NCBI GenBank assembly: GCA_001735895.1
Contig: DS021200.1
Location: 61,202 to 113,389, forward strand
Source: Olavius algarvensis Gamma 3 endosymbiont
GTDB taxonomy: Bacteria > Pseudomonadota > Gammaproteobacteria > GCA-001735895
Direction of reading: 5' to 3'
DNA: 52,188 nt
The position numbers were made by a program, and so were the translations under genes. Shown here piece after piece: positions 1 through 52,188 of the stretch (the stretch's first letter is position 1; each line of letters begins with the position of its first letter). The notes beneath the pieces are model-generated. The model ran no database searches, was not told the origin of the DNA, and was given only the letters and a program-made list of their open reading frames with translations.

Positions 1-536
1 CACCGCTATCCCCGGATACACTGCACCTCACCGGCGCCTATCACGATCTCGACTATCAACGCTCCGGAGCGGAACTGAAAATCCTTTTCGGACCGGTGCA
101 TCGCAGCTGGGCACAGTGTGATCGGCTGTTCGACGAAACTATCTATCCGGTGGCCTGCACCGATATAGCCGCTGCGATCGACTCCGCCGAAGATTTCTTA
201 CAACATCGGCTGATCCAGATTTCTACGCACCGCGTCAACTGGAACCAGATTCTGCAATCGGTCGGGATCGATACCATGCCCGGCCGTCAGCTTTGTTTCG
301 CGGACAATACTCAAATCGCGTTGGCTATGGCCGCGGCGGGTTACGGCATCGCACTGGCGCGATCGCCGACCACAGACGATTTCGCCGCTATTCTGGGACT
401 AGAGCCCTGTACCCTCTGTCCCGGCGTGCCAAGCACCGAGGCCTACTACCTGGTCTACCAAAACCTGGAGAGTCTATCCGGCGCTGCCCGCGTCTTCCGC
501 GAATGGCTGCTCGATCAGGTAAACAACCAAAAGTGA
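1..536 (+). CDS. LysR-type transcriptional regulator, C-terminal part (5' end outside window)
   Basis: The frame is open from base 3 to the TGA at 534-536 and has no start codon in the window, so only the effector-binding half is present. The visible protein is a LysR substrate-binding domain: a VACTDIAAAI segment and a FADNTQIALAMAAAGYGIAL segment match the hinge and second lobe of GcvA-like LysR proteins, which bind a small ligand and regulate a nearby gene. The N-terminal helix-turn-helix would lie upstream. A GTG at 96 could be taken for a start but would cut the domain in half. Its target cannot be told from this fragment. The aminotransferase downstream is on the same strand, so the usual divergent LysR arrangement is not visible here. 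Confidence 0.85.
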   Translation, partial: PLSPDTLHLTGAYHDLDYQRSGAELKILFGPVHRSWAQCDRLFDETIYPVACTDIAAAIDSAEDFLQHRLIQISTHRVNWNQILQSVGIDTMPGRQLCFADNTQIALAMAAAGYGIALARSPTTDDFAAILGLEPCTLCPGVPSTEAYYLVYQNLESLSGAARVFREWLLDQVNNQK

Positions 537-783
537 TTAGGGCACTTGATTTCGCAGGTGCGGCCTGACTACTGCGGATAAAAAAATCTCCTTTTTATTT
601 GGTAAGTCCGGTAATCTTATTAAGGAAGTTCTGCATAAGTCATCCTGACTTAGCAGAGCAGGATAAACACAAAATGCAATTTTGTGTTTATCTTCATTTT
701 TCATCCTTATGACTTAAAAAATGGCGGCACATCCTTGTGCCGCAGGAAACCCTGCATTTTGCAGAGGTTTCTTAAACTAACTC
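537..783. other. Intergenic region with four consecutive hairpins
   Basis: This 247-bp gap between the LysR gene and the aminotransferase holds four stem-loops in a row. The first is 631-656 (ctgc/taagtca arms, 3-nt loop, one bulged A). The second is 662-692 (perfect 14-bp AT-rich stem, loop gca). The third is 724-743 (gcggcac/gtgccgc, 6-nt loop). The fourth is 752-764 (ctgca/tgcag). The second could end LysR transcription, but no long U-run follows. The third and fourth sit just ahead of the next start codon and could form a structured leader. No known riboswitch class was recognised. Confidence 0.6.
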
Positions 784-1932
784 ATGGTGACAATCTTGAT
801 CGAAGCGCTTATTCCCAAATCCGAATTTGTCGGACTCGAAGAAATGACCAATCTTTGCGCCGGCGGCGAATCGCCGATGCTGACATCGCACCGGCAGGCA
901 ATCGAACAATTCATGATCGATAAATCGCGCGGCGAACCCGCGCGGCAGCTTGAAATGGACCGAGTCGATCAGGCGAGGGATAAATGTGCCCGCCTGTTTT
1001 CCGTCGATGCGCAAGAGATAACTTTCCTGTCGAATGCCTCCGAAGGTATTAATAACGTCGCTTACGGTCTCGACTGGAAGGCCGGTGACAATGTCGTTAT
1101 CGTCGATGTCGAGTTTCCCTCCGGCATTCTTCCCTGGACCCGACTCGCACCGCAGGGCGTCGAGATCCGAGTCGTCAAGAATAAAAACTGGTTTATCGGG
1201 CTGGACGATATCGCCGCGTTAATCGATGCCCGCACGCGTGTCGTCGCCATCAGTCATGTCAGCATGTACACCGGGCAGCGTCTGGATCTGGAAGCCTTAT
1301 CGAATCTGGTCAGGTCTTCGAATGCATTGTTGTTACTCGACGCAACCCATGCCGCCGGCGTGGTTCCGGTCGACGCCCGGCTCGCCGACATTATGGTGTC
1401 GAGTTGCTACAAATGGCTGCTCGGGGTGCATGGCGCGGCCGTGTTTTTTGTCAACCGGGAGCGTTTGCCCGATTTCGCGCCGCCGTTTGTCGGCTGGCAA
1501 AGTCCTGCAAGCCACGGTGGCTGGCAACAACCGACCCAGTTCGAATTGCAACCGACGGCGCACCGATTTCAGCCAGGCAACTTCGGCTTTATCAGTGTCT
1601 ATGTTCTCGACAATGCGCTCGATCATTTGCTGCAGATCGGCATCGAAAATATCGAACGTCATGCCCTGGCCTTGAGCGGGCAGTTATACGAAGCCGTCGA
1701 TGCACTCGGTTTCGAACTGATGACGCCGGCGGCCCCGCAGCAGCGCGCCGGCAATATCTGTTTTCTCGCGAATGATCTCGAATCGATTATTAAGCAACTG
1801 GATCGGCGCCAGGTACTGATCTGGGGCGCCTATGCCGGATTCGACCGGCTCCGGATATCGACTCATCTGTACAACGACTCGGACGATGTCGAGCGCTGTA
1901 TCGAGGCGTTGCAGCAAGCGCGCGGCGTTTAA
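784..1932 (+). CDS. Class V aminotransferase-family PLP enzyme
   Basis: This 382-aa protein has the fold-type I layout of class V aminotransferases (cysteine desulfurase/kynureninase relatives). The phosphate-binding SNASEG segment is near residue 84, the PLP-ring aspartate is Asp186 in LLLDATHAAG, and the Schiff-base lysine is Lys210 in SSCYKWLLG. The length is normal for the family. No conserved desulfurase cysteine loop was identified, so the reaction (transamination, desulfuration or beta-lyase) is open. The ATG at 784 is kept because the N-terminal FVGLEEMTNLCAGGE stretch belongs to the family, although the ribosome-binding site is weak; ATG 844 is the alternative. It stands alone, preceded by a structured leader region. 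The family call is firm and the substrate unknown. Confidence 0.85.
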   Translation: MVTILIEALIPKSEFVGLEEMTNLCAGGESPMLTSHRQAIEQFMIDKSRGEPARQLEMDRVDQARDKCARLFSVDAQEITFLSNASEGINNVAYGLDWKAGDNVVIVDVEFPSGILPWTRLAPQGVEIRVVKNKNWFIGLDDIAALIDARTRVVAISHVSMYTGQRLDLEALSNLVRSSNALLLLDATHAAGVVPVDARLADIMVSSCYKWLLGVHGAAVFFVNRERLPDFAPPFVGWQSPASHGGWQQPTQFELQPTAHRFQPGNFGFISVYVLDNALDHLLQIGIENIERHALALSGQLYEAVDALGFELMTPAAPQQRAGNICFLANDLESIIKQLDRRQVLIWGAYAGFDRLRISTHLYNDSDDVERCIEALQQARGV

Positions 1933-2010
1933 CTGGCAGTGCCGCGCGACGCGCTCTGCAAACCGGATCAGGCTGCCGAATCGGAGAACAGCACCGCTCG
2001 CAGCATTTGA

Positions 2011-2481
2011 TTAAGCAGCGGCGGCTAACTCTCGGAATTCAGCCGAACAGAGGCTGGCTATGTCGAGAATAAGCACATTTTTCGCATGGTGCGAAAAACA
2101 GGACAAGGTCACCGGTTTGAACAGGCTTGAAGCCAGCTCTGGAGACAATTCGCAAAACTGCCCATCGTCTACCTGAATTCTTTCAGGCGCTTCGGTGACC
2201 CGTAACGCCACTTGCTGGATCGGTTGATGGGGCGCCGCCTGATAGTTCAATAGGCAAAGATAGGAACTTTCATGGTCGAGACTCTGCCCGCGATACAGAA
2301 CGGCCAGATCCATGATCGGGACGATATTTTCCTGCCAGACCAAAACACTCGAACAGTGCGCGGGCGCTCCCGGAACCGGATGGGTGGATTGCCCCTGAAC
2401 CAATTCGACCATTTCCCGATCGCCGACCGCAATTGACAGGTCTTCGCCGCATTGCAGCAGCCATGCGCTACTCAGGCTCAT
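2011..2481 (-). CDS. CheW-like scaffold protein (last gene of chemosensory operon)
   Basis: A 156-aa single-domain protein of CheW type, the adaptor that couples chemoreceptors to the CheA kinase at the inner membrane. The VPIMDLAVLYRG segment matches the hydrophobic strand and turn typical of CheW (VPVIDLR). Its start codon overlaps the stop of the preceding CheW-like gene as ATGA (2478-2481), which implies translational coupling. Two CheW-like genes stand at the end of the operon and a third is near the start, so the array may use several adaptors. The sequence is divergent, with many Cys and Gln residues, and one of these could be a specialised or inhibitory adaptor. Confidence 0.75.
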   Translation of the reverse strand: MSLSSAWLLQCGEDLSIAVGDREMVELVQGQSTHPVPGAPAHCSSVLVWQENIVPIMDLAVLYRGQSLDHESSYLCLLNYQAAPHQPIQQVALRVTEAPERIQVDDGQFCELSPELASSLFKPVTLSCFSHHAKNVLILDIASLCSAEFRELAAAA

Positions 2482-2918
2482 GCCGCCGCTCCCAGGTTCA
2501 AGTAGTTTTTCATCGACTCGGTATCGCTAACGAGCATGAGTTTGTCGTCTTTATACATCAGGGATGCAATCGGGTTGATCGCGCTGCGCATGCAAGCCTG
2601 CAAGGGCCTGAGTTCGCTACTATGATCAATCATTACCGATCCGACTTCTTCGCAAAGAATCGAAAAAGCGGATTGTCCCGGTTGGCTCACCGCGACGCAA
2701 TACTTGTACTCGGGCGGACAATCCGTTTGCAACTTGAAATCGGCGCCCAGCACAAAAACCGGCCATTCGCCTTCGTCCACTTTCAACGTTCCGATGGCTC
2801 CCTCGACAGATACTTCACTGTCGACGCTTTCAATCATTTCTATCGTGACGACAGCGTTTTGCGGCAACAGTAAATTCACGTCGCCAAAGATAATCATCGC
2901 CATCTTGTTATCGTCCAT
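2478..2918 (-). CDS. CheW-like scaffold protein
   Basis: A 146-aa divergent CheW-like protein (MAMIIFGDVNLLLPQNAV start, SVEGAIGTLKVDEGEWPVFVLG core) located 25 bp after the CheA hybrid and overlapping the next CheW-like gene by 4 bp. Known CheW proteins link receptors to CheA P5. The strand pattern is recognisable but the conserved Arg of the CheW core is not obvious, so the assignment leans partly on context. It could be a PilI/ChpC-like accessory adaptor. Regulation is through the operon. Confidence 0.6.
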   Translation of the reverse strand: MDDNKMAMIIFGDVNLLLPQNAVVTIEMIESVDSEVSVEGAIGTLKVDEGEWPVFVLGADFKLQTDCPPEYKYCVAVSQPGQSAFSILCEEVGSVMIDHSSELRPLQACMRSAINPIASLMYKDDKLMLVSDTESMKNYLNLGAAA

Positions 2919-2943
2919 ACTCAGTCTCAGCTATTACCAATTT

Positions 2944-5900
2944 TCACGCTATCGACGCTAATTGTTCGTCGATCGATTCCAGCACTTCATCTTCAGTAAA
3001 AGGCTTGGTGATATAACGACTAACGCCGGCCTTGGCGGCTTGTTGCCGGTGTTTTGCCATGCTGCGTGATGTAATCATAACGACGGGAAGCTTGTTCCAT
3101 TGCTTGGAATTGCGGATAAAACTGAGCAGATCGAGGCCGTTCATGCGGGGCATTTCCAGATCGGTAAGCACTACATCGGGCGTTTCGTCTTCGATTAAAT
3201 TTATCGCTTCGAGCCCGTCCCGCGCCATTACCGGCTGGTAGCCGCTATCGCGCATCAACTGGGACAGGGAGTTACGCACGCTCAGGGAATCGTCGACGAT
3301 AAGTATCCGCGGCAAATCGATTTCCTCGGCCTCGGCGGCCGGCAGGTTGTTAACAAAGCGGGAATCGACGCTGGAGCGGGTAAGCAGCATAGTCGCCAGA
3401 TCGAGCACGGGTACGACCTCGCCATTACCTAGCATCGAAACCCCGGCAATGCCGCTGATCGATTTGATATAGGCGCCCATGTTTTTAACCACCAGGTCGT
3501 AACTGGTAACAACGCGTTCCACGGTCACGGCGACGACCCCGTCGGCGGTCTGGATCAGCAACACGCTGTTGGTTTCGACGATCTCCTGCTGGCTTTGATC
3601 GGGAACGCCGATCAGCGAATTCAACGTGTATGCCTCATACACGTCATGGTCCAACTGGAAAGTCATCTTGTCGTCGTCTATGGCAATCTGGCCGGTTCCG
3701 GGCGACAGTATCTGCGCCAGAGAAATCGTGGGAATTGCATAAACGTTTTCCTTGCCGACGCCAGCCAGCAGGCAGTGACTGGTCAGCAAAGTGATGGGAA
3801 GATGCAATGTGACCTGCGTGCCGCTGCCGTCGGGCGAGTTCTCAATCTCCATCGTACCGCTGAGGGATTGAATCGTATTGTGGACAACGTCCATGCCAAC
3901 CCCGCGGCCGGATACATGGGTCACCTGTTCGCTGGTGGAAAAGCCCGACTTCAGGATGAGCCTCGCCAAGGAGCGATCGTCGAGCATCTCGCTGTCCTTG
4001 AGCAAGCCCCGTTTAACGGCTATTTCCCGAATTCGTTCGAGGTTCAAGCCGCGGCCATCGTCGCGACAGATCACCGCGACGTTATTGCCTTCCTGCTGAA
4101 ATTTCAGAGTCACTTTGCCGACGGCCGGTTTACCGTTGGCCTTGCGCAGCTCCGGCTCTTCGATTCCGTGGTCGATTGCATTGCGCAGCATATGCATCAG
4201 GGGGTCGGCGAGCTTATTCAAGACGTCGCCATCGAGCAGCAAGTCTTCACCGATAATGGTCAACTCCGCCTCTTTCTGAGTGGCCCGGCAAACCTGTCTG
4301 AGAGTACGTTGCAAGCGTGATGCAATAATATTAACCGGTACCATGCGCGTCGACATGACCAATTGCTGCAATTCCTTGTTGAGACGCTGTTGCTCCAGGA
4401 ACAGGGCGTTGAGCTCATAAACCTCGCCGGTAAAGCCGCGCAGGATTTCACGCGAATCCGCGACCACTTCGATATAGGAATGCGTGGCCCCGTAAAATTC
4501 GTCGTACTCATCCAGTTCCAGCGAATCAAAATCACTCGAGCTGTCCTCGACCGCACCGCAGTGACGGGCCGCCATACCCCTGACGCTGACCAGATTTTCA
4601 AGTTCGAAGCGATGTTGCTGCAAGGCGCCGTCGTTATGCCGTATCAGTTTTTCGTTGCCTTCGAGCCGATTGAGCCGCTCCTGGATCTGAGCGGTGGTAA
4701 TCGCGGTTTCACTGACGGTGCGAAAAATCGTATCGAGCAACCGCAGCGATACGCGCACCGTTTCGGCAGCTGTGGCCGGGGTAGCAGCTTCGGGCTCGGC
4801 CGCTTTACGTCGCTCAACAAAGGCTGCATCGTCGGCGCCGGACTCTGCAGGCGATCTCGACGCTTGTTTCGACTTCTGTCGCTCGTCTTCGCTAAAGTCT
4901 TCGCCCCGTATTTTTCCACTGTCAATGCGGTTGGCCCAATCGAGCACGTCCTGCAGCACGCGCCGTGCATCCGTGGGTGGAGGCGCCATTCCCTGCAGCG
5001 CTTCCAGCATGCTCTCGATCGAATCCGCCGCTTCCTGCATGGTTCTGGCCAGGGCCTCGGGCGGGGCCATTCTATGCTTGGCGATATACTCGAAAATGTC
5101 TTCGATGTGATGCGACAAATTGGCGATTCCCTTGACACCGATCAAGTTGCCGGAGCCTTTCAGGGTATGGGCGATACGTTGTGCCGCTTCGACGTTCTTT
5201 TGGACGTCTTCACCGCGACTAATCGCTTCCACCAAAGCCGAGAATTTTTCCGCATGTCCGGGCGTTTCGGCAAAAAAGGCATCGATCAATTCATGACTGG
5301 CATTGGCCGACATCTCCAGCGCCACGTCGGCGTCGCTGGCCTCGACTTCGCGCGCTTCGACTTCGAAGTCGTTACTGATTTCAAACGCTCCGGTCAAGCC
5401 TTTAATCAGTACGTGCACGTCGCGATAGGGCACCGGCTCGGGCCATTCCGGTTTCTCGAGATAATCGATTACTGCGATGCAGAGTGCATCGTCATCGGGG
5501 TGAATCAAATGTTCGATCACCACCCGCGGCCAGCCTTGCAGCGCCGCCAATGAAACGGCGCGCTGCGCCGGCGGTTTATCGGCTACCTGCGACAGATTAA
5601 AGCTGACGAACTTGCAAATATAGTTCAGGCCTTGCAGGCCTAGCTCCTCCGATACGCTAGCGACCCGGGATACAATTTGATTGTAGGCGTCGACCGACTG
5701 ACTCAGTTCTTCGGCGACGCCGCTAGCAACGATCACCTGGGCCAGTTGATCGAGCTCGGGCGATACTTCCTTGAGTTCGAATGCCAGCATGCCAAGCACA
5801 TCGTCGGCTTCGAAAGGCTCATTTTCAGATTCGGCGAATGCGTCGTCCAGTGCAGGCATGGCGGCGTCGGCACCTGCTTGCGGGCTGGCCGTTTCGGCTG

Positions 5901-6309
5901 AGCCCGCCGCGACCGGATCGGCGCCGGCGAACAGGATGGCGCTCAGCCCGTCGCGGGATTCCGGCGACAATGGCGCCAGCAACAGCTCCGGGTTTTCGAG
6001 CTTGCCGTTCGATTCAACATATAATCCAGCCTGGGTGAACCATTCCAGCAGTTCGGCCGCGCGTTGCGCATCGATCGTTTCGGATTCGTCGCCCAACTGA
6101 GCCTGTAAGGTATCGATAATCAAATACAAATCTTGGTGGCCCGCCTGGGTTGCGGCCCACAGGATGTTTTCGAGATGAGCACAACACATCTGACGAAATT
6201 CATCGGCATTCGCATCCGTCAGTCCGCCGATGGCCTCGGTGATTTCCTCCAGGGCCATAACGAACAGGGTTAGCAAAGCTTCACTGGCGTCAGAATTGCT
6301 GTCAGTCAT
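2944..6309 (-). CDS. CheA-type hybrid sensor kinase with Hpt, kinase, CheW and receiver domains (ChpA-like)
   Basis: A 1121-aa cytoplasmic kinase. Residues 1-330 are helical and Hpt-like but without a recognisable phospho-His. A canonical Hpt has His381 in AHTLKGSG. Dimerisation and P3 follow near 520-660. The ATPase has an N-box near 708 (LRNAIDHG) and G-boxes DDGRGL near 750 and GRGVGMD near 801. A CheW-like P5 domain covers about 840-985. A C-terminal receiver has phospho-acceptor Asp1050 and Lys1102. It would autophosphorylate under receptor control and pass phosphate to its own receiver and to the two operon response regulators. The layout resembles ChpA of the Pil-Chp twitching system but with one good Hpt instead of many. 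No CheR or CheB is in the window, so adaptation may work differently or be encoded elsewhere. Confidence 0.93.
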   Translation of the reverse strand: MTDSNSDASEALLTLFVMALEEITEAIGGLTDANADEFRQMCCAHLENILWAATQAGHQDLYLIIDTLQAQLGDESETIDAQRAAELLEWFTQAGLYVESNGKLENPELLLAPLSPESRDGLSAILFAGADPVAAGSAETASPQAGADAAMPALDDAFAESENEPFEADDVLGMLAFELKEVSPELDQLAQVIVASGVAEELSQSVDAYNQIVSRVASVSEELGLQGLNYICKFVSFNLSQVADKPPAQRAVSLAALQGWPRVVIEHLIHPDDDALCIAVIDYLEKPEWPEPVPYRDVHVLIKGLTGAFEISNDFEVEAREVEASDADVALEMSANASHELIDAFFAETPGHAEKFSALVEAISRGEDVQKNVEAAQRIAHTLKGSGNLIGVKGIANLSHHIEDIFEYIAKHRMAPPEALARTMQEAADSIESMLEALQGMAPPPTDARRVLQDVLDWANRIDSGKIRGEDFSEDERQKSKQASRSPAESGADDAAFVERRKAAEPEAATPATAAETVRVSLRLLDTIFRTVSETAITTAQIQERLNRLEGNEKLIRHNDGALQQHRFELENLVSVRGMAARHCGAVEDSSSDFDSLELDEYDEFYGATHSYIEVVADSREILRGFTGEVYELNALFLEQQRLNKELQQLVMSTRMVPVNIIASRLQRTLRQVCRATQKEAELTIIGEDLLLDGDVLNKLADPLMHMLRNAIDHGIEEPELRKANGKPAVGKVTLKFQQEGNNVAVICRDDGRGLNLERIREIAVKRGLLKDSEMLDDRSLARLILKSGFSTSEQVTHVSGRGVGMDVVHNTIQSLSGTMEIENSPDGSGTQVTLHLPITLLTSHCLLAGVGKENVYAIPTISLAQILSPGTGQIAIDDDKMTFQLDHDVYEAYTLNSLIGVPDQSQQEIVETNSVLLIQTADGVVAVTVERVVTSYDLVVKNMGAYIKSISGIAGVSMLGNGEVVPVLDLATMLLTRSSVDSRFVNNLPAAEAEEIDLPRILIVDDSLSVRNSLSQLMRDSGYQPVMARDGLEAINLIEDETPDVVLTDLEMPRMNGLDLLSFIRNSKQWNKLPVVMITSRSMAKHRQQAAKAGVSRYITKPFTEDEVLESIDEQLASIA

Positions 6310-6393
6310 AACTTCCTACTACCAATATTGCGTAACATAAAAGCGGCATTGCTACCGGGTAACCGCGTCGCAAACGATTTACCGACATCCAGC

Positions 6394-8199
6394 CTAGGCC
6401 GCCGGGAGTTTAAATACGTTCACCGAATCGAGTAACTGTCTGGAAAATTGCACCAGATTAGTGGTTTCATCGGCCTGACGTTTAATTTCCGCATTGGTTT
6501 CCTCGGTACTTTTCTGTGCCTGCTCGGTCTGATCACGCAGTTTGTTACTGACCTGCGCCTGAATTAACGAACGCTTGGCGATGATTTCTACCGCGTTTAC
6601 CAGCTCGGAGGTGGTCTGCTGTGTGGCCTGCATCTGAACACCGGATGCATGTGCCATTTCACTTCCTTCCACTACCTGCGCAATCGCCTTGTTCATGGTA
6701 GCCATGGTTTCGGCGGTTTCCGCCTGGATGTTACCAACCAGTCCCGCAATTTCAGAGGTTGAATCGCGCGACGATTCCGCGAGGCGCTGTACTTCGTTTG
6801 CAACCACCGCGAAGCCGCGTCCCGCATCGCCCGCGGCCGCGGCCTGCATCGATGCGTTCAGTGCCAGGATATGAGTACGTTCAGCGATGTTGTTGATAAT
6901 TTCAACCACACCGTTGATTTCCTGGGAACGTTCTCCGAGTCGCTTGATACGTTTCTCGGTTTCGGCGATAGTCTCGCGAATTTCATTCATTCCATTGGCC
7001 GTTTGGGCTACCATATCGAGTGCTTCCTGGGTCGAAAGCGTCGCTTTCGCGGCGATATCGTTAGTCGCCTTCGCCTGTCTTGCGATCAGGTTCATTGTCT
7101 TAGAAGCCTCTTCCAGTTTAGTCATGGTATCTTCGATGATCTGTCTTTCGTCATCCGCGAGCTGATTGATCTTGCCACCCTGGGATTCGACCGTCGAAGC
7201 CGTGTTGGCAACCTGGTTTGAAATCTTGCGAATTTCGGCCAGTACCTTCGCGGTCTGGTTGGCCATCAGATTCATCGCGTCGGCTACCGGCCCGGTGACA
7301 TCCTCTGCTACCGGCACGCTCACGGTCAAATCACGATTACTGAGGTCCGATACGGCCTCGAGTAGATGAATTACCGAATCGTTCAACCGGTCGTTTTCTT
7401 CCGCCGCACTGGCCATGTTCGATACACGGTCATTAAGCATCTGGTCGAAAGCCTGCCCCAATTGACCCAATTCATCCTGGGTCGCTAAACCGGTGCGAGC
7501 TTCCAGATCACCCTTGGCGACCTGTCCCACGGTTTTGGAAATGGCTTTAATCGGTGACGTTATCGACAGATAAATCATCGGTCCGAGGATGGCGGCGGAA
7601 AGAATACCGACCAACATTACAAACACACTGAGTAAATAGTAAAGCCGGGAGTCGGCTTCACCTTTATCGAATATCGCCTGCGCTTCCAGCGAACTCAGCG
7701 ACGCCAGGGCGTCTGCTGCGTCGAGAAAGGGATCGGAATAAGAGCGGACATCGTTGAGCAGGAATAGCGACAGTTGGCCGCGATTTTCGGTCTCTACGAT
7801 TTTCAGAAACTCTTGGAAACCTTGACGTACAAGAGCCGTTTCTATGCTAAAGGTATCGTCGAAAAATTCCTGTGCACTGGCATCGCCGGCAATCAAGGCT
7901 TCGTGATCCAGCCATAGTAAATCGAACTCACTGGCGCCGAATGTCAGCAGGTTTGTGGCTTCGGCCCAGGTCAAGGCGCCGGACTCCAATTGCTGCCCCA
8001 CGTCGACCATGTGGAAACGCACCGAACCGGCAATGCGCGAGAACACCGCCGATTCCGCCGTTGCTTCGTTTAGAGATTTGGCATCTTTCGTCAAGGTCGT
8101 CAGTCCGACCAGCGTTACCGCTCCGGTTGACAGGAAGATCAGAGTTAGAATACTGATCAGGATAATAAGGCGTCGGCTTATTTTGATATTTTTAAACAT
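6394..8199 (-). CDS. Methyl-accepting chemotaxis protein, PilJ-like
   Basis: A 601-aa inner-membrane chemoreceptor. TM1 is about residues 10-33, followed by a periplasmic helical domain of about 150 residues (34-183, four-helix-bundle type). TM2 is about 184-208, then a HAMP domain, a linker with a second HAMP-like SNRDLTVSVPV stretch, and a long coiled-coil signalling domain. The hairpin tip reads IAERTHILALNASMQAA with a following GRGFAVVANEVQRLAE, closer to PilJ than to classical E. coli receptors. It lies 84 bp upstream of CheA and 58 bp downstream of a periplasmic binding protein, so that protein is a plausible ligand-bearing partner. There is no C-terminal CheR-docking pentapeptide. Confidence 0.93.
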   Translation of the reverse strand: MFKNIKISRRLIILISILTLIFLSTGAVTLVGLTTLTKDAKSLNEATAESAVFSRIAGSVRFHMVDVGQQLESGALTWAEATNLLTFGASEFDLLWLDHEALIAGDASAQEFFDDTFSIETALVRQGFQEFLKIVETENRGQLSLFLLNDVRSYSDPFLDAADALASLSSLEAQAIFDKGEADSRLYYLLSVFVMLVGILSAAILGPMIYLSITSPIKAISKTVGQVAKGDLEARTGLATQDELGQLGQAFDQMLNDRVSNMASAAEENDRLNDSVIHLLEAVSDLSNRDLTVSVPVAEDVTGPVADAMNLMANQTAKVLAEIRKISNQVANTASTVESQGGKINQLADDERQIIEDTMTKLEEASKTMNLIARQAKATNDIAAKATLSTQEALDMVAQTANGMNEIRETIAETEKRIKRLGERSQEINGVVEIINNIAERTHILALNASMQAAAAGDAGRGFAVVANEVQRLAESSRDSTSEIAGLVGNIQAETAETMATMNKAIAQVVEGSEMAHASGVQMQATQQTTSELVNAVEIIAKRSLIQAQVSNKLRDQTEQAQKSTEETNAEIKRQADETTNLVQFSRQLLDSVNVFKLPAA

Positions 8200-8257
8200 G
8201 ATGTTTATATCCTAACGTGAAATAGAGTTTCTAAAGTGGCTCATCGCGCCGCGAGAT

Positions 8258-9517
8258 TTAACGAAAAAGCCTTGCCATGTCGCCGTTGCCGACGATATTA
8301 AAACGGTCATTTTCAAGATAAGTCTCGATAACGAGGTCCGATCCCTGGTTGTCATTCGAGTAATCGAGAACCAGCCCGCCGATATTAAATTTATTGCCGC
8401 TGATGGTGGCCAGCAGGGAACTTCGCGTGATTTCCTTGCCGGGTATTTTCTTCAATGCTTCCAGTATGAAGCGCCCGACGACATAGCCTTCGAGGTTGAC
8501 ATAATTTAGTCTCGAACCCAGCGCCTTGCGCGCGTCCTTGACGATTTGCAAATTTGAAGTCAGCGGCGGCACGACCTGGGTAACGATAATTTTGTCGTCA
8601 ACGCCAAATTCAGAGAGTGCGTTTTTCAGGTTTTCCGCCCCGGTAAACGAAACCGCGCTATACACCCAGTCCTCGCCTTTCAAGGCCGCATAGCCGATGA
8701 AATTGGCGATCGAGGCGTAGGCACCCACGGTGACTACCAGCCGGCAATTGGTGCCGGTTTGCGCCTCCCAAGCCTTCAGAGAGTTATACCCTTCGCGAGA
8801 GGTGAAGGTGTTGCGTTTGTAGACACCGACCGGTCCGACGTTGTTTCGAAACGGATTATCGCCGCCCAGCGCCATGATTTCGTCGAGTTTTCCAACCAGC
8901 TCTTGCGAGCCGCCGGCGGAACTCAGCGCCGCCTTTACACCGGCGATACCCGCCATGCCATAGGCGTCGTTTTGGACATAAGCGCAAATCTCGCCTACTG
9001 TGAGGCCCGACTCGAGCGCGGCACTGATCACGGCGGCGGTTTCCTGTACATAGCTCGCGCGATAGTTAACAATATCGCCCTTGCCGGGTCTGAGCAGGCC
9101 GGCGCCGGTAAAAAAGCCGACGGCGGGAACGCCGGAGTCCGCCAGCACGGGCAAGGAAACTTTGGCGGTCGGTGTCCCGACATTACCCAACATGGCGAAA
9201 ATGCCGCGCTCGACCAGTTCCTGTGTGGCCGCGACTGTTTTGGTGGGGTTATAGGAATCGTTAAGGGTGACGTATTCGATGCGGCGCCCCTTGACCTGCT
9301 GACCCTTGAGCGCCGCCATGATTCCGTCCCTCATTCCCTGCCCTAATCCACGGGAACGGCCTTCGAGATCCATCACGCCGCCGATGACAATTTTATTGCC
9401 GGTAACGCCGATCTCGGCGAACGCGCCAGTGCTGCCGCACAGGCTCACAATCAACCCCAGCGATAGGATCTTGCCAAAGTGTCTTACCCTCGCGGCATGT
9501 TTTTTCACGTTATTCAT
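8258..9517 (-). CDS. Periplasmic ligand-binding protein (type I fold, branched-chain amino-acid-binding type)
   Basis: A 419-aa secreted protein with a signal peptide ending near residue 34 (GAFA-EIGV). The body is that of a Leu/Ile/Val-binding-type periplasmic protein: IVIGGVMDLEGRSRGLGQGM, then a LNDSYNPTKTV segment, and a FAMLGNVGTPT segment. Such proteins normally feed ABC importers, but no permease or ATPase is near. Here it sits inside a chemosensory operon just before the receptor gene, which suggests it presents a ligand (amino acid, amide or aromatic acid) to the MCP. The domain call is strong; the sensory role is inferred from position. Confidence 0.87.
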   Translation of the reverse strand: MNNVKKHAARVRHFGKILSLGLIVSLCGSTGAFAEIGVTGNKIVIGGVMDLEGRSRGLGQGMRDGIMAALKGQQVKGRRIEYVTLNDSYNPTKTVAATQELVERGIFAMLGNVGTPTAKVSLPVLADSGVPAVGFFTGAGLLRPGKGDIVNYRASYVQETAAVISAALESGLTVGEICAYVQNDAYGMAGIAGVKAALSSAGGSQELVGKLDEIMALGGDNPFRNNVGPVGVYKRNTFTSREGYNSLKAWEAQTGTNCRLVVTVGAYASIANFIGYAALKGEDWVYSAVSFTGAENLKNALSEFGVDDKIIVTQVVPPLTSNLQIVKDARKALGSRLNYVNLEGYVVGRFILEALKKIPGKEITRSSLLATISGNKFNIGGLVLDYSNDNQGSDLVIETYLENDRFNIVGNGDMARLFR

Positions 9518-9566
9518 TTTGAAACCTCAAGTAATCAATATTTCATGCGAACGTAGAACCGGATCG

Positions 9567-10142
9567 CTACTGTTTGGTGTTGATATAATCCACGGAAACG
9601 CCCAGGACCAGGACACCGATAGTCTCGTTGTGGGAGACAACCGGCGCGCTGATTTGCACCTGAGTTTTCTGGGTACTTTCGTCAAATTCCAGCGGGCCGA
9701 TATAGATCACGCCATCGCCGTTTCTAAACGACTCGGTCCACTTTTCTTCGTCCCCCTGCCAGTAATCGCTGGTCGGAGGGTAGGCCGCCACATTGGCGCC
9801 CTGATTATCCGTCAGGAACACTTCGTCAATCGCAGGGTTGTTTTCCACGCGACGCCGGAAATACTTGGCCACGTCGTTTTGCGTTATGCGCCGGATCAGG
9901 GATTTCGAATCCTCGTCGGCATTTTTCCAGCTCTCATCGTAAGCCTTGATTTGGTCTAACGAGAGCGCCTCTTTGTTTTGCGCTTCAACCGCTCGGATTA
10001 TGCTCGGGATATATCCCATATGAGTGGCGAATCTGACCTTGACGTCGAGTACATCTTCGATGGCATCCTGACTCATTTCGGATTCGGCCAGCAGCAAGCC
10101 GGGGCAAAACAGCAGAATGGCTAACAGGTATTTTAGGTACAT
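9567..10142 (-). CDS. Secreted single-Cache (PDC) domain protein
   Basis: A 191-aa protein with a signal peptide (about residues 1-19, ending LLLA-ES) and one Cache-like fold. Helix residues 30-110 are followed by the strands IDEVFLTDNQGANVAAYPPTSDYWQGDE and QISAPVVSHNETIGVLVLGVSVD, typical of extracytoplasmic PDC/Cache ligand sensors. No transmembrane or signalling domain follows, so it is a free-standing periplasmic sensor module. It shares the operon with the binding protein and MCP and may be a co-receptor. IS3 copy 1 ends 31 bp upstream of its start codon and separates it from the operon promoter. Confidence 0.75.
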   Translation of the reverse strand: MYLKYLLAILLFCPGLLLAESEMSQDAIEDVLDVKVRFATHMGYIPSIIRAVEAQNKEALSLDQIKAYDESWKNADEDSKSLIRRITQNDVAKYFRRRVENNPAIDEVFLTDNQGANVAAYPPTSDYWQGDEEKWTESFRNGDGVIYIGPLEFDESTQKTQVQISAPVVSHNETIGVLVLGVSVDYINTKQ

Positions 10143-10240
10143 CTCTATGTTACTCCAGATCGAAAATTAACCGTGACATGGTCCAATAGATTGATACCAC
10201 CCAGTTAAGAGATAATGAAACTTAACTGAGGTAACGATAG

Positions 10241-10534
10241 ATGACAACGAGAAAGAAATATACGAAAGAATTCAAACTGGATGCAGTGAGCCTGGTAACT
10301 GATCAGGGCTACAGCCGGGCGGAAGCAGCGCGAAGCCTGGGCATCAATGCCAATATGCTGTGCCGATGGGTGCAAGAGGAACAATCGGGTGATGGCCAGG
10401 CTTTCCGTGGGAACGGCAAGCTGACACCGGATCAGGAAGAGAACCGTCGACTTAAAGCTGAAATCAAACGCCTGAAGATGGAGAAAGAAATCTTAAAAAA
10501 GGCGACGGTATTCTTTGCAGCAGAAACGAAATGA
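10241..10534 (+). CDS. IS3-family transposase OrfA (helix-turn-helix)
   Basis: A 97-aa protein with an N-terminal helix-turn-helix (FKLDAVSLVTDQGYSRAEAA and NANMLCRWVQEE), then a leucine-zipper-like basic helix (residues 65-88), as in IS3 OrfA proteins that bind the terminal repeats. An A6G slippery heptamer is at 10495-10501 near its end, the usual -1 frameshift signal for making OrfAB. The protein is identical to OrfA of copy 2. In this copy the -1 frame runs into TAA soon after, so only OrfA is expected from the shift. Confidence 0.93.
   Translation: MTTRKKYTKEFKLDAVSLVTDQGYSRAEAARSLGINANMLCRWVQEEQSGDGQAFRGNGKLTPDQEENRRLKAEIKRLKMEKEILKKATVFFAAETK
10495..10501 (+). promoter_or_regulatory. 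A6G slippery heptamer for -1 ribosomal frameshifting (IS3 copy 1)
   Basis: Reading in the orfA frame the heptamer is A AAA AAG, the classical IS3-family slip site. In copy 2 the same site leads straight into orfB. In this copy the missing 14 bp put a TAA in the -1 frame about 50 bp downstream, so shifted ribosomes stop early. Confidence 0.75.
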
Positions 10535-10567
10535 AATAAACACAAGAATACCTTTCCCGTTCGCCTG

Positions 10568-11395
10568 ATGTGTCAGGTGCTGGGTGTGGACCGGTCATGT
10601 TATTACCACTACCGGCGCCAGATGGACACAAGACCGCCTGATCCCGAGCATGAGGAAATGCTGGAGTGGGTTCAGCGGGTTGATGATGCGAGTGATCATA
10701 CCTACGGCAGCCGACGTATGAAACGGGCCCTGAACTGTCTGGGTTATCCGGTGAGCCGGAATAAGGCGCGGAATTTGATGCGGGAGGCCGGAGTTCAGGT
10801 ACGTCATCGCAAGAAATTCAAGGTGACCACGAACAGCAATCACAAACAACCGGTGTACGACAATCTGCTTCAGCGGCAATTTGATGTGCCCCAGCCTGAT
10901 CAGGTCTACGCAGCGGATGTGACTTATGTATGGACCCAGGAGGGCTGGCTTTACCTGGCTGTCGTGATAGATCTGTGTTTGAGAAAGGTTGTGGGCTGGA
11001 GCATGAGCCCTCGGATGAAATCGCAGTTGGTCTGTGATGCCTTGAAGATGGCCGCCTGGCAGCGCCGACCCAAGGCAGGTTTAATCCATCACTCGGATCG
11101 TGGGTCTCAGTATGCCAGCAAGGCATTCCGAAAATTACTCAGAATCAACGGGTTCCAGGGCAGCATGAGCCGTAAAGGTGACTGTTGGGATAATGCGGTG
11201 GTCGAGAGCTTCTTTGGCAGTCTGAAGCAGGAGCGGGTGCAATGGCGAAATTATCAGACTCGATATGAAGCACAGCAGGATATTCTGCAGTACATATCCA
11301 GCTGGTATAACCCATATCGATTACATTCGACGCTGAATTATGTCAGCCCGAATGATTATGAAAAACGACTACTCGAAACGAAGCATGCCGCTTAA
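10568..11395 (+). pseudogene. IS3-family transposase OrfB (DDE integrase), 5' end damaged
   Basis: From ATG 10568 the reading frame encodes 275 aa with the rve/DDE core: first Asp in YAADVTYVW, second in HHSDRGSQY, Glu in VVESFFGSLK. Copy 2 shows that the proper start lies earlier, overlapping the orfA stop (ATGA) and adding about 17 residues. In copy 1 a 14-bp loss just after that ATG gives ATG AAA TAA, so neither the coupled start nor the -1 fusion works. An OrfB from the internal ATG 10568 is possible, but a functional OrfAB fusion is not. Confidence 0.8.
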
Positions 11396-11464
11396 CTGGG
11401 GTGTATCAAAAAGTTTGACCACGTCACCGGGCACCTTGGGGTGCATCGGTGTAGGTTGCTTGTG

Positions 11465-12010
11465 TTAAAGCATTTCACCCAACATTGTAAAAAACGACTC
11501 GATATTCCAGTCGACCCAAATCTGCCCGTCTCTTAGATAGTATTCGCGTGAATGGTCCTTAATCAGCGACGGGATTGGTGGTGTACTGGTCATGCTATCT
11601 TCACCGCTCAGCGTAATCAGTTGCGGAAAGTCGTTAACCCAAAAAGCGACCGCGGTTTCGGCTTCACCTACAACAATTAGTTTGCGCTTCACGTTTCCAT
11701 GACTGATTCCAAACAGGTCATGTAAATCGAATACCGGAATCATGTTGCCGCGCACCGTGGTTACCCCGTTTAGCCAGGCCGCCGTATTGGGTAATCGGCA
11801 TACGGATGCCATGCCGACGAGTTCGCTGACTTCGTCTTCAGGCAGCAGCAATCCAATATTGCCGACCAACACGGAATGGGTCGTAAGCGACTGATGTTGT
11901 TCAGCCGGCGCCCCGAGTTCCGACAGCGCCGCATGCGACAGATCGAATTCGCGATTCAATGCCTCACTGGGCAACATCGTTATCGTTTTTTCGGCGAGAA
12001 CTGTACTCAT
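11465..12010 (-). CDS. CheW-like protein (PilI-like)
   Basis: A 181-aa protein with a CheW domain (VLVGNIGLLLPEDEVSEL, then VRGNMIPVFDLHDLFG, a clear CheW core with the Arg-Gly turn). It links MCP and CheA. It follows the 121-aa response regulator by only 6 bp. A short N-terminal extension (about 45 residues) precedes the domain, as in PilI. IS3 copy 1 inserted 38 bp after its stop and cuts it off from the receptor and kinase genes that should follow on the same transcript. Confidence 0.85.
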   Translation of the reverse strand: MSTVLAEKTITMLPSEALNREFDLSHAALSELGAPAEQHQSLTTHSVLVGNIGLLLPEDEVSELVGMASVCRLPNTAAWLNGVTTVRGNMIPVFDLHDLFGISHGNVKRKLIVVGEAETAVAFWVNDFPQLITLSGEDSMTSTPPIPSLIKDHSREYYLRDGQIWVDWNIESFFTMLGEML

Positions 12011-12016
12011 GGCTTT

Positions 12017-12382
12017 TTAGATATATGCATCCAGGTGCTTAATGATTTCGACGCTATCGATGGGCTTACTAATCAGCGCCTTGGCGCCTTGTTTTTCCGC
12101 CCAGATCTTGTCCGCGCGCTGATTTTTCGTGCTGACGAAAACGACCGGAATCTCCTTGGTCTCCTCATCCTGGGTGATTTCCCGACAAGCGCCGTATCCG
12201 TCCAGATCGTCCATCACAATATCGAGGAAAACCAGGTTGGGTTTTTCCGCTTTGGTTTTCTCTACCGCTTCCCGCCCTGTAGTGGCGGTAATAACCTGAT
12301 ATCCGGCTTCGGAAACAATTTCCTTCATTTGCTGCAACTGGGCTGCAGTGTCGTCAACTACTAATACTTTTTTCATGGCCAT
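12017..12382 (-). CDS. Single-domain response regulator (PilH/CheY-like)
   Basis: A 121-aa receiver domain with no output module. It has acidic pair Asp10-Asp11, phospho-acceptor Asp54 in VFLDIVMDDLDG, Thr/Ser switch in VFVST, and conserved Lys in ISKP near 107. It would receive phosphate from the CheA hybrid and act by protein contact, as PilH or CheY does. It lies between the PilG-like regulator (104 bp upstream) and the CheW gene (6 bp downstream). Whether it drives pili, flagella or another output cannot be told, because no motility genes are in the window. Confidence 0.92.
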   Translation of the reverse strand: MAMKKVLVVDDTAAQLQQMKEIVSEAGYQVITATTGREAVEKTKAEKPNLVFLDIVMDDLDGYGACREITQDEETKEIPVVFVSTKNQRADKIWAEKQGAKALISKPIDSVEIIKHLDAYI

Positions 12383-12486
12383 GATCTACTCCGGTTTCAT
12401 CCCTAAGAATGCTTGTTTAAAGGTGTTGTTAAAAATATCTATATCAAAATATAGTCTGTGTTTATCAATTTTGCAGGCTATTACGA

Positions 12487-13254
12487 TCAGCTCGCGCCCG
12501 TTTTGGCCGGCGTACCGGTCAAGTGCGGACACTGCGAAAGAAATTTTTGAATGACTTCCAGCAAACGCTCGTCCGCCGGCGGCTTGGTAACATAGGCATC
12601 GCAACCCGACATGGTTCCCCGAACTTTATCGAAGGGTGATTTTTTGCTGGTCAGCATAACCACAAACGAGTCGTAACCGGCCTTGATGCTTTTGCAAGCC
12701 TTGTAGCCATCCATGCCTTCCATCATCACGTCGAGGAAGATCAGGTCGAAATTCTTTTTCGAGTTTTTCTGAATTGCCTCTTCGCCACTGGATGCGAAGT
12801 GAATATCAACCGGCATCTTTACTAACTCGGCCAGTTTGTGTTCCATGTATTTCCGCACCGGATAACTATCGTCGACCACCATAATGCTCAGGTCCCCGGC
12901 GCTGTCGCCTTCATCCAGATCCGCCGAGGTCTGATCGACAATATCTTCTAGCGCCGTAATCAGTTTCTGCACTCTGATCGGCCGCTGAATTGTTTTTTCG
13001 TTGCAATTCAGTTTGTCGCTATCGGTTAGCAATAGCGACACAACGAGGGGATTGGTTTGTTTCAACTCCGTCCAGCGGCGGATGGTAAGCGGATCGTCGG
13101 TATTAACCAGGACAAGATCGGCTTCGCCCAGTTGGTCCGGCGGTAACAACATGTAGTTTTCGCTAAGCTGCGGGGCCAGCGTAAAAATGCTCTTCAGCAC
13201 TCTGATCTCAAGCTCGGTTAACCCGATATAGCTTAAATTGATTCCCTCATGCAC
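12487..13254 (-). CDS. Response regulator with N-terminal extension (PilG-like)
   Basis: A 255-aa protein and the first gene of the chemosensory operon. Residues 1-110 form an uncharacterised alpha/beta domain resembling a degenerate receiver (ADLVLVNTDD). Residues 122-245 are a canonical receiver: MVVDDS, phospho-Asp175 in LIFLDVMMEGMDG, Thr in VVMLTSKK, and Lys in VTKPP. The N-terminal domain recalls PilG-like proteins with extra domains. The GTG start at 13254 is chosen as the first in-frame initiator and has only a weak ribosome-binding site. The 104-bp gap to the next gene could contain a secondary promoter. Confidence 0.85.
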   Translation of the reverse strand: MHEGINLSYIGLTELEIRVLKSIFTLAPQLSENYMLLPPDQLGEADLVLVNTDDPLTIRRWTELKQTNPLVVSLLLTDSDKLNCNEKTIQRPIRVQKLITALEDIVDQTSADLDEGDSAGDLSIMVVDDSYPVRKYMEHKLAELVKMPVDIHFASSGEEAIQKNSKKNFDLIFLDVMMEGMDGYKACKSIKAGYDSFVVMLTSKKSPFDKVRGTMSGCDAYVTKPPADERLLEVIQKFLSQCPHLTGTPAKTGAS

Positions 13255-13752
13255 GTGACTATTTCCCGCAGCTATCAGCCACTAAGGCCGGACTTTGATG
13301 CCGTGCTTTGGGCCTCGTAAAACGAGTATCTAAACAAAGATCAAAAATACAGATTGAGTTCGCATTCATAGGCATTAAATTCAAACTTGGGTTCCGGCTG
13401 CAGGACCTGCATTGGGTCAATTTAGCTATTAAAATCCGCAGTGCTAACCCCCGGGTAAGCATTACGTCTAGACGATTATATATAGATCAAGAATGCTAAA
13501 AGTAAAGCTGAGCCGCGGAAATTAGCGGCTTTTACGGGTCTGCAATTCGAATACTTGATCCGCATCACATATGCAAACGACATCGATTCGATTTCTAATT
13601 GAAACGCCTCTCGATCCGGGCTGTCGTTACCCGCCAATCGGAGATTTATTTAATTGTACAAATCGGCGGAACAGCCGATGTTAAAATCACAGACCTCATA
13701 CCGAATTTTACTGCTATATATATAGTAGCTAATTTCACCGAGTCGGTTATCT
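13255..13752. other. Divergent intergenic region (498 bp)
   Basis: It lies between the chemosensory operon (leftward) and the 166-aa gene (rightward), so promoters for both should be here, but no clear -35/-10 pair was assigned. An agccgc/gcggct stem with an 8-nt loop followed by ttt is at 13511-13533, and an AT-rich tatatatata stretch is near 13715-13728, just upstream of the rightward gene. Short frames in this gap have no family features and were not called. Confidence 0.4.
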
Positions 13753-14253
13753 ATGAGCTCCAGTCCAGTCTTTAAAAAAACGGCAACAGGTCAGACGGAA
13801 GTCGACACCAACGAACACGAGTTGACGGCACTGCAACGACGTGTACTGATTTTGGTGAATGGCAGTAACGACAACGCGGCTTTGGCTAAAAAATCGCTCT
13901 GCAAAGATATCGATGAAACCCTTACCTACCTGCAGGCTAAGAATCTTGTCGAACCGGTGGCGGGCCAGACGGTCGAAACAGCGCCTGAAGAAGTAACGAT
14001 TCCTCTTGAACAGACACAACCCGGCGGCGCGGAGAATACCGAGGCCCGCGAATTCCTGAGCAATACCCTGCTCACATACTGCAATCGCGTTCGGGTCTCC
14101 AAATTAATCGATGAAATCGACGCCACAGCGGATGCGGACGGCCTCAAACAATTGGTCAATACCTGGTATCGGGCAATTTCGGAAACGCCTAACGGCGTTT
14201 ACGATGCCGACAACCTCAAACAGCGCGCACTGGAAATGCTGGGGTCGGATTAA
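13753..14253 (+). CDS. Hypothetical protein with N-terminal winged-helix-like segment
   Basis: A 166-aa soluble protein that I do not recognise at family level. Residues 22-65 (ELTALQRRVLILVNGSNDNAAL and following) look like the short helix-turn-helix-like segment seen in proteobacterial proteins of unknown function that begin LTxLQRRVLxLxDG. The middle (66-98) is low-complexity and acidic, and the C-terminal 70 residues are helical with a conserved-looking NTWYRAISETPNG. It has no signal peptide or membrane segment. It is divergent from the chemosensory operon, so a regulatory link is possible but unproven. Confidence 0.7.
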   Translation: MSSSPVFKKTATGQTEVDTNEHELTALQRRVLILVNGSNDNAALAKKSLCKDIDETLTYLQAKNLVEPVAGQTVETAPEEVTIPLEQTQPGGAENTEAREFLSNTLLTYCNRVRVSKLIDEIDATADADGLKQLVNTWYRAISETPNGVYDADNLKQRALEMLGSD

Positions 14254-14543
14254 GCCGGCGGTCTGCCAAAATGCTATTCGCCGAAGCTTTTTTTATCTCG
14301 ACTATTTCGCAAACCGGGCCAATCGCGGTTTTGGGGATTGAATGGCGGCGAAAGCCACAGCTCACGGATTCACCAGTTTACCCCCCCCCAATTCAGTTAT
14401 AGCCAGGGCATGCCATGACTGCATTCAATGGCCTTGTCTATGACAGGCAATGCGGAAAATAATCGCAATAATAATCTAAACACCGCTAGAATTAATGTGG
14501 GCTTGTCACTATCAATATAATCTCGATCTTCCTGGAGGATGCT
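14254..14543 (+). other. Intergenic region (290 bp)
   Basis: No gene is seen. A homopolymer of eight C residues lies near 14381-14388, a potential slippage or sequencing-error site but outside any reading frame. A good ribosome-binding site (ggagg) stands about 8 bases before the next start codon. Confidence 0.4.
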
Positions 14544-16769
14544 ATGGCTGGCTACCAAAAACAAGTTCCCCTGGCTCGCAGCTTTTTGGTTTTCTTTTTG
14601 CTGGCGGCCTATGCCGGCACTGCGTCCTCGACGCTGCTTTTTTCCGATGATTTTGAATCCGGTACGGGGAACTGGAGCAACGTTGCCGTCGGCGACAATA
14701 AAAACTGGACGCGTGATTCCGGGGGAACTCCTTCGTCCGGAACCGGGCCGGCAACGGGAGCAAACGGGAGCTTGTTTTACATGTATCTGGAGACTTCGTC
14801 CGGCTCCGCATATACCGCAGGGGATACTGCTATTTTACAGGGCCCGGACATTACGCATACCAACGTTCAATTGTCGTTTAAATACCATATGTATGGATCC
14901 AACATCGGGACTTTAGCCGTCGATGTACTGTCGGGTGACACCTGGATAAACGACGTCTGGTCTAATTTTGGCCAGCAAAATACCAGCCACAGCTCGGCCT
15001 ATGTCAGCGCCAATGTCGACCTCGGCAGCTATTCAGTATCCAGAATTCGATTTCGCGCCACCGCGGCGGGTGGCTACTGCGGCGACATCGCCGTGGACGA
15101 TATCCAAATATCGGGCGAAATACCGGGCCCGGTCGCCCCGCTGTTTACTAATAATCCATTTACCAAGGCGGAGGCCCGCCAAGATCAGGCCTATAGCGAC
15201 AGCATTGCAAATGACGCCAGCGACGCCAATGGCGATACCTTATTTTTCAGTAAAATTTCCGGTCCGGCGTGGTTATTCGTCGCCGCGGATGGCGTTCTCA
15301 GCGGCACACCGAGTAGTGTCGACGTCGGACTGAACAGTTTCGTGGTTGAAGTCTCCGACGGAAGTTTTTCAGATAGTGCAACACTTGAAATTACCGTGCT
15401 CGATAATACGGTACCGATCATTCTTAGCAGTAGCGATTTCGAGTCCGGCACGGGTGACTGGAATAACGTCACGGTCGGCGACAATAAAAACTGGACGCGT
15501 GACTCGGGCGGCACTCCTTCCAGCGGTACCGGGCCAAATAGCGGCGCGGATGGCAGCCTATATTATATGTATCTGGAAACCTCCTCCGGATCCGCTTACA
15601 GCTCGGGCGATAGCGCCATTTTACAAGGCCCTGAGGTTTCCGGCTCCAACATGCATTTGAAATTTCAATACCATATGTACGGCGCCAATAGCGGTACACT
15701 TGCAGTCGATGTTTTGTCGGGCGGCGCCTGGGCCAACGATGTCTGGTCTATATCCGGCCAGCAACAAAGCGGTAACGGTAGCGCCTATAACGCCGTTGAC
15801 GTGGACTTGAGTAGCTACTCCGTTTCAAGAGTACGTTTCCGCGCGACCGCTGCCGGTGGCTATACGGGCGATATCGCCATCGATAATCTCGAGCTTTATA
15901 TTCCTGCCGAAGTAACATTGCCGGCCGCCCCGTTTTTCCTGTCCGACCCTGTCGTCAAGGCTTCGGCAATTGTCAATTTACCCTACAGTAATAGTATTGA
16001 AGACGATGCAACGGATGCGAATGGCGATGTCCTTGTATTCAGTAAAATTAGCGGGCCGGCCTGGTTGTCCGTTGCCGCCGATGGCGCACTAAGCGGTACC
16101 CCGAGCAGCAGCGACCTTGGCAACAATAATTTCGTCGTCTCGGTCAGCGATGGCAGCTTATCGAATACAGCCACCTTGAGCATTTCGGTGCTCGATAGCG
16201 CATTGTCCGCCAGCGTATATCCCGCAACAGCCGGTCACGGACAAGACGGCGGGACGAATTTCGGCTGGGCCGTGGATGGCGTGATCGACGAATTCTGGGT
16301 TCGTACCGCTTACCAGGACGATGTGGTCGTGAGGCGTTATACGAGCCTCGATTTCACCAAACGGTCGCATTTCTGGGGCGTCTACGAATTTCGATTTCCG
16401 CAGACAGTCATCGATAATGCCGCCAATATCGTAATCGATTCGGCTTCGCTCGAACTCGACATCGACGGTGCCGCATCGGGTTTGATCAATTTACATGGTT
16501 ATCTGGGTAACGGTAGCGTCGAATTATCCGACTTTACGAACAATAATCTGATTACCGGGGTTTCACCCGCCGCAAATAGAATCACCGTCGATGTAACCGC
16601 ATTTTTGAACTCGATGCTGGGTCAAAGTAATCATATCGGATTTTTGCTGAAACCCTGGGATATCAACTCGGACATGTATATCGCTATGTGGAATGGTACG
16701 CCGCATCCGGCTTTCGGGCATATATCAGGGCAAATATCGCGTCTGGTGATTAACTACCGGGTGCAGTGA
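14544..16769 (+). CDS. Large secreted protein with duplicated MAM-like and cadherin/Ig-like modules
   Basis: A 741-aa protein with a signal peptide (about residues 1-29, AGTASS-TLLF) and a strong ribosome-binding site. Two tandem units follow. Each has a MAM/jelly-roll-like domain (DFESGTGxW ... FRATAAGGYxGDIAxD) and a dystroglycan-type cadherin-like domain (DANGD ... SKISGPAWL ... LSGTPSS). Unit 1 spans about 33-292 and unit 2 about 296-552. The C-terminal 190 residues (YEFRFPQ..., IVIDSASLELDIDG) resemble DNRLRE-type surface domains. It is probably extracellular and adhesive or carbohydrate-binding. The two units keep a 29-nt identical stretch, which points to a recent internal duplication. 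No LPXTG, PEP-CTERM or type IX signal was seen. Confidence 0.85.
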   Translation: MAGYQKQVPLARSFLVFFLLAAYAGTASSTLLFSDDFESGTGNWSNVAVGDNKNWTRDSGGTPSSGTGPATGANGSLFYMYLETSSGSAYTAGDTAILQGPDITHTNVQLSFKYHMYGSNIGTLAVDVLSGDTWINDVWSNFGQQNTSHSSAYVSANVDLGSYSVSRIRFRATAAGGYCGDIAVDDIQISGEIPGPVAPLFTNNPFTKAEARQDQAYSDSIANDASDANGDTLFFSKISGPAWLFVAADGVLSGTPSSVDVGLNSFVVEVSDGSFSDSATLEITVLDNTVPIILSSSDFESGTGDWNNVTVGDNKNWTRDSGGTPSSGTGPNSGADGSLYYMYLETSSGSAYSSGDSAILQGPEVSGSNMHLKFQYHMYGANSGTLAVDVLSGGAWANDVWSISGQQQSGNGSAYNAVDVDLSSYSVSRVRFRATAAGGYTGDIAIDNLELYIPAEVTLPAAPFFLSDPVVKASAIVNLPYSNSIEDDATDANGDVLVFSKISGPAWLSVAADGALSGTPSSSDLGNNNFVVSVSDGSLSNTATLSISVLDSALSASVYPATAGHGQDGGTNFGWAVDGVIDEFWVRTAYQDDVVVRRYTSLDFTKRSHFWGVYEFRFPQTVIDNAANIVIDSASLELDIDGAASGLINLHGYLGNGSVELSDFTNNNLITGVSPAANRITVDVTAFLNSMLGQSNHIGFLLKPWDINSDMYIAMWNGTPHPAFGHISGQISRLVINYRVQ

Positions 16770-16853
16770 ACCCTACTCCGGAGCTATAAACGGAGGCGCC
16801 GCCAGCAGCCATGGTTGGTAAAGCGATGCGCCGCGGTTCGTCCGAACGGGAGT

Positions 16854-17234
16854 TCATTCATCTGCCGCAAAATCGATATGGATGTGGTTTCCGTCCGGGT
16901 CCCACAGATTGATCTGGACAAGATTGAAAGCGGCGATATCGTTACGCTCATAGCGCTCGTCCATGGCCCGCAATTTCTCTTCGAAACGGCTGCGGCCGGT
17001 GGCGGAAAACGCGAAATGTTCGAGCTTCAGATCGGCCTCCGATCCGACTCCGGCAGGTCCGTCAATACCGATTAAATGCACGGCCGCGGAATCGCCCGCA
17101 TACATCCACGCCCCGGGAAACGGGAAATCCGGGCGTTCCCCGGCACGCATACCTAAAACATTCCGGTACCAATCGATCATAGAATCGAGTTGGACGGTAC
17201 GCAGATTGACGTGATCGAGCTTCCCTATTTGCAT
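16854..17234 (-). CDS. VOC-family (glyoxalase/bleomycin-resistance-like) protein
   Basis: A 126-aa vicinal-oxygen-chelate protein with two beta-alpha-beta-beta-beta modules. Candidate metal ligands are His8 in LDHVNLRT, His in LEHFAF and the terminal HIHIDF motif. Family members open, isomerise or conjugate small electrophiles such as methylglyoxal or catechols. It is the last gene of a leftward group with an oxidoreductase (27 bp upstream) and an ABM monooxygenase, under the likely control of the divergent HxlR regulator. The context favours detoxification of quinones or aldehydes; the exact substrate is unknown. Confidence 0.85.
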   Translation of the reverse strand: MQIGKLDHVNLRTVQLDSMIDWYRNVLGMRAGERPDFPFPGAWMYAGDSAAVHLIGIDGPAGVGSEADLKLEHFAFSATGRSRFEEKLRAMDERYERNDIAAFNLVQINLWDPDGNHIHIDFAADE

Positions 17235-17261
17235 CGCGACTATCCGACTTATCCGGCCTCC

Positions 17262-18275
17262 TCAAAAGCCTTCGAGCACGATCTTGCCACGCGCCGAGCC
17301 GCTCTCGATCTGGGCATGAACCCGGCGCAGGGTCGCGGCATCGATCTTGCCGGCAACTTCGGTAACCGTGGACCGGATTTTTCCCGCGTCGACCAGAGAA
17401 GCGACTTCGTTCAACAATTTGCCCTGTTCCGACATATCCGGGGTGGCAAATAACGAACGCGCGAACATCAACTCCCAGTGCAGCGACACCGCTTTAAGCT
17501 TGAACGGCATGGCGTTCAATTCCGCCGGGTCATCGATCAGGCCAAATCGACCCTGCGGAGCAATCAGTTCGACGATATCGGCGAAATGGGCATCGGTTTG
17601 AGTAGTTGAAAACACGAAGCCGGGCGCACCGAGACCCAGCGCCTCGACCTGGGGCGCCAACGGTTGGCGATGGTCGATCACGTGATGAGCGCCGCAGGTC
17701 CGCACCCAGTCCTGGGTTTCGGGGCGTGAGGCGGTGGCGATCACCGTCAGATCGGTCAATGCGCGCAGCAACTGGATGGTGATGGACCCGACACCGCCAG
17801 CGCCGCCAATTACCAGAATAATGTTTCCACCCTGCGCGGTTGGGCGTTCGACGTCGAGTCGGTCAAACAACATTTCCCAGGCGGTAATCGCCGTGAGCGG
17901 AAGCGCCGCCGCTTCGGCATCGCTTAAACTGGCCGGTTTGCGACCAACGATGCGTTCGTCTACCAGGTGGTATTCGCTGTTTGTGCCTGGCCGGTTCATA
18001 GCACCGGCGTAAAAAACCGCATCACCGGGTCTAAAATTCTTGACCTCGGGCCCAACGGTCTCGACCACGCCCGCAGCGTCATAACCGAGCACGACCCAAC
18101 CGCCCGCTTCGGGCGCCTGACGTTGACGCAGCTTGGTGTCCACGGGGTTGACCGACACGGCATTGATCTTGACCAGCAGATCGCGTCCGGCGGTCTTCGG
18201 TGTCTCGAGGGTAATGTCTTCCAGGGCATCTTCACGGTCTATCGGTCCAATGGTTTTATAGGCTACGGCTTTCAA
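17262..18275 (-). CDS. Zinc-type alcohol dehydrogenase-like quinone/enone oxidoreductase (TIGR02817-like)
   Basis: A 337-aa medium-chain dehydrogenase/reductase. The N-terminal GroES-like domain contains VSVNPVDTKLR and a GYDAAGVVETVG stretch. The NAD(P)-binding motif is VIGGAGGVGSIT, followed by the Rossmann fold. The catalytic zinc ligands of true alcohol dehydrogenases are absent, as in quinone oxidoreductases. It would reduce quinones or alpha,beta-unsaturated carbonyls with NADPH. The length matches the family. It lies 25 bp downstream of the ABM gene and 27 bp upstream of the VOC gene, forming one transcription unit. Confidence 0.9.
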   Translation of the reverse strand: MKAVAYKTIGPIDREDALEDITLETPKTAGRDLLVKINAVSVNPVDTKLRQRQAPEAGGWVVLGYDAAGVVETVGPEVKNFRPGDAVFYAGAMNRPGTNSEYHLVDERIVGRKPASLSDAEAAALPLTAITAWEMLFDRLDVERPTAQGGNIILVIGGAGGVGSITIQLLRALTDLTVIATASRPETQDWVRTCGAHHVIDHRQPLAPQVEALGLGAPGFVFSTTQTDAHFADIVELIAPQGRFGLIDDPAELNAMPFKLKAVSLHWELMFARSLFATPDMSEQGKLLNEVASLVDAGKIRSTVTEVAGKIDAATLRRVHAQIESGSARGKIVLEGF

Positions 18276-18300
18276 TTTGGTCTCCGCTTAAGTTCGAGCT

Positions 18301-18591
18301 TTAAAATTTCGTCATCTCATTCAAGGTAAACGACGCAACCGCACCCGCGGTAGCGTTCATGTACTCGGCAAGGTGAGTATTATTCATATGCGCCTGCCAG
18401 AGTTCGCGATTCTCCCAGTTTTCGTAAAACATAAAAACTGCCGGATCGTCATTGTCCTGATGCAAATCGTACTGAATACAGCCCGCTTCCGCCAATGTCG
18501 GCTCGATTAATTTGAGCAATTCCGTTTTAACCAATTCGATTTGCTCCGGTTGCGCCTCGATTCTCGCGACGATAGTCAATTTTTGGTTCAT
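18301..18591 (-). CDS. Antibiotic biosynthesis monooxygenase (ABM) domain protein
   Basis: A 96-aa ferredoxin-like fold protein of the ABM/YgiN type: LTIVARIEAQPEQ strand, IEPTLAEAGCIQYDLHQDNDDP, and FMFYENWENRELWQAHM. Small ABM proteins act as cofactor-free quinol monooxygenases or as quinone-handling partners. It is the first gene of the leftward unit, 114 bp from the divergent HxlR regulator. Pairing with an enone/quinone reductase supports a quinone redox role, as with YgiN and MdaB in E. coli. Confidence 0.88.
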   Translation of the reverse strand: MNQKLTIVARIEAQPEQIELVKTELLKLIEPTLAEAGCIQYDLHQDNDDPAVFMFYENWENRELWQAHMNNTHLAEYMNATAGAVASFTLNEMTKF

Positions 18592-18674
18592 TTCGCTTTA
18601 CCTGTTGCCATTAAGATGTGGCAAGACTAAGCTATATGGATATTTTTTGTAAGTACGCACATTAAATATATGTA

Positions 18675-18690
18675 GTATCTTTTTGTATAC
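18675..18690. promoter_or_regulatory. Candidate HxlR operator in divergent promoter region
   Basis: A gtat-n8-atac partial palindrome lies just upstream of the HxlR ribosome-binding site, and a related tttttgta stretch occurs about 30 bp away (18646-18658). The 114-bp divergent gap must hold both promoters. Autoregulation by HxlR/YodB-type proteins at such sites is known, but this assignment is by position and weak symmetry only. Confidence 0.3.
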
Positions 18691-18705
18691 CATTGGAGAT
18701 CGTTC

Positions 18706-19047
18706 ATGGCTCACTCCCGCTACGATTGCCACCAGGGTTGCCCGGTTGAAGCAACCCTCGAAGTGATTGGAGGAAAGTGGAAAGGCATTATTCTTCATCA
18801 TCTGCTAGCGCAGACCGTTCGCTTTAATCAACTGCGCCGCTTGATGCCTGAAATTACCCAGCGGATGTTGACAAAACAACTACGAGAGCTTGAAGCGGAC
18901 CGGCTGATTTCGAGAAAAGTCTATCCCGAAGTCCCACCGAAAGTAGAGTATTCGATGACCGAGTACGGTTATACGCTGCTGCCGGTGATTAAGGCTCTGC
19001 GGGCCTGGGGTTCCCATCATCTGCAAAAAACGGCCGACTCGGCCTGA
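18706..19047 (+). CDS. HxlR-family transcriptional regulator
   Basis: A 113-aa winged-helix protein. The N-terminal YDCHQGCPVEATLEVIGGKWKG holds the conserved Cys that in YodB/QorR-type HxlR members senses quinones and electrophiles. LTKQLRELEADRLISRKVY is the recognition helix and wing. A clear ggag ribosome-binding site precedes ATG 18706. It is divergent from the ABM/oxidoreductase/VOC unit and convergent with the old yellow enzyme gene. It probably represses the divergent unit until its Cys is modified. Confidence 0.92.
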   Translation: MAHSRYDCHQGCPVEATLEVIGGKWKGIILHHLLAQTVRFNQLRRLMPEITQRMLTKQLRELEADRLISRKVYPEVPPKVEYSMTEYGYTLLPVIKALRAWGSHHLQKTADSA

Positions 19048-19177
19048 AGCCCGGTCTACCCCTCGAATGTTATCGATCGATGCCGCCATTAAAATGGTAA
19101 TGCAGCGGCGGTAATAATCGGGCGCACGCTTCGAAAAATCAGGTTCGCACGGTAGGCGCAATTTACCCTGAAGCCGG

Positions 19178-20326
19178 TTAAGACCTATTATCCCGTAATC
19201 CCAATTTCTTCATGATGCGTTCGCGTTTATTCAGCCACCAGCCAAACGCTGGCCGCCACATCGAATAGTCGTTGTCGACCGCCAGTTCTGCGGCGGCATG
19301 CAGGGTCCAGTTGGGATTTGACAGTAACTCCCTCGCAATGGCGACGAGATCGGCCTTACCGGACTCGATCACGGAATTTGCGACCTCGGCATCCCAGATA
19401 AATCCTACGGACATCGTCGCGATCGCTGCATCCCGACGTACTTTTTCCGCCAGCTCCGCCTGAAAAGCCGGGCCAACCGGAAAACGCGGCACCGGGTGTG
19501 GTCCGCCAATACCGCCGCTCGAACAGTCGATCACGTCGACGCCCACTTCTTTGAGCGCCTTTGCCAGTCGGACGCTATCGTCCAGATCCCAACCGCCGTC
19601 AATCCAGTCCGTCGCCGATATACGGAAAAATAACGCTTTATCCTGCGGCCAGTGGCGTCTGATCGATGACGCTACCTCGAGCGACAATTTGATGCGTCCG
19701 GCGAAATCACCGCCCCAACAATCGTCGCGCGAATTGCATAATGGCGAATAGAATTGATGCAGCAAAAAACCGTGGCCCGCATACACTTCGATCGCTTCGA
19801 ATCCGGCGGCGTCCGCGCGCGCCGCCGCGGCGCCGAAGTCCTCGATTACGCTATAAATATCATCCTGGCCCATTTCTTTCGGCGCGGGCCAGGAAGCTCC
19901 ATAGGGCTCGCCGGTGGGACCCATGGCAACCCAGGGATGCTCATTCCTTTGCCCGATATCCTCGTCGTTGACAGGGGTTTCGCCATGCCAGGGTCGGCGT
20001 TCGCTTGCCTTGCGACCGGCATGCGCCAGCTGAATCCCGGCGACCGCGCCCTGTTGCTTGATGAAGTTCGCAATTCGGCCCAGTGCTTCGATCTGATCAT
20101 CCTCCCACAAACCGAGATCGCCATGGGTGCGGCGGCCTGCCGGCGTAACCGCCGTCGCCTCGGTAAACACGGCGCCGCAACCCCCGAGGGCAAATCGGCT
20201 CAAATGCGCAAAATGCCAGTCGTTAGCGTAACCATTCTGCGCGCAATACTGGCTCATGGGAGAAACGCAGACTCGATTCTTCAGCGTTATCCCCCTGATT
20301 TGGAATGGGTCAAAAAGCACAGCCAT
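19178..20326 (-). CDS. NADH:flavin oxidoreductase, old yellow enzyme family (YqjM/NamA-like)
   Basis: A 382-aa FMN-dependent ene-reductase. FMN and substrate motifs are seen in PMSQYCAQNGYANDWH (the Cys of the YqjM subclass), QLAHAGRKAS, and HGFLLHQFYSP followed by the CWGG loop. The usual substrate-binding His before AGH is Tyr here (EVYAGHGF), which may alter the substrate range. It reduces activated C=C bonds of quinones and enones. It ends 131 bp from the HxlR gene end and fits the same electrophile-defence theme, although it is transcribed separately. Confidence 0.92.
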   Translation of the reverse strand: MAVLFDPFQIRGITLKNRVCVSPMSQYCAQNGYANDWHFAHLSRFALGGCGAVFTEATAVTPAGRRTHGDLGLWEDDQIEALGRIANFIKQQGAVAGIQLAHAGRKASERRPWHGETPVNDEDIGQRNEHPWVAMGPTGEPYGASWPAPKEMGQDDIYSVIEDFGAAAARADAAGFEAIEVYAGHGFLLHQFYSPLCNSRDDCWGGDFAGRIKLSLEVASSIRRHWPQDKALFFRISATDWIDGGWDLDDSVRLAKALKEVGVDVIDCSSGGIGGPHPVPRFPVGPAFQAELAEKVRRDAAIATMSVGFIWDAEVANSVIESGKADLVAIARELLSNPNWTLHAAAELAVDNDYSMWRPAFGWWLNKRERIMKKLGLRDNRS

Positions 20327-20938
20327 CGCGGGCTCCTGGTGGGTTGAATTTTAAAACCAACATCTTAATCGCTTACGGCAATATGTCGAGGCGCCACCGC
20401 CATTTTATACGGGGCATTGCGCCGGCGCCGAACGCGCCGACGCGCCTGGTTTCACAGGAGTCTGGCGCCTATCTTGGCTCGCGGTGAGTGCGCATATACA
20501 GCTATCCCGGCGTCATATTTTTTGGCGCAGCAACATCGATCCGCCAGGGCCGATTCCTGTCCCGCCCCGGTGTCGCAATCGACGCCTTGCTTAAAAGTGC
20601 CAATCGGTAAAGACGAAAATTATTAGCACTCGCCCGAAAATCCAGGTAGATTGGGACACAATCCGCTATCGTAGCGGGTTGCAGTGGAAGAATAACAAAA
20701 GCTGATGCTGCGCGGCTGACACTAAACGTAGCTGGCGCCCACGGCTGCCCCCGCAGGATGCAAGGACTGGATGACCGGTTTTCCCTAATCCAATCGGGCT
20801 TAAAAACTGAGCTTAACAGACGCGCGCGATCGAAAACCGCCCGTGCCTGGGTATTTTTACGCCAGTCGACGTATCGCCCCGCAGGGTCCGATTGAATTCG
20901 GCCACCGCTTTATTGTGGAAATTTTAAGGAGCATCGTA
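20327..20938. other. Intergenic region (612 bp)
   Basis: No gene with family features or convincing codon use was found. Short plus-strand frames (for example 20417-20626) lack ribosome-binding sites. The region should contain the promoter for the old yellow enzyme gene (leftward) and for the coiled-coil/beta-helix protein (rightward), which has a taagga ribosome-binding site just before 20939. Confidence 0.4.
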
Positions 20939-22463
20939 ATGAGAATAATATTAATCACCCTAGTGGCCACCGGCTTGCTGCTCGGCAGCGGCGGTTATTC
21001 GATCGCTTATGCGGACGACGACGACCGGGCGATTGCCCAACTCAAAAAAAAAGGTTAAACGCCTGCAATGGAGGGTCATTCAGAACAGGTGGAATATCCG
21101 GTCTAACAAGCGCAAAATCGGCGCTAATACGACCAGCATCGGCGCCAATGCCGCCGGCATCCAGAGCAATACCGACAAATCCGCCGCCAACATGGCCGAC
21201 ATCCTCGATAGCGCCGCGGCAATCCAGGACAATGCAGCCGACATCGCGGGTAATCTCGAGCAACTTCAGGGCGCTCGCACCGACTTGATCGGACTCGAGG
21301 AGCGCGTCAGCGATCTTGAAGCGGCGCCCCCCGGCAGCGGCGATGACGGTTCGCGCGATTTCGTTCTGGTCGATTGCAATCTTAATCCGAACGCGCTGCT
21401 GGATCCGCCGATCAATGGCTATTTTCCCGACAATACGACCTATGGCCTCGTCGGCCGCTGTAACGGGCCGCTATACGTCACCGAGGACGAGGTTTATTTC
21501 GAAGGCAATTCCCCCGATGCCGCCATCGTGTTACCGCCAGGCGATGCAACCGCGGCATCCAACGGCGCAGTTTTCGGCGACGGCGCGCATAACCTGCAAA
21601 TTCGTAATCTGACTATCGATGCCCTGGCCTGGAATTCGGTTGTGAACGAAGGAACCGAATCGGCCGGTGTTTACGCGCGGAACGCTTTTGTGCGCGTCAT
21701 CGACAGCGACATTCTCGGCGGCGAATACGGCATCAACCCGTTCCGCGACGCGGTCGTGCGGCTGCAGGGCACGGTAAACGTGACCGATTTTCTCAATGTC
21801 GGTATTAGCGCCGGTGATCACTCGCTGGTGACGACCCGCGGCCAGGTCAATATCGCCACCTCGATTACCGAAGGCAATTTTATTATTGGCCTCGAGCTTT
21901 ATCGCGGCGGCAACATGGATTTTCGCCGCGGGGTTACCGTCAGCCTGCCGCCGGGCGACCAGTTCCCGTTTCCGAGGGCCGTCGCCGCATCGAACAACAG
22001 CCATCTGCGCATTCGCCAGAGCGGCCAGGTTAATATCGGGGGTAACGCCTCTATGCGCTCCAATTCGACGCTGGCCATGCTGGGCGGCATCCTGGCGGGT
22101 AATCTCGACCTCGAACAGGGCTCGTCTGCGCAACTGTTCGGAGTCATACAAAACCAGGGCAGTAACCTCTTTAGCGGCAACTCAAACCTGCAATCTTTCG
22201 ATTCGACGCTGGCAAATACCAATGTGACCGAAGGTTCGGTGGCCAAGCTTAGCGGCGGCGAGTTGGACGGTGCCATCGTGCTGTTAAACGGTTTCCTTTC
22301 CGTGCAGCAAGGAGTTTCGGTGACCAATCTTATCAGTGCGTCTAAACCGTCGGTGGTCGATATCAACGACACTAACATGAACGGCAATCCACTGTTTTTC
22401 TGCGATGAGGATACGGCCTTCTTCGACGCCTCGGTGACAAACCCGATCGATACCTGCCCCTGA
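20939..22463 (+). pseudogene. Secreted coiled-coil/beta-helix protein, frame broken at an A9 run
   Basis: ATG 20939 follows a good ribosome-binding site and encodes a signal peptide (MRIILITLVATGLLLG...YA-DDDD), then stops at 21056-21058. The rest continues in the +1 frame (to 22463) from the nine-A run at 21044-21052. With eight A residues the two parts join as AQLKKKVKRLQWRV. The joined product (about 507 aa) would have a helical region with an IGANxxxI-type repeat (about 60-125) and a C-terminal parallel beta-helix-like domain (about 145-505) made of short strand repeats (IRNLTI, VRVIDSDI, VRLQGTVNV). It could be a surface or autotransporter-like passenger, but no translocator domain is present. 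It may be a true frameshift, transcriptional slippage or a sequencing error. Confidence 0.75.
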
Positions 22464-22489
22464 ATAACGGAGTGGTGCAAGCTTTTACG

Positions 22490-22517
22490 AACCACGCCCA
22501 CGGGCGTGGTTTTTTTT
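22490..22517 (+). terminator. Rho-independent terminator
   Basis: A 10-bp stem (aaccacgccc/gggcgtggtt, 2-nt loop) runs directly into an eight-T tract, 27 bp after the beta-helix gene stop. It is a textbook intrinsic terminator. Confidence 0.92.
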
Positions 22518-22916
22518 GCCGGCGCTACGCCATTACCCGCAGGGACGAAAACACCCGAATCGATCGAGTACGACGGCAGCATCGTTTTTTTTCATCGCAC
22601 GATACCCAATGGGCGATAAGCCGGACTTTAACGGAGGTTCGGCAACTGGAACCGAGCAACTGTGCCGGGTATTCCAGGATCGCGTTGCCGGATCGGACTG
22701 GGACGCCTTGGACTGCAATTTCGGACCACGATATCGAGCTTGACAATTAAGGAACCATAATTCGCAGCAAGAATATTAATCGCGCTTTTCCCCAATCTTG
22801 CGATCTTTTTGTTAACGGAAATTTTTAACAAGCTGAGTCGCAGCCTAGAACTAACCTGACGATCGTCAGTCCTAAAGTAAATTCGCAAGCCTATTTATCG
22901 ACTCCGATCGAATGCC
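22518..22916 (+). other. Intergenic region (399 bp)
   Basis: It lies between the terminator and the DUF547 gene. Overlapping short frames occur on both strands without ribosome-binding sites or recognisable domains. The promoter of the DUF547 transcription unit should lie in its AT-rich right part (22740-22915). Nothing else was seen. Confidence 0.4.
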
Positions 22917-23663
22917 ATGAAAATTTTGAAAAACCTGTTGCCGTTATTCGCATTACTAACCGTAAGTAACAGCTTTGCTGCAAATGAAGGGGACGCGGTT
23001 CATGAATTGTTCGACCAGATACTGAGAGCGCATGTCAGTGACGGTCGGGTGGATTACGATGCGATTCAATTCGACACCCGGTTTAATCGGTATCTCGATT
23101 TAATTACAAACTTCGATCCCGATCGATTATCGAGCCGGGCGGAAAAATTGGCCTTTTGGATCAATGCCTATAATGCGCTTGCGATAAAAGGCATCATCGA
23201 CGGACATTCGCCCAAATCCTTGTTCGGACGCTACAAATACTTTAAGTCGGTGCAATACGATATTGCCCGACAGCGCATCAATCTTTACGACCTGGAGCAT
23301 GAAATAATCATTCCGCTCGGCGAACCCCGTATTCATTTTGCAATTGTCTGTGCATCGCTATCTTGCCCCGCGCTGCGCTCGGAGGCTTATATCGCAAGCA
23401 AGTTGGAGCGGCAGCTCAATGAAAACGCCAGCCGCTTTATCAATAATTCCGATAAAAACGATTTTGACGGTAAACAGATATACGTATCCAGGATTTTCGA
23501 ATGGTTTGAAAAGGACTTTTCGACACATTCGGGATCGCTGCAAAAATATTTAGCCCAGTACGTGAAAGACCCAGCGCTAGTGCAAAAGCTCGAGGCTGAC
23601 GCGTTAAAGGTCGGATATCTTGCTTACGATTGGCGGCTGAACGGTAAACGAGGCGATGGATAG
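22917..23663 (+). CDS. DUF547 domain secreted protein
   Basis: A 248-aa protein with a signal peptide (residues 1-21, SNSFA-ANEG) and a DUF547 domain: VDYDAIQ, LAFWINAYNALAIKGI, YDLEHEIIIPLGEPRIHFAIVCASLSCPALR, and FEWFEKDF. DUF547 proteins are widespread periplasmic proteins with a cysteine-protease-like fold and unproved activity; the Cys-Ala-Ser-Leu-Ser-Cys-Pro stretch is the family signature. It is 15 bp upstream of the ferritin-like gene and starts a three-gene unit with it and a glycosyltransferase. The functional role is unknown. Confidence 0.9.
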   Translation: MKILKNLLPLFALLTVSNSFAANEGDAVHELFDQILRAHVSDGRVDYDAIQFDTRFNRYLDLITNFDPDRLSSRAEKLAFWINAYNALAIKGIIDGHSPKSLFGRYKYFKSVQYDIARQRINLYDLEHEIIIPLGEPRIHFAIVCASLSCPALRSEAYIASKLERQLNENASRFINNSDKNDFDGKQIYVSRIFEWFEKDFSTHSGSLQKYLAQYVKDPALVQKLEADALKVGYLAYDWRLNGKRGDG

Positions 23664-23678
23664 CTCGCGAGAATCCAT

Positions 23679-24338
23679 GTGCTGATTCTGCCTGGGGACA
23701 GGATTCAAGTTGCTCGCTTGTTTAACTTCTTCCTGCAGGGAGAGCAATTGGCATTTGATTGCGCTTTACGTCAGTCGCAAATTTTCCCGGACGACATCTC
23801 GCGACGCTTCTTCGCGACCCAGGCCCGGCAAGAGAAATTCCATGCCCGGGTATTTCGCTGCGGCATCGGAATTCTAGCACCTAAGGGAATTGGTCGATTT
23901 TCTAAAAATGCGGCGATGGAATCCTATCGAAACCAACTCGAGTCCGCGCTGGCAGGCGGCGATCTTGCGCTAAGTCTACTGGGTATGCAGATTATTCTGG
24001 AAGGCCTGGGAGATGTCGCTTTGCAACATATCAGTGATGGCTGTGGTCCACGGGGTATCGGCTTCTCGCGGATTAGACGGATGGTCCTGGGCCAGGAAGA
24101 CGCGCATCATAATTTTGGGATTCGACGTTTTTTGGCCTTCTTTGCCGGCGAGGCCGAGGCTGTGGAAACCAATAGAACACATTTCGACGATTATTATGGC
24201 CAGCTGCAAAACATTATCGAATCGGTGGCGCCGTTGTTTGAGCATTTCGATGAAGATCCGTTACAGTATCTGAAAGAATTCGAATCCAGCCTGCCTGAAT
24301 TTTTTCAGCCCGAATCGACGCCCCTGAAAGTCGCATGA
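23679..24338 (+). CDS. Ferritin-like diiron protein
   Basis: A 219-aa helical protein with the full diiron ligand pattern of the ferritin-like superfamily: Glu22, Glu52-x-x-His55 (QEKFHA), Glu108 (IILEGLGD) and Glu140-x-x-His143 (GQEDAHH). Such proteins act as oxidases, oxygenases or desaturases on small or lipid substrates. The GTG start at 23679 is used, as the frame is closed by a stop at 23661. Its end overlaps the next gene by 4 bp (ATGA), so it is translationally coupled to a glycosyltransferase. The substrate is unknown; a membrane lipid or sugar intermediate is a guess. Confidence 0.75.
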   Translation: MLILPGDRIQVARLFNFFLQGEQLAFDCALRQSQIFPDDISRRFFATQARQEKFHARVFRCGIGILAPKGIGRFSKNAAMESYRNQLESALAGGDLALSLLGMQIILEGLGDVALQHISDGCGPRGIGFSRIRRMVLGQEDAHHNFGIRRFLAFFAGEAEAVETNRTHFDDYYGQLQNIIESVAPLFEHFDEDPLQYLKEFESSLPEFFQPESTPLKVA

Positions 24339-25015
24339 AGCTATCGATCATAATCCCGGTGCTCAACGAAGCGAAAGCGCTGCCAGCAACACTCGACTGC
24401 GTTGAGCGACTGGCAGGCCAGTCGGAACTCATAGTGGTTGACGGTGGCAGCACCGACGCGAGCAAAAAGATTGCCGCGGCGGTCAGCCGTGTGCGCTTGA
24501 TTTCCGCAGATCGAGGGAGAGCACGACAAATGAATGCGGGCGCCGATGTCGCCTGCGGCGACTGGTTGCTGTTCTTACACGCCGACTCGCTTCTGCCAGA
24601 GGATGCAGCGGATGAAATATTGGCACTAGATGCAAATTCTTCGGTCCAGGCGGGTTGTTTCCGGCACCGTTTCTCGGGCAATAATTTTTTGTTATCGCTA
24701 ATATCGCGCCTTCACAACTGGCGTTTTTCCCGAGGTGGGATTATCTACGGTGATCAGGCGCTATTTGTGCGCCGAGATCTATTCCGGAAAATTGGCGGCT
24801 ATCCCCAAGTTTCTATTCTCGAGGACGTTCAATTCAGCGAACAGCTGGTCAAAACAACGCGACCGATAATGCTCGACCAAACAGTGGTCACCGATTCGCG
24901 TAAATTTATCCAGCGAGGAGTGTTCAGGTGCTTTCTTGAGATCGCCTTAATTTTAATCTGCCATGAACTCCGCTTGCCGATAAAGGGGCAGGGGTTTTTT
25001 TCGGCGGTACGATAG
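24335..25015 (+). CDS. Family 2 glycosyltransferase, TIGR04283-like
   Basis: A 226-aa GT-A fold enzyme with LSIIIPVLNEAKALPATL, ELIVVDGGSTDAS, GRARQMNAGA, LFLHADSLLP (DxD-like) and YGDQALFVRRDLFRKIGGYP, the pattern of the TIGR04283 group, which databases name arsenosugar-type glycosyltransferases. It transfers a sugar from an activated donor to an unknown acceptor at the cytoplasmic face. No ars genes are nearby, so the arsenosugar label should not be taken as function. It is coupled to the diiron protein by a 4-bp overlap. Confidence 0.88.
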   Translation: MKLSIIIPVLNEAKALPATLDCVERLAGQSELIVVDGGSTDASKKIAAAVSRVRLISADRGRARQMNAGADVACGDWLLFLHADSLLPEDAADEILALDANSSVQAGCFRHRFSGNNFLLSLISRLHNWRFSRGGIIYGDQALFVRRDLFRKIGGYPQVSILEDVQFSEQLVKTTRPIMLDQTVVTDSRKFIQRGVFRCFLEIALILICHELRLPIKGQGFFSAVR

Positions 25016-25070
25016 CGATGAGTTGCAATAAGGTGAAAGTTTAGAATGGCGCTTACTTAAGACTGTCATT

Positions 25071-25084
25071 CCCGCGTAAGCGGG
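25071..25084. repeat. REP-like palindrome between convergent genes
   Basis: cccgc-gtaa-gcggg, preceded by tcatt, lies between the converging glycosyltransferase and binding-protein genes. The same tcattcccgcg core recurs at 49398-49407, where an IS4-family element has inserted, and a related ccccgc/gcgggg stem occurs near 50708. It may serve as a bidirectional transcription barrier. Confidence 0.6.
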
Positions 25085-25140
25085 CGTTTGATCCAACTGC
25101 GAGACCAGACTAATAACAAGGCCACCCCAGGCAAGGACAA

Positions 25141-26367
25141 TCAGGGATTCTTTATTTCCCGGTAGATAGTATCGGCCGCGGCGAGGATATCGGCATACAG
25201 ATACAAACCAACGATCTCAGCCGTTTTCAGGTTAATCGCAATACTTGGAGTTTCCTCAAACACTTGTTTCAGTTGCCGGGGTTTGGCGCCGTTGAGTATC
25301 TGCGCAATGGTTGCGGAAAGAAACAAACCCGCCGGTTTAAAACCCGGTCGGGATATGCTGAAAAGAAATCCTTGTTGAACTTCTTTTGCACCCAGTTGCG
25401 AGAATGTGGGTATGCTATTTTTATTGGCGATCTCTACGAGTTTCGGTATCGATTCCGTATTGACGCCGCCTTGAATCGTCACGTAAATAGCGTCGACCTT
25501 TTTCGACAACTTGTCAAAACACCGGATAACGCTCTTCGATGCAACTTCAGTATCCGATATATCGCTTTTGGTGTAGCATTTCACGACATCGAATCCGATA
25601 TCTGCCGCTACTTTTTCGACCGTGTCGATGGCCGAGTAACTGCGCCCGTAAATAGAGTCTTCGAACGCTATGCCAAGCTTTTTGAACTTGATGATGTCGT
25701 GAAAGATCCTGAGCTGCCGTTCATACCGGTATGGATCTACGCGCGCATGAACATGGTCGTACCCCGAGTCATCCTTGCTTTTTATGATTCCCGATTCCAC
25801 GGGGTCACTCGTCGACATGACAATTGTTGGCACCGAGTGTTCATCATTAGCCAGGTCGAGTCCCGCCCAGGTTCCCATGGCAATGACCAGGTCGATATCG
25901 TCTTGCGACGTCAAACGATCCAGTAGCTTGGATCTGTTCGTCTGTCGCTGATCATCGTCCCAATTGGCTGAATAATAGCCGTCTTCGAGGAATTCCAGGT
26001 ACTCGCTCTCCGATTTATTAACCAGCCAGTTCCATAGTCTTTTTGTATCCTTTCGCTTACGCTGGATTTTGGTAAGATCCGATTTTTCTATCCAGCCAAA
26101 ATTCATCAAACCCCGAATCGTTGCTTCCAGGTAGTGATAATAATTGGCATGAGGCCCCCCTTCATAAAAAACCACCCGCCACTTTTTCCCGTTGTTTAGT
26201 ACGGCCGAGGTACCGAATTTTTCAGCGATTTCGGCGGCCGGGGTCACTTTGGGGGTGAATTCGTATTCCGGCGCTTCTTTGTCGAAGCCTTCTTTGGCCC
26301 AAGTTGATGCACTTAGTATGCAAAGAAAAACGGTCGTTAAAATTTTGTAATGCATCTTTTTCCGCAT
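25141..26367 (-). CDS. Periplasmic substrate-binding protein (PF04392 ABC_sub_bind type)
   Basis: A 408-aa secreted protein with a signal peptide (about 1-24, ASTWA-KEGF) and a two-lobe binding fold: WRVVFYEGGPHANYYHYL, DLVIAMGTWAGLDLAN, STSDPVESGI, KKLGIAFED, DAIYVTIQGGVN and GLYLYADILAAAD. It resembles PF04392 ABC-type binding proteins, but no permease or ATPase is adjacent. It is a paralogue of the neighbouring broken gene upstream (81 bp away). These solo binding proteins may serve a sensor, perhaps one of the Cache or sensor-MFS proteins in the same-strand cluster, but that is inference. Confidence 0.82.
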   Translation of the reverse strand: MRKKMHYKILTTVFLCILSASTWAKEGFDKEAPEYEFTPKVTPAAEIAEKFGTSAVLNNGKKWRVVFYEGGPHANYYHYLEATIRGLMNFGWIEKSDLTKIQRKRKDTKRLWNWLVNKSESEYLEFLEDGYYSANWDDDQRQTNRSKLLDRLTSQDDIDLVIAMGTWAGLDLANDEHSVPTIVMSTSDPVESGIIKSKDDSGYDHVHARVDPYRYERQLRIFHDIIKFKKLGIAFEDSIYGRSYSAIDTVEKVAADIGFDVVKCYTKSDISDTEVASKSVIRCFDKLSKKVDAIYVTIQGGVNTESIPKLVEIANKNSIPTFSQLGAKEVQQGFLFSISRPGFKPAGLFLSATIAQILNGAKPRQLKQVFEETPSIAINLKTAEIVGLYLYADILAAADTIYREIKNP

Positions 26368-26448
26368 TCATCTGTCCTGATTGAAAGGCTATAATTATTT
26401 ATAGTTTGGTGGTTGGCTTCTGGCGAGTCGCCCGTTCAAGAATTAGAC

Positions 26449-27600
26449 TTAATTACTATTAATTTCCTCGAAAAATTCATCCGTTGCGCCCATTAGAACG
26501 ATGGGGGGATCAAAACCGATAATTTCCGCGGTCTTTAGGTTTAACGCGATTTTCGGAGGCTCTTCATAAAGTTGGTTCAATTGGTTTGGTTGCGCGCCGT
26601 TAAGCACCTTGGCGATGGTCTCGGCATGAAACCTGCCAACGTATTTGTACCCGGCCCGGGACAGGCTTGCAAGAACGCCATAGCTGACCTCTCTGGCACC
26701 CGATTGGGAAAATGTCGGTATTTTGTGCTCGTTGGCAATCTCGACCAGAGTCGGAATGCTTCTGCCACTAACACCACCTTGTTGGGTAACATAAATCGCA
26801 TCGGCTTTTTTAACCAGTTCCTTAAAGCATTTAATCACGCCTTTTTCGGCTAATTCCTTGTCGCTGGTATCGCTTTTGGTATGGCAACGCACGATTTTGA
26901 AATCATGCGTTTTAGCCAGAGCCTCGATGGTATCGATCGCCGCATAGCTGCGCCCGGTAAGGCTGTCTTCATATACAATACCCAATTTATGAAACCCGAT
27001 CATCTCGTGGAATACCTTGAGTTGACGTTCGTTTCTTTTCGGGTCGACCCGCACGTGCACGTGGTCAAAACCCGAATCCTCGACGCTCTTGATGATCCCC
27101 GAGGAGATCGGATTGCTCGTCGAAAACACCAGGGTATTGGTTCTGTGGCGATAATTAGCCAGTCCTTTGCCGGCCCAGGTGCCCATCCCGATCATCAAAT
27201 CGATATCTTTATCGTTGTTTAATCGGAAGACAATCTCGTCTTCCACCTTACCGCGCTTATCGTTTTCCCATAAAGCGCTATAGTGTGCATTGGCGACAAA
27301 TTCGATGTAATCGCTCTTCACTTTCGTGCTAAGCCAGTCCCACAGCATATCGGTTGCCTCGCCGCTTTGCTTCGGCAATTCGGCGGTCTCAAGTCAGCCT
27401 AGTTGCATCAAGCCTTTGACTGTCTCGGTTAACTGTTTCTGGTAGTTAATATACGCGCCGCCTTCGTAGTAACCAATGCGCCACTTTTCGCCGTTATTGG
27501 TGGTCGGATCCACCTTGAAGAGTGGTTCAGCGGCGAAGCTGGCGGCCGGCCAAATCAGGAAAAGACTGATAAATACTAATAATTTTGATTTTAATTTCAT
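26449..27600 (-). pseudogene. Paralogous PF04392-type binding protein with in-frame TGA
   Basis: The frame runs from ATG 27600 (signal peptide ending ASFA-AEPL) through a single in-frame TGA at 27394-27396 to the stop at 26449. Without that stop it would be 383 aa and co-linear with the downstream paralogue. The TGA falls where the paralogue has Trp in NFGWIEK, so a TGG to TGA change explains it. All fold segments (GMGTWAGKGLAN, FSTSNPISSGI, DAIYVTQQGGVS) remain intact, so the lesion is recent or an error. An IS5-family element sits 21 bp upstream of the start, separating the gene from any upstream promoter. Confidence 0.88.
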
Positions 27601-27621
27601 TGTGCGACCTGCTTAAGCTAG

Positions 27622-28768
27622 GGAACCTCTGAAGAACCCGTTAAATTCTTATCGCCGACAACCGGGTGATATTTTTTCCTAGGGTTTCTCGGATAAGTTT
27701 CTGGTTTTTGGTATTTTCTTCTGAATGTCATCATCATTTCCCTATTCAGGGCGCACTAACCCTGCAGTGCCTGTAATTCCCTTCGGCACAGATACAGGTT
27801 TGCCAGCGCAAACAGGGTAAATACTTGCGCTGCATTTTTCTCGATTCCTTTGTAGCGAGTCTTGCTATAGCCCCACAAATCCTTCACGATTCGAAAGGCG
27901 TGTTCTCCCTTGGCGCGGGTTCGATTGCTCTTCCGGTTAAACGACCGATCCGCAATGTTCAGTTTCTTCCCTCGCCTCGCTTTACGGTTGATTCGCCACT
28001 CGACTCCAGACTCTTCAAATCGGGCTTTCTTCTCGGCATCTGCATAAGCCTTGTCACCATAAACGACTTGCTCCTCGCCATGAACCAGTTCCTCCATCAT
28101 CTGGGAATCGTGAACCGCTGCATCCGTCACCGCGACACTGTGCACCCGGCCATGCGTATCCGTGCCAACATGCGCCTTCATCCCAAAGTACCACTGGTTA
28201 CCCTTTTTCGTTTGCCTCATCTCCGGATCACGCTGCTTCTCCTTGTTCTTGGTCGAGCCCGAGGCACCAATGATAGTCGCATCCACAATCGTGCCTTCAT
28301 TCACGATTAAACCATGATCGCTCAGATAACCTTCAACCTGCTGAAACAGCTTTGTGGTTAGACCCTCTCGTTCCAGCCGATGGCGAAATCGACAGATTGT
28401 AGTTTCATCCGGTATCGACTCCAGATCTACGCCCACAAACCGGCGCATGGAGTCCGTATCGTACAAACTGTCCTCTGCAGCCGGGTCACTCAGTCCATAC
28501 CACTGTTGTAAAAAATAGATTCGCAACATTGATTCCAATGCGATCGGTGGCCTGCCCGTATGACCTTTCGGATAAAACCGCTTGATTGGCTTTACCAGTA
28601 ATCCCCACGGAATAATGGAGTCCATTTCCTGAAGAAAGCGCTCGCGTCGAGTCGTCTTTTTCTTATTGGCATATTCAAGATCGGAAAAGCTCGGTTGTTT
28701 CATCATTCAATCTCTGAAAACTTGTTCGACGTATTTTATCCCGCTAATATGACTTTTGCAGAGATTCC
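27622..28768 (-). mobile_element. IS5-family element (1147 bp, CTAG target duplication)
   Basis: The termini are imperfect inverted repeats (ggaacctctgaagaa at the left and the complement of ggaatctctgcaaaa at the right). The flanking CTAG at 27618-27621 and 28769-28772 is the YTAR-type 4-bp duplication of the IS5 group. It carries one intact transposase gene and inserted between the PF04392 pseudogene and the region with the 26-bp repeats. Confidence 0.93.
27756..28706 (-). CDS. IS5-family transposase
   Basis: A 316-aa DDE transposase. The N-terminal DUF772-type domain reads GRPPIALESMLRIYFLQQWY. The DDE residues are Asp in GTIVDATIIGAS, Asp in VVYGDKAYAD, and Glu in RAKGEHAFRIVK, the R-x3-E-x6-K signature of IS5 proteins. 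The length is full and no lesion was seen, so the element may be active. Confidence 0.95.
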   Translation of the reverse strand: MMKQPSFSDLEYANKKKTTRRERFLQEMDSIIPWGLLVKPIKRFYPKGHTGRPPIALESMLRIYFLQQWYGLSDPAAEDSLYDTDSMRRFVGVDLESIPDETTICRFRHRLEREGLTTKLFQQVEGYLSDHGLIVNEGTIVDATIIGASGSTKNKEKQRDPEMRQTKKGNQWYFGMKAHVGTDTHGRVHSVAVTDAAVHDSQMMEELVHGEEQVVYGDKAYADAEKKARFEESGVEWRINRKARRGKKLNIADRSFNRKSNRTRAKGEHAFRIVKDLWGYSKTRYKGIEKNAAQVFTLFALANLYLCRRELQALQG

Positions 28769-28830
28769 CTAGGTGAATTTTACCGCCTGATGGTATCAGG
28801 GAATTTCAAAATTCAGGCAGTTTCTACAGA

Positions 28831-28908
28831 CTATAGGCAACTATAAATACGATTGAGTATTGGCAAAGATGACAACTATTGAGTATAGGCAACTATATTG
28901 ATTTGTAT
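28831..28908. repeat. Three direct repeats at exact 26-bp spacing
   Basis: The core (g/c)tat-a/t-ggcaa recurs with GGCAA starting at 28836, 28862 and 28888, exactly 26 bp apart. The first and third keep tataggcaactata, and the second is diverged. attga precedes units two and three. The array lies downstream of the unknown 511-aa gene and upstream (in the leftward sense) of the PF04392 genes. An operator array or a remnant of iteron-like sequence is possible. The rest of 28773-29037 is AT-rich and has no gene. Confidence 0.7.
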
Positions 28909-29037
28909 AGATTTTTTACTTTTTTTTGGGATCTATTCCTCGTTTTCTCAAACCGGTATTTACGGGCCCACCGAAGCTATGCCCAACTTGTACTTTGCGT
29001 AACTCACCGACTGACGTCTTTCTCGCAATTTGAGGTT

Positions 29038-30574
29038 TTAATCCATTGAAATGCTTACAATTTTTCCACCCACCGCTGCATGGGCAAGTTTTGTAATTTC
29101 TATTTTTGCCCGACTAAAATCGCTGTCCCGGGGAACGACATCCACGATTGTGTCGTACAAAGAAGCAATATGTGACTGTCCTACCGTGACCTCTCCGATC
29201 CGTTCGTATTGCTCCGTATCCAGTCCCCCGCTGGCAATAATTTCCAGCGGCCCGGCCGGTAGCAGCTGACCGTCGGTTTTCAATCCAATCGCCTGCATGC
29301 CGGACAGGTAAAGATCCGGGCCTGATTTTCCGGTCCCAAGGGTTTTAAGCTTTTGCCCGGAACTGCCGCGCAGGATTTCAATGACGGCATTTTGCATGAT
29401 GGGCAAATAGTCAGCCTGGTAATAGCCACCGATGCAGCTAACTCCTCTGGCAATAGATATAAGAAGATATGATGTGAATATTGATGGTAACAAACGACCT
29501 TCCTGCAGCCCACGTCATATCTGCCGCGGTAAACGGGTATGCCCACAGTTGTCCGCTATCGTCTAAACCACGCAACTCAACGCCCGTTGCGTTTTCATCT
29601 TCCATGATACAAAGGGGAATCTTTCTTCCCTTTGCATCAACACCCCAAAAAAACATCGTCCCCTGGGCCGAATCTGCCTCGTTAAAACCTTTCACGGCTG
29701 CCGCGGCGGAGCAACGTCGCAATAGCTTTTCGTACTGCCAGCACCCCCGTTGCCCATCCAGGTTTTCGATTAGTTGCCGCCGCAACTCCGGATCGAACAT
29801 GAGTTGATGGCAAATCGTAGACTTGTCAAACAAGTCCTTCTCCAATAGCCGGGAGACAATACTTTCGATTTCGATATACACCAGTTCCGAGCGGCAAGAC
29901 CGGCCTCGAAACAGGCGCTGCCAAAATCGGTGGTTGACAACCGTCGCTTGCCTGCCATACCCGATGAACGCCTGGCCAACATTGGCAAAGTCATCGAATA
30001 CCGTATTAATTGCGGCCTCGAGAGCGCCTCCCAGTTTATAATCTGCAACCAGCCTGTTAGCCCTATCTCGAGAGCGGCATAACATCTCTGCAGTAAACGG
30101 CCCCACGACACTGACCAGTTTTCGCTTGTAACTGTCTGGAAATATCGGGAGTTTGCATATCCCGCCATCTCCAGGCACCGAGGTTCCGGCATAGACAAGA
30201 AGACCGCGTGGGTAAGTAAGATTATTCAGCGGTACGCTTCCGCAGGCCAATACCGGAACCGTTTTTACCGGTTTGCCGTCCAACCTTTTGCGCATTGAAA
30301 ACAACAGATTCGATTGCGTGGATTGCGCGAAAGTATCGATACCATGATGATTGGCGGTTAACACTTGCGGCCTCTCCCGCAGCTCCCCTGATATCGCTTC
30401 AGCTAAATCGGACCCTAGTGTTTCGCGGGTATAGGCGGCAATTTCGGTAATGAAGTCCTGATTGCCTTGAAAAGCGAAGCTATCGGGCTGCTCCAGCTGC
30501 GCGACGTAATCGCGTAATTTGGCCGATTCGAAGCGCGCAAGCAATGCATCGACCGCCGGCAAAATCTCCCGCAC
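29038..30574 (-). pseudogene. Unrecognised conserved-looking protein (~511 aa) with one-base frameshift
   Basis: The first frame (30574 to 29438) and second frame (open through 29493 to 29038) overlap, and they join if one base is removed from the ggaagg stretch at about 29497-29502, giving GR-LLPSIFTSYLLISI. The total is then 1536 bp. I do not recognise the family. Notable segments are VLTANHHGIDTFAQSTQSNL, a VPVLACGSVPLNNLTYPRGL stretch, GTSVPGDGG, GKSGPDLYLSGMQAIG and GLDTEQYERIGEVTVGQSH. No signal peptide or clear membrane segment is seen, so it may be a cytoplasmic enzyme. It lies 34 bp after the sensor-MFS gene and is the last gene of the tight six-gene operon. The function may involve the product of the DapF-like enzyme. 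Confidence 0.75.
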
Positions 30575-30608
30575 AGCGAGCAGGTAGGTTTCGATCGAGT
30601 CCGGTTTA

Positions 30609-33092
30609 TTAATTTGAAAGGGCGGCTTTTTGATTTCCCTGGGTCCCTGTGCGATTCATAACGAAAACTGCAAGTATCGACATTGCGCCAATGTAGGAAT
30701 ATCCGAGATAGTTGATGACTTCGGTCAAATCACCCGATAACAGTACCCAACCGAATATCACGGGACCCACGACCTGGCCGATGCGGCTAATCGACCTAAA
30801 TATGCCAAGCGCAGTTCCCTCGCCCAATGCACGCGATTCCTTCAGCTCCAATACCATCGTACTTTGGGAGGATAGTACAAAACTGCTCGACAAACCGAGC
30901 AGGAACACGGAAACAATCATCGATGCAATACCGAATTCGGTATTGAATGTCGCGAATGCCAGCCCCCCCAATAATCCACCAGCCAACATGTAATACCTTT
31001 TATTTTGCGACCGATCGATTAATCGCCCTATCGAGGGCCCGAAGTAGATCAGACAGATACCGTAAAGAATCAAAACCTGGCCGATTGTCGACTCTCTCGC
31101 TCCAATTTGATCCAGGTAAACCGGCGTAAAAAAATGCAAAAAGCCAGCAACCGCAATCGATGCCGGCAGGCTGCTTAATAGTGAGAGCGCTATAAAAACC
31201 GGATTACCGATAAACCTTAAAAGCGGCCTGAGCTTTATACTTTGTTTCGGTTTGTCCGCGGGAGCAGAGTCGCTATCGTTCCGGTCGCCGAGGGAACGCA
31301 TAAATTTCCACGAAAACACAATCAAGGCCAGCATCACTATCGCCCCCATAAAAAACACTTTCTCATAACCGAATCTTTCGGCGAGGAATGCGCCCGCCGC
31401 CGCGCCACATATGCTGCCGGAATAAAGTCCGGCAAAAAGACTGGCGAAGCCTCGAGCACGCCCATTTATCCCACCAAAACTAACAACCAGGCCTTGCGCC
31501 GACATCAGTGACAAGCCGTAGCCAACACCTACCAGCCCTCTGGAAAAAATAAACGTCAGGGCGTCGGTGGCGATCCAGGAACTCAAGGAGCCGATCCCAA
31601 CCACAAATAACCCTATAAAATAGGGCTCTTGCCAGCCCCTGCGATCCATCCATACGCCTGCAATTAAAATGAATATCCCAACGCATAGGAACTCGGCCGA
31701 AATAGGCAGTCCTAACACGATGTCTCTGGATAGACCGAACAACTCGGCGTCAAACGACTGCATGTGAAGCGGCACGAACGACATGGAGAGATCGATTGCG
31801 AACAAGAATAAAAACATGGCTGGCCGAACAAATCCTATTTCGTAACGCGCCCGATAGCGCACGCTAGTCTTGCGCTTAACCAGCAAATGCAAGTAGAGCA
31901 ACATACACTCGACCACGACTAAAGTGGTAATAAAGAGAATGGTGATCCCTTTGATCAGCAGCGATATCCAGTTCCTGAAAATATCTTCTTTCGAAATACG
32001 AATAACGGCGGTCCCGATGGGCTTCTCCGCCAGATTGAACCCGGTTAGCTGTTCAGCGATACGAAACTCCTTTTCCGGCAAGCGACCTATTACAGCGGTT
32101 TGAACCGCCGCCTCGATCCTCGACTCCCGACCCCGCTCGTCCTGATGACTGTAAACTGGTTTCCCGCGTGTATTGGTGAGTATGATTGCCTCGAAATTAT
32201 CAAATCGGGAAAAGGTTTCACTAAAGCCAAACTTCGGTATGCTCGAAACCTGGCCTGATTGTTTCAACGATAGTCGCTGATTCAGCCTGGCAGATATTTC
32301 AGTCGTGGTCTCACGCGCATGGTCTATGGAAGCTTCGAGAATCTGGCGTTCAAAAATTACGGCATTGACAAGTAAAGAGCAGGAGAGCGACGCCAACATT
32401 ATCAATACGAAGTCAACGACGAAATCTTTTTTCCTGGTTACCCGATTCTTAAATGCCAGTTGGAAATACAGAAACAAAATGCCAAAGACGCTAAAGGCTC
32501 CAACGACTATCGTGGGAAAAATATGCTCGTCCAACCTGGGGGCTACGGTGTGCCTCAAGGCTTCTTTCCGGAACTGAAAGATTAGACTGACAATCCAACG
32601 ATCCTGATTGTCGAATAGTAAATGCGGGACATAATAATGGTCATTGTCTTCTACAAACTCCAGTCCGGCCGAAGTTTCGCCGTTTGCAATTTCCAGCATC
32701 TGCTCTACGAGCACGGGCGATGTGTCGCTTTGCAGGTCCTCACTCGCTGTCGTTACCAATCTGGAGCCGCTTTTTAGCACCAGCGACAAATGAACTAGTC
32801 CACCGAAAGGTAAATTCTGGCCATCCGGAGCGGGGCGTTTTAATTTCTCCCAATGGCTATTTATCAGCTGGCGTTGACGATCCAGGAGTTCCCGCATTTC
32901 ATCAACCGACAAGCGTTTATTATTGCCGAGTGACTTTTCAATCGCGTCGCTCGCCGACTCCGTCGGAATCAGGAATTGCTTTATTTCCGAAACTTGATAG
33001 CCGTCCGTCAGCGCCGATCTAAGAAAAGCGGTATTGACAATAAACGCGAATGCCAATAAAACCGCCGAGCCGATTGCGAGCTTAAACTTCAT
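30609..33092 (-). CDS. Fusion of two extracytoplasmic sensor modules with an MFS transporter
   Basis: An 827-aa membrane protein. TM1 is about 5-24, followed by an extracytoplasmic module (25-187) with Cache-like segments. TM helices lie at about 190-213 and 224-246. A second extracytoplasmic module (247-375) contains FEAIILTNTRGKPVYSHQDE, and another TM is at about 376-400. A complete MFS domain of about twelve helices (about 420-815) ends the protein, with the MFS loop GVWMDRRGWQEP and repeat loop GRLIDRSQNKR. Known MFS carriers are about 400-450 aa; the doubled length comes from the sensory front. It could be an exporter gated by an external ligand, or a transport-sensor. It sits between the DapF-like epimerase (42 bp) and the unknown protein (34 bp). 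Confidence 0.87.
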   Translation of the reverse strand: MKFKLAIGSAVLLAFAFIVNTAFLRSALTDGYQVSEIKQFLIPTESASDAIEKSLGNNKRLSVDEMRELLDRQRQLINSHWEKLKRPAPDGQNLPFGGLVHLSLVLKSGSRLVTTASEDLQSDTSPVLVEQMLEIANGETSAGLEFVEDNDHYYVPHLLFDNQDRWIVSLIFQFRKEALRHTVAPRLDEHIFPTIVVGAFSVFGILFLYFQLAFKNRVTRKKDFVVDFVLIMLASLSCSLLVNAVIFERQILEASIDHARETTTEISARLNQRLSLKQSGQVSSIPKFGFSETFSRFDNFEAIILTNTRGKPVYSHQDERGRESRIEAAVQTAVIGRLPEKEFRIAEQLTGFNLAEKPIGTAVIRISKEDIFRNWISLLIKGITILFITTLVVVECMLLYLHLLVKRKTSVRYRARYEIGFVRPAMFLFLFAIDLSMSFVPLHMQSFDAELFGLSRDIVLGLPISAEFLCVGIFILIAGVWMDRRGWQEPYFIGLFVVGIGSLSSWIATDALTFIFSRGLVGVGYGLSLMSAQGLVVSFGGINGRARGFASLFAGLYSGSICGAAAGAFLAERFGYEKVFFMGAIVMLALIVFSWKFMRSLGDRNDSDSAPADKPKQSIKLRPLLRFIGNPVFIALSLLSSLPASIAVAGFLHFFTPVYLDQIGARESTIGQVLILYGICLIYFGPSIGRLIDRSQNKRYYMLAGGLLGGLAFATFNTEFGIASMIVSVFLLGLSSSFVLSSQSTMVLELKESRALGEGTALGIFRSISRIGQVVGPVIFGWVLLSGDLTEVINYLGYSYIGAMSILAVFVMNRTGTQGNQKAALSN

Positions 33093-33134
33093 ATCAGGAT
33101 CGCGACTTCAGTCTAGGTTCAAGACTTTGCGTCG

Positions 33135-34310
33135 TTAGAACTGTTTTGCATGTGGAGGGGGCAGATAATCTGTTTTACCGATGGGTGGCTCAAATCGAAA
33201 ATCGATTTCCGCCACTATTTCCGGCTGCCCCTCGAGTACCCAGCCGTGTTTGCTATTTTTCACTGCCATAAGGGCGTTCGGTTTGAACCACCTGCAGCGA
33301 TGGGGCAAAATTCTCACTCCGTTTCCTTCATATCCCTGAAAATAATTCACTATATAGGCAGCGGCGACGGCACCGGTACCACAAGCCAGCGTTTCCTTGT
33401 ATATACCGCGCTCATAGCAACGGAATTCAATCGAAGCGGTACCATGATCCTGCCTGACAAAATTAACGTTTACGCCAGCGGGAAACCTGTCCTGATAGTG
33501 CGTATTAACATATTGCCCGATATGATCTATTAACCAGGTGCCGAATCCACGCCTGCGCTGTAGCAAGGGTCCAGCTCCCCGGTCGCCTTCCGTGCTGGCA
33601 AAAATCGCATCGGCAAGTCCCGCCAACGGTGAGTCTTCATCGTCCAGTAAAAAAACCAGATGCGGTTCGCCGGTAAATATTAAATGACCTGCGAGGGATA
33701 ATTCTATCTCTGAAGAGTAAGGCTCCAGGTCATGATGTCTAAATTTGACGCACAGATCATTGATGGTTTGAACTTCGCCAACGCTACTATCGGAAGAAAT
33801 TTCTGTCCGAATATCCTCGGGGAACTTTCGTGGAATGCCAAGATTAACCCAACCGTAGGATTTAGCTTGCGAATAACCGATATCCGTCACATTCACCTTC
33901 GCGAGGGGAATCTCAGTCATGATGCTGGCACTTTCCACCTGATGTCTCTCGGACATATAGTTCGCAATACACATTAGTCCATTGCCACAACACAAAGCCT
34001 CCTGCCCATCAGGTTCAAACATTCTAAATATATAGTCCGCCTTGCATTTGGGAATTTTTTTCCAGTAATTGTGAACCTGGTTGATTGCCAGCAGATCGCC
34101 TGCGCTACAATTTTGAATCACAAGAAAATTGTCAGCACCGATACCGAATTGTGGATCGGTGATTTGTCGCGCAAATTCGGAAAAATGAATTTCCTCAAGA
34201 ATTCCTTCGTCGGTTCCATCGTAAATCAAAAAGTTATTGCCAAAACAATTCGCCTTGACGATTTCGATATCGAGTGTGTTTCGCAGGGCACGTAAATTGG
34301 TAATAGTCAT
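33135..34310 (-). CDS. DapF-like amino-acid epimerase/racemase
   Basis: A 391-aa member of the PLP-independent diaminopimelate epimerase superfamily. Both catalytic cysteines are present: Cys108 in CCGNGLMC and Cys310 in ETLACGTGAVAAA. Other DapF features are the KANCFGNNFLIYD start and GEPHLVF. Housekeeping DapF is about 275 aa, and this protein is longer, with insertions around 65-95 and 225-275, so it is probably not the cell-wall enzyme. Histidine racemase CntK of staphylopine synthesis is a DapF homologue that works beside an MFS exporter, so a metabolite-making role is plausible. It is the fourth gene of the operon, with 36-42 bp gaps on either side. Confidence 0.88.
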   Translation of the reverse strand: MTITNLRALRNTLDIEIVKANCFGNNFLIYDGTDEGILEEIHFSEFARQITDPQFGIGADNFLVIQNCSAGDLLAINQVHNYWKKIPKCKADYIFRMFEPDGQEALCCGNGLMCIANYMSERHQVESASIMTEIPLAKVNVTDIGYSQAKSYGWVNLGIPRKFPEDIRTEISSDSSVGEVQTINDLCVKFRHHDLEPYSSEIELSLAGHLIFTGEPHLVFLLDDEDSPLAGLADAIFASTEGDRGAGPLLQRRRGFGTWLIDHIGQYVNTHYQDRFPAGVNVNFVRQDHGTASIEFRCYERGIYKETLACGTGAVAAAYIVNYFQGYEGNGVRILPHRCRWFKPNALMAVKNSKHGWVLEGQPEIVAEIDFRFEPPIGKTDYLPPPHAKQF

Positions 34311-37288
34311 TCAGATGTTTGTCCAGGAGTTCATCAAACGGAAGTATCACGCTGCCGTGCGTTGTATTTCCTGTTCCAGCAATTCACAAATTTTTGGAAA
34401 TAGCGCTTCTATTTCCTCGAGAATTTTTCCGGCGCCATTTATGTCTTTATCCCGGCCCATATCTTCAAGCTTTGCACTTAACTCGAATATCTTTCGAGCT
34501 CCGATATTCCCGCTTGCCGATTTCAGGCTGTGAGCCGAGTCTCGAATGGACTCGCAGCATCCATCTTGTATCGACGAATTGAGTTTATTAATTAATTCGG
34601 GTGCCGTGTTGTGATAGATTTCTAATAATTGCGCAAGGATACTGGATGACTGCGGACTCTCCAAGGCCCTGATGCTGTTTAAAGTGTTGATATCCAATAG
34701 CTCATCTTCGTCATGCTCGGCGGGACTCTCGATTTCCGCGGCTGCCGGTGCCAGCACTTGGCTAGAATTGGGGTCGAATCCTTGCTCGGCTCGATGCCAT
34801 TTCGAGATCACATCCCTCAGTTGCGCCATCGTGAACGGCTTACTGAGATAATCGTCCATGCCACAAGCCAGGCATCTATCCCGATCCTCTTTGCGCGCAT
34901 TCGCGGTTAACGCCACGATAACGACGCCCTCTTCCACACCCGACTCTCTTTCCTGGTCTCTAATTATTCGCGTGGCCTGGTAACCATCCATTTCGGGCAT
35001 TTGACAGTCCATTAGAATCATGTCGTATCGATTTTTTTCGTTCATGGAAACCGCTTCTTTTCCATTTTCCACCAGGGTCAGATCGCATTCAAAAATCCGT
35101 AATATTTCAGTAACGAGTTTTTGGTTGACCGGGTTATCCTCCGCTACCAGTATGTTGGCGCCGATCCGGGTACCGGTAAAACTTTGCTCACCGGCCTGGG
35201 ATTCGTTACGATCGAGCCAAAATTGGGTATCGCTGGAAAGCATTCTCTGAATCGCCACGCGCGGTACCGGTTTAGCGATGGCGAAGTCCACCCCTTCCAA
35301 TGCCGAGATCCCATCGTCAAACTTGTGCTTTAGTAATACCAGCAACCCGCAGCGCAGGGAGTCGGCGCCGGTGAACTTTCGCAAATCGGCAATTTTGTCC
35401 TGGTATACAGATAAGTCCTGGTGTGAACCCGTATCGCATAAGATGGGGTCAAAACGTTTGGCACGCGTTCTACGCTGCTGGGTAAACTCCGGAATCTCAT
35501 CGAAGCTGATCACGGTAGGCGGCAATCCCTGTTCTGCCGCAATTCTCACAGTGAGACTAGCGCCGAGTACCTCGGAATCGGTGACCAATAGGATCTTTTG
35601 GGCCGGGGTTTTCGGCTGCTCGAATGGCTGGCTTGCTGCGGTAGTTTGCAGTGACATCGTAAACCAGAACGCGGAGCCTTCATCCTTCTTGCTGGAAACG
35701 CCAATTTCACCCCCCATCAGTTCAACCAGATGTTTGCAGATCGAAAGACCAAGACCTGTTCCGCCGTAACGTCGCGTGGTTGAACTGTCGGCCTGGGAGA
35801 ACGAATTAAATATCTGTTGCTGTACATTCTTGTCGAGTCCGATTCCGGTATCTCGAATTACCACCTTGACAGTTACCCGGTCACTACTTCTGTCAATAAT
35901 CCTTGCTGATATTTCGATATGGCCCTGTTCGGTAAACTTGATTGAGTTGCCACACAGATTGGTAATGACTTGATGCACCCGCGACGGATCGCCCATATAA
36001 CAGTCCTGAAATAACTCCGGCTCGGGTGAGCAGACGAGTTCCAGGCCCTTGTTTTGCGCCATTTCCGCGAACATGGCTCCCGAGGATTCCAATAGATCGC
36101 CCAGGCTGAACTGAGTTGCCTCTAGTATCATTTTCGAGGCCTCGATCTTCGAAAAATCAAGAATATTATTAATAATTGACAGCAAGCTGTTACCCGATTC
36201 CCGTAAGGTGGCCAAGAAATCTTTTTGGCGGCTATTCAGATTGGTGTGTGTCAGTAACTCCATCATGCCGAGTATACCGTTGATCGGGGTTCGAATTTCG
36301 TGACTCATATTCGCCAGAAACTGACCCTTTGCGCGACTGGCCTCTTCCGCGGCCTCCCGCTCCAGACGCTCTTTCGCCGCGGTCGATTCAATGGCTGCAG
36401 TAATATTTTTTTTCAGTTCTTTTTCCATGAACACGAAAGACTGGGCCAATCGACCGACTTCGTCTCGGTACTTCAATGGTAATTTGGCAATCTGATCCGA
36501 GGATTTTGACTCCTTGGTAAAATCGACTTTCGGCAATTGTTTTGCGTAATCGCTGAGTACTTTCAACGGTTTCGAAATCTTGGAAACGAAAACGAAGGTG
36601 AACACCGTGCTGACCAAGAAAATAAGGCCGATTACCAACATTTGCCGCCGCAGCACCGCCTTTCCCGGAGCTTCAATTTCTTCTACTGGGACAACCACGG
36701 CAAAATACCAGTCGAATGCCTTGAAATAACTGACATGCGCCTCGAGCAGTTCATTGTTGTCGCTATTAGGATCCGGATAGCGGATAGAGTCTATTTTCTC
36801 GTTATAGGCATTCTTGAGATCGCTGGTCAATAAGCTCCCGGTACTGGCATTAATTACACCGCCAAATTCAGCGGATTCAAGGCCAGGCGGCGCTATCAGG
36901 ATTTCCCCGTTTCCGCCGAATAGAAATGCGTAACCCGTACTTGCGATTTTAATTTTGCTAAAGGTTTTTTCGAGCAGCTTGACAATGTTATTGAGTACCC
37001 GTTCACTCTCCTTTTCTATGTTGTCGAAGTCAATGGCAACCCCGATGGTCCAGTCCCATTCGCGCAGCGGAATGAAATAAGCCAATTTCTTGACCTCTGG
37101 TTGTCCTTCGGCCTGCCAGTGAAATACCGCAATTTCCCCTTCTTCATCAAGATTCTTATTATTCATTACCTCGACTAGGCGTCGGCTTTTTATATCGTAG
37201 ACGGAACCAAAATCTTCGAAAGTGTTGTTGACGTCCGAGAAACCAACAACCTTTCCACTGCTGTCAAACACAAAAACATTTATCTGCT

Positions 37289-38840
37289 GATTCTGTTGAA
37301 AAACTCGGTTATTAAATGGCCGATTTCCGCGCACCAAATCACGGCGATGATTGGATCACTTCGGTAATCCACATTTTTCGTGGATTTTGTTCTGGTTTAG
37401 TTGCTTTTGATCGGATTTAGCATAAAGCAGGCGCACCTATCCTGTAATCAGGCGGTTTAAATCGTTGTTGCGCCAACTTCTTCAGGTTTTGCGCTGTGGC
37501 TGCCAGTAAAAATTCGTCATGTGCGCCAGTGATACCGCGCAATCGTAAACGGTCAAAGTTCATTACTCGCTTAAGATGGGCGAACAGCACTTCAACCTTT
37601 TTTCTGTCTTTCCTGGATTGTAAATATTCCGTGGTCTCGCAAATATCCCTGGCAACGTCACGAGATGATTCATAGATACCGGGATTTAAGTTCGCAGGTT
37701 TTACAGTCATGCTGACTTGAGCGATAGATAATCGTGTTGGCTTTGGTAACGGGTGAACGCGGTTTTTTGAATGGGCGATTTCTGCATCTCAGTAGCTTGT
37801 TCGCCGGGCAATAATAACAATCGGCTTCGTTATCCCAGGTGAATGCAGCCCGACCAAACATGCCCGGTTTACCGTGAGACTTATCCCAAACCGGAATATG
37901 CGGCTCTATCTGTTTTTGCTCCACCACCCAATCCAGCATCTCCGCAGAGCCATAAGAGGTATCGGCTATGAGTCGTTCAGGTTTGATTGCCAGTTTCTCT
38001 TCGACCCGGTCAATCATGGTTCGAGTGCTACTGACCTCAGCGATTCGATAAGCCGGTGTAGGCTCGACATCCATGATGACATTGTGTTCAATATCGATCA
38101 GGTAATTGGTGCTGTAATAAAACTGGCCTGGTCCTTTGTCGCCCGCCCACTGTGCCATCGGATCGGTGGTAGACACTTTCTTCTGTGTTCTTGTTGCTGA
38201 AGGATCGTTGTCTAGCGCATCCAGATATTCTCTTACCGCCCGTGACTGTGTGGGTGATGGTTGCCAGTCAACCGGACCATCGGCCATACGCTGCCGGGAA
38301 GCATCGGCTTTGATATAGCTGGCATCGGTGGCGAAGCCTTCGCCTTTGATGAGCCCTTCATCGTTACAGCGCTGCACCACCGTATCAAAGACCAGTCTCA
38401 GCAGGTCAGCATCCCGGAAGCGGCCATGCCGGCTCTTGGAAAATGTTGAATGATCCGGTACTTTATCTTCCAAACCCAAACGACAGAACCAACGGTAGGC
38501 CAGGTTGTATCGGATCTCGTCACATAACCGTCGCTCTGACCGGATGCCGTAACAGTAGCCGACCAATAACATCCGAATCATGAGCTCAGGATCAATCGAC
38601 GGCCTGCCGGTATGGCTATAAAAGGGGTCAAGGTGGACACGGGTTTGATCAAAGTCGAGAAACTGATCTATCTGGCGGAGAAGATGCTCGTCTGGAATGT
38701 GCTTTTCCAGGCAAAACTCGTAAAACAATGCGTTCTGCTGCGCCGGTAGTTGTCCCATCATGGGAGACTTCCTAATGAAGTGGATACCGAACTCGATTAT
38801 CTCATGGCCGAGTCATAATCGAGAGTTTTTCAACAGAATC
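37289..38840 (-). mobile_element. IS1182-type element (1552 bp, TGCT target duplication) inside hybrid kinase gene
   Basis: Both ends carry the inverted repeat gattctgttgaaaaactc, and the 4-bp TGCT flanks the element at 37285-37288 and 38841-38844. It carries a transposase gene broken in its 3' part. The insertion lies in the Cache domain of the kinase. The boundaries could shift by up to 3 bp because the target resembles the repeat end (gcaga/gatt). Confidence 0.9.
37417..38761 (-). pseudogene. IS1182-type transposase, frameshifted
   Basis: The frame from 38761 encodes 363 aa with the IS1182 layout: N-terminal GRPSIDPELMIRMLLVGYCYG, first Asp in FATDASYIKADAS, second Asp in IADTSYGSAEML, and the Cys-rich YYCPANK/CKTCELKSR. 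It then stops at 37670. The C-terminal part, with Glu in RKKVEVLFAHLKR and the DEFLLAATAQNLKKLA tail, continues in another frame (37710 to 37417). The short Cys-Pro-rich stretch usual between these parts is missing, so a small deletion shifted the frame. The element is probably not autonomous. Confidence 0.88.
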
Positions 38841-39201
38841 TGCTCATAACTGACATTAGACAACCAGCTCAAAGCTCTTTGCTTAGCTGAAATACCATTG
38901 CGGCTCTGTTCGCCGGCTAGAGATTCGAATTCCCGAAAAACGGAAGAACTGATATGACCGACGTTTTTAAGATCGGTCTTCATCCGGTTGAGTATGTCGA
39001 TTTTATCGGCAATGAGTCGGTTGTATCCGCCTCGAATATTCAAGCGGACAAGTTCGAGTACGTTGCGCGCCGACTTCTGTTGCGCATCAAACATCGTCTT
39101 ACCGACATCCCGCTGCGTGAAGTACATAATGCTCGTCGCGGTAACAACGAGTACCAGGCTGATAAGAAAGACAATCTTCGAACTTATCGAGTTATACAGT
39201 T

Positions 39202-41406
39202 TTAGTGCCATTTAGTTATCGGCCCACGTATTTTATTCTTTGAATCGGCATCCATCCTCCGCACTTCCCAGCTGTTCAACCAGTTAGCAAAGTCCTGTGG
39301 CGACAAGGGCAAGCTGGCAAGGCTTCCCTGAATTTCGTCACAATGCGCTCGAGCCAGGATAGCCTTCTGCACATCGGTTTCGACACCCTCGGCTATAACG
39401 GTCATGCCTAAGCTATGCGCTAACTTGACAATACCGCTTACGATAGCCGTATATTGGTTATTCGGATCAATCGAATGGATAAACGATTTATCGATTTTCA
39501 GGGTCTTTGCCGGAAGTTTCCCAAGATAGGACAACGAAGAGTACCCCGTTCCAAAATCATCAATTGCCAGCCCGCATCCCATCTTTATAAACTGATTCAA
39601 AATGTTCAGGCTGGATTCAAAATTCGCGAGCAAAGTGCTTTCAGTTAACTCGAATTCGATAATTTCATTATTGATCGGGCTAGCCGAAATATAATCGACG
39701 ATACGTTTCATCGCCTGTTCGTCGAGGAGTTGCTTCGGTGAAATGTTGATGCTAACACCGAAGTCATAATCAAATTCCGTTTTCCATTTCAATAACTGAT
39801 TACAGGCGGTTCTCAACACCCAGCCGCCCAACTCACCTATCAGACCCTCATCTTCGGCGATTGCGATGAACTCGGTTGGTGAAATCTCCCCCAAGGTTGG
39901 ATGGTTCCATCGACACAAGGCTTCCACCCCAACCAATGTATTGTCGAGCAGGCTAACCTTGGGCTGATAGTAGACTTCGAGCGTCTCCTGTTGCAACGCT
40001 TTTCTTAAGTCATGGGCGAGCGAAAAATTTCTTGTCACCTGATCATTTAGTTCACGCTTAAAGTACCTGAAGCCCTCAGGGTTTTCATTATTTACGGATC
40101 CTTTTGCTATTTCAGCAAATTTAATCAGCTGGTTGGTTGAATTCCCGTCGAGCGGCGCGAGGCTGATGCCGGCCGTGGTCTTGACGTAAATTTTCCTGTC
40201 ATTTACCCGAAATGCCTGCTCGAACTGCTCCATTAGCCGATGCAGGAACATCGACGCAGCTTGCGGGCTGCTGACTTCAGAAAGGACAATGACAAATTCG
40301 TCGTTCCTCAGCTTGGCAGTAAGCTGATGGTAACTGATGTTTTCCCCGGCCTGATTCCCGACCGACTCGCGAGACAATAAGTCGCTTTCCCGGCAAGAAT
40401 TTTTGACTCGTTCTGCAATCATCTTGATCAAATTCTCAGCCGAGTCGTGGTCCAGGCTTTCTACCAGCTTGTCGAATTTTTCGACGCCAAACACAATTAC
40501 GGCCGTCGTAGTTTGGTAGCGCAAGGCGCTTTTTAAGGTGCGATCCAGGTGCTGGATTAAAAGGCTACGATTTGGAAGACCCGTTAAGTCGTCGTAGTAA
40601 GCAAGTTCGTGTAGTTTCTTTTCGGTATCAATTCGATCGGTGATATCCTGCAGCGTCACAACCATTCGATCCGGTTTTTTTGAGCCTAAGCGGTCCTCCG
40701 ATATTTGCAAAACAAATCGAACGCTGCCATCCGACCGAACTACCCGATGCTCCAGATTTAGCGCATTACCGTTTAACAGCGATTGGGAAATCGAAGCAAC
40801 GACCCGGTCCTTGTCGTCGGGGTGAACGCAGTCGATGAAATGATCGAAGTGGGTGAATTTCGCTTGCTCCGGCAATAAAAGAATTTCACGGATTCCATTC
40901 GAGCAGTGGACAATTTCACGATCCGCATTCCACTCAATATGCCCAAGGTCCGCGATTCGCTGTGCATTGTTTGATCGCTGCTGGGAGTTTCTGAGTTCTT
41001 CAGCGATATTTGAGGCGCGCATAATATAGTCAATTCGGAATCCCAACAATACGAAGCTGATCGGTTTTGCGACAAAGTCGGTGGCGCCAACTTCGAAAGC
41101 CTTTTTTATCGACTCGGTATCGTCCTGCCCGGTGAGCATCAGGATGGGCAGGTTTTTCCCTTTTTCCAGTTCGCGAATAGACTTGCAAGCTTCGAAACCA
41201 TCCATTTGAGGCATTCTGATATCCAATAAAACAATATCGAATTCGTCGTGCGTTAATGCCTCAACCGCCTCTATTCCGTTATTAACGGTCGAAACTACAT
41301 ATCCTTTTTGTTCCAGGAGTGCGCCTAGAGTCAGCTGGATGCCCGCGTCGTCGTCTGCTAACAAAGCCTTTAGTTTTTTAGGCGAACTGGCGGCGGCTTG
41401 AATCAT
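39202..41406 (-). CDS. Response regulator with REC-PAS-GGDEF(degenerate)-EAL domains
   Basis: A 734-aa cytoplasmic protein. REC (residues 10-130) has the phospho-Asp in IVLLDIRMPQMDG. A PAS domain covers about 145-265. In the GGDEF domain the active-site loop reads RNDEF instead of GGDEF, so cyclase activity is unlikely. The EAL domain (about 470-715) keeps VGVEALCRWNHP, FELTEST, AIDDFGTGYSS and K/D residues of an active c-di-GMP phosphodiesterase. It is the second gene of the operon, 18 bp after a similar protein, overlapping the kinase start by 10 bp. It probably lowers c-di-GMP on phosphorylation, with the degenerate GGDEF acting as a GTP or c-di-GMP sensor. Confidence 0.93.
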   Translation of the reverse strand: MIQAAASSPKKLKALLADDDAGIQLTLGALLEQKGYVVSTVNNGIEAVEALTHDEFDIVLLDIRMPQMDGFEACKSIRELEKGKNLPILMLTGQDDTESIKKAFEVGATDFVAKPISFVLLGFRIDYIMRASNIAEELRNSQQRSNNAQRIADLGHIEWNADREIVHCSNGIREILLLPEQAKFTHFDHFIDCVHPDDKDRVVASISQSLLNGNALNLEHRVVRSDGSVRFVLQISEDRLGSKKPDRMVVTLQDITDRIDTEKKLHELAYYDDLTGLPNRSLLIQHLDRTLKSALRYQTTTAVIVFGVEKFDKLVESLDHDSAENLIKMIAERVKNSCRESDLLSRESVGNQAGENISYHQLTAKLRNDEFVIVLSEVSSPQAASMFLHRLMEQFEQAFRVNDRKIYVKTTAGISLAPLDGNSTNQLIKFAEIAKGSVNNENPEGFRYFKRELNDQVTRNFSLAHDLRKALQQETLEVYYQPKVSLLDNTLVGVEALCRWNHPTLGEISPTEFIAIAEDEGLIGELGGWVLRTACNQLLKWKTEFDYDFGVSINISPKQLLDEQAMKRIVDYISASPINNEIIEFELTESTLLANFESSLNILNQFIKMGCGLAIDDFGTGYSSLSYLGKLPAKTLKIDKSFIHSIDPNNQYTAIVSGIVKLAHSLGMTVIAEGVETDVQKAILARAHCDEIQGSLASLPLSPQDFANWLNSWEVRRMDADSKNKIRGPITKWH

Positions 41407-41424
41407 ACAAAACTCCTTATCGGA

Positions 41425-43686
41425 TTAATCTGTGTTGAATCCGGTAATGTCGGTACGATCGACATCGAACGCAATAGACCGCGAAATCTGGATCGCCCGC
41501 TTGGGTTCCATGATCGAAAATCCCTGGGCATACTCACAGGAGGCTCCTCGCAGATTTTCGTAAATAGCGCCTGAAGCGCTACCCTCGGCGACCACCGTCA
41601 TCCCGAGATTATGCGCCAGTGAAACAATGGCGTTAACGATTTGCTGCTTGTCCGCACGTTTATCCAATTCACTGATAAACGTTCGATCGATTTTGAGCTC
41701 GTCGAATGGGAATTGGTGGAGATAGCTAAAAGAGGAATGGCCAGTGCCGAAATCGTCGATGGATAAATGGATGCCCCGCGTGCGCAAGGTATTCATCGTT
41801 TGAAGGGCATGGCTACTATTTTTAATCAGTGAAGACTCGGTGATTTCAAGTTTCAGGAATATTGGGTCGAGGCCGGTCTTATCCAGGATATCGTTAATGG
41901 CGCTGATCAGATCCGGTTGGGCCAGCTCCGGCGCTGACAAATTGACACTGATTGTCCAGTCTCTCGCCTCTGCCCATTGCTCCTTCCAAGTCTGCATCTG
42001 GCGGCATGCTTCGGTTACTACCCACCTGCCGATAGGCACAATCAAGCGGGATTCAACTGCCACCTCGAGAAAGTCATCCGGAATTAGCACTCCCAATTTC
42101 GGATGATTCCATCGAATCAGGGCTTCAAAACCGGATACCGTCTCCTCCGAAATCTCGACGATTGGCTGGTAGTACACATCAAATTGTCCTTCCTCGAGCG
42201 CCTGCCGCAGATCGGATTCGATCCGCAAAATACTCATCGCCTTTTCATGCATGGTCGAATCGAAGATTTCATAACGCGAACTGGGGCGGACTTTCGCCCG
42301 GTACATTGCAGTATCTGCGTCGCGTAGCATATCCTCCGGGCGTTTGTAGCCTATGCTGCTTTCTGTTATTCCGATACTGCAGCTGACAACCACCTTTTGC
42401 CCCTCCAGGTCGATCGGCCGCAATAATTCCTTATGGATACGTTCAGCCTGGTTTGTCGCCATAGTTATGTCGGAAGTATCTTCACACAGGATTACAAACT
42501 CATCGCCACCGAGTCGCGACAGCGTGTCACCTTTGCGAATGACCTGCTTGATGCGTGCGCCGATTTCCACCAACAACTTATCTCCGAGCAGGTGGCCCAG
42601 ACTGTCATTGATGACCTTGAAGCGATTCAAATCCAGGTAAAGCACGGCGAAATTGTAATTTTCACGCCGAGAAGATAGTTCGATACAATGACTGAGCCGG
42701 TCGAGAAACAGGATTCGATTGGGCAAGCCGGTGAGTGCGTCGTGAACCGCATCGAATACCAGTTTTTCTTCGGCTTGCTTGCGGTCGGTAATATCAGTTT
42801 GCGATCCGATCATTCTATACGCCACATCGTCGTCATCCCTGACCGCAAGTCCGCGACACATCATCCAGCGATAATTATTTTCGGCATTCTTGATCCGATA
42901 TTCGCTTTCGAAAAGGTCAGTTTTCGCGGTTTTGTGTGCATGGAGTTCGGTAATCACGCGGCTCTTGTCGTCACGATGGATTCTTCCGATCCATTCCAGA
43001 GGATCGTTACCGATATCCTCTTCCTCGTAGCCGAGCATGGATTTCCATCTTGGGGAAAGATAAACCTTGTCGTCTTTATAGTCCCAGTCCCAGAGCCCGT
43101 CGTTGGCGCCGCGGGCTACCAGACTGTATCGCTCTTCGCTCACCTGCAAATCGCGAAATGCGGTAGAGGCGCGCAATATGTAATTGAGTTTGTAGGGGAG
43201 CAATTCCCAATTCATCGGTTTTTCGCAATAATCGGTAGCGCCGACAGAGAAGGCTTTTTCGATGGAATTCGCATCGTTGAGCCCCGTCAGCATGACAATT
43301 GGAATATGCTCACCCTGCTTCATCGCCCGAATCAATGTACACAACTCGAAGCCATCAACAATCGGCATCATTACATCGCACAACATTAAATCCGGAGTTC
43401 TTGCCTCGAATTTTTCAAGCGCCTCCCCACCGTTTTCTGCCAGTTCGACTTCAAACGATCTGTTCTCGAGGGCTTGTTGTGCCAAAAAACGAATCATGGG
43501 GTCGTCATCCGCCACCAAAATCAAAGGCGCGGCCTCGCTGGGTTGCCGACCATCCTCGGAAGGGGTTTCCCTACCTTTACTAGGGGTTTTATCTGACTTT
43601 GGATCGACTGCGCTATCCGATTTTTTATCCGTATCCTTTGACTTTGGGTCGACGGAATCCAAATTGCCAGGGGCTTGTGATTTCAC
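41425..43686 (-). CDS. Response regulator with REC-PAS-GGDEF-EAL domains
   Basis: A 753-aa protein and the first gene of the operon. A low-complexity acidic/Lys N-terminus (1-50) precedes REC (about 52-170, Asp in LMLCDVMMPIVDG) and PAS/PAC (about 185-310, GANDGLWDWDYKDDKVYLS). The GGDEF domain has an intact RLGGDEFVIL loop. The EAL domain (VSGFEALIRWNHP, LKLEITESS, SIDDFGTGHSS) is also intact in its visible motifs. It could both make and degrade c-di-GMP, switched by the kinase relay. The two paralogous GGDEF/EAL proteins differ in cyclase competence, suggesting a divided task. Confidence 0.93.
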   Translation of the reverse strand: MKSQAPGNLDSVDPKSKDTDKKSDSAVDPKSDKTPSKGRETPSEDGRQPSEAAPLILVADDDPMIRFLAQQALENRSFEVELAENGGEALEKFEARTPDLMLCDVMMPIVDGFELCTLIRAMKQGEHIPIVMLTGLNDANSIEKAFSVGATDYCEKPMNWELLPYKLNYILRASTAFRDLQVSEERYSLVARGANDGLWDWDYKDDKVYLSPRWKSMLGYEEEDIGNDPLEWIGRIHRDDKSRVITELHAHKTAKTDLFESEYRIKNAENNYRWMMCRGLAVRDDDDVAYRMIGSQTDITDRKQAEEKLVFDAVHDALTGLPNRILFLDRLSHCIELSSRRENYNFAVLYLDLNRFKVINDSLGHLLGDKLLVEIGARIKQVIRKGDTLSRLGGDEFVILCEDTSDITMATNQAERIHKELLRPIDLEGQKVVVSCSIGITESSIGYKRPEDMLRDADTAMYRAKVRPSSRYEIFDSTMHEKAMSILRIESDLRQALEEGQFDVYYQPIVEISEETVSGFEALIRWNHPKLGVLIPDDFLEVAVESRLIVPIGRWVVTEACRQMQTWKEQWAEARDWTISVNLSAPELAQPDLISAINDILDKTGLDPIFLKLEITESSLIKNSSHALQTMNTLRTRGIHLSIDDFGTGHSSFSYLHQFPFDELKIDRTFISELDKRADKQQIVNAIVSLAHNLGMTVVAEGSASGAIYENLRGASCEYAQGFSIMEPKRAIQISRSIAFDVDRTDITGFNTD

Positions 43687-44182
43687 CTAATCCACCATTT
43701 TCTATTCAATCTATTTCCAGCACCCACTTGAAACAGATGAATTAAAATTTAATTCAGCAACAACTTCCGCAGGTCGATCAGAAATACCCGGCACACAGTT
43801 AAACGTAAACAATCCACGCACCATATTTGTTGAGAGAGAAAGAATAATGTGATCAATTGTTATTGCTGTTGAGGAGTATAGGCTAACTTTTATAGAATAC
43901 TGAGTACCACCGCACCTTTTAGACCATTCCCCAGTAGCCGGGAAATCTTATGAATTTGCCGGGAAAACCCCTTTTTTGATTCGATTTTCAGGATCAACCC
44001 TGGAGTCAGGTCTAGATTCTAGCCCCCTGATAAATCCGACTCACCTGCTCATTCTGACTATTCCTCCAACCTGGGTAAAATGCGACCCTAAGTATTCCCC
44101 GAGTGCCTGATAGGATCAACCCCAGCGGAAAGGCGACCTAACATCTTATAAGCTACAGAAAAAAATCCCGATAGGAAGCGAG
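43687..44182. other. Intergenic region (496 bp), with RAYT-like half repeat
   Basis: It should hold the promoter of the leftward signalling operon and that of the rightward OmpA-like gene. AT-rich blocks lie at 43740-43755 and 43840-43900. A gtcaggtctag stretch at 44007-44017 matches the repeat at 50981-50990. No signal peptide or transmembrane segment for the next gene is encoded in the open frame here (which reaches back only to 44114). Confidence 0.45.
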
Positions 44183-45499
44183 TTGTTTGTTGTTTGTTCA
44201 TCGAACAATCGCCTCGATAAAACTTTCTTGCGCCGCTTCCTCGTCTCGGAGGAAGTATCGTCGGCTAAACAAGAATTCAATCAAGTCGTTAAGGCCAAGG
44301 AGGCGCAGCTCGAAACCACCACGCAGGCCATCATTGCCGCCGAACTGGAACGTGTAAAAGATCTGGATCAGCAGGAAGCAGCGCTCGAACAACAAAAACG
44401 CGTAGAAGTGGCCAAGGTGGCACAACAGCGGACCGAATCTCTGGCCAAGCAAAAAATGGAACTCGAAGCACAGAAGCAGGTGGCCGCACAGCAAGCCGCA
44501 GAGGCCGCCAAGCAGCAGGCGGCAGCCGAAGCTGAACAGGCGCTTGCACGCGAGCTGGCCGCTCAGCAAGCCAGACTCGAGGCGCAAAAAGCACAGGAAT
44601 TGGCAGCGGCGCAAGCAGCCGCAGAAACAGCCAAACAGCAGGCACTGGCGCAAGAATTAGCCGCTCAGCAAGCCAAGCTAGAGGCACAAAAGGCGCAGGA
44701 ACTGAAAGCTGCGCAAGCCGAGGCACGAAAATTGGCACAGCAAGCGGCGGAAGCAGCAGCCGAGGCAACAGAGAGGGAAGTGTTAAAGACAGCTAAAGAA
44801 CAGGCACAAGCCGAAGTCGAAGCGGAACACGCGCAAGAGCTGACTGAGCAACTGGCCCAGCTCGAGGCACAGAAGGATGCGGAGATACAGCCGTTTCTCG
44901 AGGCTGAGCAAAAGAGGAAAGAGGCAAAGGAAGCCAGGAAGCAAATCGTCGACAACCTCCTCGAGAACTTCAAGGATTCCGATGACGGCGATGTGAACAT
45001 CGACCAAAAGACCGGCAAGGTCAGGATTAACTTTCAGGAATCTTATTTCCTGCGAGGATCCTCCGAGCTTTCAGGCAGCATGAAAGACTTACTCAAGGTC
45101 ATGATTCCGAAATATGCGAAAAGCATTTACGAGAATTCAAGCGCGGCCAAACAGGTCGAGTCGCTCAAAATTTCGGGTATGACATCGCCCATCTTCCGAG
45201 GCCGCTATTTCGATATCAACGATACGACCGAGGAAGGGGAAGAGGCGTACGAATACAATATGAAATTGAGTAACGATCGGGCACTCGCCATGTATAACTT
45301 CATTTTCGATAGCGAAGAAATGGGCGATTACGATTACCGGGCGCGGTTGAAGGCCGATCTGGGTATTTCCGCGCTTGGTTATCAAAATGCAGCGCCGGTT
45401 CCCAAGGAACTGGTGGGACAGCGGGCGTCTTGCCGCGAGTACGATTGTAAGAAAGAGCAGGCATCTATTTTCGAATTCCGATTACATTCGGAACAGTAA
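44183..45499 (+). CDS. Coiled-coil protein with OmpA-like C-terminal domain, N-terminal anchor missing
   Basis: A 438-aa protein. Residues 25-255 form a long Ala/Gln/Glu/Lys coiled coil with near-repeats of QxxxLAQELAAQQA type. Residues 270-438 look like an OmpA/MotB-like peptidoglycan-binding domain (INFQESYFLRGSSELSGSM at its start and SNDRALAMYNFIF near the conserved helix). OmpA-like partners of MotA/TolQ proteins normally have an N-terminal transmembrane helix, but none is present here. The TTG at 44183 has an aggaag ribosome-binding site, but the frame stays open only back to 44114, so the anchor may have been lost by rearrangement. It is 39 bp upstream of the MotA/TolQ-like gene. Confidence 0.7.
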   Translation: MFVVCSSNNRLDKTFLRRFLVSEEVSSAKQEFNQVVKAKEAQLETTTQAIIAAELERVKDLDQQEAALEQQKRVEVAKVAQQRTESLAKQKMELEAQKQVAAQQAAEAAKQQAAAEAEQALARELAAQQARLEAQKAQELAAAQAAAETAKQQALAQELAAQQAKLEAQKAQELKAAQAEARKLAQQAAEAAAEATEREVLKTAKEQAQAEVEAEHAQELTEQLAQLEAQKDAEIQPFLEAEQKRKEAKEARKQIVDNLLENFKDSDDGDVNIDQKTGKVRINFQESYFLRGSSELSGSMKDLLKVMIPKYAKSIYENSSAAKQVESLKISGMTSPIFRGRYFDINDTTEEGEEAYEYNMKLSNDRALAMYNFIFDSEEMGDYDYRARLKADLGISALGYQNAAPVPKELVGQRASCREYDCKKEQASIFEFRLHSEQ

Positions 45500-45538
45500 A
45501 ACTCTATTTTGATCCGAATTACGGGTTAGGGAGCAAAA

Positions 45539-46558
45539 ATGTTTAAGTACGTATTTTTGGCCATACTGGCGGCGACGGTGTATTTCGTATTCTTTTTCGA
45601 TATGCAGCTCACCAATCAGATGATCGGAAGACTATTTGTCGGCGGTATCGGGAGTTGTTTCGTCGTGTTTTTGATATTCAAGTTTGGATTGCATTACAAA
45701 ATCGCTTCGCTCAACCGCTTCGCGACGGCATTCTACTATTCGGTTTTCGAGTATAAGAAAGTTCAAACGACACCTTCGGATCTGTCCTATGTCGACAGTG
45801 TGCGCGAGCAGGCCGAGGTTGCCCTGGCCGCGAACTTCGACCCAACGCTAACGGCTTCCCAGTTGGCAATTCCCGTTTCACTGTACTCGGGAAACGACTC
45901 CTATCTCGAAGAATTACGGGCCAAGATCAAGGAAGCGGAAAAACTCAAGCTCGAATCACGCCATCTCGATACCCAGGCGAATATTTTGCTGGAAAAAACC
46001 CAGGAAGACCTGGTGGAGAAAAACCTGGCCACCGGCGAGCAACCCAAGTTATTCGACCGCTGGTTCAATATGGTAGAAGGCACGGAAGCGATTATCGACT
46101 TGACGACCAACGAAGTGAAGGATCAGGGTTATGGTCAGGCGCCGGATTATGAAATGATCAGCCGCATCGCGCTCGACCGGAATCCGCACTTCGGCACGAC
46201 CTTCAAGTTCTTCGAATCGGAGGCGATTGCCGGCATCCTGGCCAGGGCGTCTTTCATGATCATTTTGCTCGGGATTATCGGTACGTTTGCGGGATTCTAT
46301 CTGGCACTGAGTCAGGGTGGAGATATCAAAGCCGGTGCTGCCGTGGCGATTGTCAGCTCGCTGGTGGGACTGCCGACCGCGCTGTTAATGGAATACATGA
46401 ACACTCTGTTTCCGGATCAAGATCGATACCATCTAATTTCGCAGTTAAGTAAGCAACCTACTCCTTTTGTTTATTTGTCAGACGATGCCGGCAACGGGCA
46501 AACGGGTATACTATTCCCAGAGTGCGCCATTGAGATTCACGTTGACGACCATAACTAG
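45539..46558 (+). CDS. MotA/TolQ/ExbB-like proton-channel protein
   Basis: A 339-aa inner-membrane protein with TM1 (about 4-21) and TM2 (about 30-52), a cytoplasmic helical insert (53-235), then TM3 (about 236-262, ASFMIILLGIIGTFAGFYLA) and TM4 (about 268-288, AVAIVSSLVGLPTALLMEY). The TM3-TM4 pair matches the MotA/TolQ/ExbB channel core. Such proteins pair with an OmpA/MotB/TolR-like subunit to turn ion flow into motion across the envelope. The OmpA-like gene directly upstream (39 bp) is the natural partner. It has a good agggag ribosome-binding site. The usual cargo genes (flagella, Tol-Pal, Ton, Zorya C/D/E) are absent. Confidence 0.82.
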   Translation: MFKYVFLAILAATVYFVFFFDMQLTNQMIGRLFVGGIGSCFVVFLIFKFGLHYKIASLNRFATAFYYSVFEYKKVQTTPSDLSYVDSVREQAEVALAANFDPTLTASQLAIPVSLYSGNDSYLEELRAKIKEAEKLKLESRHLDTQANILLEKTQEDLVEKNLATGEQPKLFDRWFNMVEGTEAIIDLTTNEVKDQGYGQAPDYEMISRIALDRNPHFGTTFKFFESEAIAGILARASFMIILLGIIGTFAGFYLALSQGGDIKAGAAVAIVSSLVGLPTALLMEYMNTLFPDQDRYHLISQLSKQPTPFVYLSDDAGNGQTGILFPECAIEIHVDDHN

Positions 46559-46619
46559 CAGATTAACAGGTAATAATACTTCGAGAATAAACCGGCAAAA
46601 GCAATTGAAAACTCGGTTC

Positions 46620-47081
46620 ATGGTCTATTTGATTGGTCTAGTATTAGCTCAATGCACTGCGGCTTCGTCGGCCGCATCAACCGATTTGCAGCTCGCTCAG
46701 TCGAGCAGACTGTTCGGTGCGGACCCGACATCATCGATGCGGATCGACATCAAACCCGACACCGAAACCAACATCATAAAGCGAAACTCGGGCCGAGTTA
46801 TCCCGGTTGCAATCATGGGGTCGCCGGCGCTCGAGGTGGTTTCCATCAATCCGCGTACGATTTCACTCGAGGGCGTCGACCTGATGCTGATCGGCAAATC
46901 GGACAAGAGCTTGTGCAAACAGATCGATATCGATGCCGATGGCCACACCGATTTAGTTTGCGATGTGCGCACTACCGGCTTTCGCGTCAAGCCAGGCAGC
47001 TACACGATTCGCTTGAAAGCCGAAACCTACGATAAAACCTCTTTACGCGGTACCGATTACCTCAGGATTGTGGATAACTAG
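46620..47081 (+). CDS. Small secreted protein with beta-sandwich repeat-like domain
   Basis: About 153 aa from ATG 46620; an upstream in-frame start within the previous gene (46467) is possible but unlikely. The N-terminus (VYLIGLVLAQCTAASSA) is a signal peptide, perhaps with a lipobox-like Cys. The body SMRIDIKPDTETN, RVIPVAIMGSPALEVVSINPRTISLEGV, DADGHTDLVCDVRTTGF and GSYTIRLKAETYD resembles the small extracellular domain often found in secreted proteins with an IDIKPGS motif. It lies 61 bp after the MotA-like gene, so it may be an envelope part of the same unit. The function is unknown. Confidence 0.6.
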   Translation: MVYLIGLVLAQCTAASSAASTDLQLAQSSRLFGADPTSSMRIDIKPDTETNIIKRNSGRVIPVAIMGSPALEVVSINPRTISLEGVDLMLIGKSDKSLCKQIDIDADGHTDLVCDVRTTGFRVKPGSYTIRLKAETYDKTSLRGTDYLRIVDN

Positions 47082-47086
47082 ACGAA

Positions 47087-47155
47087 AAGGGGACGCATCT
47101 ATTTTTCCGATTTTCGCCATGCCTTTGAAAGCTTGAAAAATAAATGCGTCCCCTT
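47087..47155. repeat. RAYT/REP-type hairpin element (69 bp)
   Basis: Two 21-bp arms (47087-47107 and 47135-47155) pair with one mismatch around a 27-nt loop. The ggggacgcat..tattttt arm sequence resembles the palindromes mobilised by REP-associated tyrosine transposases in gammaproteobacteria. It lies between the small secreted protein and the M28 fragment and may mark the breakpoint that removed the peptidase's 3' half. No RAYT gene is in the window. Confidence 0.7.
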
Positions 47156-47238
47156 AAATTCTGCCCCTTCCGTTTTGGAGGCATTCCCGTTTTTAACGAC
47201 AAATCAGGAGTTTTGGATGGCCTTCGCCCCCGGTACCG

Positions 47239-48063
47239 CTAACCACAGGGTCCTTCAATGACCGAATCCAGGTGCCCGCCGACGACAATCACATTATCCG
47301 GATCGCCATCTCGCGATTCGGCGATGACATTGCTGGTAGTCACTTCTTCGCGCAACACATCGGCAATCATGCTTAATTCGAGACCGGCGGTTCCGGCCCA
47401 TTCGACGCCACGGTCGTAGGTGGCAAAGAATACCGGAATACCGCCCATATAATCAGCCGACAAGGTGGCATTGATGAGCCCCTTGCGATCCTCGGTATTC
47501 CCTTGATTGAAAATGATCGCACCGACCGCACCCGCGGCGGCGGCATTCTCAGCCTTAACCCGAAAGGCGCAGGCACCGCGTTGCAGCAGCGCAATTGTTT
47601 TGGCGGGGGGAGCGGGGAAGCCGACGAAATCTTCGGGCTCGCAACCGCTGCTCGAGGCATTACCCGGTCCTAAATCCAGATCAACCGCGCTCACGTCCCC
47701 GGATACATCACCGGGCTCGGTTTGCGACATCAGCGTGTAATCAACGTCTTCCACATAGTCTAACGGCGGGTTTGACAAGTTTGATAAAGTCGACGGGCCA
47801 AGTGGTCGGTAACTGATAAAATCGAAATCCTGGATCTGCACATCGTAACCTGCTCGTTTCATCCGCCAGGCCACGTATTTGACCGAGTTATCGTAACCCG
47901 GAGTACCGGATGCCCGCGTCTCGGGATCACCCGAAGCTAAAAAGCTAAACCATTTTTGGTGCAAGCGAACCTTGTGGACATTAACCGCATTAACCAGTCG
48001 ATCGCTGGCACTATAGTGGGTCCAATTATCAGCCTGCGCTATACCTGCATATATGGTGGCTAT
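47239..48063 (-). pseudogene. M28 peptidase fragment with PA domain, truncated at both ends
   Basis: The frame begins inside the IS3 copy 2 junction (48063) and ends at 47239. Residues IYAGIAQA-DNW look like the tail of a signal peptide. A PA domain follows (DFVGFPAPPAKTIALLQRGACAFRVKAENA). The M28 metal-binding start VIVVGGHLDSV (His and Asp retained) is reached just before the stop. The remaining catalytic domain with the other zinc ligands is absent. The 5' start was removed by the IS3 element. It is an inactive remnant of a secreted aminopeptidase. Confidence 0.85.
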
Positions 48064-48094
48064 TGACGTGGTCAAACTTTTTGATACACCCCAG

Positions 48095-48931
48095 TTAAGC
48101 GGCATGCTTCGTTTCGAGTAGTCGTTTTTCATAATCATTCGGGCTGACATAATTCAGCGTCGAATGTAATCGATATGGGTTATACCAGCTGGATATGTAC
48201 TGCAGAATATCCTGCTGTGCTTCATATCGAGTCTGATAATTTCGCCATTGCACCCGCTCCTGCTTCAGACTGCCAAAGAAGCTCTCGACCACCGCATTAT
48301 CCCAACAGTCACCTTTACGGCTCATGCTGCCCTGGAACCCGTTGATTCTGAGTAATTTTCGGAATGCCTTGCTGGCATACTGAGACCCACGATCCGAGTG
48401 ATGGATTAAACCTGCCTTGGGTCGGCGCTGCCAGGCGGCCATCTTCAAGGCATCACAGACCAACTGCGATTTCATCCGAGGGCTCATGCTCCAGCCCACA
48501 ACCTTTCTCAAACACAATACATAAGTCACATCCGCTGCGTAGACCTGATCAGGCTGGGGCACATCAAATTGCCGCTGAAGCAGATTGTCGTACACCGGTT
48601 GTTTGTGATTGCTGTTCGTGGTCACCTTGAATTTCTTGCGATGACGTACCTGAACTCCGGCCTCCCGCATCAAATTCCGCGCCTTATTCCGGCTCACCGG
48701 ATAACCCAGACAGTTCAGGGCCCGTTTCATACGTCGGCTGCCGTAGGTATGATCACTCGCATCATCAACCCGCTGAACCCACTCCAGCATTTCCTCATGC
48801 TCGGGATCAGGCGGTCTTGTGTCCATCTGGCGCCGGTAGTGGTAATAACATGACCGGTCCACACCCAGCACCTGACACATCAGGCGAACGGGAAAGGTAT
48901 TCTTGTGTTGGGTGATAAACGAGTATTTCAT
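48095..48931 (-). pseudogene. IS3-family transposase OrfB with 42-bp in-frame deletion in the DDE core
   Basis: A 278-aa OrfB starting at ATG 48931, overlapping the orfA stop (ATGA). Compared with copies 1 and 3, residues WTQEGWLYLAVVID directly after the first catalytic Asp strand (YAADVTYV) are missing. This removes a core beta strand between catalytic residues, so activity is doubtful, although second Asp (HHSDRGSQY) and Glu (VVESFFGSLK) remain. An A6G heptamer (48961-48967) upstream permits the -1 OrfAB fusion. Confidence 0.88.
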
Positions 48932-49221
48932 TTCGTTTCTGCTGCAAAGAATACCGTCGCCTTTTTTAAGATTTCTTTCTCCATCTTCAGGCGTTTGATT
49001 TCAGCTTTAAGTCGACGGTTCTCTTCCTGATCCGGTGTCAGCTTGCCGTTCCCACGGAAAGCCTGGCCATCACCCGATTGTTCCTCTTGCACCCATCGGC
49101 ACAGCATATTGGCATTGATGCCCAGGCTTCGCGCTGCTTCCGCCCGGCTGTAGCCCTGATCAGTTACCAGGCTCACTGCATCCAGTTTGAATTCTTTCGT
49201 ATATTTCTTTCTCGTTGTCAT
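48928..49221 (-). CDS. IS3-family transposase OrfA (copy 2)
   Basis: 97 aa, identical in sequence to OrfA of copy 1. It has the helix-turn-helix and basic coiled-coil zipper. The slippery heptamer A AAA AAG lies at 48961-48967 on this strand, and the -1 frame continues through the orfB start without a stop. Confidence 0.93.
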   Translation of the reverse strand: MTTRKKYTKEFKLDAVSLVTDQGYSRAEAARSLGINANMLCRWVQEEQSGDGQAFRGNGKLTPDQEENRRLKAEIKRLKMEKEILKKATVFFAAETK

Positions 49222-49296
49222 CTATCGTTACCTCAGTTAAGTTTCATTATCTCTTAACTGGGTGGTATCAATCTATTGGACCATGTCAACTCACTT

Positions 49297-49345
49297 ACTA
49301 CCGGCATAGCCGGTAGTTTGAATTAAACCCCCCAGTGGGGGGCTA
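49297..49345. repeat. Palindromic repeat (accggcatagccggt) and C6/G6 hairpin
   Basis: ctaccgg-cata-ccggtag-type palindrome at about 49299-49316, followed by a cccccc-agtg-gggggg stem at about 49330-49345. A near copy of the first palindrome with the same attaaa follow-up occurs at about 50914-50945, so it is a dispersed repeat rather than a unique terminator. Confidence 0.55.
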
Positions 49346-49412
49346 TCGGTCCAGTGCCAATCGTCCTGATTTAGCTAAACCTCATCCCAGCTCTAGTCAT
49401 TCCCGCGCAAGC

Positions 49413-50655
49413 GCACTGCTGTCCGGAATAAATCATAATGCCAACTGTGCTTGATGTATTTGGAAATCGGATTTCCATTTTCGTCGTCGTTTAAGTACTT
49501 CGAATTCGAGTCTGGGTCGCTGGAATAGAGTCGATTTGAGTTCCGCCAGCCACAGATAAAAACCGCGTCTCGATCCACAAAGTTGCCGGTATAGATCGGC
49601 GATGAGATACGTGATCAATGCCACCAGTATCTGGATTTTGACCGCATTCTCGCTTTGACCGAGAAACTTTTTGATTTTCAGGTTCTGCTTGACCCACTTG
49701 AACCAGAGTTCGATCGCCCAACGCTGCTTGTACAGCGCTGCAACTTCTTCAACCGGGACCCCCATCAGGTTGGTTACCAGTACCAGCGGGTCCACATGAT
49801 CCTCTCGATGCACCACTATTCGCCGCAACGGTTTGACGTAGTTGTTTTTCCGGCCGCCGCCAGGCCATTTGTTTTTAAACTCAATGACCTCATCCGACAG
49901 TATATCTCCTTCGGTCGAGCGGCTTTTGAGCACCCTGATCGATGCGTTACGCTTTAACCGGGTCACAAAGAAAGCACCCTCCTGGTCGATTTGATGCCAC
50001 CAATTGTAATCGCAATATCCCTTATCAAACACATACTTAGCGCCCTTCTCGATTTCAACATTGCGTCCATACTCAATATCGTTCTGCGGGGGAATACAGC
50101 AGGTGAATCTTCAGGCCCGGAATGCGTGACATACTACGCGCTTGCGTCCACTCATAACCCCGGCCGCGCAGACAGATCGGCGTCGAGTCCAACAGATAGA
50201 GCAAGTCCTTTATCTCATTGCGTACTCGCCGATGAGCCCGGCCCATCAGCTGCTGGCAGAATGATTCAAATACCCCGGCATCTCGTTGGCGATTGGCATC
50301 CGATAAAGTCGAGCGCTTAATCGGACCGCAGCCCAGGTGATAGTGATGCGCGGAATGACTATTGTAGCTCACCTCCAACTCGCGCAAGCTCCGACAACCG
50401 GACAATTGAGCATACATCAGACTGATTAACTGCCCCCAGCTGTCGAAACCCTTGTTATGTTTATCGCTCCGATGCTGTTCAACGCAGCGTTTGAAAGTAT
50501 TTTTAGGAAGGACTTTCAAAAGTTCGCCAAATCGGGTATTTGTATACATGTTGCAGTGTCCTGAAATTAAGTTGTTGCTTATGGTTTTATTCGTAAAACC
50601 CGGGCACTGCAACACTTTCAAATACACCAACTTAATTTATTCCGGACAGCAGTGC
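49413..50655 (-). mobile_element. IS4-family element (1243 bp, 8-bp target duplication, inside a REP)
   Basis: The terminal inverted repeat gcactgctgtccggaataaa is present at both ends. The 8-bp gcgcaagc flanks the element (49405-49412 and 50656-50663). Removing the IS and one copy restores tcattcccgcgcaagcggga, a REP-like palindrome, so the insertion target was a REP. The transposase it carries is broken. Confidence 0.9.
49433..50546 (-). pseudogene. IS4-family transposase, frameshifted
   Basis: The N-terminal frame (true start near 50546, MYTNTRFGELLKVLPKNTF) runs to a stop at 50073 and contains the first Asp in LLYLLDSTPICL. The C-terminal frame (about 50090 to 49433) contains the second Asp in YVFDKGYCDYNWW and the YREK signature YKQRWAIELWFKWVKQNLK. 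Several codons expected between LLYSPA and NDIEYGRNV are missing, with a frame change. The element cannot make a full transposase itself. Confidence 0.87.
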
Positions 50656-51095
50656 GCGCAAGCGGGAATCTCCCAATAGCTCGTGATATAAATTGCCATT
50701 GCAAGATCCCCGCTTGCGCGGGGATGACTTGATGGGGCGAGATCTTGTAACACGCCGCCATTGCAAGGTCCCGATACGTCGAACCGCCGCTTGCGCGGGG
50801 ATGACTCTGCAGGTTGCGAGTTGTTCCGACTCGAAAGTTTGAGTCTTTTTAAAGTCCCGGCGTCACTCTTTAAGTTCCGATTCAATGCTTACTCGGCAAT
50901 GCCCCTGTTATTCACACCGGCATAGCCGGTGGTTTCGGGCATTAAATGACCCTAAACCTGTTAATTAAGTGCCATTCGGGTCAGGTCTAGTTTTTAGCTT
51001 ACGGTATTTCTAAACTTTAAAAGCCAGGTTAGATACAAGACCTGATCCATATTTCTGCATATTTATGGGTTGGAACCTTTCCCGGCGATATTATC
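50656..51095. repeat. REP-like and RAYT-like repeat cluster without genes
   Basis: After the broken REP at 50656-50670 come a ccccgc-ttgc-gcgggg stem at 50708-50723, a partial copy with the same gcttgcgcggggatgact at 50788-50806, the accggcatagccggt palindrome near 50915-50935, and a hairpin with arms 50978-50991 and 51035-51048 (gggtcaggtct / agacctgatcc). The short phrase ccattgcaag precedes both REP copies. No coding gene was seen. Confidence 0.6.
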
Positions 51096-51537
51096 TTATA
51101 TCTTATTCGTACTATCCCATTTTCCCTTGGGTTGAAAATGTTGGCTCAATATGCTTTTAACCTCTTCTGCAAATTCGCGCTTGAGTTCTGCTTCAGAGGG
51201 ATCGATGGTACAAATACTATCCAGTAGCTTAGCCGCCGAGGTCGCTTGTTCCGGAGTGAAATTTGAAAGACTAGGATTGATGACTTTCTCCAAATTCGCT
51301 CGTAGCTCTTCTCCGTCTCTCATTAAGTAGGCGCTGGATATTAGTAATTCCGCCGAATCCTTTTTACTCATGCTGAACTCCGTTTGAAAAAGACTTAACA
51401 GCGCTTTTTTCTCTTCGGAACACATATCACCATCAGATTTCGCAGTCGCAGTTGCCAACAATGCAGTGAGATCAAGCGGACTCTCAATTTTATAGATAGG
51501 ATTTCCCTGGAGTTTCTTCTGCCATTGCCGCCTTCTA
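51096..51537 (-). pseudogene. TerB-like domain protein, 5' end cut by IS3 copy 3
   Basis: The frame is open from the IS3 junction (51537) to the stop at 51096. LDLTALLATATAKSDGDMCSEEKKALLSLF is (in shorter pieces: LLATATAKSDGDMC and SEEKKALLSLF) a TerB-like helical domain of the tellurite-resistance/DUF533 group, with the acidic D-G-D metal-site-like turn. The upstream QWQKKLQGNPIYK belongs to the same protein and shows that translation originally began before the IS. ATG-like starts within the remainder would give at most about 121 aa. The N-terminus and promoter are lost, so it is likely inactive. Confidence 0.7.
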
Positions 51538-52085
51538 TGACGTGGTCAAACTTTTTGATACACCCCAGTTAAGCGGCATGCTTCGTTTCGAGTAGTCGTT
51601 TTTCATAATCATTCGGGCTGACATAATTCAGCGTCGAATGTAATCGATATGGGTTATACCAGCTGGATATGTACTGCAGAATATCCTGCTGTGCTTCATA
51701 TCGAGTCTGATAATTTCGCCATTGCACCCGCTCCTGCTTCAGACTGCCAAAGAAGCTCTCGACCACCGCATTATCCCAACAGTCACCTTTACGGCTCATG
51801 CTGCCCTGGAACCCGTTGATTCTGAGTAATTTTCGGAATGCCTTGCTGGCATACTGAGACCCACGATCCGAGTGATGGATTAAACCTGCCTTGGGTCGGC
51901 GCTGCCAGGCGGCCATCTTCAAGGCATCACAGACCAACTGCGATTTCATCCGAGGGCTCATGCTCCAGCCCACAACCTTTCTCAAACACAGATCTATCAC
52001 GACAGCCAGGTAAAGCCAGCCCTCCTGGGTCCATACATAAGTCACATCCGCTGCGTAGACCTGATCAGGCTGGGGCACATCAAAT
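51538..52085 (-). mobile_element. IS3-family element, copy 3, interrupted by copy 4
   Basis: It starts with the intact IS3 right-end repeat (tgacgtggtcaaac) and covers the last part of orfB. It retains the 42 bp missing from copy 2. At 52085, after gggcacatcaaatt, the sequence switches to another IS3 end, so a further copy inserted into it. The rest of copy 3 would lie beyond the window. Confidence 0.9.
51569..52085 (-). pseudogene. IS3-family OrfB fragment (copy 3)
   Basis: The frame covers the DDE core from VPQPDQVYAADVTYVW to the normal C-terminus (KRLLETKHAA), with Asp, Asp and Glu all present. The N-terminal third is cut off by copy 4. No start codon of its own is expected. Confidence 0.85.
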
Positions 52086-52188
52086 TGACGTGGTCAAACT
52101 TTTTGATACACCCCAGTTAAGCGGCATGCTTCGTTTCGAGTAGTCGTTTTTCATAATCATTCGGGCTGACATAATTCAGCGTCGAATT
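52086..52188 (-). mobile_element. IS3-family element, copy 4 (right end only, runs off the window)
   Basis: A second complete right-end repeat begins directly at 52086 inside copy 3 and continues into the 3' end of orfB until the window ends. It matches the other copies until the last base, where a T replaces the expected G. It may be at a contig edge. Confidence 0.85.

Follow-up and report, generated by a model that had tools for sequence, protein, structure and literature searches.

In the staphylopine cnt cluster, a DapF-like racemase is associated with a major facilitator superfamily (MFS) protein, and in LuxPQ-type signalling a periplasmic binding protein acts with a sensor kinase. The operon described here, from the Olavius algarvensis Gamma 3 endosymbiont, shares the DapF-like racemase and the MFS protein with the cnt cluster, but it has no recognised CntL- or CntM-like gene. 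It encodes instead substrate-binding proteins (SBPs), a kinase, c-di-GMP proteins, and a protein of about 535 residues without recognised relative, for which the working name UNK is used. As far as gene arrangement alone is compared, it resembles LuxPQ in that genes for secreted binding proteins lie beside that of a periplasm-sensing hybrid kinase; the structure model of its sensor-MFS protein also matches LuxQ weakly, among other sensors. It differs in that a racemase and UNK replace LuxS, and in the presence of the sensor-MFS and of c-di-GMP proteins with receiver domains. A literature search, with most subscription journals outside its scope, returned no paper describing such a system by title. 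The operon is a member of an undescribed, patchily distributed system that comprises a racemase, UNK, an MFS protein and secreted PF04392-type binding proteins.

The window, that is the whole stretch of 52,188 nucleotides that was analysed, had initially been annotated with an operon of six genes. The operon is real but longer, as it runs on beyond position 29038 with two SBP genes and counts eight genes in related genomes: two encoding REC-PAS-GGDEF-EAL proteins, followed by those of a Cache hybrid kinase, a DapF-like racemase, a sensor-MFS, UNK, and two PF04392-type binding proteins (GE1-GE2-HK-DapF-sensorMFS-UNK-SBP-SBP). The order from GE1 to the SBPs is intact in two relatives (G003 and G013) and partly seen in two others (G014 and G025), the contigs of which end inside the operon. 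For every gene named in the initial annotation, the minus-strand position, the coordinates and the gaps or overlaps were confirmed, and the domains were recovered with Pfam (REC, PAS, GGDEF and EAL in two proteins, dCache_2-HisKA-HATPase-REC-Hpt, DAP_epimerase and MFS_1). The features are the following.

41425..43686, minus strand: GE1, REC-PAS-GGDEF-EAL protein (Pfam; GGDEF and EAL motifs both readable in the protein sequence)
39202..41406, minus strand: GE2, REC-PAS-GGDEF-EAL protein (Pfam; GGDEF degenerate, RNDEF; EAL legible)
38813..39211, minus strand: 5' part of the gene for the Cache hybrid kinase, severed by the insertion (homology to the L014 kinase)
37670..38761, minus strand: insertion-element transposase splitting the kinase gene (DUF772; DDE_Tnp_1 below cut-off)
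34347..37337, minus strand: remainder of the Cache hybrid kinase, dCache_2-(HAMP, weak)-HisKA-HATPase-REC-Hpt (Pfam)
33135..34310, minus strand: DapF-like racemase, 391 aa, of a clade separate from housekeeping DapF (Pfam, phylogeny)
30609..33092, minus strand: sensor-MFS, 827 aa, two extracytoplasmic PAS/Cache-like domains flanked by transmembrane segments, then the MFS domain
29438..30574, minus strand: N-terminal two thirds of UNK, frameshifted gene (homology from 30637)
29038..29493, minus strand: C-terminal third of UNK, in another frame (homology)
27756..28706, minus strand: second transposase-like gene, between the UNK and binding-protein genes (recognised by eye)
26449..27378, minus strand: SBP2, related to SBP1, shortened by an in-frame stop (homology continues to 27606)
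25141..26367, minus strand: SBP1, PF04392 substrate-binding protein whose N terminus resembles a signal peptide (Pfam)

The window copy is decayed, with insertions, an in-frame stop and a UNK gene in two frames. GE1 is 78% identical to its L014 orthologue. The two kinase pieces match residues 1–125 (38837-39211, 93%) and 123–1107 (34350-37289) of the L014 kinase. The protein first annotated with 511 residues is present, but it is spread over two frames in the window, where relatives have a single frame of 532–539 residues; an assembly error may account for the frameshift. Judging from the homology, the true start of UNK may lie further up, overlapping the end of the MFS gene. Between members of the genus, pN/pS ranges from 0.08 to 0.39, misframed kinase rows with MO140 (0.77–0.81) being left out.

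Neighbourhood analysis, suggested in the initial annotation as a check, found the genes kept together in other genomes of several phyla. Five of 143 related genomes have UNK, and exactly these five also have the DapF-like gene. A wider tally covered 29 UNK-bearing genomes or plasmid groups and used search profiles partly built from the loci that were counted. Six Streptomyces plasmid records were taken as one, with NBC_01420 and NBC_01423 inspected, as were three Nitratidesulfovibrio records, with DP4 inspected, which has SBP-MFS-UNK on its plasmid; the solitary second UNK of G149 (L036) was excluded. An MFS gene is present in 24 of the 29 loci (19 with the sensor part and five plain, the latter in actinomycetes), a PF04392-type protein in 21, and a racemase or epimerase in 20, including a Lentisphaerota epimerase. 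G455 retains only broken remains, namely partial DapF and sensor sequences, a fragment of UNK and an SBP; it was counted for the racemase and the SBP, not for the MFS. The UNK-like protein of G395 is only a distant one of 384 residues. The absence of an MFS gene in L032 means little, because a masked stretch adjoins UNK there; a 384-aa gene beside the SBP in this locus has no Pfam match.

The racemase is not obligatory, since nine of the 29 loci show none in the families searched (DapF and PF01168/Alr, plus MR_MLE in one locus); six of the nine form one UNK clade (100/99) with SBP-MFS-UNK only. Three of the nine contigs are shorter than 10 kb (L043, L045 and L068), and the G156 genome has no PF01168 match anywhere. 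The sensor part is also found without UNK: its profile matches 30 of 395 Desulfobacterota genomes, many partially, and that of UNK matches seven. Some sensor-MFS genes, such as that of L133, stand without any other part of the system close by. In two genomes without UNK, the sensor-MFS gene adjoins that of a GCS2-like ligase (G548) or of a GNAT that shows weak similarity of the FeeM type (G392).

The racemases at the 20 UNK loci are DapF-like (13), Orr-like (4), Alr (2) and MR_MLE (1). These four families represent three folds: DapF-like, Orr-like together with alanine racemase, and the enolase superfamily. The Orr-like genes adjoin UNK in four Desulfobacterota loci, and the three that were scanned score 238–260 bits with the NCBIfam model of the ornithine racemase Orr, below its cut-off of 480. 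Two kinds of gene fusion were found. A DapF-sensor-MFS protein of 1212 residues is encoded in G149 next to UNK, a kinase, two SBPs and a GGDEF-related gene, and Alr is fused to UNK in two Clostridia.

The cluster DapF-like enzymes form one clade (100/100) apart from housekeeping DapF. Both catalytic cysteines and the reacting-centre residues N11, E208 and R209 are kept in 11/11 sequences, as in a member of the DapF superfamily. The enzyme was not classified as a DAP epimerase, because the distal-carboxylate residues Asn64 and Asn157 are both Glu in 11/11, despite the 123.8 bits of the window protein with TIGR00652 (cut-off 114.65; L033 and L055 fall below it with 100.3 and 86.6 bits). Position 190, where DapF has the third Asn of the distal-carboxylate site, is Asn in six and His in five. 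In housekeeping controls, N64 is found in 11/11, N157 in 9/11 and N190 in 11/11. CntK, HisR and the O-ureido-serine racemase likewise have the DapF fold and two catalytic cysteines. So does PddB, a PLP-independent 2,4-diaminobutyrate racemase that is reported to be inactive on Lys, Orn or Arg, and in which the distal-carboxylate residues are also replaced (PMC11602996). PddB has Val in place of R209 (PMC11602996), unlike the present clade, which keeps E208-R209 and has Glu at positions 64 and 157. The present enzyme differs from PddB and other DapF-like racemases in being linked, and once fused, to a sensor-MFS.

UNK is a protein without recognised family or fold. Its structure model (pLDDT 87.5, pTM 0.90) has no match to PDB folds with an E-value under 0.001 (best 0.51); the best BFVD match (E 0.0027) has a TM-score of 0.27 and was not taken as homology. 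Among 19 members, one has a weak Pfam match (DUF5663, 0.006) and none an NCBIfam match. Three members scanned gave no match in PHROGs and one in PADLOC at 0.042, leaving a role as a defence or phage protein unsupported in them.

The reading that is favoured, with about an even chance of being right, is that the racemase and UNK make an amino-acid-derived extracellular metabolite, which the sensor-MFS moves and which the binding proteins and the kinase read into c-di-GMP. The racemase would supply an amino acid, probably one whose side chain is basic, in D- or otherwise epimerised form, and from it UNK would build a small metabolite, perhaps through a ligation or an acylation step. This metabolite would cross the membrane by way of the sensor-MFS, with an external ligand controlling the transport. 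Outside, the binding proteins would catch it and hand it on to the Cache kinase, and the REC/Hpt relay of the kinase would signal to the two REC-GGDEF-EAL proteins that set c-di-GMP. A D-amino-acid product that is exported and sensed had already been proposed in the initial annotation, and the replacement of the racemase and the two kinds of fusion support it in part. The gene set, the absence of a fold match for UNK, the altered pocket of the DapF clade and the relay domains were also observed; the substrate, the product, the chemistry of UNK, export rather than import, and self-sensing are inferred.

Alternatively, and rather improbably, the operon could serve uptake and catabolism, with the SBPs and the sensor-MFS importing or sensing an external amino acid or peptide as a transceptor, the racemase and UNK converting it, and c-di-GMP tracking nutrients. 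PF04392 proteins are classical uptake components, and those whose ligand is known bind amino acids of the aromatic type; TrpX is listed as a tryptophan/tyrosine binding protein. Such aromatic ligands speak against the basic side chain assumed in the favoured reading rather than for it. Amino-acid catabolism often involves racemases, and the MFS domain (MFS_1, E 6.4e-39, above cut-off) resembles importers such as MhpT weakly, below cut-off. However, its best NCBIfam row is a multidrug-resistance model, also below cut-off, and no ABC permease or ATPase gene was noticed by eye next to the SBPs in the lists of open reading frames. Further evidence against uptake comes from five actinomycete clusters in which UNK and the DapF-like enzyme stand among tailoring enzymes of biosynthetic type. 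These clusters combine UNK, a DapF-like gene (about 9–12 kb from UNK) and an MFS gene with TauD, cupin, methyltransferase and amidinotransferase genes, and with an ATP-grasp amino-acid ligase in the Streptomyces cluster. Self-sensing is not general, because the sensor-MFS, SBP and kinase have no matches in these clusters, where the MFS is plain and not fused to two extracytoplasmic sensor domains as elsewhere.

Alr and DapF have roles in peptidoglycan. Remodelling of the cell envelope, in which the racemase would make a non-canonical D-amino acid that UNK attaches or releases while the sensors watch the wall, is an unlikely function. It would fit the FemAB_like protein of the actinomycete clusters and the model of the sensor part (moderately confident, pLDDT 73 and pTM 0.68), whose best match is WalK. 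The secreted SBPs and the MFS better suit a soluble metabolite, and the cluster enzyme is not the sole DapF, a possibility raised initially, as the genome of the window has a separate standard DapF. The same holds for eight of nine other genomes examined with a cluster DapF, the exception being G149.

An opine-type metallophore would account for the DapF-like racemase and MFS as in the cnt cluster, given a synthase and an exporter. Staphylopine had been named as the nearest precedent, but the comparison is weak. Like the initial annotation, family scans of the operon recognised no nicotianamine-synthase-like or opine dehydrogenase gene: UNK has no CntL-like family, the remaining genes are assigned elsewhere, and no CntM-type family was found among the genes scanned. 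The UNK profile matches one short stretch among PDB sequences at 0.0013 (a cytochrome construct) and no metallophore enzyme. As the racemase moreover varies among four families, a staphylopine-like product is disfavoured and very unlikely. That unrelated genes came together by chance in a single genome, as the insertions in the window copy might suggest, is hardly credible and was rejected given the order shared by congeners, the set shared by other phyla and the two kinds of fusion.

What stands out is that UNK recurs with racemases of three unrelated folds, mostly with an MFS, in several phyla and with fusions tying the parts together. Since relatives occur in named strains of Streptomyces, Nonomuraea and Nitratidesulfovibrio vulgaris, the system is testable. 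If the favoured reading of a metabolite made by the racemase and UNK holds, it would mean a new amino-acid-metabolite chemistry, a transporter equipped with extracellular sensors of its own and a new route into c-di-GMP. It is possible, though doubtful, that the system represents a new class of bacterial extracellular signal derived from an amino acid. A racemase that can be exchanged for others and a new-fold synthase would make this signal, a transporter that itself senses ligand outside the cell would export it, and binding proteins together with a phosphorelay would convey it to c-di-GMP; actinomycetes would use the same racemase-UNK pair for a natural product.

The window carries the following operon, in which SBP2, SBP1 and the pieces of the broken kinase and UNK genes were placed by searching with the unbroken proteins of a relative (locus L014):

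41425-43686, minus strand: GE1, a REC-PAS-GGDEF-EAL protein
39202-41406, minus strand: GE2, a REC-PAS-GGDEF-EAL protein
Minus strand: Cache hybrid kinase with HisKA, HATPase, REC and Hpt domains, its gene split by an insertion element
Minus strand: DapF-like protein, 391 aa
Minus strand: sensor-MFS, an MFS transporter with built-in sensor domains, 827 aa
Minus strand: UNK, no family assigned
26452-27606, minus strand: binding protein SBP2, matched by an L014 protein, with an in-frame stop inside
25144-26367, minus strand: binding protein SBP1, matched by an L014 protein, with a PF04392 domain

Residues 1-125 of the L014 kinase match 38837-39211 and residues 123-1107 match 34350-37289. Residues 7-381 of the L014 UNK match 29513-30637, and residues 377-539 match 29041-29529 in a different frame, which could reflect an assembly error. 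Between UNK and SBP2, which is related to SBP1, there is a second transposase-like gene. Given the split kinase, the frame change in UNK, the stop in SBP2 and the transposase-like genes, the window copy is probably nonfunctional as a whole. Elsewhere in the window, 14544-16769 encodes a 741-aa protein with MAM, Ig-like and cadherin-like domains.

Intact copies occur in related genomes. UNK is present in 5 of 143, counting the window genome, and these five are also the ones with the DapF-like protein (E up to 1e-30). Genomes G003 and G013 have the order GE1-GE2-kinase (1105-1109 aa)-DapF-sensor-MFS-UNK (532-539 aa)-SBP-SBP, and G014 and G025 the same GE1-to-SBP order up to the contig ends. Seven operon genes were under constraint, as pN/pS between within-genus pairs was 0.08-0.39, leaving out the misframed kinase rows with MO140. 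The initial annotation had named the DapF-like protein being the only DapF of the genome as a case against its reading; a separate standard DapF was found on another contig.

The co-occurrence that the initial annotation proposed to look for elsewhere was found outside the genus. Scanning the genome_contigs collection with the UNK alignment yielded 21 loci. In the full tally of 29 genomes or plasmid groups, UNK is accompanied by an MFS gene at 24 loci (19 with the sensor part and 5, in actinomycetes, plain), by a PF04392-type protein at 21 and by a racemase or epimerase at 20. UNK itself is rare: in samples taken by phylum or class it occurs in 7 of 395 genomes of Desulfobacterota (with two of the 7 weak or broken), in 1 of 391 from the class of a Clostridia match, and in 1 of 369 of the window's own class, namely the window genome. 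Counting against a joint role, the sensor part is commoner (30 versus 7 of the 395 Desulfobacterota genomes). UNK loci span Pseudomonadota, Desulfobacterota, Myxococcota (two MAGs), Bacillota, Actinomycetota and Lentisphaerota, with a racemase alongside in five of the six phyla, Myxococcota being the exception. As each of 16 genomes has 0 to 6 PF01168 matches and each of 11 genomes has one to three PF01678 genes, a racemase less than about 12 kb from UNK is expected by chance at a few per cent of loci, an estimate made without a shuffled control. An obligate pairing is disfavoured by the nine of 29 loci where no racemase was detected; six loci that carry SBP-MFS-UNK alone group together as a single clade of the UNK tree (100/99). 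A literature search of incomplete coverage found no description of a UNK, racemase and sensor-MFS system.

Several other loci were noted. G149 carries a second, solitary UNK (L036 9406-10932), flanked, by eye, by UvrA-like and WecB-like genes; this lone copy likewise counts against a joint role. A distant 384-aa UNK-like protein (L069 6217-7371), with aminotransferase-, creatininase- and EPSP-synthase-like neighbours by eye, hints at a wider superfamily. A pair of related genes adjoin the SBP in two Desulfobacterota MAGs (L032 13129-14283, 384 aa, without a Pfam match; L043 2320-3456, 378 aa). On a plasmid of Nitratidesulfovibrio vulgaris DP4, SBP-MFS-UNK (L011 4217-11197) has as its neighbour a gene with a T3SS chaperone annotation.

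The racemases at UNK loci belong to four families but three folds, as the PF01168 fold is common to Orr and Alr. Thirteen of the 20 are DapF-like (five in the window's genus, Desulfohalobiaceae L033, G149, the decayed G455 and five actinomycetes). Four are ornithine-racemase-like: L030, L031 and L038, which score 238-260 bits on NCBIfam Orr, below its cut-off of 480, and L066, recognised by a profile made from these three. A full alanine racemase is joined to the UNK N-terminus in two Clostridia, and one Lentisphaerota genome has an enolase-superfamily epimerase-like gene adjoining UNK. Mapping the five racemase labels onto the 27-row UNK tree takes 7 changes, the minimum possible being 4. In G149, the DapF-like domain and sensor-MFS form one 1212-aa protein (L053 3840-7478), after which come UNK, a kinase, two SBPs and the beginning of a gene that matches the GGDEF-EAL profile. 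Of all the evidence, the fusions speak most strongly for joint action of racemase, UNK and sensor-MFS. In Clostridia, two AAA ATPases with winged-helix-variant domains (L041 3529-5541 and 11775-13859) surround Alr-UNK, SBP and sensor-MFS.

Among 19 UNK members, one weakly matched Pfam (DUF5663, E 0.006) and none matched NCBIfam. Three members gave no PHROGs match and a single PADLOC match at E 0.042. Against PDB sequences, the sole match under E 10 was to a cytochrome construct, over 32 residues (E 0.0013). The predicted model is confident (pLDDT 87.5, pTM 0.90); Foldseek found nothing in the PDB (best E 0.51), and the best viral structure in BFVD had E 0.0027 and TM 0.27. The predicted fold may be called new only in the sense of having no match in the two structure sets compared, the PDB and BFVD. 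Residues invariant over 19 rows include Q227, E255, D265, R283, W297, T321, W325 and Y404, with H97 nearly so, a pattern that would suit an enzyme. Where UNK is absent, a GCS2-like ligase (L134 3522-5030) lies between sensor-MFS and SBP in G548, and a GNAT that weakly gives a FeeM-like match adjoins sensor-MFS in G392, at a locus (L135 8709-16672) that also holds an SBP, a DapF-like racemase and a kinase. These neighbours suggest that UNK may perform amino-acid ligation or acylation.

On the sensing side, sensor-MFS has, from its sequence, two extracytoplasmic domains flanked by transmembrane segments. Its model is of moderate quality (pLDDT 73); the top match is WalK (E 3.6e-7, TM 0.26), followed by LuxQ, TlpQ and other sensor domains with E near 0.005. 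The SBP has relatives in the PF04392-like chains 6hni, 3lft and 3lkv (E 1e-8 to 2e-7), whose ligands we take to be aromatic amino acids. No ABC permease or ATPase was noticed by eye beside the SBPs. In the window translations, the GGDEF motif is intact in GE1 and degenerate in GE2. The Hpt domain of the kinase and the REC domains present in the kinase, GE1 and GE2 are consistent with a phosphorelay into c-di-GMP.

On a tree of eleven cluster DapF-like proteins and eleven housekeeping DapFs, mostly from the same genomes, the two groups separate fully (100/100). All eleven cluster proteins keep both Cys, N11, G74, N75, E208 and R209, and have Glu at the positions of Asn64 and Asn157; at the N190 position, 6 have N and 5 have H. 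Housekeeping DapFs have N64 in 11/11 and N157 in 9/11. According to excerpts of PMC8225329, it is Asn64 and Asn157 to which the distal carboxylate binds in DapF of H. influenzae. From the Glu replacements we infer that the substrate lacks the distal carboxylate of DAP and has a cationic or hydrogen-bonding side chain. The ornithine-racemase-like replacements and the amidinotransferase of the actinomycete clusters point to the same substrate type. Against it, R209, which forms the salt bridge to that carboxylate, is retained, and the window protein passes the NCBIfam DapF cut-off (123.8 versus 114.65); those of L033 and L055 fall below it. DapF-like racemases in other roles include PddB (in excerpts of PMC8225329), HisR and CntK (in excerpts of PMC11602996) and O-ureido-serine racemase, found among the PDB matches.

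The actinomycete cluster was seen in two Streptomyces lineages, Thermoactinospora, Actinomadura parvosata and Nonomuraea. No sensing parts were found in it, which counts against self-sensing as a general feature. Its genes encode TauD, DapF-like, cupin, methyltransferase, decarboxylase-like, SDR, amidinotransferase, zinc dehydrogenase, MFS, FemAB-like and UNK proteins, with an ATP-grasp amino-acid ligase in the Streptomyces version only. This cluster looks like one for natural-product biosynthesis, which argues that the racemase and UNK have a biosynthetic role.
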